64,000 nucleotides of DNA from Wenzhouxiangella sp. 15190. GTDB taxonomy: Bacteria; Pseudomonadota; Gammaproteobacteria; Xanthomonadales; Wenzhouxiangellaceae. The notes beneath the pieces were generated by a model. It searched no databases and was not told where the DNA came from. It was given only the letters and a program-made list of their open reading frames with translations. Both the position numbers and the translations under genes were made by a program. This document shows positions 1-64,000 of this stretch, one piece after another. The DNA is taken from NCBI RefSeq assembly GCF_003417465.1, contig NZ_QVMV01000011.1, forward strand, positions 1 to 64,000, given 5' to 3'. Every line of letters starts with the position of its first letter. Positions within the stretch are counted from its first letter, which is position 1.

Positions 1-1
1 G

Positions 2-136
2 CACTGGGGTGAGGTCACCTTCACGTTCGAGAACTGCCAGGAGGCTACCGCCGAAATCTCCGGTCTCGACGGCACCCAAACCCACGACCTCGTCAGGATC
101 AGCGAAACCGCCGGCATGGCCGACTGCGGGCTGTAA
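2..136 (+). CDS. C-terminal fragment of a secreted-type protein (5' end outside window)
   Basis: The frame is open from the window edge to a TAA at 134-136 and encodes 44 residues ending GMADCGL. It contains a WGEVTFTFENC stretch, then GLDGT, then a final Cys. This looks like the closing strands of a small beta-rich domain that I associate with exported proteins of Wenzhouxiangella/Lysobacter type; the C-terminal region of the subtilisin at 50409-54464 has a similar flavour. The function cannot be given from this fragment. A strong hairpin follows at 156-201. Confidence 0.55.
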   Translation, partial: HWGEVTFTFENCQEATAEISGLDGTQTHDLVRISETAGMADCGL

Positions 137-155
137 TTCCGAGCACTTCCAACAC

Positions 156-206
156 GGCGGCCGGCCTTGCCAGCGCCAAAGCTGGCAACGGTCCGGCCGC
201 CATTTT
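156..206 (+). terminator. Long hairpin followed by a short T-run
   Basis: GGCGGCCGG (156-164) pairs with CCGGCCGCC (193-201). The inner arms around 165-174 and 181-191 extend the stem past two bulged bases, and ATTTTC follows. It suits an intrinsic terminator of the upstream gene. It ends only about 30 bases before the next start codon, so the next gene either has its promoter upstream and reads through, or the hairpin is a leader element. Confidence 0.6.
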
Positions 207-231
207 CATGCCAGCTTCAAGAGGGCTACCC

Positions 232-1707
232 ATGCATACCAGGCAGCTGTGGATTGCAGCCATCATTCTTCTGTTCTTGCCGTGTCTGTCAGCGGCCGAT
301 ACCACCATCACCTACCAGGGCCAACTCCAGGACCCCAACGGGCCGGTCACCGGCACCTCCGGCATGGAGTTCCGGCTGTTCGACAGCCTGGCCGACGGCG
401 CCCAGGTGGGCAATGAGGTCGTACTGTCCGCAGTACCGGTTACCGACGGCCTGTTTCAGGCCGAGCTGGACTTCGGCGCGGTTTTTGATGGCTCAGGTTT
501 GTTTCTCGAGGTAAGCGTAGAGGGCCAGGCGCTCAGTCCCCGCCAGGCGATTAAGTCCGCACCCATGGCCCAGTTCGCCATGACCCCGGCAGGCCCCGAG
601 GGGCCGGCAGGTCCCGAAGGTGCCTCGCCGTTTGAGCTGGTTGGGGATGATGCCGTATATACGCAGGGTAACGTTGGCATCGGTACCGACTCACCGGGCG
701 CGGCGCTGGATGTGGTTGGCTCGGGCGAGTTTGGTGCGGTGCTCAACCAAGCCAGTGGCAGCAACAGTTTTGTCACCGGTGGTTCAGAAACCCTTCCCAA
801 CACGGCTGATGGTACCCGCAGTTTTGTCGGCGGCGGCCGGAGAAACATCGCGAGCAGCCGCTTCAGTTTTGTCGGCGGCGGCAGCCGCAACAACGCCAGC
901 GGTTCGTACAGTTTTGTCGGCGGAGGATTTCGCAATACCGCCAGTGGACAGAGCAGTTTTGTCGGCGGCGGCAACGACAACAACGCAAATGGCGAGGCGA
1001 GTTATGTCGCTGGCGGCAGCAATAACTCCGTTAACGGCGATTTCAACTTTGCGGCTGGCCGAAATACTGACATCACTGGCAATGGCAACTTTATTTGGTC
1101 TGATAGCCTCGATGTTACGACAACCATCTTTGGAAGCCCAATAGAATTGGACAACAGTTTTTTCGTTCGCAGCACGGGTGGTGTGGTCTTCGTAACTGCC
1201 GTTGATGAAGATATTGGCCACCCGCTTTCAGGGGCCGTCCTGGAACCTGGCGGTTCATCCTGGCAGGCCGTAAGTGACCGCAACGCAAAGATGGCGATCA
1301 AACAAGTCGATCCTGCCAAGGTGCTCGAAAGCCTGATGGAAATGCCAATTAGCGAATACAGCTACAAGAGCCAGAAGGAGAGTATTCGCCACGTAGGACC
1401 GATGGCCCAGGATTTTCACCCATTGTTCGGCTTGGGTGAGGACGAGTTGCGAGTCAGTGCCATGAACTTGTCAGGTATTGCTCTGGCCGCAATCCAGGGG
1501 CTTAACAGCAAGCTCGACAGCTTGGTGAATCACGTATTGGATTTGGAAGCAAGCAATGCCGAGCTTGCCGGGCGGTTGGCTGTGCTGGAAGACGAAAACG
1601 CCGAGCTGCGCCAACTGGCCGAGCGCAACGCGGAGTTGGCCGATCGCCTTGCCATTCTCGAAGCGCTGTTGCTCGACAATCGCCAGGTTGCGGAGCAAGC
1701 ACGATGA
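232..1707 (+). CDS. Secreted fibre-like protein with YadA-head-type repeats and C-terminal S74 autochaperone (fibre 1)
   Basis: 491 residues. The ATG at 232 is preferred over 208 because an AGAGGG site lies just upstream and a signal peptide (MHTRQLWIAAII..., ending near SAA) starts there. Order: signal peptide; ITYQGQL domain (about 22-115) shared with the genes at 9408 and 16727; short collagen-like GPEGPAGPEG stretch; 15-residue SFVGGG...N.ASG repeats (about 190-270) like YadA/Hia head repeats; Peptidase_S74 domain from S348, with K353 at the +5 position of the known Ser-Lys dyad and an RHVGPMAQDF strand; coiled coil from about 420. In phage tailspikes this domain trimerises the fibre and then cuts itself off before the Ser. 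Here it follows a Sec signal, so an exported trimeric fibre is inferred. The next gene overlaps by ATGA. Confidence 0.8.
   Translation: MHTRQLWIAAIILLFLPCLSAADTTITYQGQLQDPNGPVTGTSGMEFRLFDSLADGAQVGNEVVLSAVPVTDGLFQAELDFGAVFDGSGLFLEVSVEGQALSPRQAIKSAPMAQFAMTPAGPEGPAGPEGASPFELVGDDAVYTQGNVGIGTDSPGAALDVVGSGEFGAVLNQASGSNSFVTGGSETLPNTADGTRSFVGGGRRNIASSRFSFVGGGSRNNASGSYSFVGGGFRNTASGQSSFVGGGNDNNANGEASYVAGGSNNSVNGDFNFAAGRNTDITGNGNFIWSDSLDVTTTIFGSPIELDNSFFVRSTGGVVFVTAVDEDIGHPLSGAVLEPGGSSWQAVSDRNAKMAIKQVDPAKVLESLMEMPISEYSYKSQKESIRHVGPMAQDFHPLFGLGEDELRVSAMNLSGIALAAIQGLNSKLDSLVNHVLDLEASNAELAGRLAVLEDENAELRQLAERNAELADRLAILEALLLDNRQVAEQAR
820..1044 (+). repeat. Five tandem 45-bp coding repeats (15-residue head repeats)
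   Basis: Five in-frame units each begin with Ser-Phe/Tyr-Val-(Gly/Ala)-Gly-Gly and continue as NxASGx. They fit the left-handed parallel beta-roll repeats of YadA-like heads. The DNA copies are diverged but still recognisable, so copy-number change by slippage is possible. Confidence 0.75.
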
Positions 1708-2015
1708 AAGCTGCCATCTCGACAAGCCAGCTCCTGGCAGCCTTACTGCTGCTCGCCCTGACGGGCGCAGCTTCTGGCGAGACCTGCGAGGACGCCTACT
1801 GCATCGACTGGTGGAGCATCGACAGCGGCGGGGAAATGTTTTCCCAATCGGGTGACGGCCACTGGCAGCTCTCCGGCACCGTCGGGCAGTGGGACGCCAC
1901 GCCGGCCCGTGAACTCTCCGGCGGCGAATGGCGCCTGACCGGCGGCCTCTGGGGGCTGACTCTTGAAGAACTGGCCGATCGCTTGTTCGACGACCGGTTC
2001 GAGCCGGCGCCATGA
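1704..2015 (+). CDS. Small secreted protein with SGTVGQW / SGGEWRLTGG motifs and an FDDRFE tail
   Basis: 103 residues: a signal peptide (cut near ASG), then WWSIDSGGE, SGTVGQWD and SGGEWRLTGGLW, ending LFDDRFEPAP. It is a clear paralogue of the gene at 15375. GTxGQ and GGxW motifs recur in many exported proteins of unknown function. The start overlaps the stop of fibre 1 (ATGA), implying translational coupling and a joint role. There are two Cys (CEDAYC) right after the signal peptide. The tail resembles those of the proteins at 13699, 15375 and 36086. No enzymatic motif is visible. Confidence 0.7.
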   Translation: MKAAISTSQLLAALLLLALTGAASGETCEDAYCIDWWSIDSGGEMFSQSGDGHWQLSGTVGQWDATPARELSGGEWRLTGGLWGLTLEELADRLFDDRFEPAP

Positions 2016-2151
2016 GCTTCCTAAGCCGCACCGAAACTATTCGAGCAATATCCGCCACTCGAAGATTGCAGCTCATCCCGACCATCTACCGCCAAACCGG
2101 GCCGGTCCAAATGCCGGAATGGCGCCATTTCCACAGACGAAGGACAATAAA

Positions 2152-2532
2152 ATGAATATACGACAGACCATCCTCATCCTGTGCGCTGCTGTCATGCTCG
2201 CAGCCGCATCGAACACCGTAACCGCCCAGGACCCGGCTGCCCCAACCAGCCCTTACGGACAGCAGGAGGGCCCCGGGGGCGATCGACTGCAGCGTGAAAA
2301 GCAATCGTCGGCCAGCTTCGATGCCAACACGTCGATCAGGGAGTTTCCGACGGACGTCTTCTTTCCGACCGACGTATTCAACGAGCGCAGTATCCAGGGT
2401 CTCGAGCGCGCCGGGATCCGAACGGTCGGCGAGCTGGTCAAGGCCGATCCGCGCCAGGTCGGCAAGCGCCTGAAGATGGATCCGCAGGCGGTGCGGGATA
2501 CACAGAAGAAAATCTACGAAAGCCTGCGCTGA
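2152..2532 (+). CDS. Exported small protein with a helix-hairpin-helix-like C-terminus
   Basis: 126 residues. The ATG at 2152 is chosen over upstream in-frame starts because AAGGA precedes it and a signal peptide (MNIRQTILILCAAVML..., cut near TAQ) begins there. The middle is polar and low complexity. Residues about 75-126 (GLERAGIRTVGELVKADP...) resemble the HhH-type fold of the RNA polymerase alpha C-terminal domain. Such a domain usually binds DNA or protein, which is odd in an exported protein. The real role is unknown. Two hairpins follow the stop. Confidence 0.65.
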   Translation: MNIRQTILILCAAVMLAAASNTVTAQDPAAPTSPYGQQEGPGGDRLQREKQSSASFDANTSIREFPTDVFFPTDVFNERSIQGLERAGIRTVGELVKADPRQVGKRLKMDPQAVRDTQKKIYESLR

Positions 2533-2756
2533 GGCAAACACATCGCGAAGCTCCCCGGACTGCGGGAAGCTTCCCGGCCTTGAGGCCGGCGAGTGAGTTT
2601 GATTCGTCTTCGCCTGTCGAAGCGCAGCAGTTCTTCGCGCCGCGACTTCTCCGGGATGCCACCGCCACAGTGAACGCACACGGTTTCCGTCACAGGCATC
2701 AGCTGATGGCAGGTCGGGCATTCCAGTCGCGTTTCGAGCCGAATGGGTGGTGACAG
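2514..2756 (-). CDS. Possible zinc-ribbon mini-protein with a non-ATG start, in frame after the acyl-CoA dehydrogenase stop
   Basis: Directly after the TGA of the acyl-CoA dehydrogenase the same frame stays open to a TAG at 2514. It encodes ...RLECPTCHQLMP...CVHCGGGIPEKSRREELLRFD: two CxxC knuckles 11 residues apart followed by a basic segment, a typical zinc ribbon. No ATG lies before the first CxxC (the only one is at 2699, inside the ribbon), so translation would need a CTG (2756) or ATT (2744) start, coupling to the upstream stop, or readthrough. The C-terminal 20 or so residues overlap the terminator hairpins and may not be meaningful. The start given is a guess. Confidence 0.35.
   Translation of the reverse strand: MSPPIRLETRLECPTCHQLMPVTETVCVHCGGGIPEKSRREELLRFDRRRRIKLTRRPQGREASRSPGSFAMCLPQRRLS
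2547..2589. terminator. Two back-to-back hairpins between converging reading frames
   Basis: GAAGCT-C-CCCG pairs with CGGG-A-AGCTTC (2547-2573). It is followed immediately by CCGGCC-TTGA-GGCCGG (2574-2589). There is no long T-run on either strand, so termination is likely but not certain. Confidence 0.4.
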
Positions 2757-2771
2757 GTGCTTCTGGAGGGC

Positions 2772-3983
2772 TCAGCCCTCCTTGTACTTCGACAACTCGA
2801 ACCGGGCGACGAGAGCACGGTGCACTTCATCCGGCCCGTCGGCGATGCGCAGCGAACGCGCACCGGTCCAGGCGGCAGCAAGCGGGAAATCGTCGCTCAG
2901 GCCCGCGCCACCGTGAAGCTGCATGGCCATATCGATGACCTGCTGCGCCATCGACGGCACGGCCACCTTGATCTGGCTGACTTCGCTCATCGAACGCGCG
3001 ATCCCCCGGTGGTCCAGGCTCCACGCGGCCTTGAGCACCAGCAGGCGGGCCTGCTCGATGGCAATCCGGGCATCGGCGATGCGCTCGGCATTGCCGCCCA
3101 GCTTGGCCAGTGGCCGGCCGAAGGCCTCACGCGACACGGCCCGCTTGCAGGCCAGTTCCAGGGCATGCTCGGAAAGCCCGATCAGGCGCATGCAGTGATG
3201 AATGCGGCCCGGCCCGAGCCGGCCCTGAGCGATCTCGAAACCCTTGCCCGGTCCGGCGATGATGGCCGACTTTGGCAGACGTACGTCGGTGAAACTGGCC
3301 TCGCCATGACCCAGCGGTGCATCATGGAATCCCATGGCATTGAGCATGCGCTCGATCTTGACCCCCGGCGTATCCAGCGGCACAAGAACCATTGAGTGGC
3401 GATAGTGACGATCGGCATCGGGATCGGTCAGTCCCATGAAAATCGCGACCCGGCAGTTGGGATGACCCAGCCCGGTCGACCACCACTTGCGCCCGTTGAG
3501 TACGACCTCGTCCCCTTCGACGACAGCCGTAGCCTCCATATTGGTGGCATCCGAGGAGGCCACATCCGGCTCGGTCATGCAGAAGGCCGAACGGATTTCG
3601 CCGGCCAGCAGCGGCTTCAACCATTCTTCCTGCTGCTCATCGGAGCCGTAGTGGTAGAGCACCTCCATGTTGCCAGTATCGGGGGCATTGCAGTTGAAGA
3701 CCTCGGGCGCGATCAGCGAGCGACCCATGCGCTCGGCCAGCGGCGCGTAGTCAAGATTCGACAGGCCCTGTCCCAACTCCTCGTCGGGCAGAAACAGGTT
3801 CCATAGTTCCTGCGCGCGTGCCTTGCGCTTGAGTTCTTCGATGATCGGCAACTCCTGCCACGGATCATCCAGCCGCGCCACCTGCCGTTGCCAGTCCATT
3901 TCGACCGGCTCGACTTCCTCGCGCATGAACCGGCGCAGACGGCGGGCAATGTCCCTGCCCTTGTCGGTCGGCGTGAAATCCAT
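2772..3983 (-). CDS. Acyl-CoA dehydrogenase (ACAD10/11-like subgroup)
   Basis: 403 residues, FAD-dependent. It should oxidise an acyl-CoA to the trans-2-enoyl-CoA, passing electrons to ETF. Visible motifs are FCMTEPDVASSDATN (FAD/substrate loop), GRKWWSTGLGHPNC (mid beta-domain) and the C-terminal ADGPDEVH, whose Glu lies where the catalytic base sits in this subgroup. The length is normal for the family. The gene ends in a GGAGGGC-TGA-GCCCTCC palindrome with the stop codon in the loop. Its chain-length preference cannot be read from the sequence. Confidence 0.9.
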   Translation of the reverse strand: MDFTPTDKGRDIARRLRRFMREEVEPVEMDWQRQVARLDDPWQELPIIEELKRKARAQELWNLFLPDEELGQGLSNLDYAPLAERMGRSLIAPEVFNCNAPDTGNMEVLYHYGSDEQQEEWLKPLLAGEIRSAFCMTEPDVASSDATNMEATAVVEGDEVVLNGRKWWSTGLGHPNCRVAIFMGLTDPDADRHYRHSMVLVPLDTPGVKIERMLNAMGFHDAPLGHGEASFTDVRLPKSAIIAGPGKGFEIAQGRLGPGRIHHCMRLIGLSEHALELACKRAVSREAFGRPLAKLGGNAERIADARIAIEQARLLVLKAAWSLDHRGIARSMSEVSQIKVAVPSMAQQVIDMAMQLHGGAGLSDDFPLAAAWTGARSLRIADGPDEVHRALVARFELSKYKEG

Positions 3984-4049
3984 CGAAATACCCCGTAGCA
4001 GCAGAACCAGCCCACAATCCTACCCGATTGCCCTTGAAAAGCGGCGTCA

Positions 4050-4110
4050 CCGGTTCGTTATTCCGCTACGACGAACCGGCGATTCCGGCGTTCGATACGC
4101 GAGCATCGAA
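4050..4110. terminator. Two hairpins between typA and the acyl-CoA dehydrogenase gene
   Basis: CCGGTTCGT (4050-4058) pairs with ACGAACCGG (4071-4079), and TTCGAT (4091-4096) pairs with ATCGAA (4105-4110). Both lie between the stop of typA and the start of the next same-strand gene. Neither has a clear T-run; they could attenuate or terminate typA transcripts or stabilise their 3' ends. Confidence 0.35.
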
Positions 4111-4123
4111 GTAGCTGATTCGC

Positions 4124-5935
<1,812 letters not shown>

Positions 5936-6015
5936 TAAAAGGCCGTAGGTGTAGAAAACTTAGCCGACCATTATACCTTGAAAACGCTTGACCCCGCCTA
6001 GCGGCATCACTCCCG

Positions 6016-8637
6016 TCAGTTCGTCGCTGCCACTGACTCCAGGCGCGCGGCCAATTCCTGCGTGCTCAACAGATCGGGATGCTCGGCCGGCAGCACATCG
6101 GCCCGGATAGCCAGCGCCCGGCTGATTTGTCTTCGGGCATGCTCCTCCCGCTCCAGTTTAAGATTTACCTCACCCATGCGATGCAAAACGCTCGCTACCT
6201 TGGCGTGATTTTCGCCATAGATTTCGCTATAGATGTCCAGCGACTGTCGGTAATGATCGAGGGCGCTTTTATGTTGCCCAAGATCCGCGCGGATGGTGCC
6301 CAGGTTATTGAGGTTGGCTGCCACGGCGCTCGATCGCGGCCCGCGATGCGTCTCGTTGATCGCCTGGACCTGCTTTAACAGATTCTCGGCACGTTGGAGA
6401 TCGCCTGCTTCCCTGGCAACGGCGGCCAGGGCCTGGAGCGCGCCGGCCACCTCGGGGTGGTCCGAACCATAGACTTCCCGCCTGATGTCCAGGCTTTCAT
6501 TCCAGGCCCGTCCCGCGCCCGCGTGGTCACCCGCCTTGTACTGTGCATAGCCCAGCTCGAACCAGGCGGTGGCAACGGCCGGGTGCCGGTCGTCGTAGAT
6601 CCGGCGCGTGGCCACGAGCAGCCGACTCAATATGTCGGCTGCGCCTTCATGATCGCCCAGGTGGTTCTTCACCGCGGCCAGGCGTGTGTCGGTCTTGATC
6701 GAGACCGGATGATCCGGTCCAAGCTGAGACGCGAACTGTTGGCTGGCACGCTGCAGCTGGGAGAGTGAGCGGTCGAAATCACCGATCCGATAATTGGTCA
6801 TGGCCAGATCACTCAGGATATGGCTGACAGGCTGGCTTTGCTCGCCGTCCATCTCACGCCGGATGGACAGGGCCTGACGGAGTGCATTACGAGCCTCGGC
6901 GAAGTTGCCGGAGTTGCGTCGCGCATTGCCCAGCCGGTGATAGGTGTTGGCCAGCTCGTCTTCCGGAACCGGCGACTGCGCGCGAACGATGGCCAGAGCC
7001 TGCGTATGTGCCGCCACGGCCTCTTCGGGACGATCCATGTGATGCAGTGTCTGACCCAGGTTGTTATAGCCCTGGGCGACGCGCAAGTCGCGCTCGCCAT
7101 GGGCCTGGTGAAGCAGTTCGACGGTCCGCTCGGCCAGATCAAGCGAACGGTCGTACTCGCCCAGTGCACGGTAAACCCGGGCCAGAACGCCGGCCATTTG
7201 CGCCTGGATGGCCGGCCGGGCATCGAGCGCGTCGAGTTCCCGCCCGCCACGCGCAAGCAATTCGCGCACGGGAAGCTCCGGCCCCGCTTCATAGACGGGG
7301 TCGGCCGACTCGAATAGTCCGACCAGAAAGTCACTGATCATCGTGGCCTTCGAGGCTTCCAGCTGCGCACGGTCGCGTTCGGCCTGGAGCCGATCGATAT
7401 GCAGGACAACCGCGCTGACCGCAATGACCAGTCCCAGCGCCGAGGCCGCCAGGCCCCAGGGATGCCGTATGGCGTACTTGACCAGCCGATACCGTACCCC
7501 GTCCGGGCGCGCCTTGACCGGACGTCCTTCCAGAAAGTTATCGAGGTCGTTGCCGAAGACCCGGACGCTCGCGTAGCGGCGTTCCGGTTCCTTTCTCAGT
7601 GCCATCAGCACGATCTGGTCGAGATCACCGCGCAGCCGGCGCCTGAGCGCCTGGCGCGTACTGCCGAACTCCCGGGCCAACTGTCCCTTATCGAGCCATC
7701 GCTCGCTCGGAGCGGTCGGCTGGGCATGCGTGACCGCCTCGATCCATTCGGCCGGGGACTCGCCGGTAGTTTCGTAGGGTGATTCCGCACACAGCAATCG
7801 ATACAGCACCAGCCCGAGCTGATAGACCTCGGAGCGCACGTCAATGGCCTTGCCGTTGAGCTGCTCGGGGCTGGCGTATTCGGGGGTCAGCCAGCGCCGG
7901 CTAAGTTGCGTGGCTTCCTGCACGCCCGAGGCCAGATCGGCCTGTATGCCTCCCAGCCCGAAATCGACCAGGCGCACGCGCCCGTAATCGTCGACCAGGA
8001 TGTTCGCCGGTTTGATATCGCGATGCAGCACCATCTGCCCATGGGCGTAATCGAGCGCCTCGCAGACCTGCCTGATCAGCGATACGCGAGCCCGGATTCC
8101 CAGCCGGTAACGACTGCAGTAGTCGTCAATGGGCTGCCCTTCGATATGTTCCATGGCGAACCAGGGCCGCCCGTCGGCGGTCAAGCCGCCGTCGATAAGT
8201 CGGGCAATGCCCGGATGCTCGAGTCGCGAGAGGAGATCCCGTTCGCGCTCGAACCGCCCCACGGCCGCCTCGTCCGGACGGGCACCGCCCAGCACCTTGA
8301 GCGCGACAGTCTGCTCGAACCCGCCGCTGACCCGACGGGCCCGATAGACCACGCCCATGCCGCCCGAGCCGATGGCCTGCTCGATCCGGAAGGGGCCAAT
8401 GACTTCTCCCGGCCCCGCCTGGCCGCTCTCGGCCAGCGCAGCGGCCAGCCGGGCGCCGAACTCCGGCTCTCCCGCCGGCGACCGCGTCAGGGCTTCCAGG
8501 GGCTGTCCGGCATGCGCGAGAAGCCGACGCGCCTGTTCGTCGGACGCTTCCTCATCCTCGTCGATACTGTCCGGCTCACCGGCCAGCTTCCGCTCGAGCC
8601 AGCGGTCCAGTTCGCGCAGCCGTTCTATTGAGGTCAT
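6016..8637 (-). CDS. Membrane-anchored Ser/Thr protein kinase with C-terminal TPR array (kinase 1)
   Basis: 873 residues from the ATG at 8637; the frame also opens at a TTG at 8661. The PknB-type kinase domain has the P-loop GSGGMGVVY, the VALK lysine (K114), HRDIKPAN (D207) and DFG (225-227), so it should be active. A single membrane helix follows at about 394-413, then tetratricopeptide repeats to the end, predicted on the far side of the membrane as a sensor. It diverges from the ECF sigma gene at 8742. In Vibrio parahaemolyticus a kinase of this kind (PknT) activates its ECF43 partner EcfP by threonine phosphorylation; the same pairing is inferred here. Confidence 0.88.
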   Translation of the reverse strand: MTSIERLRELDRWLERKLAGEPDSIDEDEEASDEQARRLLAHAGQPLEALTRSPAGEPEFGARLAAALAESGQAGPGEVIGPFRIEQAIGSGGMGVVYRARRVSGGFEQTVALKVLGGARPDEAAVGRFERERDLLSRLEHPGIARLIDGGLTADGRPWFAMEHIEGQPIDDYCSRYRLGIRARVSLIRQVCEALDYAHGQMVLHRDIKPANILVDDYGRVRLVDFGLGGIQADLASGVQEATQLSRRWLTPEYASPEQLNGKAIDVRSEVYQLGLVLYRLLCAESPYETTGESPAEWIEAVTHAQPTAPSERWLDKGQLAREFGSTRQALRRRLRGDLDQIVLMALRKEPERRYASVRVFGNDLDNFLEGRPVKARPDGVRYRLVKYAIRHPWGLAASALGLVIAVSAVVLHIDRLQAERDRAQLEASKATMISDFLVGLFESADPVYEAGPELPVRELLARGGRELDALDARPAIQAQMAGVLARVYRALGEYDRSLDLAERTVELLHQAHGERDLRVAQGYNNLGQTLHHMDRPEEAVAAHTQALAIVRAQSPVPEDELANTYHRLGNARRNSGNFAEARNALRQALSIRREMDGEQSQPVSHILSDLAMTNYRIGDFDRSLSQLQRASQQFASQLGPDHPVSIKTDTRLAAVKNHLGDHEGAADILSRLLVATRRIYDDRHPAVATAWFELGYAQYKAGDHAGAGRAWNESLDIRREVYGSDHPEVAGALQALAAVAREAGDLQRAENLLKQVQAINETHRGPRSSAVAANLNNLGTIRADLGQHKSALDHYRQSLDIYSEIYGENHAKVASVLHRMGEVNLKLEREEHARRQISRALAIRADVLPAEHPDLLSTQELAARLESVAATN

Positions 8638-8741
8638 TGCATTGCCGCCAATACGGCACAAATGGCTGAAAAGTCCCGTTATTGATACTATTCAATTCAA
8701 GGGAAGCCCTCAAGTTCGCTGGTTAAGGGGAACGCTGCCGC

Positions 8742-9296
8742 ATGAGCAATACCGGTGTTATTACAACCCGCCTGGAAGAATGGAGCGAGGGCAACAAGGA
8801 GGCCCTGGATGCCTTGATGCCCCTCGTCTACGAGGACCTGCGAAGCATCGCCCGCCAGCAGCTAAGCCGCCTGCGGCCAAATCAGACCCTCAATACCACC
8901 GCCCTGGTCAACGAAAGCTACGCCAAACTGCAGGCCGGCAATTCACTCGATCTCGAGGACCGCAATCATTTCTTCGCGGTTGCCGCCTGCGCCATGCGCC
9001 AGATCATTGTCGACGAAGCTCGCAGCCTCATGGCCGACAAGCGCACTGGTATCAAGGTCGATCTCGACCAGATTCCGCAGTCGATCGAGGAGCACACGGA
9101 GCAGATTCTGTTCGTCGATCAGTTGCTGGGGCGCCTCGAACAGATCAATGCCGACTTGGTTCGCCTGATCGAATGCCGCTTCTACGCAGGCTATACCCAT
9201 GAGGAAACAGCCAAAATCCTCGGCATTTCCCTGCGCACCGCACAACGCCGCTGGCAGCAGGCCAATGCCTGGCTCCACGAGCTGGCTTCCATCTAA
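8742..9296 (+). CDS. RNA polymerase sigma factor, Sigma70_ECF / ECF43-like (sigma 1)
   Basis: 184 residues; an AAGGGG site precedes the ATG. Region 2 spans about 20-85 and region 4, with a helix-turn-helix (YTHEETAKILGISLRTAQRRW), spans 150-180. The family is the TIGR02999 type. Region 2.2, which in ordinary ECF factors holds acidic residues contacting beta-prime, here reads NTTALVNESY (T52, T53). This charge loss is the feature known from EcfP, where phosphorylation of a threonine restores the contact. No anti-sigma gene is adjacent; the divergent kinase takes that place. Likely targets are the genes with a TGGCG-N16/17-CGTA element downstream. Confidence 0.9.
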   Translation: MSNTGVITTRLEEWSEGNKEALDALMPLVYEDLRSIARQQLSRLRPNQTLNTTALVNESYAKLQAGNSLDLEDRNHFFAVAACAMRQIIVDEARSLMADKRTGIKVDLDQIPQSIEEHTEQILFVDQLLGRLEQINADLVRLIECRFYAGYTHEETAKILGISLRTAQRRWQQANAWLHELASI

Positions 9297-9345
9297 GCCT
9301 GTCAGTTCCAAACCAGGCTGTGGCGACGCGGGTGAATTTGCATCC

Positions 9346-9377
9346 TGGCGGACTTTTCCGGTTGTTCTCGTAGAAGG
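9346..9377 (+). promoter_or_regulatory. Putative ECF promoter of fibre 2 (TGGCGG-N17-CGTA)
   Basis: TGGCGG at 9346-9351 and CGTA at 9369-9372 followed by GAAGG. It lies 36 bases before the start codon of the fibre 2 gene, so transcription would begin near 9380. CGTA is a common -10 core of ECF promoters. The same element with nearly the same spacing precedes the genes at 13699, 16727 and, on the other strand, 16590. Confidence 0.6.
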
Positions 9378-9407
9378 AAGTGAACCCATCAATAGCCGGG
9401 GAGTCCG

Positions 9408-11246
9408 ATGCGCCACCTCTTAGTACTGGTGCTGCTAGCTCTGTTCGCAGTTCATGCCGTCGCCAATTCAACCATCACATACCAGGGCCAGCTTCAGGAC
9501 AACGGCCAGCCCTTCGACGGTCAGGCCGATCTGACCTTCGAGCTGTTCGACGATTTCGATCCCGATGATTCAAATGTCGGGAATTCCGTGGCGGGTCCAA
9601 TTTCAGTCAACGATGTAGACATCAGCGACGGCTTGTTCCAGGTCGAACTGGATTTCGGGGCGGTCTACCAGCAGCCGGTCTGGATCGAGATCACTGTAGG
9701 CACCGACACCCTGCACCCCCGGCAACGTCTCACCTCCGCCCCGGTAGCCGTTCAAGCACTCAATGTCTCAAATACTGCCGGCGCCTGGATGCTCGGCGGC
9801 AATACCGGCACTAGTAGTGGCTTTGATTTTATTGGGACCACTGACGACGAACCCTTGCACATCCGCGTCGCTGATTCGCGAGTTCTGCGAATCGAGCCCG
9901 CAGAGTGGGAGAATGAAACCGGCCAAGTATATTTTACCCCCAATTGGATCGCAGGAAGTGTAAGGAACGAAGTAACCCTCTCCTCTGGAGCCACAATTGC
10001 CGGTGGGGGGCGGTTTGGCAGCTACAATCTAGCAAGTGGCGCAAATTTTGGAACCGTTGGTGGAGGTCAGGCAAACGCCGTCATGGACTCTCATGCAACG
10101 GTCGCGGGAGGGAATAGTAATGTCGCTGGCGGCAAAAGCAGTTCCGTGCCGGGTGGTCATGACAACTATGCCGGTGGCGACTTCAGCTTTGCAGCCGGAC
10201 ACCATGCCAAGATCGATGAAGCACACAACGGCACGTTTCTATGGGCCGACTCTACTGATGCGGATTTCAGCAGCACCGGGCCGGACCAGTTCCTGATCCG
10301 GGCCGGCGGCGGAGTCGGAATCGGAACCGATTCTCCCAGAAATCAACTTGATGTAGTACGCAACAAGTCCGGATCTTCGGCCAACGCCAACCACGTCATG
10401 GTGGTCGACAATACGGCAACCAGCCAGGGAAATGTGCTGGGTTTGAGAACCAATGCCACCACGCCCGGCGCCACCGAAAACTTCATAACTTTCAAGGCAG
10501 CCAGTTCCAATGTCGGCGCCATCGAGGGAGACGGCTCGGGCGGTATCACGCTGAGCAGCGGCAGCGCCGATTTCGCCGAGTATTTGCGCGTAGCCGATGG
10601 CGCTGCAGATATACAGCCTGCGGACGTAGTCGGCGTCGTCGGCGACACAGTCTCATTGCAAACCGCACAGGCTGACCGGGCCATGGTGGTCTCGACCCGC
10701 CCGATCATGACCGGCAACGACCCGGGCCTGGAAGCCGGCGACCGGGATGGTCATGTGCCGGTTGCATTCCTCGGCCAGGTTCCTGTTCGGGTTAGCGGGC
10801 CAGTCAATGCCGGTGATTACCTGGTTCCCTCGGGGCTGGACGATGGTACGGGTATCGGCATTCCGCCCGATGAACTGACTGCGAATCAGCTGCCACAGGT
10901 GGTTGGCCGGGCACTGGAAGACGCAAGAACGGAATCCCATGCGCTTGTGAAAACCCTGGTCGGCCTGCCTCAGGCTGCAATCACGGCGTCCGTGATCGAG
11001 CGGCGTGACCTTCGACTGGACCAGCTTGAATCCCGGGTAACGGAACAGGGACAACAACTCGTCCGGCTACACGAAGTCAATGCAAAGCTGCATCACGAAC
11101 TGGATCGACTGGCCTCACGCAATGCCGAACTCCGGGAAACTGTCCGGTCCCTGGTCGGAACCCATGAGCAATCTCCCAAACTGAAACAACGCATCGCCAA
11201 GCTCGAGGCCATTTTGCTGGAGCAGTCCGAACTGGCCAAACACTAA
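9408..11246 (+). CDS. Secreted fibre-like protein with a C-terminal G2-like autoprocessing domain (fibre 2)
   Basis: 612 residues; GGGGAG precedes the ATG and a signal peptide ends near VAN. The ITYQGQLQDNGQPFDGQ domain (20-120) is nearly identical in sequence to that of fibre 3. YadA-head-like repeats follow (about 180-270: TVGGGQAN, TVAGGNSN, SVPGGHDN, SFAAGHHA), then a VGIGTDSP linker. From about residue 386 a domain begins DFAEYLRVAD...VVGVVG and contains VVSTRPIMTGN; this resembles the intramolecular-chaperone G2-type domain of Bacillus phage appendages rather than S74. It ends in a coiled coil, LEAILLEQSELAKH. The N-terminal module is therefore shared while the C-terminal chaperone differs. 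Confidence 0.78.
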   Translation: MRHLLVLVLLALFAVHAVANSTITYQGQLQDNGQPFDGQADLTFELFDDFDPDDSNVGNSVAGPISVNDVDISDGLFQVELDFGAVYQQPVWIEITVGTDTLHPRQRLTSAPVAVQALNVSNTAGAWMLGGNTGTSSGFDFIGTTDDEPLHIRVADSRVLRIEPAEWENETGQVYFTPNWIAGSVRNEVTLSSGATIAGGGRFGSYNLASGANFGTVGGGQANAVMDSHATVAGGNSNVAGGKSSSVPGGHDNYAGGDFSFAAGHHAKIDEAHNGTFLWADSTDADFSSTGPDQFLIRAGGGVGIGTDSPRNQLDVVRNKSGSSANANHVMVVDNTATSQGNVLGLRTNATTPGATENFITFKAASSNVGAIEGDGSGGITLSSGSADFAEYLRVADGAADIQPADVVGVVGDTVSLQTAQADRAMVVSTRPIMTGNDPGLEAGDRDGHVPVAFLGQVPVRVSGPVNAGDYLVPSGLDDGTGIGIPPDELTANQLPQVVGRALEDARTESHALVKTLVGLPQAAITASVIERRDLRLDQLESRVTEQGQQLVRLHEVNAKLHHELDRLASRNAELRETVRSLVGTHEQSPKLKQRIAKLEAILLEQSELAKH

Positions 11247-11295
11247 CTCGAAGCAGGACGGCCAGTATGGGCTTAAGCCGCGCTAAGATAGGCAC

Positions 11296-12579
11296 ATGCC
11301 TGTCGAAATGGACGACTTCATCCGCTTGGCCGTCGCCTTAGCCATTGGCCTGCTGATCGGCATCGAGCGCGGCTGGCAGCGGCGTGAAATCGAGGAAGGC
11401 CAGCGGGTTGCCGGGCTGCGCACCTACAGCCTGATCGGGCTGGTCGGTGGTGTGGTCGGCATCATGAGCCAGGACGGCGGTTACCTGCTCATCGGCCTGG
11501 TCTTCATCGGGCTTGCGATAGCCAGCGCCACCGCCTACCTGGTCACGACCCGCGCCGGGCACGATTTCGGCATCACCAGCGAAACGGCGGCGCTGGCCAC
11601 CTACCTGCTGGCCGTTCTGGCCGGCGTGGGCGAGATTGGCCTGGCCTCCGCGGCGGCCATCGTCATGGCCCTGCTTCTCGGGTACAAGGAAAGCCTGCAC
11701 GGCCTGCTCGACGTGCTGCGGCGGCGGGAGCTGACAGCCGGGCTGAAGCTGTTGCTCATTTCCGTCGTGTTGCTACCCATGCTCCCCAATCAGGGCTACG
11801 GCCCGTGGGACGCCCTGAACCCCTACGTCATCTGGCTGATGGTGGTGCTGATCGCCGCCATCTCGTTTTTCGGGTATATCGCAATCCGCGTATTCGGTCC
11901 AAGCCGCGGTATTGTTTTCGGCGGACTGTTCGGCGGTATGGCCTCGTCGACGGCCACGACCCTGGCCTTTTCCCGCATCGGCGCGCGCCAGCCTGTTCTG
12001 GCGCCGGTTCTGGCCGCGGGCGTGCTTCTGGCCTGCGGCTCGATGATCGGCAGGATGCTGCTGGTCGCCACATTGATCCATCCCCCGCTGTTTCAGGAAC
12101 TCTGGCTGCCCGCCCTGTTGCTGCTCGGCGCCACGCTTGCACCCGTGGCGTTTTACCTGATGAGCGACCTGTCCCGGAAACCGGACGACGGTGAAGCCAC
12201 CCTGATGCGCAACCCCATGGAACTGAAATCCGCCCTGCTCTTCGGCGCCCTGCTGGCCCTCATCATGCTGCTGGGTAAGGGGCTCTCCGAATGGGCCGGC
12301 GATATCGGCCTTTGGGCGCTGGCCGCCGCTTCCGGCCTGGCCGATGTGGACGCTATTACACTGTCCCTGGCGCGCATGAGCACGCAGGATCTCGGCCTGC
12401 AGGTCGCCACGGTGGGCATCGTCATCGCGGCCGCCGCCAACTCGCTGCTCAAGGGCACAATGGCATTGAGTATCGGCGGGCGGGCCCTCGGACTACGGGT
12501 GCTTTTGCCACTGACAGCCGGGTCCGTACTGGCCTTGTCCACGGTGCTTGTCGTCTATCTGACTGGAAGCCAGGCATGA
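11296..12579 (+). CDS. MgtC/SapB-like membrane protein with DUF4010 domain
   Basis: 427 residues with about 12 hydrophobic helices. The N-terminal MgtC-type segment (IGLLIGIERGWQRRE...GLRTYSLIGLVGG) is followed by the DUF4010 helices (GLFGGMASSTATTLAFSRIG). MgtC-family proteins affect magnesium/phosphate homeostasis and ATP synthase activity; DUF4010 members are uncharacterised and may transport something. The ATGA overlap with the aspartoacylase-like gene indicates an operon unrelated in theme to the fibre genes around it. Confidence 0.85.
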   Translation: MPVEMDDFIRLAVALAIGLLIGIERGWQRREIEEGQRVAGLRTYSLIGLVGGVVGIMSQDGGYLLIGLVFIGLAIASATAYLVTTRAGHDFGITSETAALATYLLAVLAGVGEIGLASAAAIVMALLLGYKESLHGLLDVLRRRELTAGLKLLLISVVLLPMLPNQGYGPWDALNPYVIWLMVVLIAAISFFGYIAIRVFGPSRGIVFGGLFGGMASSTATTLAFSRIGARQPVLAPVLAAGVLLACGSMIGRMLLVATLIHPPLFQELWLPALLLLGATLAPVAFYLMSDLSRKPDDGEATLMRNPMELKSALLFGALLALIMLLGKGLSEWAGDIGLWALAAASGLADVDAITLSLARMSTQDLGLQVATVGIVIAAAANSLLKGTMALSIGGRALGLRVLLPLTAGSVLALSTVLVVYLTGSQA

Positions 12580-13619
12580 CCAAACGCAATCAGCCCCTCC
12601 ACATCGGCGGCGTGACCATCCAGCCGGGAGAGCGGCGCAGCATCGATCTCGAAGTCGGCCGACTCTATACCCACTCGCCCACGACCATGCCCGTACAGGT
12701 CCTGTGCGGCAGCAAGGCCGGGCCGGTGCTGTTCGTCTCCGCCGCCATTCACGGCGATGAACTCAACGGCGTCGAAATCATACGGCGACTGCTCAAGGTG
12801 CCCCAACTCAAACGCCTGAGGGGTACGCTGATCGCCGTTCCGATCGTCAACCTGCACGGCTTCATCAACCTGTCGCGCTATTTTCCCGACCGGCGCGATC
12901 TCAACCGCAGCTTCCCCGGTTCGGAAAGGGGCTCGCTGGCCGGGCGGGTGGCCAACCTGTTCATGACCGAGATTGTCAGCCAGGCCACCCACGGCATCGA
13001 CCTGCACACTGGCGCGATCAACCGCGGCAACCTGCCGCAAATCCGGGCCAACCTCGACGACGAAGAGGCTCTGCAGCTTGCAAAGGCATTCGGTACTCCC
13101 GTCATCCTCAACTCGGCGCTGCGCGACGGTTCGCTGCGCATGGCGGCCACCGACCACGACATCCCGATCCTGCTCTACGAAGCCGGCGAGGCGCTGCGCT
13201 TCGACGAGATCGCCATTCGCGGCGGCGTGGAAGGCATCGTCCGGGTCATGCGCCAGCTCGGCATGCTTCCCAGAACGCGAAAGAAGGCGCCGCCGGAGCC
13301 GGTGATCGCCCGCTCGAGCAGCTGGGTGCGCGCACCGCAAAGCGGCCTGTTCCGCGCCTACGTAGCCTTGGGCAACCGCGTGACTCGCAACGAGACCGTA
13401 CTGGGCGTAGTCTCCGACCCCTTCGGCGAAGAGGAAATCGAGGTCCATTCGCCCTGGTCGGGCATCGTTATCGGGCGATTGAATTTGCCGCTGGTGAACG
13501 AAGGCGACGCCATCTGTCATATCGCCCGCTTCTACCGAACCGACATCGCCCACGAACGCGTCGGTGACTACACCGAAACGCTCGAAGCGGAGGATTTTCC
13601 CTACGGTGAACAGAGCTGA
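12576..13619 (+). CDS. Succinylglutamate desuccinylase / aspartoacylase family zinc hydrolase
   Basis: 347 residues, starting at the ATG that overlaps the previous stop. It is an M14-like carboxypeptidase fold with the zinc ligands visible in HGDELNG (His, Glu) and DLHTG (His). DRRDLNRSFPG is the substrate-carboxylate motif of the AstE/AspA family. A C-terminal barrel-like segment (SSWVRAPQSGLFRAYVALGNRVTRNE) is typical of the uncharacterised bacterial subgroup, which hydrolyses N-acyl amino acids of unknown identity. There is no ast operon nearby, so AstE itself is unlikely. Confidence 0.85.
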   Translation: MTKRNQPLHIGGVTIQPGERRSIDLEVGRLYTHSPTTMPVQVLCGSKAGPVLFVSAAIHGDELNGVEIIRRLLKVPQLKRLRGTLIAVPIVNLHGFINLSRYFPDRRDLNRSFPGSERGSLAGRVANLFMTEIVSQATHGIDLHTGAINRGNLPQIRANLDDEEALQLAKAFGTPVILNSALRDGSLRMAATDHDIPILLYEAGEALRFDEIAIRGGVEGIVRVMRQLGMLPRTRKKAPPEPVIARSSSWVRAPQSGLFRAYVALGNRVTRNETVLGVVSDPFGEEEIEVHSPWSGIVIGRLNLPLVNEGDAICHIARFYRTDIAHERVGDYTETLEAEDFPYGEQS

Positions 13620-13631
13620 GCCTTCAACGGC

Positions 13632-13662
13632 TGGCGGTTTGCGGCCGGCTTTACGTAGAAGG
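13632..13662 (+). promoter_or_regulatory. Putative ECF promoter of the propeller gene (TGGCGG-N16-CGTA)
   Basis: TGGCGG at 13632-13637 and CGTA at 13654-13657, again followed by GAAGG. The predicted start of transcription is near 13665, giving a leader of about 35 bases. The -10 and the five bases after it are identical to the copy at 9346-9377, although the spacer differs. Confidence 0.6.
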
Positions 13663-13698
13663 GGACAGGCATTCTTGAAATTTCCGGACAATTCAGCC

Positions 13699-15264
13699 AT
13701 GCAACAGCGCGCGACTAATCTATTTCTGGCCGCATTCACCGCCCAGATCGCAGCGGTATCCTGCGCGCTGGCCGAAGATCCAGGAACACTGTCCTGGGTC
13801 GGCCAGCTGGGCGGCAACGCCATTGACAGGGCTTACGCGATTGCAACGGACGATGCCGGCAATTCATATGTAACGGGTGGCTTCCACGGCAGCGGAGACT
13901 TCGATCCAGGCGATGGCATAACGTGGCTCACCTCGGAGGGAGTTGAAGACATTTTCATATTGAAGCTGGATACAAACGGCGAGCTGGCCTGGGGATATTC
14001 ATTGGGAGGCGAATATGACGACACGGGTCGCGGTATCGGCGTCGATGGCGAAGGAAATGTTTACGTTACCGGGGAATTTCGCGGGACGGTGGATTTCGAT
14101 CCCGGACCGGAAGAAGCTACATTTCAGGCAGCATCGGGGACAAGCCCTGATATTTTTGCCCTGAAATTCGATCCCGACGGCAATTTCATTTGGGCAAGGG
14201 CCATGCATGGCAGTGATGGATCGGACTTTGTCAACGACAGCAGCGTAGACAGCAATGGCAACCTGCTGACCACGGGCAAATTCAATGGCACAGTCGATTT
14301 CGACCCCGGACCCGACTCCTTTCACCTTACCTCAGGAGAAAGGGACGATATCTTCGTTCACAAACTCGATTCAGACGGAAATTTCGTCTGGGCACGCGCC
14401 ATGGTCAGCGATGAATCTAACGAGGGAATCGGAATTGCCGTGGACGATGCGGGCAATGTGTACACCACAGGATCATTCAGAGGGAACCTTGATTTCGATC
14501 CAGGGAGCAACAGCCATCCGCTTACATCAGATCCCGACTCCTCAGATACCTTTGTGCAAAAGCTTGATACCAATGGCGAGTTTGTGTGGGCCGGGAAGTT
14601 TACAGGTGATGGTTTCAACAATGGAGAAGGCATTGCAGTCGACGGGACCGGCAACGTCCACGTGACCGGAAGATTTGACGATACCGTCGATTTTGATCCT
14701 GGCGATGGCACCTACCTTTTGACCTCTGGCGGCGGTGAATTCGCAGGCGAAGGCATCTTTGTGGTCAAGCTGGACACCAACGGCGATTTGCTCTGGGCAC
14801 ACGGCATGGGTGATATGGTCAGCCATTGGGCCCGCAACTCCTACGGCTATGCCATCGCTGTCGACGATACCGGCAACGTCTACACGACCGGCGAGTTCCA
14901 GGGGACCGTGGACTTTGATCCCGGCGGGGACACACACGAACTGACCTGGGTTTGCACCGATCAAGAGGAAGAACAATCGTGTTCCGCCGACATTTTCCTG
15001 CAAATTCTGAACATGGATGGTGAGTTCGTATGGGCCGGCGCCTTGGCGGGGCCCGACGGTGGAACCAATAGGGGCTGGGATATCGCCGTTAACGACGCGG
15101 GCAATTTCTATGTCGCGGGCGAATTTTTCGGAACCGTCGATTTTGATCCGGGGCCCGACACCGAGGAGCGCACGGCAAGCGGATTGACCCCCGACGCTTA
15201 TGTCTCAAAGCATGCGTCCGTATTTCTGGAGTACGTCATTTTCGAGGATGGCTTTGAAGAATAA
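13699..15264 (+). CDS. Secreted seven-repeat beta-propeller-like (SBBP-type) protein with an FEDGFEE tail
   Basis: 521 residues. The ATG at 13699 gives a signal peptide ending near LAE. Seven repeats follow, each with AxDxxGNxYxTGxF, then GTVDFDPG, then a DIFVxKLDxxGxFxWA strand. This is the SBBP/NHL-like pattern of a closed propeller with seven blades. The GN(V/F)Y turns and DFDPG loops are rich in Asp, suggesting calcium binding. It ends EYVIFEDGFEE, a tail shared with the small secreted proteins nearby. No catalytic motif is seen; a surface or matrix binding role is a guess. Confidence 0.8.
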   Translation: MQQRATNLFLAAFTAQIAAVSCALAEDPGTLSWVGQLGGNAIDRAYAIATDDAGNSYVTGGFHGSGDFDPGDGITWLTSEGVEDIFILKLDTNGELAWGYSLGGEYDDTGRGIGVDGEGNVYVTGEFRGTVDFDPGPEEATFQAASGTSPDIFALKFDPDGNFIWARAMHGSDGSDFVNDSSVDSNGNLLTTGKFNGTVDFDPGPDSFHLTSGERDDIFVHKLDSDGNFVWARAMVSDESNEGIGIAVDDAGNVYTTGSFRGNLDFDPGSNSHPLTSDPDSSDTFVQKLDTNGEFVWAGKFTGDGFNNGEGIAVDGTGNVHVTGRFDDTVDFDPGDGTYLLTSGGGEFAGEGIFVVKLDTNGDLLWAHGMGDMVSHWARNSYGYAIAVDDTGNVYTTGEFQGTVDFDPGGDTHELTWVCTDQEEEQSCSADIFLQILNMDGEFVWAGALAGPDGGTNRGWDIAVNDAGNFYVAGEFFGTVDFDPGPDTEERTASGLTPDAYVSKHASVFLEYVIFEDGFEE

Positions 15265-15277
15265 AGCCGCCGACTTC

Positions 15278-15303
15278 CCGCCACCGTCCGAACGGCGGAT
15301 TTT
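15278..15303 (+). terminator. Terminator of the propeller gene
   Basis: CCGCC (15278-15282) pairs with GGCGG (15294-15298), followed by ATTTT. It lies 14 bases after the stop codon. Confidence 0.45.
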
Positions 15304-15374
15304 CGGGGGTTGTGACACGAATTTAGTGAATTTATCGTAATATGGCGTGGAAACGAATTTTTTCGGGAGCCTCA

Positions 15375-15656
15375 ATGATGAAACAGCTCGCAATGATCCT
15401 GCTTCTGACTGCCCTCGCTGCACCCGCTGCTGCGCAGGACTATGAAATCACTCGCTGGACCATTGCTTCCGGCGGCACGATGGAGAGTACCGGCGGCGAC
15501 TGGGAGCTGAAGGGCACCATCGGCCAGTGGGAGGCCACCGAACCGCGCGAACTCAGCGGCGGTCAGTGGAAACTCACCGGCGGCTTCTGGGCCGATCTCC
15601 TCGAGGAACTCGGCGATATCCTGTTCCGGGACCGTTTCGAGCAGGAAGGTTCCTGA
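15375..15656 (+). CDS. Small secreted protein with SGGQWKLTGGFW motif and an FRDRFE tail
   Basis: 93 residues. The ATG at 15375 is chosen because GGGAG precedes it and MMKQLAMILLLTALA... gives a signal peptide ending near AAAQ; an upstream in-frame start at 15342 would prefix a non-hydrophobic stretch. The body reads TRWTIASGG, LKGTIGQWEATEPRELSGG, WKLTGGFW and then LFRDRFEQEGS. It matches the protein at 1704 along its length but lacks the two N-terminal Cys. It stands alone, between the propeller gene and the fibre 3 locus. Function unknown. Confidence 0.7.
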   Translation: MMKQLAMILLLTALAAPAAAQDYEITRWTIASGGTMESTGGDWELKGTIGQWEATEPRELSGGQWKLTGGFWADLLEELGDILFRDRFEQEGS

Positions 15657-15667
15657 CGCTTTGCGCC

Positions 15668-15688
15668 GGGCCACGGCGGTCGTGGCCC
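15668..15688. terminator. Hairpin between convergent genes
   Basis: GGGCCACG (15668-15675) pairs with CGTGGCCC (15681-15688). It is placed between a plus-strand stop and a minus-strand stop and could serve both, although no T-run follows. Confidence 0.4.
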
Positions 15689-15696
15689 ACCGTACG

Positions 15697-16590
15697 TTAC
15701 CGCTCGACCGCGTACGCCGGCTCGACCGCCTCGTACTGATAGAAGCCATCGTGATCGACACGCTCGGTCAACCGGATCTCGACCCGGGCGATCTTGCCCT
15801 CCACCTCGAAATCAGCCACAAAGAGGTCTGCCGAGCCCGGCTCAAGCGCTCCGGGCAGGTTCAGCTGCCCTGAACCACCCCAATGCATGGTGCCATCGTA
15901 GTCCTCGCCCGGCTCGCCGGAATACTCGATACGAACGCCGTTTTGCCGATCATCGGCCAGCACTTCATCACCCCCGTTGACGATACAGCCGGCGACCCGG
16001 ACCTCGCCGCCCGTTGCCTCGATCATCCGCAGTTTCTCGAGCGTGACCTTGCCGTCCGGAACTGCCGACGAAAGCGCAGTACAGACCTGCCGCAGATCGC
16101 TGTCAGGCAATTCCCGGATCGGATAGTCGAGTTCCAACTGATCGGAAAATGCGTGTTCGGCCAGCTCCATTCCATCGCGCAACTGCAGCGCGCGCAGCTC
16201 GATTCCGTTAATCCCCCACTCTTTCAGCCGTTCCCGATCCGGGCGAAATGCATGAGACACGAAGCCTCCCGCTTGCCCCGGCTGCAGTGATTCGAACAAC
16301 AGTGCAGTGGTTCCGCCGCCGCCCCCACGCGACTGAATCTGATTGAACATCAGCCCGGCGCCGTCGAGGGCTTCGTCCCCGGTGTTGCGGATACAGCCGA
16401 CCAGCCGCGCGCCTTCGAGATCGTATGGTCCCCGGTGAATGCGGATCTCCCCCAGTTCGGCTACATCGGTCTCGAGCACCGGCTCGAAGTCTTCGCACTG
16501 ATCCTCTGTCGGGCCTTTTGCCAGACAGGGCAGACCCAACGAAGCCAGCAGCAGCAGGAATATTGGAAGTTTCAGGACGGCCAGATTCAT
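15697..16590 (-). CDS. Secreted protein of unknown function with two related halves
   Basis: 297 residues. The ATG at 16590 is preceded by AAGGAG and starts a signal peptide ending near CLAKG. Two halves can be seen: one with EIRIHRGPYDLEGARLVGCIRNTGDEALDG and one with KLRMIEATGGEVRVAGCIVNGGDEVLADD. Each has a single Cys in VGCI/AGCI followed by an N-x-GDE turn, so an internal duplication of a beta-sandwich (FxLYD-like) domain is likely. I do not recognise the family. It is divergent from fibre 3 and has its own copy of the ECF-like element. Confidence 0.7.
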   Translation of the reverse strand: MNLAVLKLPIFLLLLASLGLPCLAKGPTEDQCEDFEPVLETDVAELGEIRIHRGPYDLEGARLVGCIRNTGDEALDGAGLMFNQIQSRGGGGGTTALLFESLQPGQAGGFVSHAFRPDRERLKEWGINGIELRALQLRDGMELAEHAFSDQLELDYPIRELPDSDLRQVCTALSSAVPDGKVTLEKLRMIEATGGEVRVAGCIVNGGDEVLADDRQNGVRIEYSGEPGEDYDGTMHWGGSGQLNLPGALEPGSADLFVADFEVEGKIARVEIRLTERVDHDGFYQYEAVEPAYAVER

Positions 16591-16629
16591 TTGGTGTCTC
16601 CTTCGGTTGGAAGCAAGCCTGTGTACAAC

Positions 16630-16656
16630 TACGAGAACCACCCGCACTCTCCGCCA
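16630..16656 (-). promoter_or_regulatory. Putative ECF promoter of the secreted two-domain protein (TGGCGG-N17-CGTA, minus strand)
   Basis: On the minus strand TGGCGG occupies 16656-16651 and CGTA 16633-16630. Spacing and flanks (GGTTCTCGTAG) match the copy before fibre 2. Transcription would begin near 16622 and run into the gene starting at 16590. Confidence 0.6.
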
Positions 16657-16668
16657 CGTTTACGGATT

Positions 16669-16699
16669 TGGCGCGTTTTCCCAGATTACTCGTATAGGG
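16669..16699 (+). promoter_or_regulatory. Putative ECF promoter of fibre 3 (TGGCGC-N16-CGTA)
   Basis: TGGCGC at 16669-16674 and CGTA at 16691-16694. The -35 box lies 12 bases from the oppositely oriented -35 box of the divergent gene, so both promoters fit head to head in one 136-base gap. Transcription is expected to start near 16702. The start codon at 16727 has no obvious ribosome binding site. Confidence 0.6.
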
Positions 16700-16726
16700 C
16701 CCCAGACACACACTCAATCCGCGACT

Positions 16727-19192
16727 ATGCTTCGATCCACGCTCTGCGCGATTCTTCTGGGGATGAGCGCCCTGGCGCTTGCCGATACGACCATCACCTA
16801 TCAGGGGCAGCTACAGAACAACGGTCAGCCCTTCGACGGCCAAGCCGATCTGACCTTCGAATTATTCGATGATTTCGATCCGAATGATCCAAATGTCGGC
16901 AATTCCGTGGCCGGTCCAATTTCAGTCAACGATGTGGATATCAGCGACGGCCTGTTCCAGGCCGACCTGGATTTCGGCGCCGTCTACGAGCAGCCAGTAT
17001 GGATCGAGGTCACTGTTGGCACGGACACCCTACATCCCCGACAACGCCTAACCGCGGCACCGGTTGCGGTCCGGGCGCTTAATTTCTCAAGCCCATCCGG
17101 AGTCTGGAAACTCGGCGGCAATGAAGGAATTGATCCTGGTACAGACTATCTCGGCACATCGGACACCATAGCCCTCGAGTTGCGCGTAAATAACCAACGT
17201 GCCTTGAAAATCAACCCCATCGTGAACCTGCCAACCGGTGTAGATGCCACTGGGCCAAATCTGGTTGGTGGCTGGACCGGAAATACAATCAACAGCAGTG
17301 CTGTTGGCTCCAGCATTTTAGGCGGCGGCGCAGTGATCCAGGGAACGGATCATCCAAACATAATTTCCGCCGACGCTCACTGGAGCGTCATCAATGGTGG
17401 TATCGATAATACCGTTCACTCTACAAGATCGGCAATTGGTGGTGGACGTCTAAATACCATAACCGCCGCAAGCAGTGTAATCGGAGGAGGATTCAACAAC
17501 GAAGCCAGTGGCGGTGGTTCAACGATTGCTGGCGGTTTTCTAAACATGGCTGTCGGGCCCAACGCCACAGTAGGAGGTGGAAATAACAACAGCGCCAATG
17601 GACACACATCGACGATAGCAGGTGGATTTGCCAACGAGGCAAGCGGCGAAAAGGCAACAATACCTGGTGGCGCCTTCAATCTTGCTGCTGGTAATTACAG
17701 TCTCGCCGCTGGAAACCGCGCCAAGGCAGAGCACGATGGCGCCTTTGTCTGGGCGGATTTTCAGCAGGACGATTTTACCAGCACAGCTCCGGATCAATTC
17801 TTGATCCGCGCCGGGGGCGGAGTTGGCATCAACACCAATGCACCTATGGCAAGTCTCGATATCGATGGGCTGACTAGGGTCGGCCAGTTTGCATCAGAAT
17901 CCTCAGTGCCAGTATGCAAGTCTGTCGATGGAGTTCTCGCCGACTGCGACAGTTCCCTGGGAGTATGGACCGAACACTACAATGGAATCGGCTATACACT
18001 TGGGAATCTGCAAGTCGATCTACGGCGAACCACATTGGCTGGACCGGAAATAGAGATTGGCCATCCTGACAATGTCGCTGACGGAGCTGGAGCTGCGGTC
18101 CTTGCAGGTGGCGCTGAAACTTACCCCAACCTGGCCACATCGAACTACGCAACGGTCGCCGGTGGCATCAGAAACCATGCAAGCGGAAGCTTCTCCACAG
18201 TTTCCGGTGGTTTCGAAAATATCGCAAGCGGCAACAGGTCAACAATACCTGGGGGCAACGACAATGTAGCTGATGGATCTCGCAGTTTCGCTGCCGGCAA
18301 TCGGGCAAAAGCCTTGCACGATGGAACGTTCGTGTGGAGCGGTGGACTGGGAGGTGACTTTGAATCGACTGCCGAGAAACAGTTTCTCATACGGGCATCA
18401 GGCGGCGTAGGTATTAATGAAAATGCTCCTGAGAGCAACCTGCACATCATGGGCTCCTCGCCCGACGTGGATGCACAGGCCCAGCTCCTGGTCGAAAGCT
18501 TCGAAACCAGCGGTGCGGAAGGTACCGGTGCGGGGATCGCCTTCCTGGGCCACGACGGTAATATCCGCCGACGCTGGGGTCGCATTCTCAATGTCAAGGA
18601 GAACGACACGGTCGGCGACACACGCGCGCGCATGAGCTTCTACGTGCGTGGGGGATCCGGCCTGCCGCAGGAGCAGATGCGCATCGAGTCTGACGGCACC
18701 ACCGTCAACTCCAATGGGTCCTGGGCGACTTTCTCTGACCTCCGACTGAAGAAAGACATCGAGCCTATCGATCAACCTCTCGGTCGCCTTCTTTCACTGA
18801 AGGGCATTATGTTCGAGTACATCGAGGATACTAAAGAACCGATTCTGAAAACCGACCAGACGCGAATGGGCTTCATCGCACAGGATGTCGAAACAGTTTT
18901 TCCCGAGTGGGTTCGGGAAGGCAGTAACGGATTCAAGCAAGTAAGCCTGGTTGGGTTCGAGGCATTGACCGTTGAGTCGATTCGGGAGCTCGCCCGGCAA
19001 CAGAGTGAGCTGCGCTCGGCAATTGCCGAGAGGGATGCAAGCATTGAGCGTCTTGCAGTTCGTTTGGAATCATTGGAGGCGGAAAACGAGCGCCTCCGTG
19101 CTGATCACGCCAGACGAGCCGATCTGGAGAATCGCCTCACCGACCTGGAAGCGCTGATGCTGAACGACCGATCGGTCACCGATGGTCGCTGA
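16727..19192 (+). CDS. Secreted fibre-like protein with long head-repeat region and S74 autochaperone (fibre 3)
   Basis: 821 residues. The ATG at 16727 gives a signal peptide ending near ALA. The ITYQGQLQNNGQPFDGQ domain (20-120) is followed by two separate blocks of YadA-head-type repeats (about 185-345 and 465-545, units like STIAGGF.N.ASG), each closed by an AAGNRAKA...FVW.D....F.STA..QFLIRA cassette. A beta-rich segment (560-660) leads to a canonical Peptidase_S74 domain: S670 with K675, RLKKDIEPID, RMGFIAQDVETVFPEWV. A coiled coil finishes the protein (ENERLRADHARR...LEALML). The repeated block plus cassette suggests growth by internal duplication. Confidence 0.82.
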   Translation: MLRSTLCAILLGMSALALADTTITYQGQLQNNGQPFDGQADLTFELFDDFDPNDPNVGNSVAGPISVNDVDISDGLFQADLDFGAVYEQPVWIEVTVGTDTLHPRQRLTAAPVAVRALNFSSPSGVWKLGGNEGIDPGTDYLGTSDTIALELRVNNQRALKINPIVNLPTGVDATGPNLVGGWTGNTINSSAVGSSILGGGAVIQGTDHPNIISADAHWSVINGGIDNTVHSTRSAIGGGRLNTITAASSVIGGGFNNEASGGGSTIAGGFLNMAVGPNATVGGGNNNSANGHTSTIAGGFANEASGEKATIPGGAFNLAAGNYSLAAGNRAKAEHDGAFVWADFQQDDFTSTAPDQFLIRAGGGVGINTNAPMASLDIDGLTRVGQFASESSVPVCKSVDGVLADCDSSLGVWTEHYNGIGYTLGNLQVDLRRTTLAGPEIEIGHPDNVADGAGAAVLAGGAETYPNLATSNYATVAGGIRNHASGSFSTVSGGFENIASGNRSTIPGGNDNVADGSRSFAAGNRAKALHDGTFVWSGGLGGDFESTAEKQFLIRASGGVGINENAPESNLHIMGSSPDVDAQAQLLVESFETSGAEGTGAGIAFLGHDGNIRRRWGRILNVKENDTVGDTRARMSFYVRGGSGLPQEQMRIESDGTTVNSNGSWATFSDLRLKKDIEPIDQPLGRLLSLKGIMFEYIEDTKEPILKTDQTRMGFIAQDVETVFPEWVREGSNGFKQVSLVGFEALTVESIRELARQQSELRSAIAERDASIERLAVRLESLEAENERLRADHARRADLENRLTDLEALMLNDRSVTDGR

Positions 19193-19209
19193 CGATCGGG
19201 CCGAAACGC

Positions 19210-20082
19210 CTATTTACGCTTGGAAGGATCCCAAGGCCGGATCACGCCCTCCTGGGCGGTCGAGGCGACCAGTTCGCCTGACTGCGTAAAAAACTGCCCG
19301 CGCGTAAAGCCACGCCCGCCGTGGCTGGTCGGGCTGTCGCAGGCGTACAGCAGCCACTCGTCGACCCGGAAAGGCCGGTGGAACCACAGCGCATGGTCGA
19401 TGCTGGCCATCTGCACCGGTCGGCTGCTGAAATCCAGATCGTGCGGTAGTGTGGCGGTGCCCAGCAGTTCGTAGTCCGAGACGTAGGTCAGCAAGTTGCG
19501 GTGCAGTTCCGGATCGTCCGGCAGCGCATCCCAGGCGCGCATCCAGACATGCTTGCGCGGCGGCCGCGGCTGCGGGTCCATGAATTTGGGCGGCTCGACC
19601 GGGCGGAACTCAAGCGGTGGGCGGTGTGCGAGCAGGCGGCGCATCTTCTCGGGCACCTTGTCGATAATCGAGTCGTGAATATCGATGCTCTTTGACAGGC
19701 CTTTCGGGCCGGGCACCTCGGGCATCTCGACCTGGTGATCGAAGCCCTCCTCGTCGGCGTGGAACGAGGCCGCCAGATTGAGAATCGGCCGTCCGTGCTG
19801 AACCGCCACGACGCGGCGATTGGAATAGCTGCCGCCGTCACGCGAGCGCTCGACCTGGTAGACGACCGGCTGATTGAAATCTCCCGGACGCAGGAAATAG
19901 GCGTGCAGCGAATGCGGGCTACGCCCCTCGACGGTACAGTGCGCCGCCGACAGCGCCTGGCCCAGAATTTGCCCGCCGAAAACCTGTGGCGCACCGATGT
20001 CGCGGCTTTCACCACGAAACAGGTTGTCTTCCAGCCGCTCGAGGTCGAGCAGGCCGATGACTTCCGAAAGCGCTTCGTTCAT
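19210..20082 (-). CDS. tesB: Acyl-CoA thioesterase II
   Basis: 290 residues, full length for TesB, with a double hot-dog fold. It hydrolyses acyl-CoA to free acid and CoA. Motifs: VFGGQILGQAL and SLHAYFLRPGD in the first hot dog; ASIDHALWFHRPFRVDEWLLY, carrying the conserved Asp, in the second; then GRGFTRGQFFTQSGELVASTAQEG. The start lies 8 bases after the stop of the upstream secreted-protein gene, whose end carries the GGAGG site, so they are co-transcribed. Confidence 0.93.
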   Translation of the reverse strand: MNEALSEVIGLLDLERLEDNLFRGESRDIGAPQVFGGQILGQALSAAHCTVEGRSPHSLHAYFLRPGDFNQPVVYQVERSRDGGSYSNRRVVAVQHGRPILNLAASFHADEEGFDHQVEMPEVPGPKGLSKSIDIHDSIIDKVPEKMRRLLAHRPPLEFRPVEPPKFMDPQPRPPRKHVWMRAWDALPDDPELHRNLLTYVSDYELLGTATLPHDLDFSSRPVQMASIDHALWFHRPFRVDEWLLYACDSPTSHGGRGFTRGQFFTQSGELVASTAQEGVIRPWDPSKRK

Positions 20083-20089
20083 GGGCGTT

Positions 20090-20653
20090 TCAGTCCTCCC
20101 AGCCCCAGGGCGCCGGCGGCGGCTCGACCGGCTCGCTCAGATCGAAATCGATCTGGAACACGCGGGGCGTGCCCAGGCGCCAGAGGCCATAGGTAAAGGT
20201 CTCGCCGGGATGAACGCGCATCACCCAGACGTTGGAGAAAGCCGCCTCGATGGTCTGGCGCGTTTCCTCGTCGGCCGGAAAGTACTGCTCGGTGGCGCGG
20301 CCGGCATTAGTCGCGCTGCCCCCGTACATCGTCACTTCGTCTTCCGAGCCGTCCTCGTGCCGGTGGTCGTGCTTGAGTTCGATGCGGTCGTCCTTGCGGG
20401 TCAACACCCAGGTGCGCGAGCGATCCTCGCCGACCATGAAGGGAATGCGAATCACCTCATCGCTGCATTCACGGACGTGCATGACCAGGCGCTTTCCCAC
20501 AAAGCCGTCCTCGCCCTCGGGCGATTCGACCAGCCGGCCTTCGAATGCCTGTCCGCACAGATCCTCGAGGCTCGACCAGTATTCATCGACAGGACCGGCC
20601 TGGACGAGAAGTGGCAAGAGCACTCCGGTGGCGATCAGAAAGCGTTTCTGCAT
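20090..20653 (-). CDS. Secreted protein of unknown function
   Basis: 187 residues. The start at 20653 (MQKRFLIATGVLLPLLVQAG) gives a clean signal peptide; an ATG at 20665 is also in frame. The mature part has LCGQAFEGRLVESPEGEDGFVGKRLVMHVREC, then RTWVLTRKDDRIELKHDHRHEDGSEDEVTMYGG and YFPADEETRQTIEAAFSNVWVM. I know this pattern only as a hypothetical secreted protein. The charged His/Asp-rich strand might bind metal. It is the first gene of an operon with tesB. Confidence 0.7.
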   Translation of the reverse strand: MQKRFLIATGVLLPLLVQAGPVDEYWSSLEDLCGQAFEGRLVESPEGEDGFVGKRLVMHVRECSDEVIRIPFMVGEDRSRTWVLTRKDDRIELKHDHRHEDGSEDEVTMYGGSATNAGRATEQYFPADEETRQTIEAAFSNVWVMRVHPGETFTYGLWRLGTPRVFQIDFDLSEPVEPPPAPWGWED

Positions 20654-20768
20654 GATGGTTTCCATTGGGCGTGAACAAAACGCACTATAGCGAATGCCGG
20701 GCGTCGATGCGCGGCGCCACGTACAACTCACTTGCCCCGCGCTTAACAGTTCGCTATATATGGCGATC

Positions 20769-23204
20769 ATGCGTTATCGCTTTGGCAGCTTCACCCTAGA
20801 TTCCCTGACCGGGACCGTGGTCGGTCCGGACGGACCGGTGACGCTGCGTCGACAAACCTTCCGCCTGCTCGAAGTACTGCTCGAGCACGCACCCGAACTG
20901 CTCGACCGCGACACCCTGCTCGACGAGGCCTGGGGCCGCACGGCGCTTTCGCCCAACGTACTCCCGCAGGCCGTCAGTGAATTGCGCCAGGCGCTGGGCG
21001 ACAGCGCCAGGGAGCCGCGCTTTATCGAAACCCTGCACCGGCGCGGCTATCGCATCATCTGCCCGGTCGAGCAAATCGACGACAAGCTACGGCAGAAGTC
21101 GGCATCGGCCGAAGATTCCCAGGCGCATGCGACACCGTCCAAAACTCAGGCCAGCCACCGAACCCGGCCCGCCCGATCAACCGTCATCGCACTGGGCCTC
21201 GCAGTGGTAGCGCTAGTCGGGCTGTCGAGCCTGTGGTGGCACCAGGCCTCGCAACGCAATTGGCTGCACGGCACCCTGATTCCGGAAATCCGTGAATTGC
21301 TCGAAACAGACCTGGCGGCGGCCTGGGTGCTGGCCCGGGATGCCCGCGCCCGTGTCCCGAACGACATCCAGCTCGAGCAGCTCTGGCGCGATATCAGCCT
21401 GCCGGTATCGCTGACCAGCGTGCCCGAAGGCGCGACCGTCAGCGTGCGCGGCTACCGGGCATCCGACAGTGACTGGATCGAACTCGGCACGACGCCGCTC
21501 GAGGACGTCCACCTGCCACTGGCCCAAATGCGTTATCGCGTCAGTCTTCCAGGGTATCGGGCCATCGAGATCGCACCCAGCGTCCTTCCCGTCGCCGAAC
21601 CGTTCTACCTGCACCCGGACGACGAAGTACCCCAGGACATGGTGCACGTGCCAGCCGGGCCGCTGGCCTACCGGGACCAACGCGTGGCGTTGCCGGCATT
21701 CTGGATCGACCGGCACGAAGTCAGCAATCGCGCCTACCGCGAGTTCGTCGAGGCCGGCGGCTACCGGGATCAGGCCCTTTGGACCGAGCTGTTGGAATCC
21801 GGCGGAGACGAGTCGCCTTTCGAACAGCTGGTTGCGGATTTCGTCGACACCACCGGCGTACCGGGACCGGCCACCTGGGCGATGGGCACCTGGCCGGACG
21901 GCAAGGCCGATCACCCGGTCGAGGGCGTGAGCTGGTTCGAGGCCATGGCCTACGCCCGCTGGGCCGGCAAGCAGTTGCCGACGGTGCTCCACTGGCGGCG
22001 CGCCGCCGGGCTCGGAACCGCCCAGGTCTCCAACTTCTCCGACATCCTGCTCTCGAGCAATTTCAATGGCCGGGGCACCGTGGCCATTGGCGCGCTGGAC
22101 GGACTCGGACCCTACGGTACGCTCGACATGGCGGGTAACGTGGCCGAATGGTGTCTGAACCCGGCGGAATCGCTGCGCCACCTCGCGGGCGGGTCGTGGA
22201 TGGAGCAGGGCTACCGCTTTCGCGATCCCGAGGCCCGTGACCCCTACGACCGCGGCCCAGGTACCGGATTGCGACTGATGCGCCAGGACGATCCGCTCGA
22301 TGCAACACTGGCGGCTGATGTCGATGCCGGCAGCTTTACCGTGCCCGAGCCGGTCGACGACGACACCTTCGCCATCTATGCCCGGCAGTTCGACTACGAT
22401 CCACTGCCGCTCGAAGCGCGGGTCGAATCCGGCGACAGCGCCCACTCCGACTGGTACCGCGAGCGCGTGAGCTTCACCACGGCCTACCCGGGAGAACGCA
22501 TCACCGCATGGGTCTTCCTGCCCAGAAACGCTCCTCCGCCCTACCCGACCATTGTGCATTTCCCCGGCGGGGATGCATTGATGCTCGATTCCAGCGAGAA
22601 GGCGGGACTGCACCACGTCGAGCCGTTCCTGCGCTCGGGCCACGCCGTCGTCTATCCGGTCTACAAAGGCACTTTCGAACGCGCCGGCGATCCGCCGTCC
22701 GGCCCCAATACCTGGCGCATGCTGCTGGTCGACCAGGTGCGAGACCTGCGGCGAACCGTCGACTACATAGAAACCCGCGACGATCTCGACTCCGAACGGC
22801 TGGCCCTGCATGCCGTCAGCTACGGTGGCTACCGTGCACCCTACGCGCTGGCCGTGGATCGGCGCTTCCGTACCGCCATACTGGTTTCAGCAGGCGTCAT
22901 TCCGGTCGACAACGTACCGCCGGAAGTCCAGCTGCAGGACTACCTGCCGCGAGTGGACGTTTCCGTACTGCTGATCAACGGCGTCAACGATTTCAATTTC
23001 CCTCACGAAACCTCACAGAAGCCGTTCTTCGAACTGCTCGGTACGACACCGGAGAACAAACGCCATGTCGTACTCGACTGGGGCCATCTGCCGCCACACT
23101 ACACCGAAGTCATCCGTGCCTACATGGACTGGACCGGTCACTGGCTCGCGCCGGAGACGGACTCCACTTACCGGCTAGCAACAGACGGCGTTGCGTTAGA
23201 ATAA
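20769..23204 (+). CDS. Winged-helix / membrane / PEGA / FGE-like / alpha-beta hydrolase fusion protein
   Basis: 811 residues (an in-frame ATG at 20760 is also possible). Order: OmpR/CadC-type winged helix (1-100; [12 protein letters not shown] wing), linker, one membrane helix (about 138-158), PEGA-type beta domain (about 215-275; [12 protein letters not shown]), formylglycine-generating-enzyme/sulfatase-modifying fold (about 290-510; [54 protein letters not shown]) and a C-terminal alpha/beta hydrolase with S684 in AVSYGG, D741 and H773. The FGE part lacks the catalytic Cys pair and so probably only binds. DNA-binding inside and a hydrolase outside in one chain suggests a one-component membrane sensor. 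Related FGE-hydrolase tails are known attached to Ser/Thr kinases; here the kinase is replaced by a DNA-binding domain. Confidence 0.85.
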
Positions 23205-23241
23205 ACACCGTCCCCGAATCACAGATTTTCAGGAGCGCTCC

Positions 23242-24219
23242 ATGAACGAACCCATTCGCGTCGCGATCACCGGCGCCGCCGGCCAGATCGGCTATCAACT
23301 CTGTTTCCGCATCGCCGCTGGCGACATGCTCGGCCCCAACCAGCCCGTCATTCTCCAGCTGATCGAGATTCCGCCGGCCCTCGACGCGCTCAAGGGTGTG
23401 GCCATGGAACTCGAGGACGCCGCCCTGCCCCTGCTGCACGGCATCGTCACCACGACCGAGCTCGACGAGGGATTCAAGGACACCGACATCGCCCTGCTGG
23501 TGGGCGCCAAACCGCGCGGACAAGGTATGGAGCGGGCCGACCTCCTGTCGGAGAACGGCAAGATCTTCGGGCCGCAGGGCAAGAGTCTCAATGCCGTGGC
23601 CAGCCGTGACGTCAAGGTCCTGGTCGTCGGCAATCCGGCCAATACCAATGCCCTTATTGCGCAGGCCAACGCCCCGGACCTGCCGCCGGAAAATTTCACC
23701 GCCATGACGCGCCTCGACCACAATCGGGCCCTGGCGCAGCTCGCCGGCAAGACCGGCGTGCATCACACCCGCATCAAGCAGATGACGATCTGGGGCAATC
23801 ACTCCGCGACCCAGTATCCCGACCTGCACCACGTCAACGTCGACGGCAAGACGGCCACCGATCTCGTGGACCGGGACTGGTACGAAAACGATTTCATTCC
23901 CACGGTGCAACAGCGTGGTGCGGCGATCATCAAGGCCCGCGGCGCTTCCAGCGCGGCATCAGCGGCCTCGAGCGCCATCGACCACATCCGCGACTGGGTA
24001 CGGGGCACGGACGGCGACGACTGGGTCTCGATGGCCGTTCCCGCCGACGGCAGTTACGGCATCGAGCCGGGCGTGATCTTTTCTTTTCCCTGCACGTGCG
24101 AGGATGGTCAATGGAAGATCGTCCAGCGCCTGGACATCAACCAGTTTTCGCAGGCGCGCCTCGACGCGACCGACAAGGAACTCCGCGAAGAACGCCAGGC
24201 TGTGGAATCGCTGCTCTGA
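23242..24219 (+). CDS. mdh: Malate dehydrogenase (NAD-dependent)
   Basis: 325 residues. It interconverts malate and oxaloacetate in the TCA cycle. It has an N-terminal Rossmann fold ([12 protein letters not shown]), the substrate loop with [13 protein letters not shown] carrying the Arg pair, [11 protein letters not shown], the TRLDHNRA Asp/Arg and the catalytic His in [12 protein letters not shown]. It is of the cytoplasmic-MDH-like type found in many Proteobacteria with a 325-330-residue enzyme. An AGGAG site precedes the ATG. Confidence 0.96.
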
Positions 24220-24239
24220 ACCCAACCGAGGAGGTTGCC

Positions 24240-24674
24240 ATGAACGCACTCAAGCTTCTGACCCTGCCCTTCCTGCTCCTGCCCCTGCTGGCAACTGCAC
24301 AGGGGCTCGAGCGCACCAGCGCCCCGGAAGAAGCGGCGGTCTATTTCATCACACCGGACGACGGAGAAACCGTGAGCAGTCCGGTCACGGTCCGATTCGG
24401 GCTGGACGGCATGGGCGTGGCACCGGCCGGCATCGACCAGGACAAGACGGGACACCATCACCTGTTGATCGATGTCGACGAGTCGAACATGCCGGCCATG
24501 GACAGGCCGCTACCGACCACCGATCACGTCGTTCACTTCGGCGGCGGCCAGACCGAGGTCAGCATCGATCTCGAGCCCGGCGAACACACGCTGCAGTTGC
24601 TGCTAGGCGACCACCGCCACGTGCCGCACGATCCGGCCGTCAAGTCGGAGAAGATCACCATCACCGTCGAGTGA
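24240..24674 (+). CDS. DUF4399 exported protein
   Basis: 144 residues. A strong GAGGAGG site precedes the ATG and the signal peptide ends near ATAQG. The mature domain matches DUF4399: YFITPDDGETVSSPVTVRFGL, GHHHLLID, HFGGGQTEVSIDLEPGEHTLQLLLGDHRHVPH and a terminal KITITVE. The clustered His residues (GHHH, DHRH) hint at metal binding, but the family is uncharacterised. It lies 20 bases after mdh and is probably co-transcribed. Confidence 0.88.
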   Translation: MNALKLLTLPFLLLPLLATAQGLERTSAPEEAAVYFITPDDGETVSSPVTVRFGLDGMGVAPAGIDQDKTGHHHLLIDVDESNMPAMDRPLPTTDHVVHFGGGQTEVSIDLEPGEHTLQLLLGDHRHVPHDPAVKSEKITITVE

Positions 24675-24697
24675 CAAGAAACCATCCCATGAAAAAA

Positions 24698-24729
24698 GAA
24701 AAGCCCGGCGATTGCCGGGCTTTTTGTTT
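24698..24729 (+). terminator. Intrinsic terminator after the mdh-DUF4399 unit
   Basis: The hairpin AAGCCCGGC-GATT-GCCGGGCTT is followed by a T-rich run (TTTTTGTTTT). This is the clearest rho-independent terminator in the window. Confidence 0.9.
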
Positions 24730-24759
24730 TCTGTTAAATAACCGTTGCTGTTCTACCAA

Positions 24760-25030
24760 GGAGCCTCTGAGAGCGTAGCGAGCGGGCGTCTGACGGTGGC
24801 CGCCGGAACGCAGGAACCGCAGCGCAGGCGGAATATCCGGTGCGCTTTGCGCATAGCGCAAGTAGCGCCGGATTGGAGCCGTTGCGCGTGTATGTGCGAA
24901 TACATGAGGATTCCGAGTACGCGCTTTACGGCACTCCACCTGGGCTTCATTCCTGCGGAAAGCCGCCAAGGTTCCGTGCCTGCGCCGCCGGACGCCGTCA
25001 GACGCACGCGCAGTAGCTCTCAGAGGCTCC
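24760..25030. repeat. 271-bp palindromic (MITE-like) element
   Basis: The ends are perfect 15-base inverted repeats, GGAGCCTCTGAGAGC (24760-24774) and its complement (25016-25030). A second inner pair, GCGTCTGACGG and CCGTCAGACGC, and further imperfect arms follow inward, and the centre has its own hairpin (ATCCGG...CCGGAT around 24836-24876). The right end abuts the stop codon of the DAHP synthase gene with no gap. No transposase is present. It is probably a non-autonomous mobile or dispersed intergenic repeat; reading frames inside are not convincing. It accounts for most of the gene-free stretch 24675-25030. Confidence 0.75.
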
Positions 25031-26401
25031 TCAGGCGAGGCTTCGGTGCTTGCCGACAATCCGCATCGACAGCTCCAGCGCCTGCTCGTAGTTGAGCCTC
25101 GGATCGACGGTGGTCTTGTAGGCGCGCGACAGATCATGCTCGGCCAGATCACGCGCACCGCCGATGCATTCGGTCACGTTCTCGCCGGTCAATTCCAGAT
25201 GCACACCGCCGAGTCTTGAACCACAGGCGGCGTGGATGTCGAAGCTCTGCTCCACTTCGGACACGATGTTGGCGAAACGCCGGGTCTTGTATCCGTTTTC
25301 GGTTTTCTCGGTATTGCCGTGCATCGGATCGCAGATCCACAGGACGGGCGAGCCGGTCGTGCGGACGGCCTCGATCAGTGGCGGCAACTTGTCGGCCACC
25401 TGGTCGGCTCCCATGCGGTGAATCAGCACCAGGCGACCGGGCTCGTCGTCCGGATTGAGCGTCTGAATCAGGCGCTTGAGCCAGCTGGCCGACATGCCCG
25501 GGCCGACCTTGATGCCCATGGGATTGCGTACACCGCGGAACATCTCCACGTGCGCGCCTTCGAGATCAGCCGTGCGCATACCGATCCACGGAAAGTGGGT
25601 CGACAGGTTGAACCAGCCCCACTGGCGTGGAACTTGGCGTGTCAAAGCCTGCTCGTAATGCAGGTGCAACGCCTCGTGGGAGGTAAAGAAGTCCACTCGC
25701 CGGAGACTGCCCGGCTGCTGGCCAGTGATGGTTTCCATGAAACGCACGGAATGACCAATGCTGTCGGCAATCCGCTCGAACTCCGCCGCCAGCGGTGAAT
25801 GCTCGAGCCAACCCAGGTTCCAGTACTCCGGATGATGCAGGTCGGCGAAGCCACCGTCGACCAGCGCCCGAACGAAATTCATCGTTATCGCCGAACTGGC
25901 GTGCCCGCGAAGCATGCGCTCGGGATCGGGCGTGCGTGCGGCTTCGGTAAACTCGGGTGCATTGACCAGGTCGCCGCGGTAGCTCGGCAGGGTCACGCCA
26001 TCGCGCGTCTCGTTGTCGGCCGAACGCGGTTTGGCGTACTGGCCGGCAAACCGACCGATACGCACCACCGGCTTTTCCATGCCGTGCAGCAGTACCAGCG
26101 ACATCTGCAACAGCACCTTGAGCCGGTTGGCGATAATCGTCGGCTCGCAGTCGTCGAACAATTCGGCACAGTCGCCGCCCTGCAGAACGAAACGCTTGCC
26201 TGCCTGGGCCTCGGCAATCTGCTCCTTGAGCGAAAGGATTTCCCAGGATGTCACCAGCGGCGGCATGGCGGCCAAGCGGCTCAACGCATGCCGGAACGCG
26301 ATTTCGTCCGGATAGCTCGCCTGCTGGCCGGCTTCGTGCTGCTGCCATGAATCCGGGCGCCAGCCCTTGGCGGGCGTGATTGTCCTGAACTGTTCGCTCA
26401 T
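25031..26401 (-). CDS. Class II 3-deoxy-7-phosphoheptulonate synthase
   Basis: 456 residues of the plant-type (AroA-II) DAHP synthase, which joins phosphoenolpyruvate and erythrose 4-phosphate in the first shikimate step. Visible: WRPDSWQQHEAGQQ start, FVLQGGDCAELFDDC (metal Cys), VRIGRFAGQYAKPRS, WNLGWLEHSPL, THFPWIGMRT, GIKVGPGMS, LIHRMGADQV and WICDPMHGNT. The ATG at 26401 has an AGGAG site and overlaps the dsbB stop (ATGA). The stop codon touches the palindromic element. Confidence 0.95.
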   Translation of the reverse strand: MSEQFRTITPAKGWRPDSWQQHEAGQQASYPDEIAFRHALSRLAAMPPLVTSWEILSLKEQIAEAQAGKRFVLQGGDCAELFDDCEPTIIANRLKVLLQMSLVLLHGMEKPVVRIGRFAGQYAKPRSADNETRDGVTLPSYRGDLVNAPEFTEAARTPDPERMLRGHASSAITMNFVRALVDGGFADLHHPEYWNLGWLEHSPLAAEFERIADSIGHSVRFMETITGQQPGSLRRVDFFTSHEALHLHYEQALTRQVPRQWGWFNLSTHFPWIGMRTADLEGAHVEMFRGVRNPMGIKVGPGMSASWLKRLIQTLNPDDEPGRLVLIHRMGADQVADKLPPLIEAVRTTGSPVLWICDPMHGNTEKTENGYKTRRFANIVSEVEQSFDIHAACGSRLGGVHLELTGENVTECIGGARDLAEHDLSRAYKTTVDPRLNYEQALELSMRIVGKHRSLA

Positions 26402-26919
26402 TGCTCCTGTGTCCTCGAACCGGGCTTGTTCGCCAGCAGTGCCCACAGAGTGAACACTGCGAGTCCAACATACCAGATCAGGGTCCACATGGGCATCGAC
26501 AGGCCCAGAAATTGCCAGGCGACCTCGGCACACTCACCTGCCCCGGTGAACGCCTCACGCAGAATTTCCATGAGCGGGAAGTCGTATTCGAGCATGAAAT
26601 ACATGCCCGGGCCGCAGTCGGGCACCTGGTCAGCAGGCAGGTTCTGCAGCCAGATGTGCCGGGCGGCCGTGGTAATGCCCCAGGCAGCTCCGGCAAGAAT
26701 CGGGACGCCGTAGACCCATCGCCCCCAGGCCGTCGGCCCGTGGATGGCACCGAGCAGCGCAAACCCGCCCATGATCATGAAACCCAGCCGTTGCAGGATG
26801 CACAACGGACAGGGTTCAAGCTCGAGCACGAACTGCGCGTAATAGGCGAAGGCCAGCAGGACAGCGCAGACCGCGAAGACCAGTACAAATGGGGTTCGTC
26901 CCCGGATCAGATTTTTCAT
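26398..26919 (-). CDS. dsbB: Disulfide bond formation protein DsbB
   Basis: 173 residues from the ATG at 26919 (a TTG at 26937 is also in frame). It is an inner-membrane protein with four helices that reoxidises DsbA and passes electrons to quinone. The first Cys pair is in LEPCPLCILQR; the second is DCGPG with a later GEC. Length and the PCPLC motif are standard. It is translationally coupled to the downstream DAHP synthase gene although unrelated in function. Confidence 0.93.
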   Translation of the reverse strand: MKNLIRGRTPFVLVFAVCAVLLAFAYYAQFVLELEPCPLCILQRLGFMIMGGFALLGAIHGPTAWGRWVYGVPILAGAAWGITTAARHIWLQNLPADQVPDCGPGMYFMLEYDFPLMEILREAFTGAGECAEVAWQFLGLSMPMWTLIWYVGLAVFTLWALLANKPGSRTQEQ

Positions 26920-27015
26920 GGGATCAATTGTAGTCAATCAGGGATAGAGGCGTCGATCAACCGACACCTGTACCCCGAAACGGTTCAGCACCAGTTCGAA
27001 AACCGCGCTGGCCGT

Positions 27016-28320
27016 TCACTCGGATTGCAGGAGCAGCGATTTCACGCGCGCCTGCGCGGATTCGTCCGAGATAATCTCGACATGCCCGGCGTCCACCCCG
27101 AACACCGAAGTGGCCTGCCTCTGGACCTGCGACGGCAACATGCTCGCAAGCGCTGCTACGTCGTCGCCCGAGGATCCGGCCAGCCAGCCCGACTGACGAA
27201 AACTGAACAGCAGGTGGTGTGGCGGCAGGTCTTCGAGCGTCTCGTCGTGCCCGAACAGTCCGTTCAGGAACTCACTGCCCGTCGCCATGTCACGCCACAC
27301 CGGCACGACGACCGGCGAGTGATCGACGCCCTGGCGCGCCGAGGGGTAGCCCGACCAGGGTGTGGAAAGGCTCACGAACGAAGCGATCTGCGCACCCGTG
27401 CCCTGCCTGGAACGCTCCAGTAGCCAGGCACGCGCAACCAGACCGCCCATGCTGTGCGCGACCACGTGATAGCGGTCGATATCACGCCGATGCTCCAACT
27501 CGCGCATGACCCGGTCGAGATGCCAGGCGATCTGTCCGATTCGCAGACCGGAGGCGTAGTAGAAGTACATGGGCTGGAACTGCTCGCCGTCGAGGTGCTG
27601 GATGAGCGGCTCGAGCACTCTGGGTGACCCGTTGATGCCATGGATGAACAACACCGGCGTGCGCTCAGGATCGAGCGGTTCGCGCAGGTAGACGCCCACA
27701 TGGCCCTGGCGAATGAAATCCAGAGGGCGCCACAAACTGTCGCGCGCACGCTCCAGATCAAAACGCGAATCGCTGAGCGGAACCACGTCACCAAAGGCCG
27801 TCAGCTGCCCCAGGCTGGCGGCGGACTCCATTGCGCCGGCAACCAGGTTGCGACCTTCCTGAATGAAAAACGTGCGGCCTCCCTCCAGGCGGTCATCAGA
27901 TTTCAGGCTGATCGGATTCTCCCGCAGCCGGTCGCCGGCGCCGCAGGCAAACGTGCCTTCACTGTCGGCGCGACTGGCCGGCTCATCGTCGTCAAGTTCC
28001 AGGTCGCCGTCGGTGTCTTCGAATGCCAGCAGCCGATACTGCCCGGGTGCGACGGCAAAACTGAACCCGCCCGCCGGGTCAGGCAAAGTGAAGTCGACCG
28101 GCTTGGGGGGCACTTCGCTTTCCGCGTCCCCCATGGCCAGGACGACCACCACGGCCTGGCCGCCACCCTCGCCTTGCTGCACCCGTCCTTCGATGACGCA
28201 CGCCCGATCCATCATGCGCACTTGTTCGTTCAAGTCCCTCAGCATGCATCCACTCGAGAGCAGAACACCGAGACAAGCCATTGCCGCGACGCACCGACCG
28301 CGCCATGGCCCCCGCATCAT
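27016..28320 (-). CDS. Lipoprotein esterase/lipase of the alpha/beta hydrolase fold
   Basis: 434 residues. The ATG at 28320 is preceded by AGGGGAA and opens a lipoprotein signal with lipobox LSSGC. An N-terminal beta domain with GQYRLLAFEDTDGD, like a carboxypeptidase-regulatory domain, covers about 50-130. The hydrolase part follows: VLFIHGINGSPRVLEP (oxyanion loop), VVAHSMGGLVARAW (Ser nucleophile) and a PGAP1/triacylglycerol-lipase-like layout, with a late Asp and GHVEI carrying the candidate His. It is probably periplasmic or outer-membrane anchored; the substrate is unknown. Confidence 0.85.
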   Translation of the reverse strand: MMRGPWRGRCVAAMACLGVLLSSGCMLRDLNEQVRMMDRACVIEGRVQQGEGGGQAVVVVLAMGDAESEVPPKPVDFTLPDPAGGFSFAVAPGQYRLLAFEDTDGDLELDDDEPASRADSEGTFACGAGDRLRENPISLKSDDRLEGGRTFFIQEGRNLVAGAMESAASLGQLTAFGDVVPLSDSRFDLERARDSLWRPLDFIRQGHVGVYLREPLDPERTPVLFIHGINGSPRVLEPLIQHLDGEQFQPMYFYYASGLRIGQIAWHLDRVMRELEHRRDIDRYHVVAHSMGGLVARAWLLERSRQGTGAQIASFVSLSTPWSGYPSARQGVDHSPVVVPVWRDMATGSEFLNGLFGHDETLEDLPPHHLLFSFRQSGWLAGSSGDDVAALASMLPSQVQRQATSVFGVDAGHVEIISDESAQARVKSLLLQSE

Positions 28321-28471
28321 TGAGAATATTCCCCTGTTCAAGATTGCTCTCCCCCGGCTTGTCGTGGGATTTGCGCGGCCGGCCACGCTTGCCGCGAGCC
28401 GATCAAAGTAGTATACAGGCGACATATCGGGTTGAGATGGCGCCCGAAGTTCACCCTCGGAGATGACCCCC

Positions 28472-28774
28472 ATGCTGCGATCGCCCACCCAAAGATCCCG
28501 CAGCATTACCGAATTGATTCGCGACAATCCCTTTCTGTGCGTGGCCTTTCTTTCGGGGCTTTCGCTGGCCGCCCTGGAAGCCGATGTCGGCTCGCAAGGC
28601 ATGTTCGAATGGCTGTGGCAGGTTCTCGGCATTGGTTTCAAACTGACCGCCGATTGGCCACAGAAACTCATGCCCGGAATGACCGGATGGCTCAGCATTG
28701 CCATGAATATCGTCCTTGGCCTGATTCCCTACCTTCTCGCCGATATCGTCTGGCGCCACCTGCGTAACCGCTGA
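28472..28774 (+). CDS. Small predicted membrane protein
   Basis: 100 residues from the ATG at 28472, which has GGAG at good spacing; an ATG at 28463 is in frame but lacks room for a site. It contains FLCVAFLSGLSLAAL and LSIAMNIVLGLIPYLLADIVW, two likely membrane helices, with a Trp-rich amphipathic stretch between and a basic tail. I do not recognise the family. A TAGTATAC-type -10 lies upstream in the divergent gap. Confidence 0.6.
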   Translation: MLRSPTQRSRSITELIRDNPFLCVAFLSGLSLAALEADVGSQGMFEWLWQVLGIGFKLTADWPQKLMPGMTGWLSIAMNIVLGLIPYLLADIVWRHLRNR

Positions 28775-28825
28775 AAGCCTGGGTGATTGCTATACTGCAC
28801 CCATCCCCAGACATACAGTGAAACG

Positions 28826-30517
28826 ATGACCCACAAGGATCCGTCGCCTCCGGTCGTGCGCGCCCCGCACGGCCCATCCATCAGTTGCCGTGGCTGGCAC
28901 CAGGAAGCCGCCATGCGCATGCTCATGAACAATCTCGACCCGGCTGTCGCCGAGCACCCGGACAAGTTGATCGTCTACGGCGGCACGGGCCGGGCGGCAC
29001 GCAACTGGGACTGCTACCACGCCATCGTCGCCACCCTGAAGCGACTCAAGGACGATGAAACGCTGCTGGTGCAGTCCGGCAAGCCGGTCGGGGTGATCCG
29101 CACCCACGACCAGGCGCCCAGGGTGCTGATCGCCAATTCCAACCTGGTCGGACGCTGGGCCAACTGGGACGTGTTTCGCGACCTGGAAGACCGCGGCCTG
29201 ACCATGTACGGCCAGATGACGGCCGGCTCCTGGATCTACATCGGTTCCCAGGGCATCGTCCAGGGCACCTACGAGACTTTCGCCGAACTGGCCCGCCAGC
29301 ACTTCAGCGGATCGATGAAGGACAAGCTGACGGTCACCGCCGGCCTCGGTGGCATGGGTGGCGCCCAGCCCCTCGCGGTAACCATGAACGAGGGTCACTG
29401 CATTGCCGTGGAAGTCGACGAGACGCGCATCGACCGGCGCGTGGAAACCGGCTACTGCGATCGAAAAGCGACCAGTCTGGATGAGACCCTGAAGATCATC
29501 GAACAAGCCAAGGATCCCGTTTCGGTCGGCCTGCTGGGCAACATCGCCGAAGTGCTGCCCGAAATGCTCAAGCGCGGCATCATTCCCGATGCACTCACCG
29601 ATCAGACCTCGGCCCACGACCTCAGGCACGGCTACATTCCGACCGGACTATCCCTGGACGAAGCCGAAACCATGCGGGAGACCGACCCCAAAAGCTACGA
29701 CGAGCGAGTACTGGACTCGATGGAAATCCACGTCGAGACCATGCTTAAGATGCAGGATCGTGGCGCGGTCACTTTCGATTACGGCAACAACCTGCGAGGC
29801 CAGGTGGCCGATCTGCGCGGCATGAGCAACGCCTTCGACTTTCCCGGTTTCGTACCGGCCTTTATCCGGCCGCTGTTCTGCCGCGGTGCAGGCCCTTTCC
29901 GCTGGGCCGCCCTGTCGGGCAATCCGGCCGATATCGCCGCGACCGACGAAGCGCTCCTCGAGTTGTTCCCGGAGAAGGCGCATCTCAGGCGCTGGATCGA
30001 GAAGGCACAGGAGAAAATCCAGTTCCAGGGACTACCGGCGCGCATCTGTTGGCTGGAATACGGCGAGCGCGCCGAGGCCGGCGAGAAGTTCAACTGGCTG
30101 GTCGAGAAGGGCAAGGTCGATGCACCCATCGTCATTGGCCGCGACCATCTCGACTGCGGCTCGGTGGCCTCGCCCAACCGCGAGACCGAAGCGATGAAGG
30201 ACGGCTCGGACGCCATCGCCGACTGGCCCATCCTCAACGCCCTGGCGAATACGGCCTGTGGCGCTTCATGGGTATCCTTCCACCACGGCGGCGGGGTCGG
30301 TATCGGTTATTCGCTGCACGCCGGCATGGTGTCACTGGCCGACGGCACCCGGTCAGGCTACGAACGTCTCCAGCGCGTACTCACCGCCGACCCCGGACTG
30401 GGCGTCATGCGCCACGCCGACGCCGGCTATGAGGAAGCAGTCGAGACCGCGCGCGAGCGCGGAGTCGATATCCCGATGCTGGATGAAACCACCGAAGACA
30501 CTGAAAACACGGAATAA
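28826..30517 (+). CDS. hutU: Urocanate hydratase
   Basis: 563 residues; histidine degradation, converting urocanate to imidazolonepropionate using tightly bound NAD+. Visible: [86 protein letters not shown] and [15 protein letters not shown]. The last 11 residues ([11 protein letters not shown]) are encoded by one arm of an inverted repeat that continues into the gap, so the native C-terminus seems to have been altered by that element. It is first of hutU-hutH-hutI. Confidence 0.97.
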
Positions 30518-30573
30518 TGATTTATTTTATCGATTCATTCATTTTTTCGGTGTATTCGGTGCATTCGGTGGTT
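30487..30573. repeat. Imperfect inverted repeat spanning the end of hutU
   Basis: The arms are 30487-30514 and 30546-30573, 28 bases each with five mismatches. Each arm is itself three degenerate tandem 9-mers (TTCGGTGCA type on the plus strand of the right arm). The left arm is coding (Thr-Glu-Asp repeats of HutU), with the stop in the loop. Confidence 0.7.
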
Positions 30574-30602
30574 CCCAAAGAAATACGAGGAAGGAACTGA
30601 CT

Positions 30603-32117
30603 ATGCCCGACGCGAGTGCGACAGTCACGATCGCTTCTCTCTACCATGACCTGAACCGGCGACTGGATGCCTTGCGCTCCGACGACGGTGCCGTGCAACG
30701 CTCGCGCCAGTTGGTCGAGCGCGCACTCGAAGGCGACGAGGCCATTTACGGCGTCAACACCGGCTTCGGCGCCCTGGCAAGCAAGCGTATCGATGACGAT
30801 CAACTCGGGAAGCTGCAACGCAATCTGCTGCTGTCGCACGCCTGCGGCACGGGTGAGCCGGTGCCGATCGAGATCACCCGGCTGATGATGCAGCTCAAGA
30901 TACACGCGCTAGGTCTTGGTAATTCAGGTATTTCCCTGCCGATCTTCAGGCAGCTTCTCAAGTTCTGCAAACTCGACATCCTGCCCTGGATCCCCAGCCG
31001 CGGCAGTGTGGGCGCATCGGGTGACCTGGCGCCGCTGGCGCACATGAGCCTGCCGCTGATCGGTCTCGGACAGTGCTGGAACCAGGAATGCTCGGGTCCG
31101 GAACCCGCGCGCAAGACGCTTGCGCGCCACGGTATCGAACCGGTCGAACCCGCGGCCAAGGACGGCATCGGCCTGATCAACGGCACGCAGCTGATGTCGG
31201 CCTATGGAGCATTCATTCTCAATCGCGCCGTTCACCTGATGACAGCTGCCGACGTGTTGGGCACGATGAGCCTGGAGGCGCTTCAGGGTTCCGCACGTCC
31301 TTTCGACGAACGCGTGCACCATATTCGCCCGCACCCGGGCCAGATCTCGGTTGCCGCCAACGTTCGGCGTTTGCTGGCCGACTCCGAAATTCTCGAATCG
31401 CACCGCCACTGCGGCAAGGTGCAGGACCCCTACTGCCTGCGATGCATTCCCCAGGTTCACGGCGCCAGCCGGGACGCGCTCGGCCATGCCATCGAAGTGG
31501 TCGAGCGCGAGATCAACTCGGTTACCGACAACCCGCTGGTGTTCGAGGATGGAGACATCATCTCCGCCGGCAATTTCCACGGCCAGCCGCTGGCGCTTTC
31601 GCTCGACTACGCTGCCATGGCCCTGTCCGAGCTGGCCAGCATCTCCGAGCGGCGCACCTATCTCCTCCTCGAAGGCCATGACGGCTTGCCCAAGCTGCTG
31701 ATGAGCGACACCGGAATCAATTCGGGCTTCATGATCCCCCAGTACACCGCCGCCGCCCTTGTCAGCGAAAACAAGGTGCTCTGCCACCCGGCCAGCGTCG
31801 ACTCGATCCCGACCAGCCTCGGGCAGGAAGACCACGTCTCGATGGGTTCGATCAGCGCGCTCAAGCTACTCAGCGTGCTGCACAACGTCGAACGCGTCAT
31901 GGCCGTGGAAATGCTCACCGCCGCCCAGGCGCTGGACTTCCGCAGGCCACTCAAACCGGGCCGCGGCGTCCTGGCAGCGCACGAATTCGTTCGTGAGCAC
32001 GTCAACCATGCCGAAGAAGACTACGAAGTCGGCGCCGACATCGACACCTGCACCCGCCTGCTGCGCTCAGGCGACCTGGTGGGCTCCGTGCAGGCAGAAA
32101 TTTCGGGGCTTCGATGA
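30603..32117 (+). CDS. hutH: Histidine ammonia-lyase
   Basis: 504 residues. It removes ammonia from L-histidine to give urocanate. The MIO cofactor triad Ala-Ser-Gly is in GSVGASGDLAPLAH. YGVNTGFG near the N-terminus, HGASRDALGHA and QEDHVSMGS are also family marks. The ATG at 30603 has a GAGGAAGG site; the frame is open for 115 codons upstream but this is antisense-like noise over hutU. Its order after hutU follows the usual hut layout. Confidence 0.97.
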   Translation: MPDASATVTIASLYHDLNRRLDALRSDDGAVQRSRQLVERALEGDEAIYGVNTGFGALASKRIDDDQLGKLQRNLLLSHACGTGEPVPIEITRLMMQLKIHALGLGNSGISLPIFRQLLKFCKLDILPWIPSRGSVGASGDLAPLAHMSLPLIGLGQCWNQECSGPEPARKTLARHGIEPVEPAAKDGIGLINGTQLMSAYGAFILNRAVHLMTAADVLGTMSLEALQGSARPFDERVHHIRPHPGQISVAANVRRLLADSEILESHRHCGKVQDPYCLRCIPQVHGASRDALGHAIEVVEREINSVTDNPLVFEDGDIISAGNFHGQPLALSLDYAAMALSELASISERRTYLLLEGHDGLPKLLMSDTGINSGFMIPQYTAAALVSENKVLCHPASVDSIPTSLGQEDHVSMGSISALKLLSVLHNVERVMAVEMLTAAQALDFRRPLKPGRGVLAAHEFVREHVNHAEEDYEVGADIDTCTRLLRSGDLVGSVQAEISGLR

Positions 32118-32130
32118 CTTCAGCTTTTTA

Positions 32131-32312
32131 ATTGTCCACAGATGAACACAGATAAACACAGATGGAAAAGAACACCAATACCCTTCAATGAGTGTGTGGA
32201 TGCAGCCGACACCGGCGTTGCTACTACACCTGCCTCAAAAAGTAATATTTACTGTTCTTTATGATTTTCTTGTTTTTTAATCTGTGTTCATCTGTGTTCA
32301 TCTGTGGACAAT
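32131..32312. repeat. 182-bp element with near-perfect 33-bp inverted ends
   Basis: Ends at 32131-32163 and 32280-32312 are complementary at 32 of 33 positions. Each end contains three tandem 10-mers (CACAGATGAA type). The 116-bp centre is AT-richer than its surroundings and encodes nothing visible. It fills almost the whole gap between the hutH stop and the hutI start and would fold into a large cruciform or RNA hairpin. Confidence 0.8.
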
Positions 32313-32320
32313 AGGTTTTT

Positions 32321-33544
32321 ATGAAGTTATTGCGCAACATATCTACCCTGTACCGGGTCCCGGCCGACGGCGCACACGACGACGTTGATGCCGTTGTCGA
32401 TGCCGCGGTGGCATGGGACGGCGACACGATTCGCTACGCCGGGCCGGCCGACGAGTTGCCGTCGGAGTTCGCCCAGGCCGAGTCTTTCGACGCCGGCGGA
32501 CGCTGCGTCGTGCCCGGGCTGATCGACTGTCACACGCATCTGTGCTTTGGCGGCTGGCGCGGTGACGAATTCGCCGCGCGGCTCGAGGGTGCCAGCTACC
32601 AGGATATCCAGGCCGCCGGCGGCGGGATCAACGCGACCGTGGGCGCGACACGCGAGACCGATATCGATTCGCTCCGCTCGAAGGCGGCCGAGGCACTCGC
32701 CGACATGGCCGGACTGGGCGTCACCACAGTGGAAGCAAAATCAGGCTACGGGCTGGATCGCGACAACGAGTTAAAGCAGCTGGAAGTCTATCGGCACCTC
32801 CAGACAGAGCAACCACTCGAGCTCGTGCCGACCTTCCTGGGAGCGCATCTCGTGCCCGTGGAATTCCGGGATCGACGAGCCGACTATGTCGAGCTGCTCT
32901 GCGAGGAAATGATTCCGGAAGTCGCCGAACGCGAATTGGCCCGCTTCTGCGATGTATTCATCGAAGACAATGCCTTCACGCTGCGCGAAGGCCGCCGCAT
33001 ACTCGAAACGGCCAAGGCACATGGGCTCGGGCTCAAGATCCACGCCGACCAACTCTCTTGCGGCGGCGGTGCGGGACTGGCGGCCGAACTCGGCGCCGTC
33101 TCCGCCGAGCATCTCGAGTACGCCTCGGACGAGGACATTCACGCCATGGCCGAGGCCGGCACGGTGGCTGTCAGCCTGCCGATCGCGTCGCTCTACTTGC
33201 GAGAGCCCTTCCTGCCGGCGCGCAAATGGATCGACGCCGGGGCCAGGGTGGCGGTTGCCACCGACTTCAATCCCGGCTCGGCGCCAAGCTACCACCTGCA
33301 CCTCGCCATGACCCTGGCCGCGGTCCACCAGCGCATGAGTCCCGCGGAAGTCCTTCGCGGCGTCACGACGAATGCCGCCCGCGCCATCGGCCTGGAAGCG
33401 TCACACGGCAGCCTTGAACCCGGCTACCGGGCCGACCTGGCCATTATCGATGCACCCGACATCAATCACTGGCTCTATCACTTTCGTCCCAACGCCTGCC
33501 GGGCAACCCTCAAGGCGGGTCGCTGGCTGCCCCACCCGCCTTGA
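32321..33544 (+). CDS. hutI: Imidazolonepropionase
   Basis: 407 residues. It opens the imidazolone ring to N-formimino-L-glutamate, the third step of histidine breakdown. It belongs to the amidohydrolase superfamily: DCHTHLCFGG metal site, YGLDRDNELKQL, PTFLGAHLVP, KIHADQLSCGGG and TDFNPGSAPSYHL. The start lies 8 bases after the inverted-repeat element, which may influence its translation. No hutG or hutF is in the window. Confidence 0.96.
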   Translation: MKLLRNISTLYRVPADGAHDDVDAVVDAAVAWDGDTIRYAGPADELPSEFAQAESFDAGGRCVVPGLIDCHTHLCFGGWRGDEFAARLEGASYQDIQAAGGGINATVGATRETDIDSLRSKAAEALADMAGLGVTTVEAKSGYGLDRDNELKQLEVYRHLQTEQPLELVPTFLGAHLVPVEFRDRRADYVELLCEEMIPEVAERELARFCDVFIEDNAFTLREGRRILETAKAHGLGLKIHADQLSCGGGAGLAAELGAVSAEHLEYASDEDIHAMAEAGTVAVSLPIASLYLREPFLPARKWIDAGARVAVATDFNPGSAPSYHLHLAMTLAAVHQRMSPAEVLRGVTTNAARAIGLEASHGSLEPGYRADLAIIDAPDINHWLYHFRPNACRATLKAGRWLPHPP

Positions 33545-33626
33545 GGTACCCTGACAGCGAGTTAGAAAATGCACCTTCCACGATCCCGCGAAGCGACACC
33601 GAACCCGTCCAGGGGATAATCAGAGA

Positions 33627-36062
33627 TTGAGCAAAAGGACGCAAGAAGTCACTTCCGCCGGTTCCGGAACCCAGGGCTGGGTCAGCCATCTTCGGCGTCG
33701 TTTCATCATACTGTCGGCCACATTTTCCGCCGCACTTGTACTACTGGTTATTCTCGGCATCGTCGCTTTCCAGGGACTTTCGGGTGCCCGGGCCTTCGTG
33801 AATGGTGAAAGCCAGTGGACCAAGGCACAAAAGCAGGCCGTCATCGCACTGTTCGACTATGCCACCACCGGCAACGATGAACACTACGAGGCGTTTGAAA
33901 ATGCCCTGACTGTCAATGAGGGTGCCCGCCGGGCAAGGCTGACCCTGTCCAGCGAGGATCCCGACTATGCCGTGGCCCGACAGGGCTTGCTCGACGGGCG
34001 CAATCATCCCGAAGACATCGATCTGATGATGCGGCTGTTCGTGCTCGGTCGTTCCTTGCGGCCTTTCCAGCAAGCGGTCGAGGCATGGACCCGAGGCGAT
34101 GAGCTGATTGCACAGCTCCGATCAGAAGCGGTGACCCTGCGTGAGTTGGTACACGAAAATGGTGCGGCGACTCCACCCGTATTCGAACAGCTGGAATCCA
34201 TCCGCAGGCTCGATCACCAATTGACCCGGCAAGAAAGCGAGTTTTCGAACGCCATGGGAAGGGTCAGTCACTTCATGACGCGGTGGTTCACCATCGCCAT
34301 CGCGTCAACCGCACTCCTTTTGGTAGCGGGCGGATTCTTCCTCGCCTGGCGCCTGATCCAGATCAGTGAACGCAGAGAGGCCGCGCTGAAGGAAAGCGAA
34401 CAACGTTACCGGGCCCTGGTCGATCAGCCGGAAGTGGGCATGTGGCAGATCGATCCGGAGGGTCATATCCTCTACTTCAACCCCGCCATGCGCTCACTTC
34501 TCGCAATCGACGATACCGAACGAATCGAAGGGCAGACGATCGAGGAATTCATTTCTCCACGCCATCGAGAGAAAGTCAAGAACAACAGACAGGCCCGCGT
34601 TCAGGGACATAACGCTGCCATGGAAGTTGAACTCCAGCCCCGTATTGGTTCTCCCCGCATCGCCCTTGTCCACGGTGCACCCATCCGGATCGGTGAAAAC
34701 GTGGTCGGCCATGTCGGAACCTGTGTCGACATCACATCTCGAAAGCGGGCTGAAAGCGAACTGCGCTTTCAAGTTCTGCACGATCCGTTGACCGGACTCC
34801 CCAATCGCCGGCTATTCCTCGATCGCCTCGAAATGGCGCTCAAGCGTGGCCGCCGTAGCGGTACTTCCGTCGCCATTCTTTTCATCGATCTCGATCGTTT
34901 CAAGGTCATCAACGACGGCCTCGGCCATGCTGCCGGGGACTCTCTTCTCAGGCAGGCCGCAGATCGCCTGAAGGGGGTCATTCGCGATAGGGACTCGATC
35001 GCGCGCTTCGGAGGAGACGAGTTCGGACTCATCCTCGAACCCGTCGAATCGGAAGAAGCGGCAACGATGCCGGCGCAGAGGATTGCACGAGAGTTTGACC
35101 GGGAGTTCAGTGTCGATGATGTCACGACCCGCGTCGGCGTGAGCATAGGTATCGCGGTATCAGGAGATAGCACCGAGGCTCCGGCGGAATTGTTGAGACA
35201 GGCCGACATCGCCATGTATCTCGCTAAACGCAAGGACGGTGCTCACATCCATGTCTACGACCCGAATCAGGACTCCTTTCAGCAAGAGCACCTTAGATTC
35301 GAGAACGACCTGTGGCGGGCAGCCGAACGCGGTGAGTTGCGGCTTTTCTATCAACCGATTATCGACCTCGAAAGTCGGCGAATCGAAACGCTCGAAGCAC
35401 TCGTCAGGTGGTCGCATCCCACGAAGGGACTACTGTCGCCTGATCAGTTCATCAGCCTGGCCGAGGATACGGGTGCAATTACACGTATCGGCGCATGGGT
35501 ATTCCAACGCGCGAGTAGCGATTTTTCACACATGCAGAAGACGCTCGGGGCGCGTTGTCCCACGGCCATTGCCGTCAACCTGTCAGATGCCGAGTTCCGC
35601 TTTGGCGACCCCGTTTCCTATATCCAGGAAGCCAGTACCCGGGCTGGCGTCGATCCTGAGAACCTCCAGATCGAAGTCACCGAGAGCATGCTGACCCGGC
35701 AACCCGAAGCGCTTCACCGGATCAACTCGCTCGGCTACGGCATTGCCATCGATGATTTCGGAACGGGGTACGCGTCCCTGGACCGGCTTCGCCAGGTACC
35801 CTTCAATACAATCAAGATCGACCGATCGTTCATCGCCGGTTTTCAGCATTCCAGGGTCGACCGCAGCATCATCGAGGCGGTCATGCATGTAGGCCAAAGG
35901 CTCCGCGTGCAAATCGTGGCTGAAGGTATCGAGAGCGAAAAAGAGGCCCACGCTCTTCTACAGATGGGATGCCAGCATGGACAGGGCTACCTGTTCGCCC
36001 GCCCGGGAACCCTCAATGAAATAATGGCTCTGATCGAGGCTGAAACGCCGCCTTCTCACTGA
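33627..36062 (+). CDS. Membrane GGDEF-EAL protein with PAS domain
   Basis: 811 residues. The start appears to be TTG (33627), as no ATG lies before the first membrane helix. Order: membrane helix about 27-50, a helical periplasmic sensor (50-210), a second helix (about 218-240), PAS (255-370), GGDEF (about 385-540) with intact FGGDEF, and EAL (about 555-805) with LEALVRW, EVTESML, DDFGTGYASL and KIDRSFI. Both cyclic-di-GMP synthesis and breakdown sites look intact, so net activity cannot be told from sequence. Monocistronic. Confidence 0.92.
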   Translation: MSKRTQEVTSAGSGTQGWVSHLRRRFIILSATFSAALVLLVILGIVAFQGLSGARAFVNGESQWTKAQKQAVIALFDYATTGNDEHYEAFENALTVNEGARRARLTLSSEDPDYAVARQGLLDGRNHPEDIDLMMRLFVLGRSLRPFQQAVEAWTRGDELIAQLRSEAVTLRELVHENGAATPPVFEQLESIRRLDHQLTRQESEFSNAMGRVSHFMTRWFTIAIASTALLLVAGGFFLAWRLIQISERREAALKESEQRYRALVDQPEVGMWQIDPEGHILYFNPAMRSLLAIDDTERIEGQTIEEFISPRHREKVKNNRQARVQGHNAAMEVELQPRIGSPRIALVHGAPIRIGENVVGHVGTCVDITSRKRAESELRFQVLHDPLTGLPNRRLFLDRLEMALKRGRRSGTSVAILFIDLDRFKVINDGLGHAAGDSLLRQAADRLKGVIRDRDSIARFGGDEFGLILEPVESEEAATMPAQRIAREFDREFSVDDVTTRVGVSIGIAVSGDSTEAPAELLRQADIAMYLAKRKDGAHIHVYDPNQDSFQQEHLRFENDLWRAAERGELRLFYQPIIDLESRRIETLEALVRWSHPTKGLLSPDQFISLAEDTGAITRIGAWVFQRASSDFSHMQKTLGARCPTAIAVNLSDAEFRFGDPVSYIQEASTRAGVDPENLQIEVTESMLTRQPEALHRINSLGYGIAIDDFGTGYASLDRLRQVPFNTIKIDRSFIAGFQHSRVDRSIIEAVMHVGQRLRVQIVAEGIESEKEAHALLQMGCQHGQGYLFARPGTLNEIMALIEAETPPSH

Positions 36063-36085
36063 CTCATTGCTCAACGCCGTGGTGA

Positions 36086-36643
36086 CTATATCACCAGACT
36101 GAATTGCCCGATAACCGGATCGACATCGAACTGATCCCGGAACAGCGGCACTTCACCGCGGATGGACAAGTTGAGGGGGATAGTCAATACAGGCTCATCG
36201 CTTCGACTCGAAGGGTCGATCAGCACGAGACTTCCCGTAAATGCATCGCCTTCCTTGGCGCTTGCGGGAGCGAGAAAGCCCACCTTCAGCCGAGTGGCCC
36301 CATCCGGACCTTCTTCGACGGCAAGGCTCGCCCAGCTCCCGGTGTCTTTGAGCTGCGGCTGTAAGGTGCGGCCATCCCGGCCGCCGGAAATCAGACTGAG
36401 GCCGCGGCGTGCGCCGACGGGCAATGCAATGTCGATCCGGGCAATACCGTGCTTTTGGCAGACAATTTCCAGGGTACCCGGCAACCGCGCTGTTTCCGGG
36501 GATTCGAGCGCACGAACCGCGTCCCCAGACGCCATTTCAGACCCGCCATCCGCCTCGAGCACACAGGAATCAGCGCCGACTGCCGACAAGGGCAGCAGAG
36601 CCAGCCCTGTGAGCAAGTTCATCAGTTTCAACCGGGCCTTCAT
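36086..36643 (-). CDS. Small secreted beta-rich protein with an LFRDQFD segment near its end
   Basis: 185 residues from the ATG at 36643 (a GTG at 36664 is in frame). The signal peptide ends near AVGAD. The body (SCVLEADGG, GTLEIVCQKHGIARIDIALP, GDAFTGSLVLID, LTIPLNLSIRG) looks like an immunoglobulin-type or fimbrial-like sandwich with two Cys. It finishes VPLFRDQFDVDPVIGQFSLVI, where LFRDQFD recalls the FxDxFE tails of other exported proteins here, but with 13 further residues. Function unknown. Confidence 0.65.
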   Translation of the reverse strand: MKARLKLMNLLTGLALLPLSAVGADSCVLEADGGSEMASGDAVRALESPETARLPGTLEIVCQKHGIARIDIALPVGARRGLSLISGGRDGRTLQPQLKDTGSWASLAVEEGPDGATRLKVGFLAPASAKEGDAFTGSLVLIDPSSRSDEPVLTIPLNLSIRGEVPLFRDQFDVDPVIGQFSLVI

Positions 36644-36777
36644 GCGATCACTAGTCCCCACCACGCGTGATTAACGTCATCCGCATTGTAGAGCAAGCGG
36701 GCCCCGGAAATGAAATCGGCATTTCCGGCGGAATGGGTTAGCATTTGAGCATCGATATCCCAGGCAAAAGGACGGGG

Positions 36778-37365
36778 ATGAATCAGCCGAGCAAACAGGC
36801 CGCAGAGCTCGAAGCACTGATCAGGCGCTCTACCGAGCGCGGCGAAGCCTCGCTGGCCAGCATTCTCCCGCTGGTCTACGACGAATTGCGTGCGCTCGCC
36901 GCCCGCCAACTCGCGCGGCAGCGGCCCGACCATACCCTGCAACCCACCGCGCTGATCAACGAGGCCTATCTGCGTCTGGCTGGCCAGGACTACGAAAGCT
37001 GGAAGGACCGGCGGGAATTCGTAATGGTGGCCGCAACGGTCATGCGTCGCGTACTGGTCGATTATGCGCGCCGGCGGCACGCTGACAAGCGCCCGCAGGA
37101 GAAACAGCGCGTCGATATCGACGAGTCCGCACCCGGTCAGTCCTTCGGTCTCGAACTGGTTGCCATCGACGAAGTTCTCGAGCAACTGGCAGAAATCGAT
37201 GAACGCCAGGCGCAGATCGTGGAATTGCGCTATTTCGCGGGCTTGAGCATGGAAGAAACCGCAGAAACGATGGAGCTTTCGCGCTCCACCGTGGCCAGGG
37301 AATGGCGCATGGCCCGGGCCTGGCTCAGGCGGCGCCTGTCGGAGCACGAACTCAATTCCGACTGA
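36778..37365 (+). CDS. RNA polymerase sigma factor, Sigma70_ECF / ECF43-like (sigma 2)
   Basis: 195 residues from the ATG at 36778, which has AGGA at correct spacing; the frame is open from 36745. Region 2 contains QPTALINEAYLRL, with T57 at the place of T53 in sigma 1 and again no acidic pair; region 4 has FAGLSMEETAETMELSRSTVAREWRM. It belongs to the same family as the gene at 8742. It converges with, and overlaps by 14 bases, a Ser/Thr kinase gene. The same phospho-threonine activation is inferred. Confidence 0.9.
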   Translation: MNQPSKQAAELEALIRRSTERGEASLASILPLVYDELRALAARQLARQRPDHTLQPTALINEAYLRLAGQDYESWKDRREFVMVAATVMRRVLVDYARRRHADKRPQEKQRVDIDESAPGQSFGLELVAIDEVLEQLAEIDERQAQIVELRYFAGLSMEETAETMELSRSTVAREWRMARAWLRRRLSEHELNSD

Positions 37366-39787
37366 ACTCCCGCTCAAGCTCGGCCAGCTTGGCGGTGATT
37401 CTCTCGCGCAGGTTTGCCCACTGCTCTCCAGAACCCGGCTTCAGCGAGTCCAGTGCCCGCCCATAGGTTTCTGCGGCCTTGGAATGCTTCCCCTGCATGA
37501 CCTGTGCGCCACCCAACACCTCCAGCGCCGATGCGAGATAAAGGGTTTCGACACCCCCGAACAGTTCCTGGCGCCGCTCCAGGCCAGGCAGGATGTCACG
37601 TACCAGTCGCTCGGCCTCGGCGGCCTCACCGTCACGCAGGTGGAGTGCTGCCAGATTCGTGATCGACAGCCGGTAGAGGTAGTGATCCCGCCCCACGGAT
37701 GCCTCGATCATGCCGGCCGCACGCTCGAACGCCGCAATGCTTTCCTGGTTTCGGCCCAGTCTCGACAAGGCAACACCGAGATTGCCGACAGTATTGGCCA
37801 TGCGCTGGCTCGGCCCGACAAGACGCTCGTGATCGGACAGCAGTGACTCGAACATCGTCACCGCCTGCTGCGGATCGCTGAGCATCAGTGCCGTGGCATG
37901 TACATAACGTCCGCGCAGGCGGCGTGGATCACCCTCGTCATAGACGGTTTCAGCCAGCTGCCGGGCTTTCACCGCGTCCGCCAGGGCTGCTTCCTCCTGG
38001 CCGGCAGCCACACGCGCCCCCACCAGGGCGGATCGCGCCTCGAACAGCAATTCGGAACTCGCCGAGGCGTCATCCAGTTCGTCGATGATGGCCTCGAGAT
38101 CAGCAATGACGGCCTGCGGTGCCTCAGCCAGCACATTGACCTGGTTGCGAAGTCGACGAATCCGCACATGGATCAGCTCCCGGGTATCCTGCAGTTCCTG
38201 CGACTGCTCCAGCAGCGCAATCGCCTGCTCATCCGCATCAATGGCCTCAATCGCCCGACCCGCGGAATCGTAGGCTGCACCCAGCTCGGACTGGAGCATG
38301 GCCCTTTCATCGGGCTGTAATTTTCCCTGGCGCATCTCCTGTGCCTTTTGCAGCAATGGCACAGCCTGTTCACCGAGTCCGAGCGCGTTGTAGGCCTCTC
38401 CAAGCGCCCTGTACATCTGGCCCAGGGCATCCGGATTGCCTCGTTCGGTCTCTGCCAGCTGTTGCCGGCCCCGGTCCAGAATCTCGCGAACGGTCACGTC
38501 GTTCCCCCGACTGGGCAGCGAGTCGGCACCTGCAAGAAGTTCGGACACGAATTCGGTGACCGCCTCGGCCCGGTCACGTTCCCAGGCCACTCGGTCAAGC
38601 TGTCTTTCCCGATCAACGAGAAAGGCCGCGAGCGCTGCTACGGCCACCAGGCCAAGCGCGAGCGTCAATCGATGTCGCCGCATAAAGCGGCCGCTGCGAT
38701 ACAGCACACCGCCCCCGTACGCCCGAACAGGGCGATACGTCCTGAACCGCTGCAGGTCGTCGGCCAACGAGCGAACCGAATCATAGCGTTTCCGCTCTTC
38801 GACATGCATGGCCCGGTCGATTACGCTGGCAAGATCCCGCGGCAGGGGCGTCCCATCACGAGCCCGGGGCTCGGAATAGCGACCCCGAAGAACACGCTCG
38901 CGCAACGTTGCCGGGTCGTGGGTTCCTTCAAAAGGCGATTTGCCACCCAGAAGTTCGTAGAGCAGGACGCCCAGTGAATAAACATCGGTAGCCACACTCA
39001 GGCCGGCACCCTGGACCTGTTCAGGACTGGCGTACGCCAAGGTCAGCGCCCCGGCACCCTCACCGGCCTCACTATCTGAATCGAGCAGGCGCGCAACACC
39101 GAAATCGAGCAACTTCGGCTCGCCAGAGGGAGTAACCAGGATATTGGCCGGCTTGAGGTCGCGATGAATGACCATATGGCGGTGTGCATAGTCGACGGCC
39201 TGGCATACCTTGATGAACATTGCCAGGATCTCGGCCCGCGATCGACCGCTCGCCGCCCACTGGTCGATTGGCACGCCCTCGACGAATTCCGTGGCAAGAA
39301 AGGGCCTGCCATCGGCCGTCAATCCGCCGTCGATCAACCGTGCAATGCAGGGGTGATCGAGCGCGGAGAGGATGCCGCGCTCGATCGAGAATCGTCGTGA
39401 CAGCACTTCGTTGTCCGACTCGTGCAGGTGCAGCAACTTGAAGGCGACCGGCTGTCGCAGGTTGCCATCGACGCGCTCGGCTAAATAGACGATACCCATG
39501 CCGCCCTGGCCGAGACGCTTGATCAGTCGATAGTTCCTGGGAAGCGGGACCTCCAGGGAAACGTCCTGCAGGGCACCGCGGGCCGCGGCCTGGAAACGTT
39601 CCGGCACTTCGTCGTCGGCATCATCTTCAGCGGCCTCGATCAGCCACTCCACTTCCCGCTCGAGGGCTTCGTCCGACGCGCAACGCGATTCGATTATCGC
39701 CCGCCGTCGTGCCGGCTCGTACTCGAGTGCTTCCAGGGCGATTGCCTTGGCTTCGCGGTAGCGTTGCCTGGCCGAGTCGTCACTCAT
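37352..39787 (-). CDS. Membrane-anchored Ser/Thr protein kinase with TPR-like C-terminus (kinase 2)
   Basis: 811 residues from the ATG at 39787 (a GTG at 39817 is in frame). A helical N-terminal segment is followed by a kinase domain with GQGGMGIVY, FKLL lysine K117, HRDLKPAN (D210) and DFG (228-230), one membrane helix near 380, then helical TPR-type repeats. Active-site residues are complete. Its 3' end overlaps the sigma 2 gene on the other strand, so antisense transcription could link their levels. A TGGCAT-N16-CGTA element upstream suggests control by one of the ECF factors. Confidence 0.88.
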   Translation of the reverse strand: MSDDSARQRYREAKAIALEALEYEPARRRAIIESRCASDEALEREVEWLIEAAEDDADDEVPERFQAAARGALQDVSLEVPLPRNYRLIKRLGQGGMGIVYLAERVDGNLRQPVAFKLLHLHESDNEVLSRRFSIERGILSALDHPCIARLIDGGLTADGRPFLATEFVEGVPIDQWAASGRSRAEILAMFIKVCQAVDYAHRHMVIHRDLKPANILVTPSGEPKLLDFGVARLLDSDSEAGEGAGALTLAYASPEQVQGAGLSVATDVYSLGVLLYELLGGKSPFEGTHDPATLRERVLRGRYSEPRARDGTPLPRDLASVIDRAMHVEERKRYDSVRSLADDLQRFRTYRPVRAYGGGVLYRSGRFMRRHRLTLALGLVAVAALAAFLVDRERQLDRVAWERDRAEAVTEFVSELLAGADSLPSRGNDVTVREILDRGRQQLAETERGNPDALGQMYRALGEAYNALGLGEQAVPLLQKAQEMRQGKLQPDERAMLQSELGAAYDSAGRAIEAIDADEQAIALLEQSQELQDTRELIHVRIRRLRNQVNVLAEAPQAVIADLEAIIDELDDASASSELLFEARSALVGARVAAGQEEAALADAVKARQLAETVYDEGDPRRLRGRYVHATALMLSDPQQAVTMFESLLSDHERLVGPSQRMANTVGNLGVALSRLGRNQESIAAFERAAGMIEASVGRDHYLYRLSITNLAALHLRDGEAAEAERLVRDILPGLERRQELFGGVETLYLASALEVLGGAQVMQGKHSKAAETYGRALDSLKPGSGEQWANLRERITAKLAELEREFSRN

Positions 39788-39824
39788 CAAGACTGCGCCA
39801 ACGGTGCGGGTAGGCACCTCAGAT

Positions 39825-39850
39825 TACGCCATAACAGCCTTGCAATGCCA
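39825..39850 (-). promoter_or_regulatory. Possible ECF promoter of kinase 2 (TGGCAT-N16-CGTA, minus strand)
   Basis: TGGCAT on the minus strand starts at 39850 and CGTA occupies 39828-39825. Spacing equals that of the copies at 13632 and 16669, but the -35 box matches only at TGGC. The leader to the ATG at 39787 would be about 30 bases. Confidence 0.4.
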
Positions 39851-39866
39851 GCAACGCCCGGGGTGA

Positions 39867-40328
39867 TCAGTTAGTGGTTTCCGAGGGGCGCAGAATCGAG
39901 GCCCGTGCCGTGAGGTGAACCAGGCTGTTCTCTCGCGTTGCCTCATCGACACCGGACTCGACCAGCGTCATGGTGCCGGTCCGACCTTCGCGCACACCCA
40001 ACAAGGAATCCGTCAGCAGCTCCCATTCACCTTCACGCCGTTCCTGGACAGCCAGGTTCAGCCAGATGGAGCCGACCGGGGCCCCTTCGGAGGCAATCGG
40101 TGGGTCGACCAGGAGTTCGATCTTCCACCCGCTCTCTCCCGTGGCGTCGCTCACCTCGACCGTCGCCGGTTCTCCCGGCTCGACCACCAGCATGGGGGTG
40201 CCGCGCTGCTCGCCCTCGATCCACAATTCCATCTCGACCATATATCGATCCGGCTTCGCGGCAGCCGATGTGCTGACGGCCGCGAGTACCGAAAGCAAGC
40301 ACACCACGATAGCGTTTGCGGCCCGCAT
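39867..40328 (-). CDS. Secreted protein of unknown function at the end of the secDF operon
   Basis: 153 residues from the ATG at 40328, two bases after the secF stop. Signal peptide MRAANAIVVCLLSVLAAVSTSAAA. The mature part contains YMVEMELWIEGEQRGTPMLVVEPGEPATVEV and IWLNLAVQERREGEWELLTDSLLGV, like an adhesin- or inhibitor-type beta sandwich. I recall similar short exported proteins only as hypotheticals. Coupling to secF suggests co-expression with the translocon, not necessarily a Sec function. Confidence 0.7.
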   Translation of the reverse strand: MRAANAIVVCLLSVLAAVSTSAAAKPDRYMVEMELWIEGEQRGTPMLVVEPGEPATVEVSDATGESGWKIELLVDPPIASEGAPVGSIWLNLAVQERREGEWELLTDSLLGVREGRTGTMTLVESGVDEATRENSLVHLTARASILRPSETTN

Positions 40329-40329
40329 C

Positions 40330-41301
40330 TCAGGCTTCCCGATTACGGAAGCGCTCGGGCAGGATCTCCTGGTCGGGCTGGTCCGCACCTTCCTTCTGCA
40401 CCGGCATCAGGTCCATCTTGGACACGCCCAGCTTGACCGCCAGGCTGCCGGCCACGTAGACCGAAGAGTAGGTGCCCACGATCACGCCCACGATGAGCGT
40501 GAAGGCGAAGGCGTGAATGATCTCGCCGCCGAAGTAGAACAGGGCCGCGAGCACCAGCAGCGTCGTCAGCGAGGTCATCAGCGTCCGGCCCAGCATCTGG
40601 TTGATCGAGAGGTTGGTCAACTCGGCCGGCGTTCCCTTGCGGCGCGTCTGGAAATTCTCACGCAGGCGATCGTAGACCACGATCGTGTCGTTGAGCGAAT
40701 AGCCGATCACGGCCAGGATCGCCGCTACCACGGTCAAATCGAAGCTGACCTTGAACATCGACAGCACGCCGACGACCAGCAACACATCGTGAATCAGCGC
40801 GCCGACCGCACCGACGGCGAAGCGCCACTGGAAACGGAAGGAAATGTAGATCATCACGCCGATCAGCACGTAGAGCAGCGCCAGCCCGCCCTGCTCGGCC
40901 AGCTCCTGGCCGACCTGCGGGCCGACGAACTCGACCCGACGCATTTCGATGTCGGGTGTCTGTTCCGACACCGCCTCGAGTACCCGGGTACTGATATCGG
41001 CACTCGACTCGCCGTCGTCGGCGACCGGAATGCGAATGACGATATCGCTGGCCGTACCGAAAGTCTGAACGACGAACTCCTCGAAACCCTCTTGCTCCAG
41101 GGTCTGCCGGACCTCGTTCATTTCCGGTGCCGCGGGATAATGCAGCTCGATCAACGTGCCGCCGGTGAAGTCGAGGCCGAAATTCAAACCGCGGGTCGAC
41201 AACGAGACGATCCCCGCGATCAGCACCAGCGCCGAAATGACCAGCGCAACCTTGCTGAAGCGCAGGAAATTGATCTTGGTGTCGCTCTTGATGATATCCA
41301 T
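40330..41301 (-). CDS. secF: Protein translocase subunit SecF
   Basis: 323 residues, six membrane helices and a periplasmic domain. With SecD it uses the proton gradient to finish export through SecYEG. Visible: GLNFGLDFTGGTLIEL (first helix/periplasmic start), VEFVGPQVGQELAEQG, IGYSLNDTIVVYDRLREN and SINQMLGRTLMTSLTTLLVLAALFYFGG. Full length; 16 bases after secD. Confidence 0.97.
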   Translation of the reverse strand: MDIIKSDTKINFLRFSKVALVISALVLIAGIVSLSTRGLNFGLDFTGGTLIELHYPAAPEMNEVRQTLEQEGFEEFVVQTFGTASDIVIRIPVADDGESSADISTRVLEAVSEQTPDIEMRRVEFVGPQVGQELAEQGGLALLYVLIGVMIYISFRFQWRFAVGAVGALIHDVLLVVGVLSMFKVSFDLTVVAAILAVIGYSLNDTIVVYDRLRENFQTRRKGTPAELTNLSINQMLGRTLMTSLTTLLVLAALFYFGGEIIHAFAFTLIVGVIVGTYSSVYVAGSLAVKLGVSKMDLMPVQKEGADQPDQEILPERFRNREA

Positions 41302-41317
41302 GACGATTCAGGGCTCC

Positions 41318-43177
41318 TCAGATGGCCAGTGACTTGACGCGCTTGCGGCCGCCGTACATGAGACTGACGACACCGCGCGTGCCGAGAATGGCCGTGAACA
41401 TGGACGTGACGATGCCCAGGCTGAGCGTCACGGCAAAGCCCTTGATCGGCCCGGTGCCGAACATGAACAGCACGATCGCCGCGATCAGCGTGGTGACGTT
41501 GGCGTCGGCAATGGTCGAGAAGGCTTTCTCATAGCCGGACCGGATAGAGGCCTGCGGCGTATTGCCATTGCGCAGCTCTTCTCGTATTCGCTCGAAAATC
41601 AGCACGTTGGCGTCAACCGCCATGCCGACGGTAAGCACGATCCCGGCGATCCCCGGCAGGGTCAGCGTGGCGCCGAGCATCGACAGCAACGAGACGATCA
41701 ACACCAGGTTGGCCGTCAGGGCCAGGTTGGCGATCAGGCCGAAAACCCTGTAGTAGACGGCCATGACGATGAGCACCAGCACAAAGCCGATGATGACCGA
41801 CTGGACGCCCTGGTTGATGTTGTCCTGGCCGAGACTCGGGCCCACGGTTCGCTCTTCGATGATCTGCATGGGTGCGGCCAGGGCACCGGCACGAAGCAGC
41901 ATCGCAAGCTGGGCCGCCTCGGTCGCCGACCCCAGGCCGGTGGTCTGGAAGCGCTTGCCCAGGGGCTCGCGCGTGACCGCGGCGGAAATCACTTCCTCGA
42001 CCCGCCGGGTGGTGTGGACTTCCTCGCCGTCTTCCATCCGCGTTTCCGGCCGGTACTCGATGAAGACCACGGCCATGCGCCTGCCGACGTTCTCACTGGT
42101 GTGATCGAGCATGCGGCGGGCACCGTCGCCGTCGAGCGTGACCACGACGTTGGGCTGGCCCGACTGCTGGTCGAAACCGGCGGCGGCGCCGATCAGGTTC
42201 TCGCCCGAGGCGATGACCTCGCGCGAGAGCAGGATCGGCTCGCCATTGCGATGCTCGTAGAGCTTCGAGCCCGGCGGCACCCGTCCGGTGCGCTCGGCCT
42301 CGTAGGGGTCGTTCTCCTCGTCGACGGCCCGGTATTCGATCGTGGCCGTCGCGCCCAGCACGCGCTTCGCCTGGGCGGTATCCTGCACACCCGGCAGCTG
42401 CACCACGATGCGGTTGGCGCCTTGCTGCTGGATAACCGGTTCGGCCACGCCCAGCTCGTTGACGCGGTTGCGCAGCGTGGTCATGTTCTGTTCCAGCGCG
42501 CTCTGCTGGATTTCCTGCAGGAATTCTTCCGTGATCGTGCCGCGCAGGTTGTAAGTCCGTTCGGAATCGACCGACTCCAGGGCCAGGCCTTCGAGCTCGC
42601 GCTCGAGAATCTCGCGCGCCTCGCTGCGATGTTCCTCAGTACGCAGTTCGGCGACCACGCGCTCGCCGGAGGCGCGAACCGAGCGGTAACGAATACCGGC
42701 ATCACGCAGCAGGCCACGAATGGATTCGACATAGCTGTTCAGCCGCTGCGTTTTGGCGGCGTCCATGTCGACCTGCATCAGGAAGTGCACGCCCCCCTGG
42801 AGGTCGAGGCCCAGCACCATCGGCTCGGCTCCCAGCGCCGACAGCCAGGACGGCGTCGCGGGCGCCAGGTTGAGCGCCACCACGTAGTCGTCACCGAATG
42901 AATCCCGCAGCGCATCGGCCGCGCGCAACTGGCGATCCGTATCGTCGAAGCGAACCAGTACTCGCTGCGACGAAAAATCGACGGGGCCGTGCTCGACCCC
43001 GGCCGACTCGAGTGACCGTTCGACCTGTCCGACGATTTCCTGCTGCAGATCGAACCCGCGCGAAGACGAGACTTGAACGGCGGGATCGTCGCCAAAGATG
43101 TTGGGCAGGGCGTAGACAAAGCCCAGGCCGAGCACAATGATCAGCAGGGCATACTTCCAGGGTGGGAATCGATTCAT
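41318..43177 (-). CDS. secD: Protein translocase subunit SecD
   Basis: 619 residues. An N-terminal helix (WKYALLIIVLGLGFVYALPNIF) is followed by the large periplasmic P1 domain and five helices. Family marks: GLDLQGGVHFLMQVD, RVNELGVAEPVIQQQGANRIVVQLPGV, RTVGPSLGQDNINQGVQS and GMAVDANVLIFERIREEL. Its place between yajC and secF is standard. Confidence 0.97.
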   Translation of the reverse strand: MNRFPPWKYALLIIVLGLGFVYALPNIFGDDPAVQVSSSRGFDLQQEIVGQVERSLESAGVEHGPVDFSSQRVLVRFDDTDRQLRAADALRDSFGDDYVVALNLAPATPSWLSALGAEPMVLGLDLQGGVHFLMQVDMDAAKTQRLNSYVESIRGLLRDAGIRYRSVRASGERVVAELRTEEHRSEAREILERELEGLALESVDSERTYNLRGTITEEFLQEIQQSALEQNMTTLRNRVNELGVAEPVIQQQGANRIVVQLPGVQDTAQAKRVLGATATIEYRAVDEENDPYEAERTGRVPPGSKLYEHRNGEPILLSREVIASGENLIGAAAGFDQQSGQPNVVVTLDGDGARRMLDHTSENVGRRMAVVFIEYRPETRMEDGEEVHTTRRVEEVISAAVTREPLGKRFQTTGLGSATEAAQLAMLLRAGALAAPMQIIEERTVGPSLGQDNINQGVQSVIIGFVLVLIVMAVYYRVFGLIANLALTANLVLIVSLLSMLGATLTLPGIAGIVLTVGMAVDANVLIFERIREELRNGNTPQASIRSGYEKAFSTIADANVTTLIAAIVLFMFGTGPIKGFAVTLSLGIVTSMFTAILGTRGVVSLMYGGRKRVKSLAI

Positions 43178-43231
43178 GAGTTGGTCAGTCGTTGATTCTG
43201 GTTTTTGCTGCGGACGAACGCGACAAGGGGA

Positions 43232-43564
43232 TCATTCGGATGAGTCGGTTGTTCCCTTCGGCACGACCTGGGCGACGGAATGCTTCTGCAGCTTGATCAC
43301 GACACCGTCGGCCACTTCCATGGAAACGAAACTATCGCCCACTTCGGTGATCTTTCCCAGCATGCCGCCGGCGGTGACCACCTCGTCACCCACCGACAGG
43401 CCGGCGACAAGCTCGCGGTGCTGCTTGTTGCGCTTCATCTGCGGACGAATCAGCAGGAACCAGAAAATGACGACGATCAGGATCAGTGGCAGCAGGCTGC
43501 CGAGCATCGAGGGCGCCTGTCCCGCGGCATCCTGCGCCATGGCGCTCGAGATCAGAAAATCCAT
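43232..43564 (-). CDS. yajC: Preprotein translocase accessory subunit YajC
   Basis: 110 residues with one membrane helix (SLLPLILIVVIFWFLLIRPQ) followed by the conserved RPQMKRNKQH and a cytoplasmic beta domain (GDEVVTAGGMLGKITEVGD). It binds SecDF and AcrB-type complexes in E. coli. The 164-base gap to tgt holds nothing I recognise. Confidence 0.96.
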   Translation of the reverse strand: MDFLISSAMAQDAAGQAPSMLGSLLPLILIVVIFWFLLIRPQMKRNKQHRELVAGLSVGDEVVTAGGMLGKITEVGDSFVSMEVADGVVIKLQKHSVAQVVPKGTTDSSE

Positions 43565-43728
43565 AGATTATTCCTTCGGTCTGTTGGCGTCTGAGCTTAT
43601 CTGGGGTCCGTTGACCACGGATACAAACGCGCAATTATTGCACAGGAAGGCCGATGCGGCCACAGCATCTGGCCATGAAACACTTGTTTATCATTCGGGG
43701 GCGGCGTTTCGTGCCCGTTTGGGCGGGG

Positions 43729-44871
<1,143 letters not shown>

Positions 44872-44873
44872 AC

Positions 44874-45893
44874 TCACCCAATGAACATCGCATCGCCGTA
44901 ACTGAAGAAACGATATTCCTGCTCGACGGCATGGCGGTAAGCCGCCAGTACGTTTTCGCGTCCGGCGAACGCGCTCACCAGCATCAACAACGTTGACCCC
45001 GGCAGGTGAAAGTTGGTAATCATCGCATCGACTACCCGGAATTCGTAGCCGGGATAGATGAACAGTCTGCTGTCACCGGCAAAGGGCGCCAGCTCGCCTT
45101 CGGCCGCCGCCGTCTCCAGGGCACGCACGGCCGTGGTGCCGACCGCCACCACCCGCCCCCCGCGTGATCGCGCTGCCTGTACGGCCGCCACCAGCTCGGG
45201 TGAAACCGAAAGCCATTCGGCATGCATGCGATGTTCGGTCACCTCGTCCACGCGCACCGGCTGGAAGGTGCCGGCACCGACGTGCAGCGTACACTCCGCT
45301 CGTGCCACGCCCATGTCATCCAGGCGCTCGAAGATCCTTTCGTCGAAGTGCAGTCCCGCCGTGGGTGCGGCCACCGCACCGGGTACGCGGGCATAAACCG
45401 TCTGGTAGCGCTCGGCGTCCATCGCTTCGTCAGGGCGCTCGATGTAGGGCGGAAGCGGCATGTGGCCGGCCGCTTCGAGCAGGGCCGACCAGCCGGGTCC
45501 GTCAACGATCCCCAGACGCCAGAAGGACTCCTCGCGCCCCAGCACCTCCAGCTCGGCTTCGCCGTCGACGAACAATCGAGTTCCGAACGACACCTTGCGG
45601 TTGGCACGAAGCTGGACCACCGCCTCACGATCGTCCACCACGCGCTCGACCATGATCTCGACCCGACCACCGCTTTCCTTGCGCGCCCATAACCGGGCCG
45701 GAATCACGCGCGTGTTGTTGAACACCAGCAGGTCCCCGGGCGCGAGCAGCCCGGGCAGATCGGCGAACTGCCGATCATGCCGGCGACCGCTCTCGCGCTC
45801 GAGATGCAGAAGCCGACTGGCCGAACGCTCCGGCAAGGGGTATTGCGCGATCAGCTGCTCCGGCAGATCGAATTGAAAGTCGGAAACCTTCAT
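44874..45893 (-). CDS. queA: S-adenosylmethionine:tRNA ribosyltransferase-isomerase
   Basis: 339 residues from the ATG at 45893 (45905 is also in frame). It transfers the ribosyl part of SAM to preQ1-tRNA to make epoxyqueuosine. Marks: FDLPEQLIAQYPLPERSASRLL, NNTRVIPARLWARKE, PTAGLHFDERI, LHVGAGTFQPVR and TNFHLPGSTLLMLVSAF. It is the first gene of queA-tgt-yajC-secD-secF and divergent from the kynureninase gene. Confidence 0.96.
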   Translation of the reverse strand: MKVSDFQFDLPEQLIAQYPLPERSASRLLHLERESGRRHDRQFADLPGLLAPGDLLVFNNTRVIPARLWARKESGGRVEIMVERVVDDREAVVQLRANRKVSFGTRLFVDGEAELEVLGREESFWRLGIVDGPGWSALLEAAGHMPLPPYIERPDEAMDAERYQTVYARVPGAVAAPTAGLHFDERIFERLDDMGVARAECTLHVGAGTFQPVRVDEVTEHRMHAEWLSVSPELVAAVQAARSRGGRVVAVGTTAVRALETAAAEGELAPFAGDSRLFIYPGYEFRVVDAMITNFHLPGSTLLMLVSAFAGRENVLAAYRHAVEQEYRFFSYGDAMFIG

Positions 45894-46007
45894 GGGGGTG
45901 TCCATCGAACCGAGCGCCATTGTAGCGGCACCGCCCCGTCGACTCGCATCTTTAAGAACGCGGTGAATCCGGATATCCTGCCTTTTCCTAGAATGGTTGC
46001 CCGCAAG

Positions 46008-47270
46008 ATGACCGATACCCGGCCCGTAAGCGCCTTCACGCCAGGCCAGTTCCGCGACCGTTTCCGGATTCCCGACGGCGGCAGTGGCGAGCCGGGTATC
46101 TACCTGTGCGGCAACTCCCTGGGCGCGCAACCGAAAGCCGCGGCCGATGCCGTCGACAGCGAACTCGAGCGCTGGGCGAGGCTGGGTGTCGCCGGCCACT
46201 TCGACGGCCCGACGGCCTGGACGGAATATCACGAACTTCTGACCACGCCACTGGCAGGCCTGTGTGGGGCGCGCGATATCGAAGTGGTCGCGACCGGCAC
46301 CCTGACCGCGAATCTGCACCAGATGCTGATCAGCTTCTACCGGCCGCGGGGCAAGCGCCGGCGCATCCTGATGGAGAAAGGCAGCTTCCCCTCCGACCGC
46401 TATGCGGTCGCCTCGCAGGTCCACCTGCATGGCCTGGACCCGGAACACGATGTGGTGGAACTGGCCCCGCGACGCGACGGCCTGTTGCACGAGGAGGATG
46501 TCGAGGACTATCTCGAGCGCTACGGCGAGCAGGTCGCCCTGGTGCTCTGGCCGGGCGTACAGTACGCCACCGGCCAGGTCTTCGACACCGCAAGAATCTG
46601 CCGGGCCGCGCAAAAGGCCGGTTCGGCCGTCGGCCTCGACCTGGCCCACGCCGTGGGCAACGTGCCGCTGAACCTGCACGAGGACGGCCCCGATTTCGCC
46701 GTGTGGTGCAGCTACAAGTACCTCAATGCCGGCCCGGGCGCCATCGCGGGCTTGTTCGTGCACGAACGGCACGCCCACTTCGACGGCCCCCGCCTGGCCG
46801 GCTGGTGGGGCCAGGACGTACACACGCGCTTCCAGATGCGGCCGCGGTTCCGCCCCGAGGCGGGCGCGGCCGGCTGGCAGCTCTCCACCCTGCCGATCCT
46901 CGCCACGGCGCCTTTGCTCGCATCGCTGCAGTTGTTCGAGGAAGCCGGCGGCATCGAAACGCTCCGCCACGCCTCTCTGGAACTCACCGGCTACCTGGCG
47001 CACCTCCTCCAGCAGGAACTGGAGGACGAGATCGATATCGTCACGCCATTGGAACCGCACCGACGCGGCTGTCAGCTGTCGCTGCGCCTGCATGCCGGCG
47101 AGGCCGCCGGCCGCCGACTTTTTGAACGCCTCGAAGCCCACGGTGTCACATGCGACTGGCGCGCACCGGACATCATCCGGGCCGCCCCCGCACCGCTTTA
47201 CAACAACCGCGAAGACGTGGAACGCTTCGTCGAACTGACCGGCAAACTGCTTGCCGCCGACACACGCTGA
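46008..47270 (+). CDS. kynU: Kynureninase
   Basis: 420 residues, PLP-dependent. It cleaves kynurenine to anthranilate and alanine. The PLP lysine is in WCSYKYLNAGPG; GNSLGAQP at the N-terminus, DLAHAVGNVPLNLHEDGPDFAVW and GWWGQD also fit. Starts at 46008 or 45993 are possible, both without a clear ribosome binding site. No other tryptophan-degradation gene is in the window, so its role may be NAD precursor or anthranilate supply. Confidence 0.94.
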   Translation: MTDTRPVSAFTPGQFRDRFRIPDGGSGEPGIYLCGNSLGAQPKAAADAVDSELERWARLGVAGHFDGPTAWTEYHELLTTPLAGLCGARDIEVVATGTLTANLHQMLISFYRPRGKRRRILMEKGSFPSDRYAVASQVHLHGLDPEHDVVELAPRRDGLLHEEDVEDYLERYGEQVALVLWPGVQYATGQVFDTARICRAAQKAGSAVGLDLAHAVGNVPLNLHEDGPDFAVWCSYKYLNAGPGAIAGLFVHERHAHFDGPRLAGWWGQDVHTRFQMRPRFRPEAGAAGWQLSTLPILATAPLLASLQLFEEAGGIETLRHASLELTGYLAHLLQQELEDEIDIVTPLEPHRRGCQLSLRLHAGEAAGRRLFERLEAHGVTCDWRAPDIIRAAPAPLYNNREDVERFVELTGKLLAADTR

Positions 47271-47276
47271 TCGATC

Positions 47277-47984
47277 ATGCAGCATAAACCGATCACCCTG
47301 GCCTTGGTCGCACTGGCGATTTCGATCGTGCTTGCTTTCGCGGTGGCATTGACCGACGTGGGCCAGGAACAGGTGTTGCGCTTGCTCGGACAGCTGGAGG
47401 GCGTCGTCACCACGCATTTCTGGCCGGGCGTGGTCGTCTACATCCTGGCATTCGCAGTGCTGATCACGATTACATTACCGTTGGCGACGGCGTTCACGAT
47501 TACCGGCGGTTTCCTGTTCGGTGCCTGGGTCGGCTCCGCGGCTGCACTCGCCGGCATGACGCTGGGCGCGATACTTACTTTCACCCTGATGCGTTTACTG
47601 GGCGTGCGTGAGGACAGCGCCTTCCTGCGCAAGGGGCGAACCCGAACCGCGCTCGAAATCATGGATCGCAACGCTGTCTTTTACGTCACGCTGCTGCGGA
47701 TCGTGCCTGTCGCCCCCTGCTTTGCCGTCAACGCCGGGGCGGCCATCACCCGCATCGATTTCGTCCGCTTCGTGGTTGCCTCGCTGGTCGGCCTCACGCC
47801 CTCGGCCATCGTCTACGCGGGGGTCGGCTCGGGCCTGGATACCCTGCTCGAAGCCCAGGAAGTGATGTCGCCGACCATTCTGCTCAAACCCCAGATCGGT
47901 CTGCCCATGCTGGGCGTGGTCGTATTGGTCTCCATCTCCTGGCTGTTCAGGAACCGCCTGCCCGGCCTGACGCCGGAAGCCTGA
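47277..47984 (+). CDS. VTT-domain (TVP38/TMEM64, DedA-like) membrane protein
   Basis: 235 residues with about five helices. The VTT/SNARE-associated core reads LATAFTITGGFLFGAWVGSAAALAGMTLGAI and LLRIVPVAPCFAVNAGAAITRIDFVRFVVASLVGLTPSAIVYAGVGSG. Family members act in phospholipid scrambling or polyprenyl-phosphate recycling; this subgroup is not assigned. Its 3' end overlaps the convergent glycosyltransferase gene by 38 bases. Confidence 0.9.
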   Translation: MQHKPITLALVALAISIVLAFAVALTDVGQEQVLRLLGQLEGVVTTHFWPGVVVYILAFAVLITITLPLATAFTITGGFLFGAWVGSAAALAGMTLGAILTFTLMRLLGVREDSAFLRKGRTRTALEIMDRNAVFYVTLLRIVPVAPCFAVNAGAAITRIDFVRFVVASLVGLTPSAIVYAGVGSGLDTLLEAQEVMSPTILLKPQIGLPMLGVVVLVSISWLFRNRLPGLTPEA

Positions 47985-49596
47985 AAACGACGAAGTCCTC
48001 GCTCTCGTGCCAGGGTGCGCCCGTGTGCGCCTCGAACGCCTCGATGCAGGGCTGGAGGTCGGGAAGCGGACGCCGCTCATGCTCGAACGGGTTGCTGAGT
48101 GGAAAGACCACGAATCGATTGATTTCATCTTCAGCCTGCAGCACGTCGCTCAGGAAGACGAAACGACCAAGCTCGATATCAAGCTCGCTTTCCGGCCGCA
48201 GCTCACCCCAGGTCCAGTCGGTACAAAGACCGCTGATCATGCCGATCTGAATTGGAAGCTGGTGGGACCGCTGGTACTGGGAAATCGGCGTGAAGTGCGT
48301 TTCGAAATGCCAGGCCGCCTCGATCAGCCGCCATTGCCCGGGCTCGTTGGCTATCTTGTTGTAGAAGTCCGGGATCTCCAGGGGCGACATGATGGAATGG
48401 AAGATGCTGCGCTCGAAGTTGTAGTCGATCTGGTATCTCACCGAGTTGGTGAACTGATTGACACCGCTGTAGGTCGCCGGCAGCGGGCCGGCAAGATACA
48501 GCCCTGCCACCACGGCAGCGCAAGCCGGGAACATCCAGACACGGCGGCAACGCAATCGATCGATACAAAGCGCGACGATCCGGACCAGCCCGATCGCCAG
48601 CAGGCCCAGAACCAGCGGCATGGAGATCACGGTGTAGCGCACCAGCACCAGGGCATTGCGAACCCATTCCGGCCCCAGAAGCTGGATGATTACCCCCGAA
48701 ACCAGGGTCAGTACCAGCCAGAAGCACAGGAAACTTCGATCCCGCAGCCACAGGATGCGCGCCCCGACGGCTACCGGCACGGCCAACACTGCGGCCAGCC
48801 AGGGACTGCCGATACCGAGCACCATCTCCCAGGTTCGCATCAGCGTCTGCAGTTCGATCGAGTGCTTCCCGGCCTTGACCGCAATCGACGCTGTGTCCGC
48901 CAACAACGGCGGCAGGATCAGGGCGCTGCAGGCGGCCGTCGTCAGTCCGCCCAGCGCCATCACGGACCAGAACGGGCGTGACTCACCGGCCCGATACCAG
49001 CGATGAATGCCGGCAATGGCGAACCAGGTCAGCGCCGTTCCCGTGTACAGGGTCGTCAGCGGATGAAGCCAGGCAGCGGTGACGGCGCAGAGGAAGAAAC
49101 CGATGGCCCGCCCGCGGCCGCCATGCCGCCACCACTGCCACAACAGAATCATCGCTGCAAACCCGAGCAACACCACGAGTGCATACGGGCGCACGAAGCG
49201 CGAGAAATGAATCAACAGGGGTGATACCGCGATGAGCGCGGCAAGACTCAGTCTCTCGGCTGATTGCAACCACGGCCTGAGCAAGGTGGGCACAATCACG
49301 ATCGCGGCCAATCCAAAAACCATGGGCAGAAGGCGCATCTGCCATTCGTAAAGCCCGATGGAATCGGCCAAGCCCCGGAACAGCAGGGTCAGCGGAATCG
49401 TGTAGTCTGCATGGCCAAAAGACAGAAAGATCTCGGCATAGCCTGCCTGCATGAGGCGATGCAGTGCATGCCACTCGTCATCGAGCAGAATCTGGATGTC
49501 AATCTGCCAAAAGCGCAACCAGGCGCCTGCCGCCACAACAGCCACCCAGACAAAAAGCGCGAGCGGACGCCCTGGCTGGATCGATCCGGCCGTCAC
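47947..49596 (-). CDS. Membrane glycosyltransferase of the GT39/ArnT-like superfamily
   Basis: 549 residues, GTG start. An N-terminal multispan region carries WLRFWQIDIQILLDDEWHAL, with the Asp pair of the first loop typical of polyprenyl-phosphate-sugar dependent transferases, then about ten helices and a soluble C-terminal part. The GTG overlaps the stop of the DPM1-like gene (GTGA), which supports a pair in which one makes the polyprenyl sugar donor and the other uses it. The acceptor is unknown. Confidence 0.85.
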   Translation of the reverse strand: MTAGSIQPGRPLALFVWVAVVAAGAWLRFWQIDIQILLDDEWHALHRLMQAGYAEIFLSFGHADYTIPLTLLFRGLADSIGLYEWQMRLLPMVFGLAAIVIVPTLLRPWLQSAERLSLAALIAVSPLLIHFSRFVRPYALVVLLGFAAMILLWQWWRHGGRGRAIGFFLCAVTAAWLHPLTTLYTGTALTWFAIAGIHRWYRAGESRPFWSVMALGGLTTAACSALILPPLLADTASIAVKAGKHSIELQTLMRTWEMVLGIGSPWLAAVLAVPVAVGARILWLRDRSFLCFWLVLTLVSGVIIQLLGPEWVRNALVLVRYTVISMPLVLGLLAIGLVRIVALCIDRLRCRRVWMFPACAAVVAGLYLAGPLPATYSGVNQFTNSVRYQIDYNFERSIFHSIMSPLEIPDFYNKIANEPGQWRLIEAAWHFETHFTPISQYQRSHQLPIQIGMISGLCTDWTWGELRPESELDIELGRFVFLSDVLQAEDEINRFVVFPLSNPFEHERRPLPDLQPCIEAFEAHTGAPWHESEDFVVFRLPASGRAGGS

Positions 49597-50336
49597 GAGT
49601 CGAAAAAGCGGGAACGAATCAGGCCAGTACGACCCATCAGGTGCTGCAGGGAAACCCCGATAACGCCAAGCCCGTAAGTCACCGAGCGGCGAAAGTTGAT
49701 CGAAGAAGCATCACCGAAATAGTGAGTCGGACAAGTGACTTCGCCGATCCGGAAGCCCCGGGCCAGGACCTGCGCCAGAACCTGGTTGTCGAATACGAAG
49801 TCGTCGGAGTTGGCTTCCAGGTCGAGTTCCGCAAGGAGCTTACCGGAGAACGCCCGATAGCCGGTGTGATACTCGGACAGCTTGGCGCCAGTGCAGAGGT
49901 TCTGGAAAGCCGTCAGCAGGCGATTGGCGACGTACTTGTACACCGGCATGCCACCGCTGATGGCACCACCACCGAGAATCCGCGACCCGAGCACCACGGG
50001 AAAGAGCCCGCTGGCAATCAGCTCCGCCATGGCCGGAATCAGGCGCGGATTGTACTGGTAGTCCGGGTGCAGCATGATCACGATGTCAGCGTCCAGATCC
50101 ATCGCGGTGCGATAACAGGTCTTCTGGTTGCCGCCGTAGCCGCGATTCTCGTCGTGACTTATGACGTGATCGATCCCCAGCCTGCGCGCCAGATCAGCAG
50201 TGTCGTCCTGACTGGCATCGTCGACCAGGACGATGGCGTCGACCACATCGCGCGGCACTTCCGCCAGCGTCTGTTCGAGCGTTCTGGCGGCATTGTAGGC
50301 GGGCATGACCACCACGACCTTGTGATCCCGGATCAT
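49593..50336 (-). CDS. GT2 family glycosyltransferase, polyprenyl-phosphate sugar synthase-like
   Basis: 247 residues. GT-A fold: VVMPAYNAARTLEQTL, the nucleotide-binding VLVDDASQDDT, NRGYGGNQ and the metal-binding MLHPDYQY in place of the usual DxD, as in the DPM1-like subgroup. No membrane helices are obvious. It is the first gene of a two-gene unit with the membrane glycosyltransferase and follows the subtilisin gene after a hairpin. Confidence 0.9.
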   Translation of the reverse strand: MIRDHKVVVVMPAYNAARTLEQTLAEVPRDVVDAIVLVDDASQDDTADLARRLGIDHVISHDENRGYGGNQKTCYRTAMDLDADIVIMLHPDYQYNPRLIPAMAELIASGLFPVVLGSRILGGGAISGGMPVYKYVANRLLTAFQNLCTGAKLSEYHTGYRAFSGKLLAELDLEANSDDFVFDNQVLAQVLARGFRIGEVTCPTHYFGDASSINFRRSVTYGLGVIGVSLQHLMGRTGLIRSRFFDS

Positions 50337-50374
50337 CTGGACCCTCTTGCCGGTTCAGATATCAAACCGAATGA

Positions 50375-50402
50375 CGGCAACCGCCGGCCAGGACGGTTGC
50401 CG
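50375..50402 (-). terminator. Hairpin after the subtilisin gene
   Basis: CGGCAACCG (50375-50383) pairs with CGGTTGCCG (50394-50402). On the minus strand it lies just after the subtilisin stop, followed by TCATTCGGTTT. Confidence 0.5.
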
Positions 50403-50408
50403 CTGCCC

Positions 50409-53400
50409 TTACTGGCATGCCTGCCGGACCGAAAGCTTCTCGATCTCGACCTCGGTCGAGTAGGCCTGGTTCAAGGGTGGACCCGACTCGAACTCGACGA
50501 TCTCGGTCGCGCTTTCCTCGTCTTCGAAAATGCGCGTGTACGTGCCGACCTGCTCGATTGTCACCGGTCCTTCAGTACAGTTGGGGCAGAATCCGCGCAA
50601 TTCGAGGAGATCCAGTTCTTCCGCCAGCGGTCCATCCCCGGACCGGGCGTTGCTGATTACCCAGCGACCGACGCCGAGATCATCGAAGTAGTAACGCACC
50701 TGCGCCTGGAAGGAATCATTGACGATGACCGTCGTGCCGCCCTGAGCCTGGCCGGGTGCGAACCAGTGGCCGGTATAGCTGACGGGCTCGCCACCGACGG
50801 TCGGACAGGTGGTCGCGCTGTCCGGCCCCAGTCGCTCGGAACCGTGGGCACCATTGAGCCGCCAGGAGACGATCATGTCCTCCTCGCCCAGGGACGTGAT
50901 ACCCAGGCGGCCGACCGTGTCAATGTTATTGCGCACACCGATGCTGGTCGTCCGCAGCAGATCCGCCCACCAGGTCGAACGACTCTCGTCGATGGAGCCG
51001 ACGGCATTGTAGAAAACGGGCACACCGTCCGCGTCGTAGCTGTACCAGACCACCAGACCGGCCGCGCCGGCGTTCCATTCAAAACCCTGGTTGATCACCC
51101 GATCGCGTGGGCTGTAGAGACCGAAGCGAGACAATGCAGCCTCGTCGCTTTCGACGATCGATACCGATACGTCGACACGTCGCTCCTGGGTGCTGGTGTT
51201 GTCGAGCACGATGTAGTAGCGGCCGGCCGGTAATGTACTGCCGATGCCCGCTGAGTAATCCAGGCTGAAACCGTCGCCGGAACCACTGCCGGAAACCAGC
51301 GAACCAATGACCGGTGCCGGCGGCGTATCCGGTGCGAACCCAGCAATATCGGCATGGTCGAGGCGGTAAAGCGCCCCGTCAACTCCGGTCTGGCCCTGCA
51401 CATCGATCTCCAGGCCGTTTGCCGACGGCGGAACGTCGATGAACAGCAGGTCATGGGCCATGTTGCCCGGTATGACCACCGAGCGCGTCTCGCCGTCGAA
51501 CAGGGCCGTCGACTGCGGCGTATTGCTCCCCGTTCGGCTAACAAACACCGGCACGGCATCGATATCCGCCAGTAAATCCGGCGTGCTGGCAAAGCCGACG
51601 ACGCCGATCCGGCGCTCGTCTCGAAGCATTGCCGGCTGATCCCAATACAGGTCGATGTTCAGAGGTCCACCGTCGTGCCTGCCCGGCCCGGAGGCAACGA
51701 AACTGGGATCATCAGTGGCATCGAGCACCGCCAGATCCAGCTCCACGGAGTCTTCCATGCCTGAAGCCGACGCCTCCCAGTTCTGCACCAGCACCCACCA
51801 CTGCCCCGCTTGCGGCATCTTGATCAGGCAGTCTTCGAGTTCATTCGGGCTGGTCGACCTGCACTCTTCCTCCGACTCCTCGGCCACACCATTGCCGTTT
51901 TCGTCGAAACCCACGAACAGATCGATATCTGCCGCAGACGAACTGATGACTTCCGCAAACAGCACCAGGCTGTTTTCACTGGTATCGAGCAGGAATGTCT
52001 TGCGTCCGTCCGTGCCGGAGTACGGATCACTGGACGTTGTATCCTGCACCAGAGCGAACGATTCACGCGTCGGCTTGACCAGGGGGCTGGTCCGGAAGAC
52101 CGCCTCGGGCAGCTCCGATTCGGCTGGCATCGCGATGCTGGTCCGGCCGCGATTCGCAGTCACTTCGAGATCCGTGCTTCGCGTACTCGCGACCAGCAAT
52201 CTCTGCGTCGAGTGATCGCCCGCGGGACGCAACACGACAGTGCTTTCGGGGGTGGCGCCGAGCGGCATCCGGCCACTGTTTACCGTAATGGTCAGCGTCT
52301 GGCTCTGACCTTCATTCAGTTCGAAGCTTTCGGGCTCGACCTCGACATCCAGTTCGCCTTCCACACTGACGGTCCAACTGTCGTTACCCAGTGCCCTGAC
52401 CGTGCGCGTGAACTGGCACTCCTGCGCACAGTCCTCGGAGTAAACACCGGCCAGGTTGAGTTGGCCGGGATCGCCACCGTTTGCGGGATTGGCATCCTCA
52501 AACTCCGCTGTGCTGATCGGTAGGTATAAACCGGCTTCGGCGGCCAGGTCGACGCGGATGCGGCCATTGCCACGGTCCAGAGCGGTCGTTGGACCCTCGT
52601 TAAAGGTCATACCTTCCACTTCGGCGGTCGTCTCCAGAACCGACTGCAGAATATCGGGCGTCCAGTCCGGATTGAGCGACTTGAGCAGGGCGGCCGCGCC
52701 GGCCACGTGCGGGCTGGCCATGGACGTGCCGCTGAGGAAGGCGAGCGAATCTTCGTCCGGCACGAACCCGCCCAGGATGAACTGCCCCGGCGCACTGACG
52801 TTGGGCTTGAGCACATTGGGGGATTCCCGGACCGGCCCGCGGGAACTGAACGTGGACACAATATCCTCGAGCTCATCATCGGTCACGGCCGCCCGTTCCG
52901 AGAACATCGTGGCCGATGGCATCGAAGCACTGTTCCTGATCGAATCAAGCGCTGCCTCACCCCGTGCTCGCGTCATCATCGCGGCGGGAATGGTCGTCTC
53001 CTCGAGTCCACCCATGACGATGGCCGGACCGGCGACGTTGTTGAACACCAGCACGGCGGCCGCGCCCGCGTCGGTGGCATTCTCGACCTTGGCCTCGAAG
53101 GTGCAATCCCCACGCTGAATAAATGCAATGGCGTCATCGAGCGAATTGTCCGGATAGGGCTCGCAACCGAACAGGTCTGAGCCCAGCTCATCAGCCACGA
53201 TCACCGGGCCTGAAACGTCCTCTTCAATCTCCGGGCCGGTGCCCGGTTCGACGAGAATATCGCTGATCCCGGCCACGCGTGCCCGATTGCCTACACGACG
53301 GCGATGCGTATTGCTGGCCACAGCCATGACCCAGGGCGCGTTCGCGGGCGATGAGATGGTGCCCCGCCCCGGCCCGGAGTTGCCCGCCGAAGTGACGAAA

Positions 53401-54464
53401 AGGATGCCCGCCGAGCGAACATTAAGGAAGGCCTGAAGGTGCTGCCAGGGATTCTCCTCATCGCCTCCGGCGGAATAGTTGACGACATCGACACCGTCCT
53501 CAATCACCTGGTCCAACGCCTCGGATACGGCGCTACCGACACATTTTCCATCCAGCTCATCATCATCCGGATGCTCCAGGAAGCAAACCTTGTAGGAAAT
53601 GATATTGGCGTTGGGCGCCACGCCCGAAGTGTTGAATGAGTGGTTGGGCACACTCTGCAGCGAAAAGCGCCACCGGTTACCGGCCGCGATGGAGGCCACG
53701 TGGGTGCCATGGCCCTCGCCTTCGGGGTCGCGGCCGTTGGTTCCTTCATCGGCGAAATTGTAGACACCGATCAGTTTATCGTTGCAGGGCACGCTCGCGT
53801 TGGAGCATTCCCCGAATTGCCGGCCTTTCGGATTGGTGAACTCGTAGCCGTTGGTATGGGCCGTATCATCGGAAAAGTATAGATGCTCCCAATTAATGCC
53901 GCTATCGAGCACACCGACGACCACTTCCTCGCCGCGCGACATTCCGGCATCTGTGATTCCGTTCCAAAGCGCCGGGGCACCGATCAGGCCGGGCCCTTCG
54001 TCCAGCAACATCGGATAGGCCACGTCCGGCCGCACCGACTTTACACCCGAAAGCTTTTCCAGTTGTCGCGCTTCGTCGGCGCTCATCTCGGCCGCGAAAC
54101 CGTTCCGGATGTGGCGGAAAACCGCTTTCGGACGCAATTCGCGCCCGAGCCTTTCTCCCGCACGCGTCATCACCGCCTGTCGTTTCGCATCCAGATGCTG
54201 GACATACTCCTGTACCTCGGGAGACTCGACATCGAGCTTGCGCGCTCCAGTGACCGAAGGTGCCGTCGCAGCGAGGCCCTTGGCGGACTTGCCGTCGGCC
54301 GACTGCAACTGCATGGCTTGCGAACCCGTGAATTCAAGCGTTGGTGGGGAATCCAGTTCAACGATCCATTGATTGGGGATCCGGAAGGAGTCCTTGGCTG
54401 CAGACGCCGTCATGGCGAGGGCAAGCAGACAAGCCGCCAGCAGGTATCGAAGAGCTACTCTCAT
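50409..54464 (-). CDS. Large secreted subtilisin-like serine protease (S8) with PA insert and C-terminal beta domains
   Basis: 1351 residues from the ATG at 54464 (a TTG two codons upstream is possible). Order: signal peptide; I9-type propeptide (about 28-150); S8 catalytic domain with D187 (GVLDSGIN), H252 (GHGTHVAS) and S581 (SGTSMASPHVAGA); a PA insert in between (about 410-500); Fn3-like and immunoglobulin-like regions; a PPC-like domain (about 790-900); and a final domain with Trp-rich VVWYSYDADGVPVFYNAVG and paired Cys. All catalytic residues are present. It is 31 bases after gor; whether it has its own promoter is unclear. Confidence 0.93.
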   Translation of the reverse strand: MRVALRYLLAACLLALAMTASAAKDSFRIPNQWIVELDSPPTLEFTGSQAMQLQSADGKSAKGLAATAPSVTGARKLDVESPEVQEYVQHLDAKRQAVMTRAGERLGRELRPKAVFRHIRNGFAAEMSADEARQLEKLSGVKSVRPDVAYPMLLDEGPGLIGAPALWNGITDAGMSRGEEVVVGVLDSGINWEHLYFSDDTAHTNGYEFTNPKGRQFGECSNASVPCNDKLIGVYNFADEGTNGRDPEGEGHGTHVASIAAGNRWRFSLQSVPNHSFNTSGVAPNANIISYKVCFLEHPDDDELDGKCVGSAVSEALDQVIEDGVDVVNYSAGGDEENPWQHLQAFLNVRSAGILFVTSAGNSGPGRGTISSPANAPWVMAVASNTHRRRVGNRARVAGISDILVEPGTGPEIEEDVSGPVIVADELGSDLFGCEPYPDNSLDDAIAFIQRGDCTFEAKVENATDAGAAAVLVFNNVAGPAIVMGGLEETTIPAAMMTRARGEAALDSIRNSASMPSATMFSERAAVTDDELEDIVSTFSSRGPVRESPNVLKPNVSAPGQFILGGFVPDEDSLAFLSGTSMASPHVAGAAALLKSLNPDWTPDILQSVLETTAEVEGMTFNEGPTTALDRGNGRIRVDLAAEAGLYLPISTAEFEDANPANGGDPGQLNLAGVYSEDCAQECQFTRTVRALGNDSWTVSVEGELDVEVEPESFELNEGQSQTLTITVNSGRMPLGATPESTVVLRPAGDHSTQRLLVASTRSTDLEVTANRGRTSIAMPAESELPEAVFRTSPLVKPTRESFALVQDTTSSDPYSGTDGRKTFLLDTSENSLVLFAEVISSSAADIDLFVGFDENGNGVAEESEEECRSTSPNELEDCLIKMPQAGQWWVLVQNWEASASGMEDSVELDLAVLDATDDPSFVASGPGRHDGGPLNIDLYWDQPAMLRDERRIGVVGFASTPDLLADIDAVPVFVSRTGSNTPQSTALFDGETRSVVIPGNMAHDLLFIDVPPSANGLEIDVQGQTGVDGALYRLDHADIAGFAPDTPPAPVIGSLVSGSGSGDGFSLDYSAGIGSTLPAGRYYIVLDNTSTQERRVDVSVSIVESDEAALSRFGLYSPRDRVINQGFEWNAGAAGLVVWYSYDADGVPVFYNAVGSIDESRSTWWADLLRTTSIGVRNNIDTVGRLGITSLGEEDMIVSWRLNGAHGSERLGPDSATTCPTVGGEPVSYTGHWFAPGQAQGGTTVIVNDSFQAQVRYYFDDLGVGRWVISNARSGDGPLAEELDLLELRGFCPNCTEGPVTIEQVGTYTRIFEDEESATEIVEFESGPPLNQAYSTEVEIEKLSVRQACQ

Positions 54465-54494
54465 TTTCAATTCGCCTCTATCTCAGTCATCACG

Positions 54495-55850
54495 TCAGTC
54501 AACGACCCGCTGCCGGAGCGTGACGAGCTCTTCGGCACTGGTCGGATGAATGCCGACGGTGCGGTCGAAGTCAGCCTTGGTGAGGCCCGCGCGAACCGCC
54601 ACGGCAAACCCCTGGACGATTTCCGGCGCATCCGGGCCGACCATGTGGCAACCCAGCACCCGATCACTGACGGCATCGACCACCAGCTTCATAACGCCCT
54701 TTTCCTTTCGACCGCTCAGAGTATATTTCATCGGCGTAAAAGACGACCGATAGATGTGAACGTCGTCAAAGCGCTCTCTCGCCTCGGATTCGGTCAGCCC
54801 CACCGTGCCCACCGGCGGCTGGCTGAATACCGCCGCCGGCACATTGGAATGCTCGACGGGACGGTCCATGCCGCCAAATTGTGTATCGGCAAAGGCATGC
54901 CCTTCCATCAGGGCCACGGGCGTGAGATTGAGGCGATCGGTCACGTCGCCCACGGCGAAGACGTTGTCGACACTCGTGCGGTTGTACTCGTCGACCTCGA
55001 TGCGATTTTCCGCACCGGTGCGCACACCCGCGTCTTCCAGGCCAAGGTCCCAGGTATAGGGCGAGCGCCCTGTGGCGAACATCACACAGTCGAAGGTCGC
55101 AACACGATCATCCGAAAATGTCACCGCGATGCCGTCGCCACTTCGCTCCAGACGCGCCGGAGCACAATGATACTGGATATCGATGCCGCGCCCGCGCATG
55201 CCCGACTCGACCGTCTTGCGAACGTCGTCGTCGAACCCCCTCAGAATCAGATCGCGCCGGTACGCCAGCGTGACCTCGCTGCCCATGCCGTTGAAGATGC
55301 CAGCGAACTCCGCCGCGATATAACCGGCCCCGGCGACCAGAATGCGCTTCGGCAGGGATTCGAGATGGAAGGCTTCGTCGGAGGTAATGCCGAGCTCGGC
55401 TCCGGGAATATCCGGCACCCAGGGCCGGCCGCCGGTGGCGATCAGGATCTTGTCAGCCGTCACACGCTGCCCGCCGACGTCCACGGTGTGCCGATCGAGC
55501 AGACGACCACGCTTCTCGAAGAGGTCGACCCCGGCGTTGTCCAGCAGCATGTGATAGACACCGTTGAGTCGATCGATTTCACGATCCTTGGCGGCAATCA
55601 GGTCCGGCCAGGAAAAGGACGACTCACCCACATCCCAGCCGTAACCGGCCGCATCGGCAAAATGCTCGGAAAACTGCGAGGCAAAGACCAGCAGTTTCTT
55701 GGGCACGCAGCCCCGGATCACGCAGGTGCCGCCGACACGCGACTCCTCGCAGATACCCACACAGGCACCGTGGCCGGCGGCAATGCGCGATGCACGAACG
55801 CCGCCGGAACCGGCACCGATCACGAACAGGTCATAATCAAAGCTGGGCAT
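54495..55850 (-). CDS. gor: Glutathione-disulfide reductase
   Basis: 451 residues, a FAD/NADPH pyridine nucleotide-disulfide oxidoreductase. FAD site GAGSGGVRASR, redox pair GGTCVIRGCVPKK, second Rossmann GAGYIAAEFAG followed by YRRDLILRGFD, whose Arg residues favour NADPH, FAVGDVTDRLNLTPVA, and the dimer-interface His in GIHPTSAEE. Full length. Divergent from the DUF3293-ccm operon. Confidence 0.95.
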   Translation of the reverse strand: MPSFDYDLFVIGAGSGGVRASRIAAGHGACVGICEESRVGGTCVIRGCVPKKLLVFASQFSEHFADAAGYGWDVGESSFSWPDLIAAKDREIDRLNGVYHMLLDNAGVDLFEKRGRLLDRHTVDVGGQRVTADKILIATGGRPWVPDIPGAELGITSDEAFHLESLPKRILVAGAGYIAAEFAGIFNGMGSEVTLAYRRDLILRGFDDDVRKTVESGMRGRGIDIQYHCAPARLERSGDGIAVTFSDDRVATFDCVMFATGRSPYTWDLGLEDAGVRTGAENRIEVDEYNRTSVDNVFAVGDVTDRLNLTPVALMEGHAFADTQFGGMDRPVEHSNVPAAVFSQPPVGTVGLTESEARERFDDVHIYRSSFTPMKYTLSGRKEKGVMKLVVDAVSDRVLGCHMVGPDAPEIVQGFAVAVRAGLTKADFDRTVGIHPTSAEELVTLRQRVVD

Positions 55851-55966
55851 TTCTCATCCAGTAGCGAATTCAATCCAGTGTGTTTGACTCAAGTCATGTC
55901 GCGCTTGTAGCACGCTGTAAAATACTACGTCACCAACCCTTACAACCGGTCAATTTCTTCCAGCCG

Positions 55967-56440
55967 ATGCATACCGACACTGCCGAACAAACGCCCGAGA
56001 GGCTTCTGCAGGCCTTCCTGGCCACCGACTACGAGGCTCGAATTGACGGCCGTCAGTACATGCTTCATCCCGGTCGGTTACACAAGAGCCTGGATGCTGC
56101 ACTGGCGGGTCGTCCCTGGGCTGTCGTCACAGCTTTCAATCCCCGGGCGCGCCTGGTCGACGAATCGGCAAACCGTAAACGCCACCAAGACCTGCTCGAT
56201 ACGGTCGCTGCGCGCGGCTGGGAAGTGCATCCGGCGGTCAACCGCGATCCCTGCGGCACCTGGCCAGACGAAAAAGCATTGCTGATCGTCGACGCCGACC
56301 TGCCCGAACTGGACGGCCTGGCCGAGCGGTTCGAGCAAGCCGCCATCGTCACCGGCCGAACCGGCGAGCCCGCCGTGCTTCGCCTCTACGGCAGTCAATG
56401 GCCGCAAACCCTGCCCGATTGGGCCCGGCGGGTCAACTGA
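55967..56440 (+). CDS. DUF3293 protein
   Basis: 157 residues. AVVTAFNPRARLVDESANRKRHQDLLDTVAARGWEVHPAVNRDPCGTWPDEKALLIVD fits DUF3293, a small soluble family of unknown function. Its stop overlaps the ccmA start (TGATG), so it heads the cytochrome c maturation operon. No ribosome binding site is obvious. Confidence 0.85.
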   Translation: MHTDTAEQTPERLLQAFLATDYEARIDGRQYMLHPGRLHKSLDAALAGRPWAVVTAFNPRARLVDESANRKRHQDLLDTVAARGWEVHPAVNRDPCGTWPDEKALLIVDADLPELDGLAERFEQAAIVTGRTGEPAVLRLYGSQWPQTLPDWARRVN

Positions 56441-57045
56441 TGCGTACCCTGCTGGAGACACGCCAGGCAACCTTTTCACGTGCCGGCGAACCCGTATTCG
56501 AGCCGGTGGATCTTTCACTCGCCGGGGGGCAGGCCCTGGTCGTGCGCGGCACCAACGGCTCGGGCAAGACCACCCTGTTGCGGCTGCTCGCCGGCATTCT
56601 GCGTGCCAGTGCCGGCACCGTCGAGCGCCATGCTCCGGTTGCCTTCCTGGGTCATCTGGCCGCGGTCAAGGGTGACCTGAGCTGCCGCGAAAATCTGGAT
56701 TTTCGCCGCCGCTTCCACGCTACGGCCAGCGGCTTGAGCAACAGCCGCGCCCTGGCTCGAGTCGGCCTGGCCGGCCTGGGGCTGAGACCGGCACGCGCGC
56801 TCTCGGCCGGCCAGAAGCGCCGCCTGGGACTGGCCTGCCTTCTGGTCGCGCCGGCCGCAATCTGGCTGCTCGACGAACCCTACGCCAGCCTCGACGACGA
56901 CGGCTGCGCCCTGGTCGACGCCCTGCTGATCGAACAGCTCGGACGCGACGGTTCGGTCGTTCTCTCGACCCACCAGCGCCAGCCCGAGCTCAAGGCCGCG
57001 CCGAATACCCTGCTCGTCCGGCACCACGTACAGGGGGCGGGATGA
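56440..57045 (+). CDS. ccmA: Cytochrome c biogenesis ATP-binding protein CcmA
   Basis: 201 residues. ABC ATPase of the CcmABCD complex that releases haem-loaded CcmE. Walker A GTNGSGKTTL, signature-like LSAGQKRRLGLA, Walker B WLLDEPYASLD and switch His in STHQRQ. Length is normal for CcmA. Confidence 0.94.
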   Translation: MRTLLETRQATFSRAGEPVFEPVDLSLAGGQALVVRGTNGSGKTTLLRLLAGILRASAGTVERHAPVAFLGHLAAVKGDLSCRENLDFRRRFHATASGLSNSRALARVGLAGLGLRPARALSAGQKRRLGLACLLVAPAAIWLLDEPYASLDDDGCALVDALLIEQLGRDGSVVLSTHQRQPELKAAPNTLLVRHHVQGAG

Positions 57046-57710
57046 TTGCCCAGATGAGCGCCCTGCTCAAACGCGACCTGCGCCTGGCACTGCGTCATGG
57101 CGGCGAATCGCTCATGCCGCTGATCTTCTTGTTCGCGGTCATCATTCTCGTGCCGCTGGGCGTCGGCCCCGGCCCCAACCTGCTTGCAAGCATCGCACCC
57201 GGCATGGTCTGGGTCGCCGCCTTGCTCGCCAGCCTGCTCGCCCTGGAACAACTCTTCCGGCCCGACCTCGAGGACGGCACGCTGGAGCAGTGGTGGGTCG
57301 GAGCGACCTCGCCCATGGCGCTGGTCGTCACGCGTCTTTTCAGCCACTGGCTGATCACCGGCGTACCGGTGATCGTCTTCGCGCCGCTGGCCGCCGAAAT
57401 GCTCTACCTTCCGGACCGGGCACTCGGAACGCTGATGCTCACCCTGCTCATCGGCACCCCCATTCTCAGCCTGGTCGGCGGCCTGGCCAGCGCCCTGACC
57501 CTGGGAACGAACCGAGGCAGCGTGCTGTTGTCCATTCTGGTGTTCCCGATGGTGGTCCCGGTACTGATATTCTCGACAGGCGGGATCACCGCGGCCGCGG
57601 AGGGTTTCTCGGCGCGAGCACACCTGGGTCTGCTTGCGGCACTATTGATCCTGGCCGTCACGCTGGTTCCGCTGGCCACCACTGCTGCTCTGAGGTTGAA
57701 CATCGAATGA
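57042..57710 (+). CDS. ccmB: Haem exporter subunit CcmB
   Basis: 222 residues with six membrane helices. FKRDL-like start (LLKRDLRLALRHGGE), IAPGMVWVAALLASLLALEQLFRPDLEDGTLEQW and the GSVLLSILVFPMVVPVLIF stretch are typical. ATGA overlaps join it to ccmA before and ccmC after. Confidence 0.94.
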   Translation: MIAQMSALLKRDLRLALRHGGESLMPLIFLFAVIILVPLGVGPGPNLLASIAPGMVWVAALLASLLALEQLFRPDLEDGTLEQWWVGATSPMALVVTRLFSHWLITGVPVIVFAPLAAEMLYLPDRALGTLMLTLLIGTPILSLVGGLASALTLGTNRGSVLLSILVFPMVVPVLIFSTGGITAAAEGFSARAHLGLLAALLILAVTLVPLATTAALRLNIE

Positions 57711-58462
57711 TCTTTCATCGCCTGAAAGTGGGCTTCCATCGCCTAGGCTCCCCACCGACCTTTCACAAGCTCTGCCGGGTGCTATCACCCTGGTTATGGG
57801 CCGGCTTTCTGCTCTGCGCAGCTATCGGTCTTTACTACGCACTCTACGTTGTCCCGCCCGATTACCAGCAGGGTGACAGCTACCGCATTCTCTTCATCCA
57901 CGTTCCGGCCGCCTGGCAGGCCATGGCCAGCTACGTAATCATGGCGATCCTCGCGGCCATCGCCCTGATCTGGCGGATCCGCACTGTCGAGATCATGACC
58001 ATGGCCGCCGCCCCGGTCGGCGCGGCCTTCACCGCATTGTGCCTGGCCACCGGCTCGCTCTGGGGCAAGCCAATGTGGGGCACCTGGTGGGCGTGGGACG
58101 CGCGCCTGACTTCCATGCTCGTGCTGCTGTTCATCTATCTCGGCATCATGGGCCTTTACGCCGCCTTCGAGGATCGACGCAAGGGCGCACGGGTGGCATG
58201 TATCCTTGTGCTAGTGGGCCTGGTCAACATTCCGCTGATTCACTTCTCGGTTGAATGGTGGACCACGCTGCACCAGGGCGCGACCATCCGGCTGCTGGGC
58301 GAGTCGCGTATGCATCCGAGCATGCTGCCGCCGCTGATCTGGATGACGATCGGCGTGAAACTGATGTTCGGCGCGGCGATGCTCGATCGCGCCCGTAACG
58401 ACCTGCTCGAGCAGGACCGGCGCAAGAACTGGATTCGCCAACTCATCGGAGAGAGTGCATGA
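57707..58462 (+). CDS. ccmC: Haem exporter subunit CcmC
   Basis: 251 residues, six helices. The Trp-rich haem-handling motif is in MWGTWWAWDARLTSML, flanked by candidate haem-ligand His residues in FIHVPAAW and LIHFSVEWWTTLHQG. It loads haem onto CcmE. Start overlaps the ccmB stop. Confidence 0.96.
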   Translation: MIFHRLKVGFHRLGSPPTFHKLCRVLSPWLWAGFLLCAAIGLYYALYVVPPDYQQGDSYRILFIHVPAAWQAMASYVIMAILAAIALIWRIRTVEIMTMAAAPVGAAFTALCLATGSLWGKPMWGTWWAWDARLTSMLVLLFIYLGIMGLYAAFEDRRKGARVACILVLVGLVNIPLIHFSVEWWTTLHQGATIRLLGESRMHPSMLPPLIWMTIGVKLMFGAAMLDRARNDLLEQDRRKNWIRQLIGESA

Positions 58463-58629
58463 TTCCCGAACTCGACTACGCCTTCTACGTCTGGACCAGC
58501 TACGGCCTGTTCGCCGTTATCATGGTCTGGCAGTTCATCCAGCCACGCCTGCGCAGGCGGCGAATTCTCGCCGAACTGCGTGAAGAACTGGCCCTACAAA
58601 GCGGAAACTACGATGACCCCAACGCGTAA
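58459..58629 (+). CDS. ccmD: Haem exporter subunit CcmD
   Basis: 56 residues: one membrane helix (YVWTSYGLFAVIMVWQFI) and a basic, helical tail (QPRLRRRRILAELREEL). CcmD bridges CcmC, CcmA/B and CcmE. It overlaps the ccmC stop by ATGA and the ccmE start by 17 bases. It is short and easily missed. Confidence 0.9.
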   Translation: MIPELDYAFYVWTSYGLFAVIMVWQFIQPRLRRRRILAELREELALQSGNYDDPNA

Positions 58630-59062
58630 GAAACGACTCGCCATCGTCGCGCTGCTTGTCCTGGGCGTGGGTGCGGCCGCCGCCGTGGCATTCACCGCGC
58701 TCAATGACAACATGCTCTATTTCGTCAGCCCGACCGACGTGCACGCGGCTGCCGCACCCGAGGACAAGCAGATCCGCCTCGGCGGCCTGGTTGCTGCCGG
58801 CTCGGTGCAGCGCGATCCCGACAGCCTGTCGGTACGGTTCACCGTCACCGACGGCCGCCACGATGTGCCCGTGAGCTTCGAAGGCATCCTGCCCGACCTC
58901 TTCCGCGAGGGCCAGGGCGTGATCGCCCACGGCCGCCTCAACCAGGACGGTCACTTCCACGCCAACGAAGTGCTGGCCCGACATGATGAAAACTACATGC
59001 CGCCGGAAGTCATGAAATCGCTGGAATCCGCCGGCCATCCTCCGGAGGCTTCGAAGCAATGA
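58613..59062 (+). CDS. ccmE: Cytochrome c maturation haem chaperone CcmE
   Basis: 149 residues: an N-terminal anchor helix and a periplasmic beta barrel. The haem-binding motif is LARHDENYMPPEV, with the His that binds haem covalently and the Tyr axial ligand. The ATG at 58613 lies inside ccmD. Confidence 0.96.
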   Translation: MTPTRKKRLAIVALLVLGVGAAAAVAFTALNDNMLYFVSPTDVHAAAAPEDKQIRLGGLVAAGSVQRDPDSLSVRFTVTDGRHDVPVSFEGILPDLFREGQGVIAHGRLNQDGHFHANEVLARHDENYMPPEVMKSLESAGHPPEASKQ

Positions 59063-61014
59063 GTGCCGAACTCGGACAAATTTCCCTGATCCTCGCCCTG
59101 GTGCTGGCCGCCCTGCTGTCGGTGCTGCCGCTGGTCGGCGCGCAGCGCGGCAACGAGGCCCTGATGAAACTGGCGCCGTCGCTGGCCATCGGACAGTTCG
59201 TGTTCCTCGCCGGTGCCTTCGCGGCCCTGGCGGTCGCCTTCCTGCGGCATGATTTCACGGTCAGCTACGTGGCCATGCATTCCAACCTGCTGCTGCCCTG
59301 GTACTACCGCCTGTCCGCCGTATGGGGCAGCCACGAGGGCTCGCTGTTGTTGTGGATGCTGCTGCTCGGCGGCTGGATGCTGGCTGTGGCCGCCTTCTCC
59401 CGCTCGGTTCCGCGGCCCTTCACCGCCCGCGTGCTGTCGGTGATGGGCATGATCTCGGTCGGTTTCCTGCTGTTCATCCTGTTCACCTCCAACCCGTTCG
59501 AACGCATCCTGCCCGGGCCCATCGACGGCCGTGATCTCAATCCGCTGCTGCAGGACGTGGGCATGATCTTCCATCCGCCGCTGCTCTACATGGGCTACGT
59601 CGGCTTCGCAGTGGCCTTCGCCTTCGCCATTGCGGGCTTGATCGGCGGCAAGGTCGAGCGCAACTGGGTACGCTGGTCGCGCCCCTGGACCCTGGCGGCC
59701 TGGTCCTTTCTGACCTTCGGTATCGCGCTGGGCTCCTGGTGGGCCTACTACGAGCTCGGCTGGGGCGGCTGGTGGTTCTGGGATCCGGTCGAGAATGCCT
59801 CGTTCATTCCCTGGCTGATCGGCACCGCCCTGATTCATTCCCAGGCGGTCACCGAAAAGCGTGGCGCCTTCCCGGCCTGGACGGTACTTTTGTCCATCGC
59901 GGCCTTCTCGATGTCGCTGCTGGGCACTTTCCTGGTGCGCTCGGGCGTGCTCACCTCGGTGCACGCTTTCGCCAACGATCCCGAACGCGGCCTGTTCATC
60001 CTGGTCTTCATGGGGATCGTCACCGGCGGGGCACTGACGCTGTATGCACTGCGCGCGCCGCGCATCATGACCGGTGAAGGCTTCGATTGGGTCAGCCGCG
60101 AGTCCGCGCTGCTGCTCAACAATGTCTTTTTCACCGTCTCGGCCGCCATGGTGTTGCTGGGCACGCTCTATCCGCTGATCATCGACTTCATGGGATGGGG
60201 CCAGATTTCCGTGGGCCCGCCCTACTTCGGCGCCATGTTCATCCTGCTGATGACGCCGGTCGTGTTGCTGGTTCCGCTCGGCCCCCTGACACGCTGGAAA
60301 CGCGACGGCTTCATGCGCGTCGTTCGCCCGCTGGCGACCGCGGCCATCGTTTCGATCGTCGCCGCGCTGCTCGTATGCGCCTGGCTGGAATCATGGAGCC
60401 TGCGTGCGGTAACCGGCTGGATCGGCGGCTTCTGGCTGATCGGGGGTGCGGCGACCTTCGGATTGCGCACCGCCCGCGCCAGTCGTTCGGGCCTGGCCCG
60501 GCACCAGTGGGGCATGGTGCTTGCCCATGCCGGTGCCGGCGTGTTCCTGATCGGTGCCGCCATGGTCGAGGCCCATACTTTTGAGCGCGATGTGCGCATC
60601 GCCCCGGGCGAGACCGTCGAGGCGGCCGGCTACCGCTTCACGCTGCACGAAGTCGTAGAGGTCAAGGGCCCCAACTGGCGTGCAGACGAGGCGCGCTTCA
60701 GTATTCACCGCGGCGACCGCGAAATCACGCGCATGGCACCGCAAAAACGGCACTATCACCGCGGTGGACAAACCATGACGCAAGTCGCGCTCAAGCCCGG
60801 CGTATTCCGAGACCTCTATGTCGCCATGGGCGAGGAACTTGGCGAAAGCGGTGCCTGGAGCATTCGCGTGCACATCAAGCCCTTCGTGCGCTGGATCTGG
60901 GGCGGTGCCGTGCTTATCGGTCTGGGTGGACTGATTGCTGCCAGCGACCGTCGCTATCGCGGCAAGCGCAAGGCGCGCGAATCGGCGCCGGCAGCCGCCG
61001 AGGCGACGGCATGA
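59059..61014 (+). CDS. ccmF: Cytochrome c haem lyase subunit CcmF
   Basis: 651 residues, about 14-15 helices. The WWD motif is WGGWWFWDPVENASFIPWL; haem-ligand His residues are likely in VWGSHEGSLLLW and in IHSQAVTEK. It ligates haem from CcmE to apocytochrome c together with CcmH. The length is usual. Confidence 0.97.
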   Translation: MSAELGQISLILALVLAALLSVLPLVGAQRGNEALMKLAPSLAIGQFVFLAGAFAALAVAFLRHDFTVSYVAMHSNLLLPWYYRLSAVWGSHEGSLLLWMLLLGGWMLAVAAFSRSVPRPFTARVLSVMGMISVGFLLFILFTSNPFERILPGPIDGRDLNPLLQDVGMIFHPPLLYMGYVGFAVAFAFAIAGLIGGKVERNWVRWSRPWTLAAWSFLTFGIALGSWWAYYELGWGGWWFWDPVENASFIPWLIGTALIHSQAVTEKRGAFPAWTVLLSIAAFSMSLLGTFLVRSGVLTSVHAFANDPERGLFILVFMGIVTGGALTLYALRAPRIMTGEGFDWVSRESALLLNNVFFTVSAAMVLLGTLYPLIIDFMGWGQISVGPPYFGAMFILLMTPVVLLVPLGPLTRWKRDGFMRVVRPLATAAIVSIVAALLVCAWLESWSLRAVTGWIGGFWLIGGAATFGLRTARASRSGLARHQWGMVLAHAGAGVFLIGAAMVEAHTFERDVRIAPGETVEAAGYRFTLHEVVEVKGPNWRADEARFSIHRGDREITRMAPQKRHYHRGGQTMTQVALKPGVFRDLYVAMGEELGESGAWSIRVHIKPFVRWIWGGAVLIGLGGLIAASDRRYRGKRKARESAPAAAEATA

Positions 61015-61547
61015 TCCGAATGCTGATCCCGCTGGGCGTGTTCCTGGCGCTGGTCGCACTGCTCGTCGCCAGCCTGCAGACCGGCGACGAGCGCAAGGTG
61101 GTGCAGTCGCCACTGGTCGGCAAGCCCGTGCCGCAATTCAGCCTGCCCGGGCTGCACGATCCCGACACCATCACCAGCCGGGCCGACTTGCTCGGCGAGC
61201 CGTTCATCCTCAACGTGTGGGGCAGCTGGTGCTGGGCCTGCAGGGTCGAACATCCGTTCGTCGAACGCTTGGGGCGCGAAGCGCCAATCGATCTGATCGG
61301 TTTCAACTGGAAGGATGAGCGCGAAGACGCGCTCGAATGGATTGGCCGCTTCGGCGATGCCTGGGACCGGCACGTCGTCGATTTCAAGGGCAAGGTTGCT
61401 ATCGACCTGGGTGTCTACGGTGCTCCCGAGACGTTCCTGGTCGACCACGAGGGCATCATCCGCCACAAGCATGTCGGGCCAATAGACGCAACGGTTTTTG
61501 CGGATTTGATGCAAAGAATCATGGAACTGGAGGCGCAAGCACAGTGA
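61011..61547 (+). CDS. ccmG: Thiol:disulfide interchange protein CcmG/DsbE
   Basis: 178 residues: one anchor helix and a thioredoxin fold that reduces apocytochrome c thiols. The active site reads GSWCWACRVEHP; the usual residue after the first Cys is Pro, so this WCWAC is unusual. The cis-Pro loop is YGAPETFLVD. ATGA overlap with ccmF; GTGA overlap with ccmH. Confidence 0.93.
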   Translation: MIRMLIPLGVFLALVALLVASLQTGDERKVVQSPLVGKPVPQFSLPGLHDPDTITSRADLLGEPFILNVWGSWCWACRVEHPFVERLGREAPIDLIGFNWKDEREDALEWIGRFGDAWDRHVVDFKGKVAIDLGVYGAPETFLVDHEGIIRHKHVGPIDATVFADLMQRIMELEAQAQ

Positions 61548-61957
61548 GTTGTCAATTGTCAGTTGTCAGTAAGTGGGCCCTCGTTCTGGCCCTGGTGCCA
61601 CTGCTGGCGCTGGGGTCGGCGATCGAGCCTTACGATTTCGACAGTGAGGTGCAGCGGCAACGCTTCAAGTCGCTGGCCGAGCAATTGCGCTGCACGGTCT
61701 GCCAGAACCAGTCGCTGGCCGACTCGGACGCGCCGCTGGCCAGCGATCTGCGCGACGAGGTATTCCGCATGCTGCAGGAGGGGCGCAGCGATCAGGAAAT
61801 CCGCAACTTCATGGTCGAACGCTACGGCGACTACGTCCTTTTCCGCCCACCGGTAGCCGGTCACACGATACTGCTCTGGGGCGGCCCCGTCGCCTTGCTG
61901 CTGATCGGCCTGGTCGCCGCCGTCATCGTCATTCGCAAACGGAGAACAGCGCTTTGA
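61544..61957 (+). CDS. ccmH: Cytochrome c maturation protein CcmH (CycL)
   Basis: 137 residues, GTG start overlapping the ccmG stop. Signal helix, then the redox motif LRCTVCQNQSLADSDAPLASDLR, a three-helix domain, and a C-terminal membrane helix. The first nine residues (VSCQLSVVS) are encoded by a tandem TTGTCA-type heptamer repeat and are probably not ancestral. Confidence 0.94.
   Translation: MSCQLSVVSKWALVLALVPLLALGSAIEPYDFDSEVQRQRFKSLAEQLRCTVCQNQSLADSDAPLASDLRDEVFRMLQEGRSDQEIRNFMVERYGDYVLFRPPVAGHTILLWGGPVALLLIGLVAAVIVIRKRRTAL
61545..61570. repeat. Tandem heptamers at the ccmG-ccmH junction
   Basis: Three consecutive (G/A)TTGTCA units follow the overlapping GTGA start/stop, extending into the coding start of ccmH. 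The array resembles those at the queA-tgt and hut junctions in kind but not in sequence. Confidence 0.6.
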
Positions 61958-63027
61958 GCAATCCGGTCTTTCTTATCATCACCGCGGGCGCGGTGCTGCT
62001 GGCACTCGCCTTCGTCGTGCTACCCCTCGTGGGTAGCCGCCACAGGGCCATGATCGTCGGCGCGATCGTTTTCGTACCCGCGGTGACGCTGTCGGTCTAT
62101 CTCCTGGTCGGCATGCCGAATGCCGTCGACCCGGACACCGGGGAAACCGGTGAGATCCGCTCGGCCGTCACTGAACTCGCGCAACGCGCCCTGCGAGAAC
62201 AGGAGAATCCCGAGCACTGGGCCCGGCTGGGCTTGGCCTACAAGAGCCTGGAAGAGTTCAGCTCGGCCGAGCATGCCTTCCGACGGGCCCTCTACATCGA
62301 CAACGATGTGGACTTTATCAAGGCCGAGCTGGGTGAAACGCTGCTCTACGCTTCGGGTGAGCGCCAGCTTCCCCGGGAAGCGCGCAGGCTACTCGAGGAG
62401 GCCGCCGAAACCGGTAGCCACAAGGCACTGTGGCTGCTGGGCATGGATGCCTTCCAGCGGGAAGCCTGGCCAGTTGCCGTCGATCGATTCGAGCGCCTGC
62501 TCGCCGTGCTGCCGAACGACAGCAACGTGCGTGGCACGGTCGAAGAACACCTGGCAGCCGCTCGATCCGGCGGGCGCGGAACCGGAGCGATGCGCGGCGG
62601 CGCCGGAACGGGAGCAACGTCCGGCAGCGAGGCGGCGGGCGAGGCCGGAACCGGGGCAACGACCGATAGCGAGTCGGCGGGGAGCCCCGAACTGGCGCTC
62701 TCGATCCGCATCGACGAAGCGCTTGCGGAGCAACTCGAGGGCGATGAAACGGTTTTCGTAGCCGTACGCCGCCCCGCCGGCGGGCCGCCGCTGGCCGTAC
62801 GGAGAATGCGGGCCGACCAGCTGCCGGCCGAACTGGCCATCGACGACGGCGATGCCATGATGGCGGGCAGCGGCCTTTCCTCGGCCGAAAACGTGGTGGT
62901 GACTGCCCGGGTCTCGTTCAGCGGGAATGCCACGCCCGCGGCGGGTGACTTCGAGGGACAAAGCGATATACTGCCCGTCGAATCCGGGAGTATCCGCGCG
63001 GAGGTAACCATTGACAAGGTCCGGTAG
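61954..63027 (+). CDS. ccmI: Cytochrome c maturation TPR protein CcmI (CycH)
   Basis: 357 residues, TTG start overlapping the ccmH stop. Two membrane helices (1-55), then TPR repeats (about 75-200: ALREQENPEHWARLGLAYKSL) that hold apocytochrome c, a Gly/Thr/Ser-rich linker with repeated GTGA segments (about 208-240), and a C-terminal beta domain (LALSIRIDEALAEQLEGDETVFVAVRR). The arrangement equals the bipartite CcmI of other Proteobacteria. Confidence 0.92.
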   Translation: MSNPVFLIITAGAVLLALAFVVLPLVGSRHRAMIVGAIVFVPAVTLSVYLLVGMPNAVDPDTGETGEIRSAVTELAQRALREQENPEHWARLGLAYKSLEEFSSAEHAFRRALYIDNDVDFIKAELGETLLYASGERQLPREARRLLEEAAETGSHKALWLLGMDAFQREAWPVAVDRFERLLAVLPNDSNVRGTVEEHLAAARSGGRGTGAMRGGAGTGATSGSEAAGEAGTGATTDSESAGSPELALSIRIDEALAEQLEGDETVFVAVRRPAGGPPLAVRRMRADQLPAELAIDDGDAMMAGSGLSSAENVVVTARVSFSGNATPAAGDFEGQSDILPVESGSIRAEVTIDKVR

Positions 63028-64000
63028 GACCGCTTGGTGGGGGATTGCGGCCGCTCTTTCTCTGATCATCTCCATCCATGCCGCCGGCCAGGAAGGCTCG
63101 GCCGACGGTAATAACGACAATCTCGAAGAACACGCCATCTGGATCGTCGAGTACGAAAACGATATCTTTGTCGACGAAGATCGCTACTACACCAACGGAA
63201 TTCGACTCTCGCGCATCGGCCAGGTGCGTACCCCGCCATCATGGCTGGAAGAAGTAGCACGGCGTTTTCCGGGCATTGATGACGCCGACGCCCTGCCGTA
63301 CCGATTGTCGATCAGCCACAACCTCTACACCCCTAGGGATATCGACAACCCGCAGTTCCCGCCGGACGATCGCCCCTATGCCGCCTGGCTGAACGTGCAA
63401 TTCGCGACCGGCACGACCAGCGAACGCGGCGCTGACCGGGTACAGGTCGGCCTGGGCGTCGTCGGTCCCCTGGCGTACGGCGAGGAAATACAGAAAGCCA
63501 TTCACTCGGCCATCGACTCACCGGAGCCGATCGGCTGGGACACCCAGATTCGCAACGAACCCACGCTGCAGGTCGGCTATGATCGTATCAGGCGGTTCTT
63601 CACCATCGGGGACGAAGAGCCCGGCGGCGTCGGCCTGGATGCGACCTGGATCGGCGGGCTCATGCTCGGCAATGCGCACACCCACGTGGCCGCCGGCGGC
63701 TTCCTGCGAGCCGGCCACAATCTCCCGCGCGGCTATGGTCCACCCCGGATCACGCCATCAATCTCGGGAGCCGGATACTTCATGCCCAGCCGGGAACCGT
63801 CCTGGTACCTCTACCTGGGCGTGGAAGGCCGACGGGTGTTCAGGGACCTGTTCATCGAGGGCAATACATTCGGTGGCGTCGACGGCGTCAGTCGAAAGCG
63901 GAATATCGGCGAGGTATTCGGCGGCCTGGTCTACACCCGCGGGCCGTTGCGCCTGGCCTACACACAAGTATGGAGAACCCGTGAATTCGTGGGCCAAGTC
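63011..64000 (+). CDS. LpxR-like lipid A deacylase (DUF2219), 3' end outside window
   Basis: Open to the window edge (330 codons). The TTG at 63011 has a GGAGG site six bases upstream and gives a signal peptide ending near HAAGQ; it overlaps the ccmI end by 17 bases. The outer-membrane barrel family is recognised from VEYENDIFVDEDRYYTNGIRLS, SHNLYTPRDI, RPYAAWLN, GPLAYGEEIQKAIH and GWDTQIRNEPTLQVGYDR. LpxR removes the 3'-acyloxyacyl chain of lipid A; the conserved Asn, Asp and calcium-site residues near the N-terminus appear present. Confidence 0.85.
   Translation, partial: MTRSGRTAWWGIAAALSLIISIHAAGQEGSADGNNDNLEEHAIWIVEYENDIFVDEDRYYTNGIRLSRIGQVRTPPSWLEEVARRFPGIDDADALPYRLSISHNLYTPRDIDNPQFPPDDRPYAAWLNVQFATGTTSERGADRVQVGLGVVGPLAYGEEIQKAIHSAIDSPEPIGWDTQIRNEPTLQVGYDRIRRFFTIGDEEPGGVGLDATWIGGLMLGNAHTHVAAGGFLRAGHNLPRGYGPPRITPSISGAGYFMPSREPSWYLYLGVEGRRVFRDLFIEGNTFGGVDGVSRKRNIGEVFGGLVYTRGPLRLAYTQVWRTREFVGQV

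Follow-up and report, generated by a model that had tools for sequence, protein, structure and literature searches.

Genes and candidate promoters at the locus

The window, i.e. the whole stretch of 64,000 nucleotides from Wenzhouxiangella sp. 15190 analysed here, carries the gene of an ECF sigma factor (sigma 1), a divergent kinase gene, four genes for exported proteins and a second sigma gene (Table 1). Sigma 1 is built of regions 2 and 4 only (Sigma70_ECF, 5.2e-43; TIGR02999, 1.9e-52; residues 7-180 of 184). A search of solved structures with this protein returned two matches, both weak and both to designed repeat proteins, and a search of the genome contigs for related loci returned three distant relatives. 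The two-domain protein gave zero matches to Pfam or NCBIfam families.

Table 1. Genes and candidate promoter sites, with their positions in the window
Feature	Position	Strand	Description
Hanks-type Ser/Thr kinase	6016..8637	-	Pkinase and TPR families; one membrane-spanning stretch (by eye), C-terminal TPR repeats
Sigma 1, ECF sigma factor	8742..9296	+	Sigma70_ECF / TIGR02999; NTTA in region 2.2
Promoter site 1 (candidate)	9346..9372	+	TGGCGG-N17-CGTA, 49 nt 3' of the sigma 1 stop codon; matrix score 25.4
Fibre 2, exported	9408..11246	+	612 aa; signal-peptide-like start; site 1 ahead
Promoter site 2 (candidate)	13632..13657	+	TGGCGG-N16-CGTA; matrix score 14.6
SBBP beta-propeller protein, exported	13699..15264	+	521 aa; signal-peptide-like start; site 2 ahead
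Two-domain protein, exported	15697..16590	-	297 aa; signal-peptide-like start; site 3 ahead
Promoter site 3 (candidate)	16630..16656	-	TGGCGG-N17-CGTA, back to back with site 4; matrix score 14.6
Promoter site 4 (candidate)	16669..16694	+	TGGCGC-N16-CGTA; matrix score 20.7
Fibre 3, exported	16727..19192	+	821 aa; UspA1-type repeats, C-terminal Peptidase_S74 chaperone domain; site 4 ahead
Sigma 2	36745-37365		Sigma70_ECF

The first-pass annotation had proposed that four copies of an ECF-type promoter element precede the genes of secreted proteins. The pattern TGGCGSN{16,17}CGTA has exactly four matches in the window (0.65 expected; none of 100 shuffles contained four), and these recover all the proposed coordinates and strands. 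The spacings of 22, 21, 21 and 22 bases between GGCG and CGTA (sites 1, 2, 4 and 3), the continuations GAAGG, GAAGG and TAGGG at three sites and the GTTCTCGTAG common to two can equally be read in the sequence. At sites 1 to 4, the start codons follow CGTA after 35, 41, 39 and 32 nt, within the 30-45 bases announced, and all four proteins have signal-peptide-like starts according to visual inspection and a simple rule based on hydrophobicity. The CGT of the -10 region, a hallmark of ECF promoters, is found in all four sites. The hallmark AAC of the -35 region, as given in the available part of PMC8103513, is absent from the four, which have TGGCGG or TGGCGC instead.

On the scale of the genome, this loose consensus has 36 exact matches, versus 62 for the reversed control. 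It is not enriched genome-wide, and the case therefore rests on the relatives. Four of the 36 fall within 7.35 kb of a 3.13-Mb genome, for which the Poisson p of about 2e-6 is a post hoc value because the motif was derived from the same window.

The element beside orthologous sigma genes

Orthologues of sigma 1 were found at 14 loci (50-69% identity). A Hanks-type kinase gene is present at every one of them, adjoining the sigma gene in 13 and one gene apart in the last (L078); at one locus (G030 C260) the sigma and kinase genes are both broken across frames. Downstream of sigma 1 or its orthologues, the element lies 39-49 nt 3' of the stop codon at five loci (G000, G031, G026, G028 and G030 C260), and at these same five it is followed by a gene for an exported or fibre-type protein. 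A beta-helix protein gene adjoins the sigma gene at three loci (G031, G026 and G030 C260). Inspection by eye of 200 nt revealed no site directly 3' of the sigma gene at 8 of the 14 orthologue loci, namely G030 C282, G013, G018 C172 and the more distant G001 (two loci), G003, G005 and G007. At two more, the contig ends within the gene (G018 C135) or shows only a similar stretch in an inverted repeat near the contig end (G023 C26).

The same element emerged from an unsupervised dyad search, to which the initial motif was not supplied, downstream of 14 sigma genes (sigma 1 and 13 orthologues). The top dyads combine TGGCG with TCTC, CTCG, CGCA and overlapping words, and occur in 5 of the 14, a number reached by none of 100 shuffled sets. 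Several relatives carry CGCA instead of CGTA as the -10 block, and two further sites have TGGCAG as the -35 block. In the other-genus genomes with an orthologue (L069, L074-L078), a search for a variant, TGGC-N17-20-CGNA, before signal-peptide genes gave one unconvincing match. Upstream of the sigma gene, CAGTATACT is common to seven loci in two genera. No copy of the element was seen by eye in the 110 nt 5' of sigma 1 or of its same-genus orthologues, and sigma 1 thus appears, on this sequence evidence, to lack the positive autoregulation that is a hallmark of ECF systems.

A matrix was built from 13 hand-picked sites of other genomes, found with a pattern derived from two of the window sites. 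Over both strands of the 64 kb, its four highest scores are those of the four window sites, the next match scoring 12.4. None of 30 shuffled windows held more than two matches of 14.6; five of them contain a match of at least 14.6, so that, taken by themselves, the two window sites with the lower scores do not make a compelling case.

Distribution in the genome and in its relatives

A refined pattern, TGGCGGN{14,15}CTCGYA, was searched in 43 genomes and gave 87 matches, versus 217 for the reversed control. Among the 86 distinct matches, a signal-peptide gene lies downstream on the same strand in 20 and on the other strand in one; the corresponding figure for random positions is 112 of 6000. 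In the seven same-genus genomes bearing the sigma gene, 13 of 20 matches precede an exported-protein gene, versus 7 of 66 elsewhere (Fisher p 3.5e-6). With the own genome left out, the former fraction is 11/18 (Fisher p 2.8e-5). In the flagged cases of these sigma carriers, the element stands 30-83 nt 5' of the start codons.

Further sites were sought in the genome of Wenzhouxiangella sp. 15190 itself. A matrix scan of both strands at the loci of all 36 loose matches gave none outside the window with a score of at least 13 at the matched place. A search for near-consensus sites with up to three mismatches gave zero matches with a 16-nt spacer (reversed control, two) and five with a 17-nt spacer (reversed control, zero). 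These five are site 1, two sites on contigs C20 and C6, and two others (L181 and L182) that lack a matrix score of at least 8. The C20 and C6 sites (scores 26.7 and 21.6) both have exported-protein genes downstream, the C6 site (L179) being intergenic and 118 nt 5' of the gene of an exported beta-helix protein. These two genes are likely to be additional targets, and the regulon would accordingly extend beyond this stretch. High scores with no gene start within 120 nt were also recorded (L119 in G003, 24.3; L002 in the own genome, 22.6; L122 in G006, 21.0).

The sites might be genuine ECF-type promoters read by another sigma factor. The genome encodes five Sigma70_ECF proteins, and good sites precede exported-type genes in two genomes in which no sigma 1 orthologue was detected (G024, L144, 34.5, also a training site; G032, L154, 24.4). 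Both genomes are, however, incomplete (83% and 88%), five sites lie directly 3' of sigma 1 or its orthologues, and the matches preceding exported-protein genes are concentrated in the same-genus genomes with an orthologue. Sigma 2, which the first-pass annotation had implicated together with sigma 1, was rejected as the reader: none of the eight window matches scoring at least 9 lies within 7 kb of its gene, which leaves sigma 1 as the likely one. Recognition by another sigma factor is accordingly judged unlikely.

An operator of a DNA-binding regulator, or some other conserved element that is not a promoter, was also considered. The evidence is indeed drawn from sequence, and TGGCGG, being GC-rich, does not resemble the AAC hallmark (PMC8103513). 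Such an element would nevertheless have to account for two blocks separated by 16-17 nt, the downstream one being CGTA or CGCA, for their position 30-83 nt ahead of the start codons in the flagged cases of same-genus sigma carriers, and for the strong strand preference described above; this explanation is considered very improbable. Promoters of the sigma-54 type have the consensus GG-N10-GC, which is found in none of the four window sites; their spacing does not match it, and this candidate was discarded. Finally, a similarity inherited through duplication of fibre genes and devoid of regulatory meaning is hardly credible as the sole cause: fibre 2 shares 82% identity with fibre 3 over the N-terminal domains, but the propeller, two-domain, beta-helix and lipoprotein-like genes bear the element too, and only fibre 2 has an upstream site of at least 8 among 30 fibre-family loci (fibre 3 and the G028 fibre-type genes with sites being left out, and the scanned stretch possibly misplaced at some loci cut by contig ends).

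A putative kinase-activated sigma factor and its known counterparts

Taken together, the orthologue loci, the dyads, the matrix and the same-genus matches support the interpretation of the element as an ECF-type promoter through which sigma 1 serves a regulon of exported proteins. We consider it quite probable that the four sites are promoters read by a kinase-activated sigma 1 and serving secreted or surface-protein genes. In sigma 1, the DAED patch usual in region 2.2 is replaced by NTTA, and the motif xTT(A/S/G) is found in all 14 covering rows of a 15-row alignment (register set by eye), with D first in two. The best reading of this sequence is that of an ECF43-like factor, and the divergent TPR kinase is probably its activator. 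Lacking the acidic patch that usually contacts the core RNA polymerase, sigma 1 would probably be inactive at first. The membrane kinase may sense an outside signal via its outer TPR domain and phosphorylate a threonine of region 2.2, which would switch sigma 1 on. The active holoenzyme would then bind the -35 block TGGCGG and the -10 block CGTA across a spacer of 16-17 nt, and transcribe the genes of the two fibres, the beta-propeller and the two-domain protein. Elsewhere in this genome, its predicted output includes two more exported proteins, one of them of the beta-helix type; in the relatives, it comprises beta-helix proteins, lipoproteins and fibres. More tentatively, a non-autoregulated kinase-activated ECF sigma factor with a GC-rich -35 (TGGCGG, no AAC) could constitute a genus-level switch for secreted and surface proteins, paralogous sigma-kinase pairs each possessing a private promoter code. 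Comparative genomics yields here a concrete candidate promoter of 26-27 nt, a list of targets and a regulator pair, all of which are directly testable.

The promoters of the sigma-W type in Bacillus subtilis, TGAAAC-N16/17-CGTA, are identical to the window sites in the -10 block and the spacing; they differ in the -35 block, since the TGGCGG of the window sites lacks AAC. An anti-sigma factor controls sigma-W. Sigma 1 fits the kinase-activated ECF43 factors, as far as sequence can tell, on three features: its ECF type, the nearby Hanks-type kinase and the replacement of the DAED patch by uncharged residues with threonine. In Xanthomonas citri, according to the available part of PMC13147305, the ECF43 gene ecfK lies beside that of PknS, a Hanks-type kinase of the membrane whose TPR region is periplasmic. 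Both systems share the sigma-kinase gene pair with TPR, and in both the region 2.2 patch contains a threonine; the patch reads QATE in EcfK and NTTA in sigma 1, and the T51A form of EcfK is still functional. In the ECF43 system EcfP-PknT of Vibrio parahaemolyticus (PMC8999054, available part), DAED is likewise absent and the kinase phosphorylates the second threonine of STTA, thereby activating the sigma factor; the corresponding residues of sigma 1 are NTTA. The available parts of PMC8103513, PMC8999054 and PMC13147305 give no target promoter sequence for ECF43, that of EcfP included. The outputs differ as well: a type VI secretion system is under the control of EcfK and a polymyxin-resistance regulon under that of EcfP, whereas sigma 1 is predicted to act on fibres, the propeller, beta-helix proteins and further exported proteins. 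The output of such factors, described in these sources as type VI secretion and polymyxin resistance, may therefore also include surface fibres and repeat proteins that are secreted.

Promoter-like sites and the sigma 1 gene

All four sites proposed by the first-pass annotation are present in the window where and as it described them, sites 3 and 4 being back to back with 12 nt between their -35 blocks. The products of the four genes behind them all have signal-peptide-like starts, and fibre 3 carries Peptidase_S74 and UspA1 repeats. The loose pattern TGGCGSN{16,17}CGTA occurs four times in the window for 0.65 expected, and none of 100 shuffles contained four. This pattern alone proves little, because it is not enriched over the 3.13-Mb genome (36 matches versus 62 for the reversed control). 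Four of these 36 matches fall within 7.35 kb, for which p is ~2e-6 as a post hoc figure.

A matrix was built on 13 hand-picked sites, all outside the genome under study. On both strands of the 64 kb, its four best matches are the four sites (25.4 for site 1, 20.7 for site 4, 14.6 each for sites 2 and 3; next match 12.4), and two of these do not fit the pattern by which the training sites were found. Among 30 shuffled windows, five had one or two matches of at least 14.6 and none had four, the best score being 21.6. Over 1.03 Mb of partly overlapping DNA, 40 matches scored 13 or more; the 13 best were the training sites, as expected, and site 1 came next. Several matches scoring 20-24 are not followed by a gene (loci L119, L002 and L122).

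Coordinates of the features discussed (window positions unless a contig, C, or an extracted locus, L, is named)
Feature	Position	Description	Matrix score
Sigma 1	8742-9296 (+)	ECF sigma factor; Sigma70_ECF, TIGR02999	
Ser/Thr kinase	6016-8637 (-)	divergent from sigma 1; membrane stretch (by eye), TPR repeats	
Site 1	9346-9372 (+)	before fibre 2	
Site 2	13632-13657 (+)	before SBBP propeller	
Site 3	16630-16656 (-)	before two-domain protein	
Site 4	16669-16694 (+)	before fibre 3	
C20 site	C20:217-246 (L180)	TGGCAG-N17-CGTA; 41 nt before protein of at least 487 residues	26.7
C6 site	C6:137155-137184 (L179)	TGGCAG-N17-CGTA; 118 nt before protein of at least 461 residues, Beta_helix matches	21.6
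Own-genome match	L003 1501-1527	lipoprotein-like gene 48 nt on	low
Second sigma gene	36745-37365	same family as sigma 1	
Neighbour of second sigma gene	37352-39817	its own Ser/Thr kinase with TPR	
Further fibre-family gene	208-1707	Peptidase_S74	
Small exported protein	15342-15656	C-terminus ILFRDRFEQEGS; between two regulon genes, without element	
Frame-broken sigma and kinase copy	L153 (G030 C260) 2096-4693	element sites ahead of two exported-protein genes	

The matrix scan found no site near the second sigma gene. The fibre N-terminal domain has 11 matches in the genome, several close to contig ends.

Recurrence in related genomes

Across 43 family genomes, sigma 1 orthologues are well separated from paralogues (~183 bits or more, one fragment excepted, versus 143 or less), and an order-level search (398 genomes, E 1e-45) added one more distant match. 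Such sigma factors are greatly expanded in the family, with up to 17 sigma 1 matches per genome. The 14 orthologue loci examined share 50-69% identity with sigma 1 across aligned parts, and all have a kinase of the same kind as its neighbour, adjoining in 13 and one gene off in L078. In five loci, our own and four orthologues, TGGCGG-N16/17-CG(T/C)A starts 39-49 nt past the sigma stop codon. Next comes a gene for a beta-helix protein in genomes G031, G026 and G030 (contig C260), and in G028 one for a fibre-type protein, frame-broken in the draft assembly. Judged by eye over 200 nt, the element is absent directly after sigma in 8 of the 14 orthologue loci, and two could not be scored.

The same signal emerges without the annotated motif. 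In the stretch of 150 nt following each of 14 sigma genes (our own and 13 orthologues; L073, where the contig ends, was omitted), every combination of a 5-mer with a 4-mer at a distance of 14-19 nt was tallied as a dyad. The top dyads, TGGCG or GGCGG with TCTC, CTCG, CGCA and overlapping words, occur in 5 of 14; the best dyad in 100 shuffled sets reached 4 at most.

The pattern TGGCGGN{14,15}CTCGYA shows no overall excess in the family, since the 43 genomes hold 87 matches versus 217 for the reversed pattern (summed by hand). After removal of one duplicate, each of the 86 distinct sites was examined for an open frame starting 12-90 nt downstream that has both a ribosome-binding-like sequence and a signal-peptide-like N-terminus. 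Such an exported-type gene follows 20/86 sites versus 112/6000 random positions, and 1/86 on the opposite strand; the signal-peptide call is our own simple hydrophobicity rule, which missed the propeller and fibre 3, and one G028 start (C105) lies more than 90 nt from its site. By hand-counted genome assignment, 13/20 sites in seven same-genus orthologue carriers precede such a gene versus 7/66 elsewhere (Fisher p 3.5e-6), or 11/18 without our own genome (p 2.8e-5). Five other-genus genomes with a more distant orthologue, part of the 66, gave 0/~10.

Further candidate targets

A near-consensus search of the genome detected two additional sites ahead of exported-protein genes, on C20 and C6, which are likely two more promoters of this set. 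The C6 beta-helix target is of the same kind as the protein following the sigma gene in three relatives. Pfam was run on ten predicted targets, nine of relatives and the C20 protein: four gave beta-helix/NosD matches (that of L150 weak and below the cut-off), L071 alone gave a lipoprotein match, also a weak one, and the other five gave none. L153 supplies a fifth beta-helix target, and several others have lipoprotein- or fibre-like starts. What the predicted targets share is export, not a single family.

Many exported proteins of the family end in (L/I)FxD(R/G)FE (window 15229-15264; L067, L142, L150, L137, L176 and others). Among 2357 open frames of at least 120 aa, many of them spurious, it lies within the last 16 residues in 25 and elsewhere in 6. 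Signal-peptide-like starts occur in 15/25 frames with the C-terminal motif versus 231/2332 without, and the motif resembles a tag for sorting or anchoring at the C-terminus.

Comparison with kinase-activated ECF systems

The first-pass reading of an ECF-type promoter serving a compact set of surface proteins holds in large part, with support from relatives. Its compactness does not, as likely targets also lie outside the stretch, on C20 and C6. The element is absent upstream of the sigma 1 gene itself (110 nt, by eye), and in seven loci CAGTATACT lies before the sigma gene instead; judged from sequence, the gene is unlikely to be autoregulated. At the -35, the AAC hallmark of ECF promoters (PMC8103513) is missing, and the -10 retains CGT or CGC. 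This amounts to a new and well-supported regulon prediction, its -35 being unusual, within a type of system already known.

Reviews and a 2026 paper (PMC8999054 and PMC13147305 among them) describe ECF43 factors as lacking the acidic DAED patch, carrying a threonine in its place and being activated by a neighbouring kinase. The DAED position reads NTTA in sigma 1, and the threonine is kept in 14/14 aligned rows covering the region. Sigma 1 would bind these sites, and would do so only when phosphorylated. The layout of its kinase is similar to that of PknS, the kinase of EcfK, described in PMC13147305 as an N-terminal kinase, a membrane helix and periplasmic TPRs.
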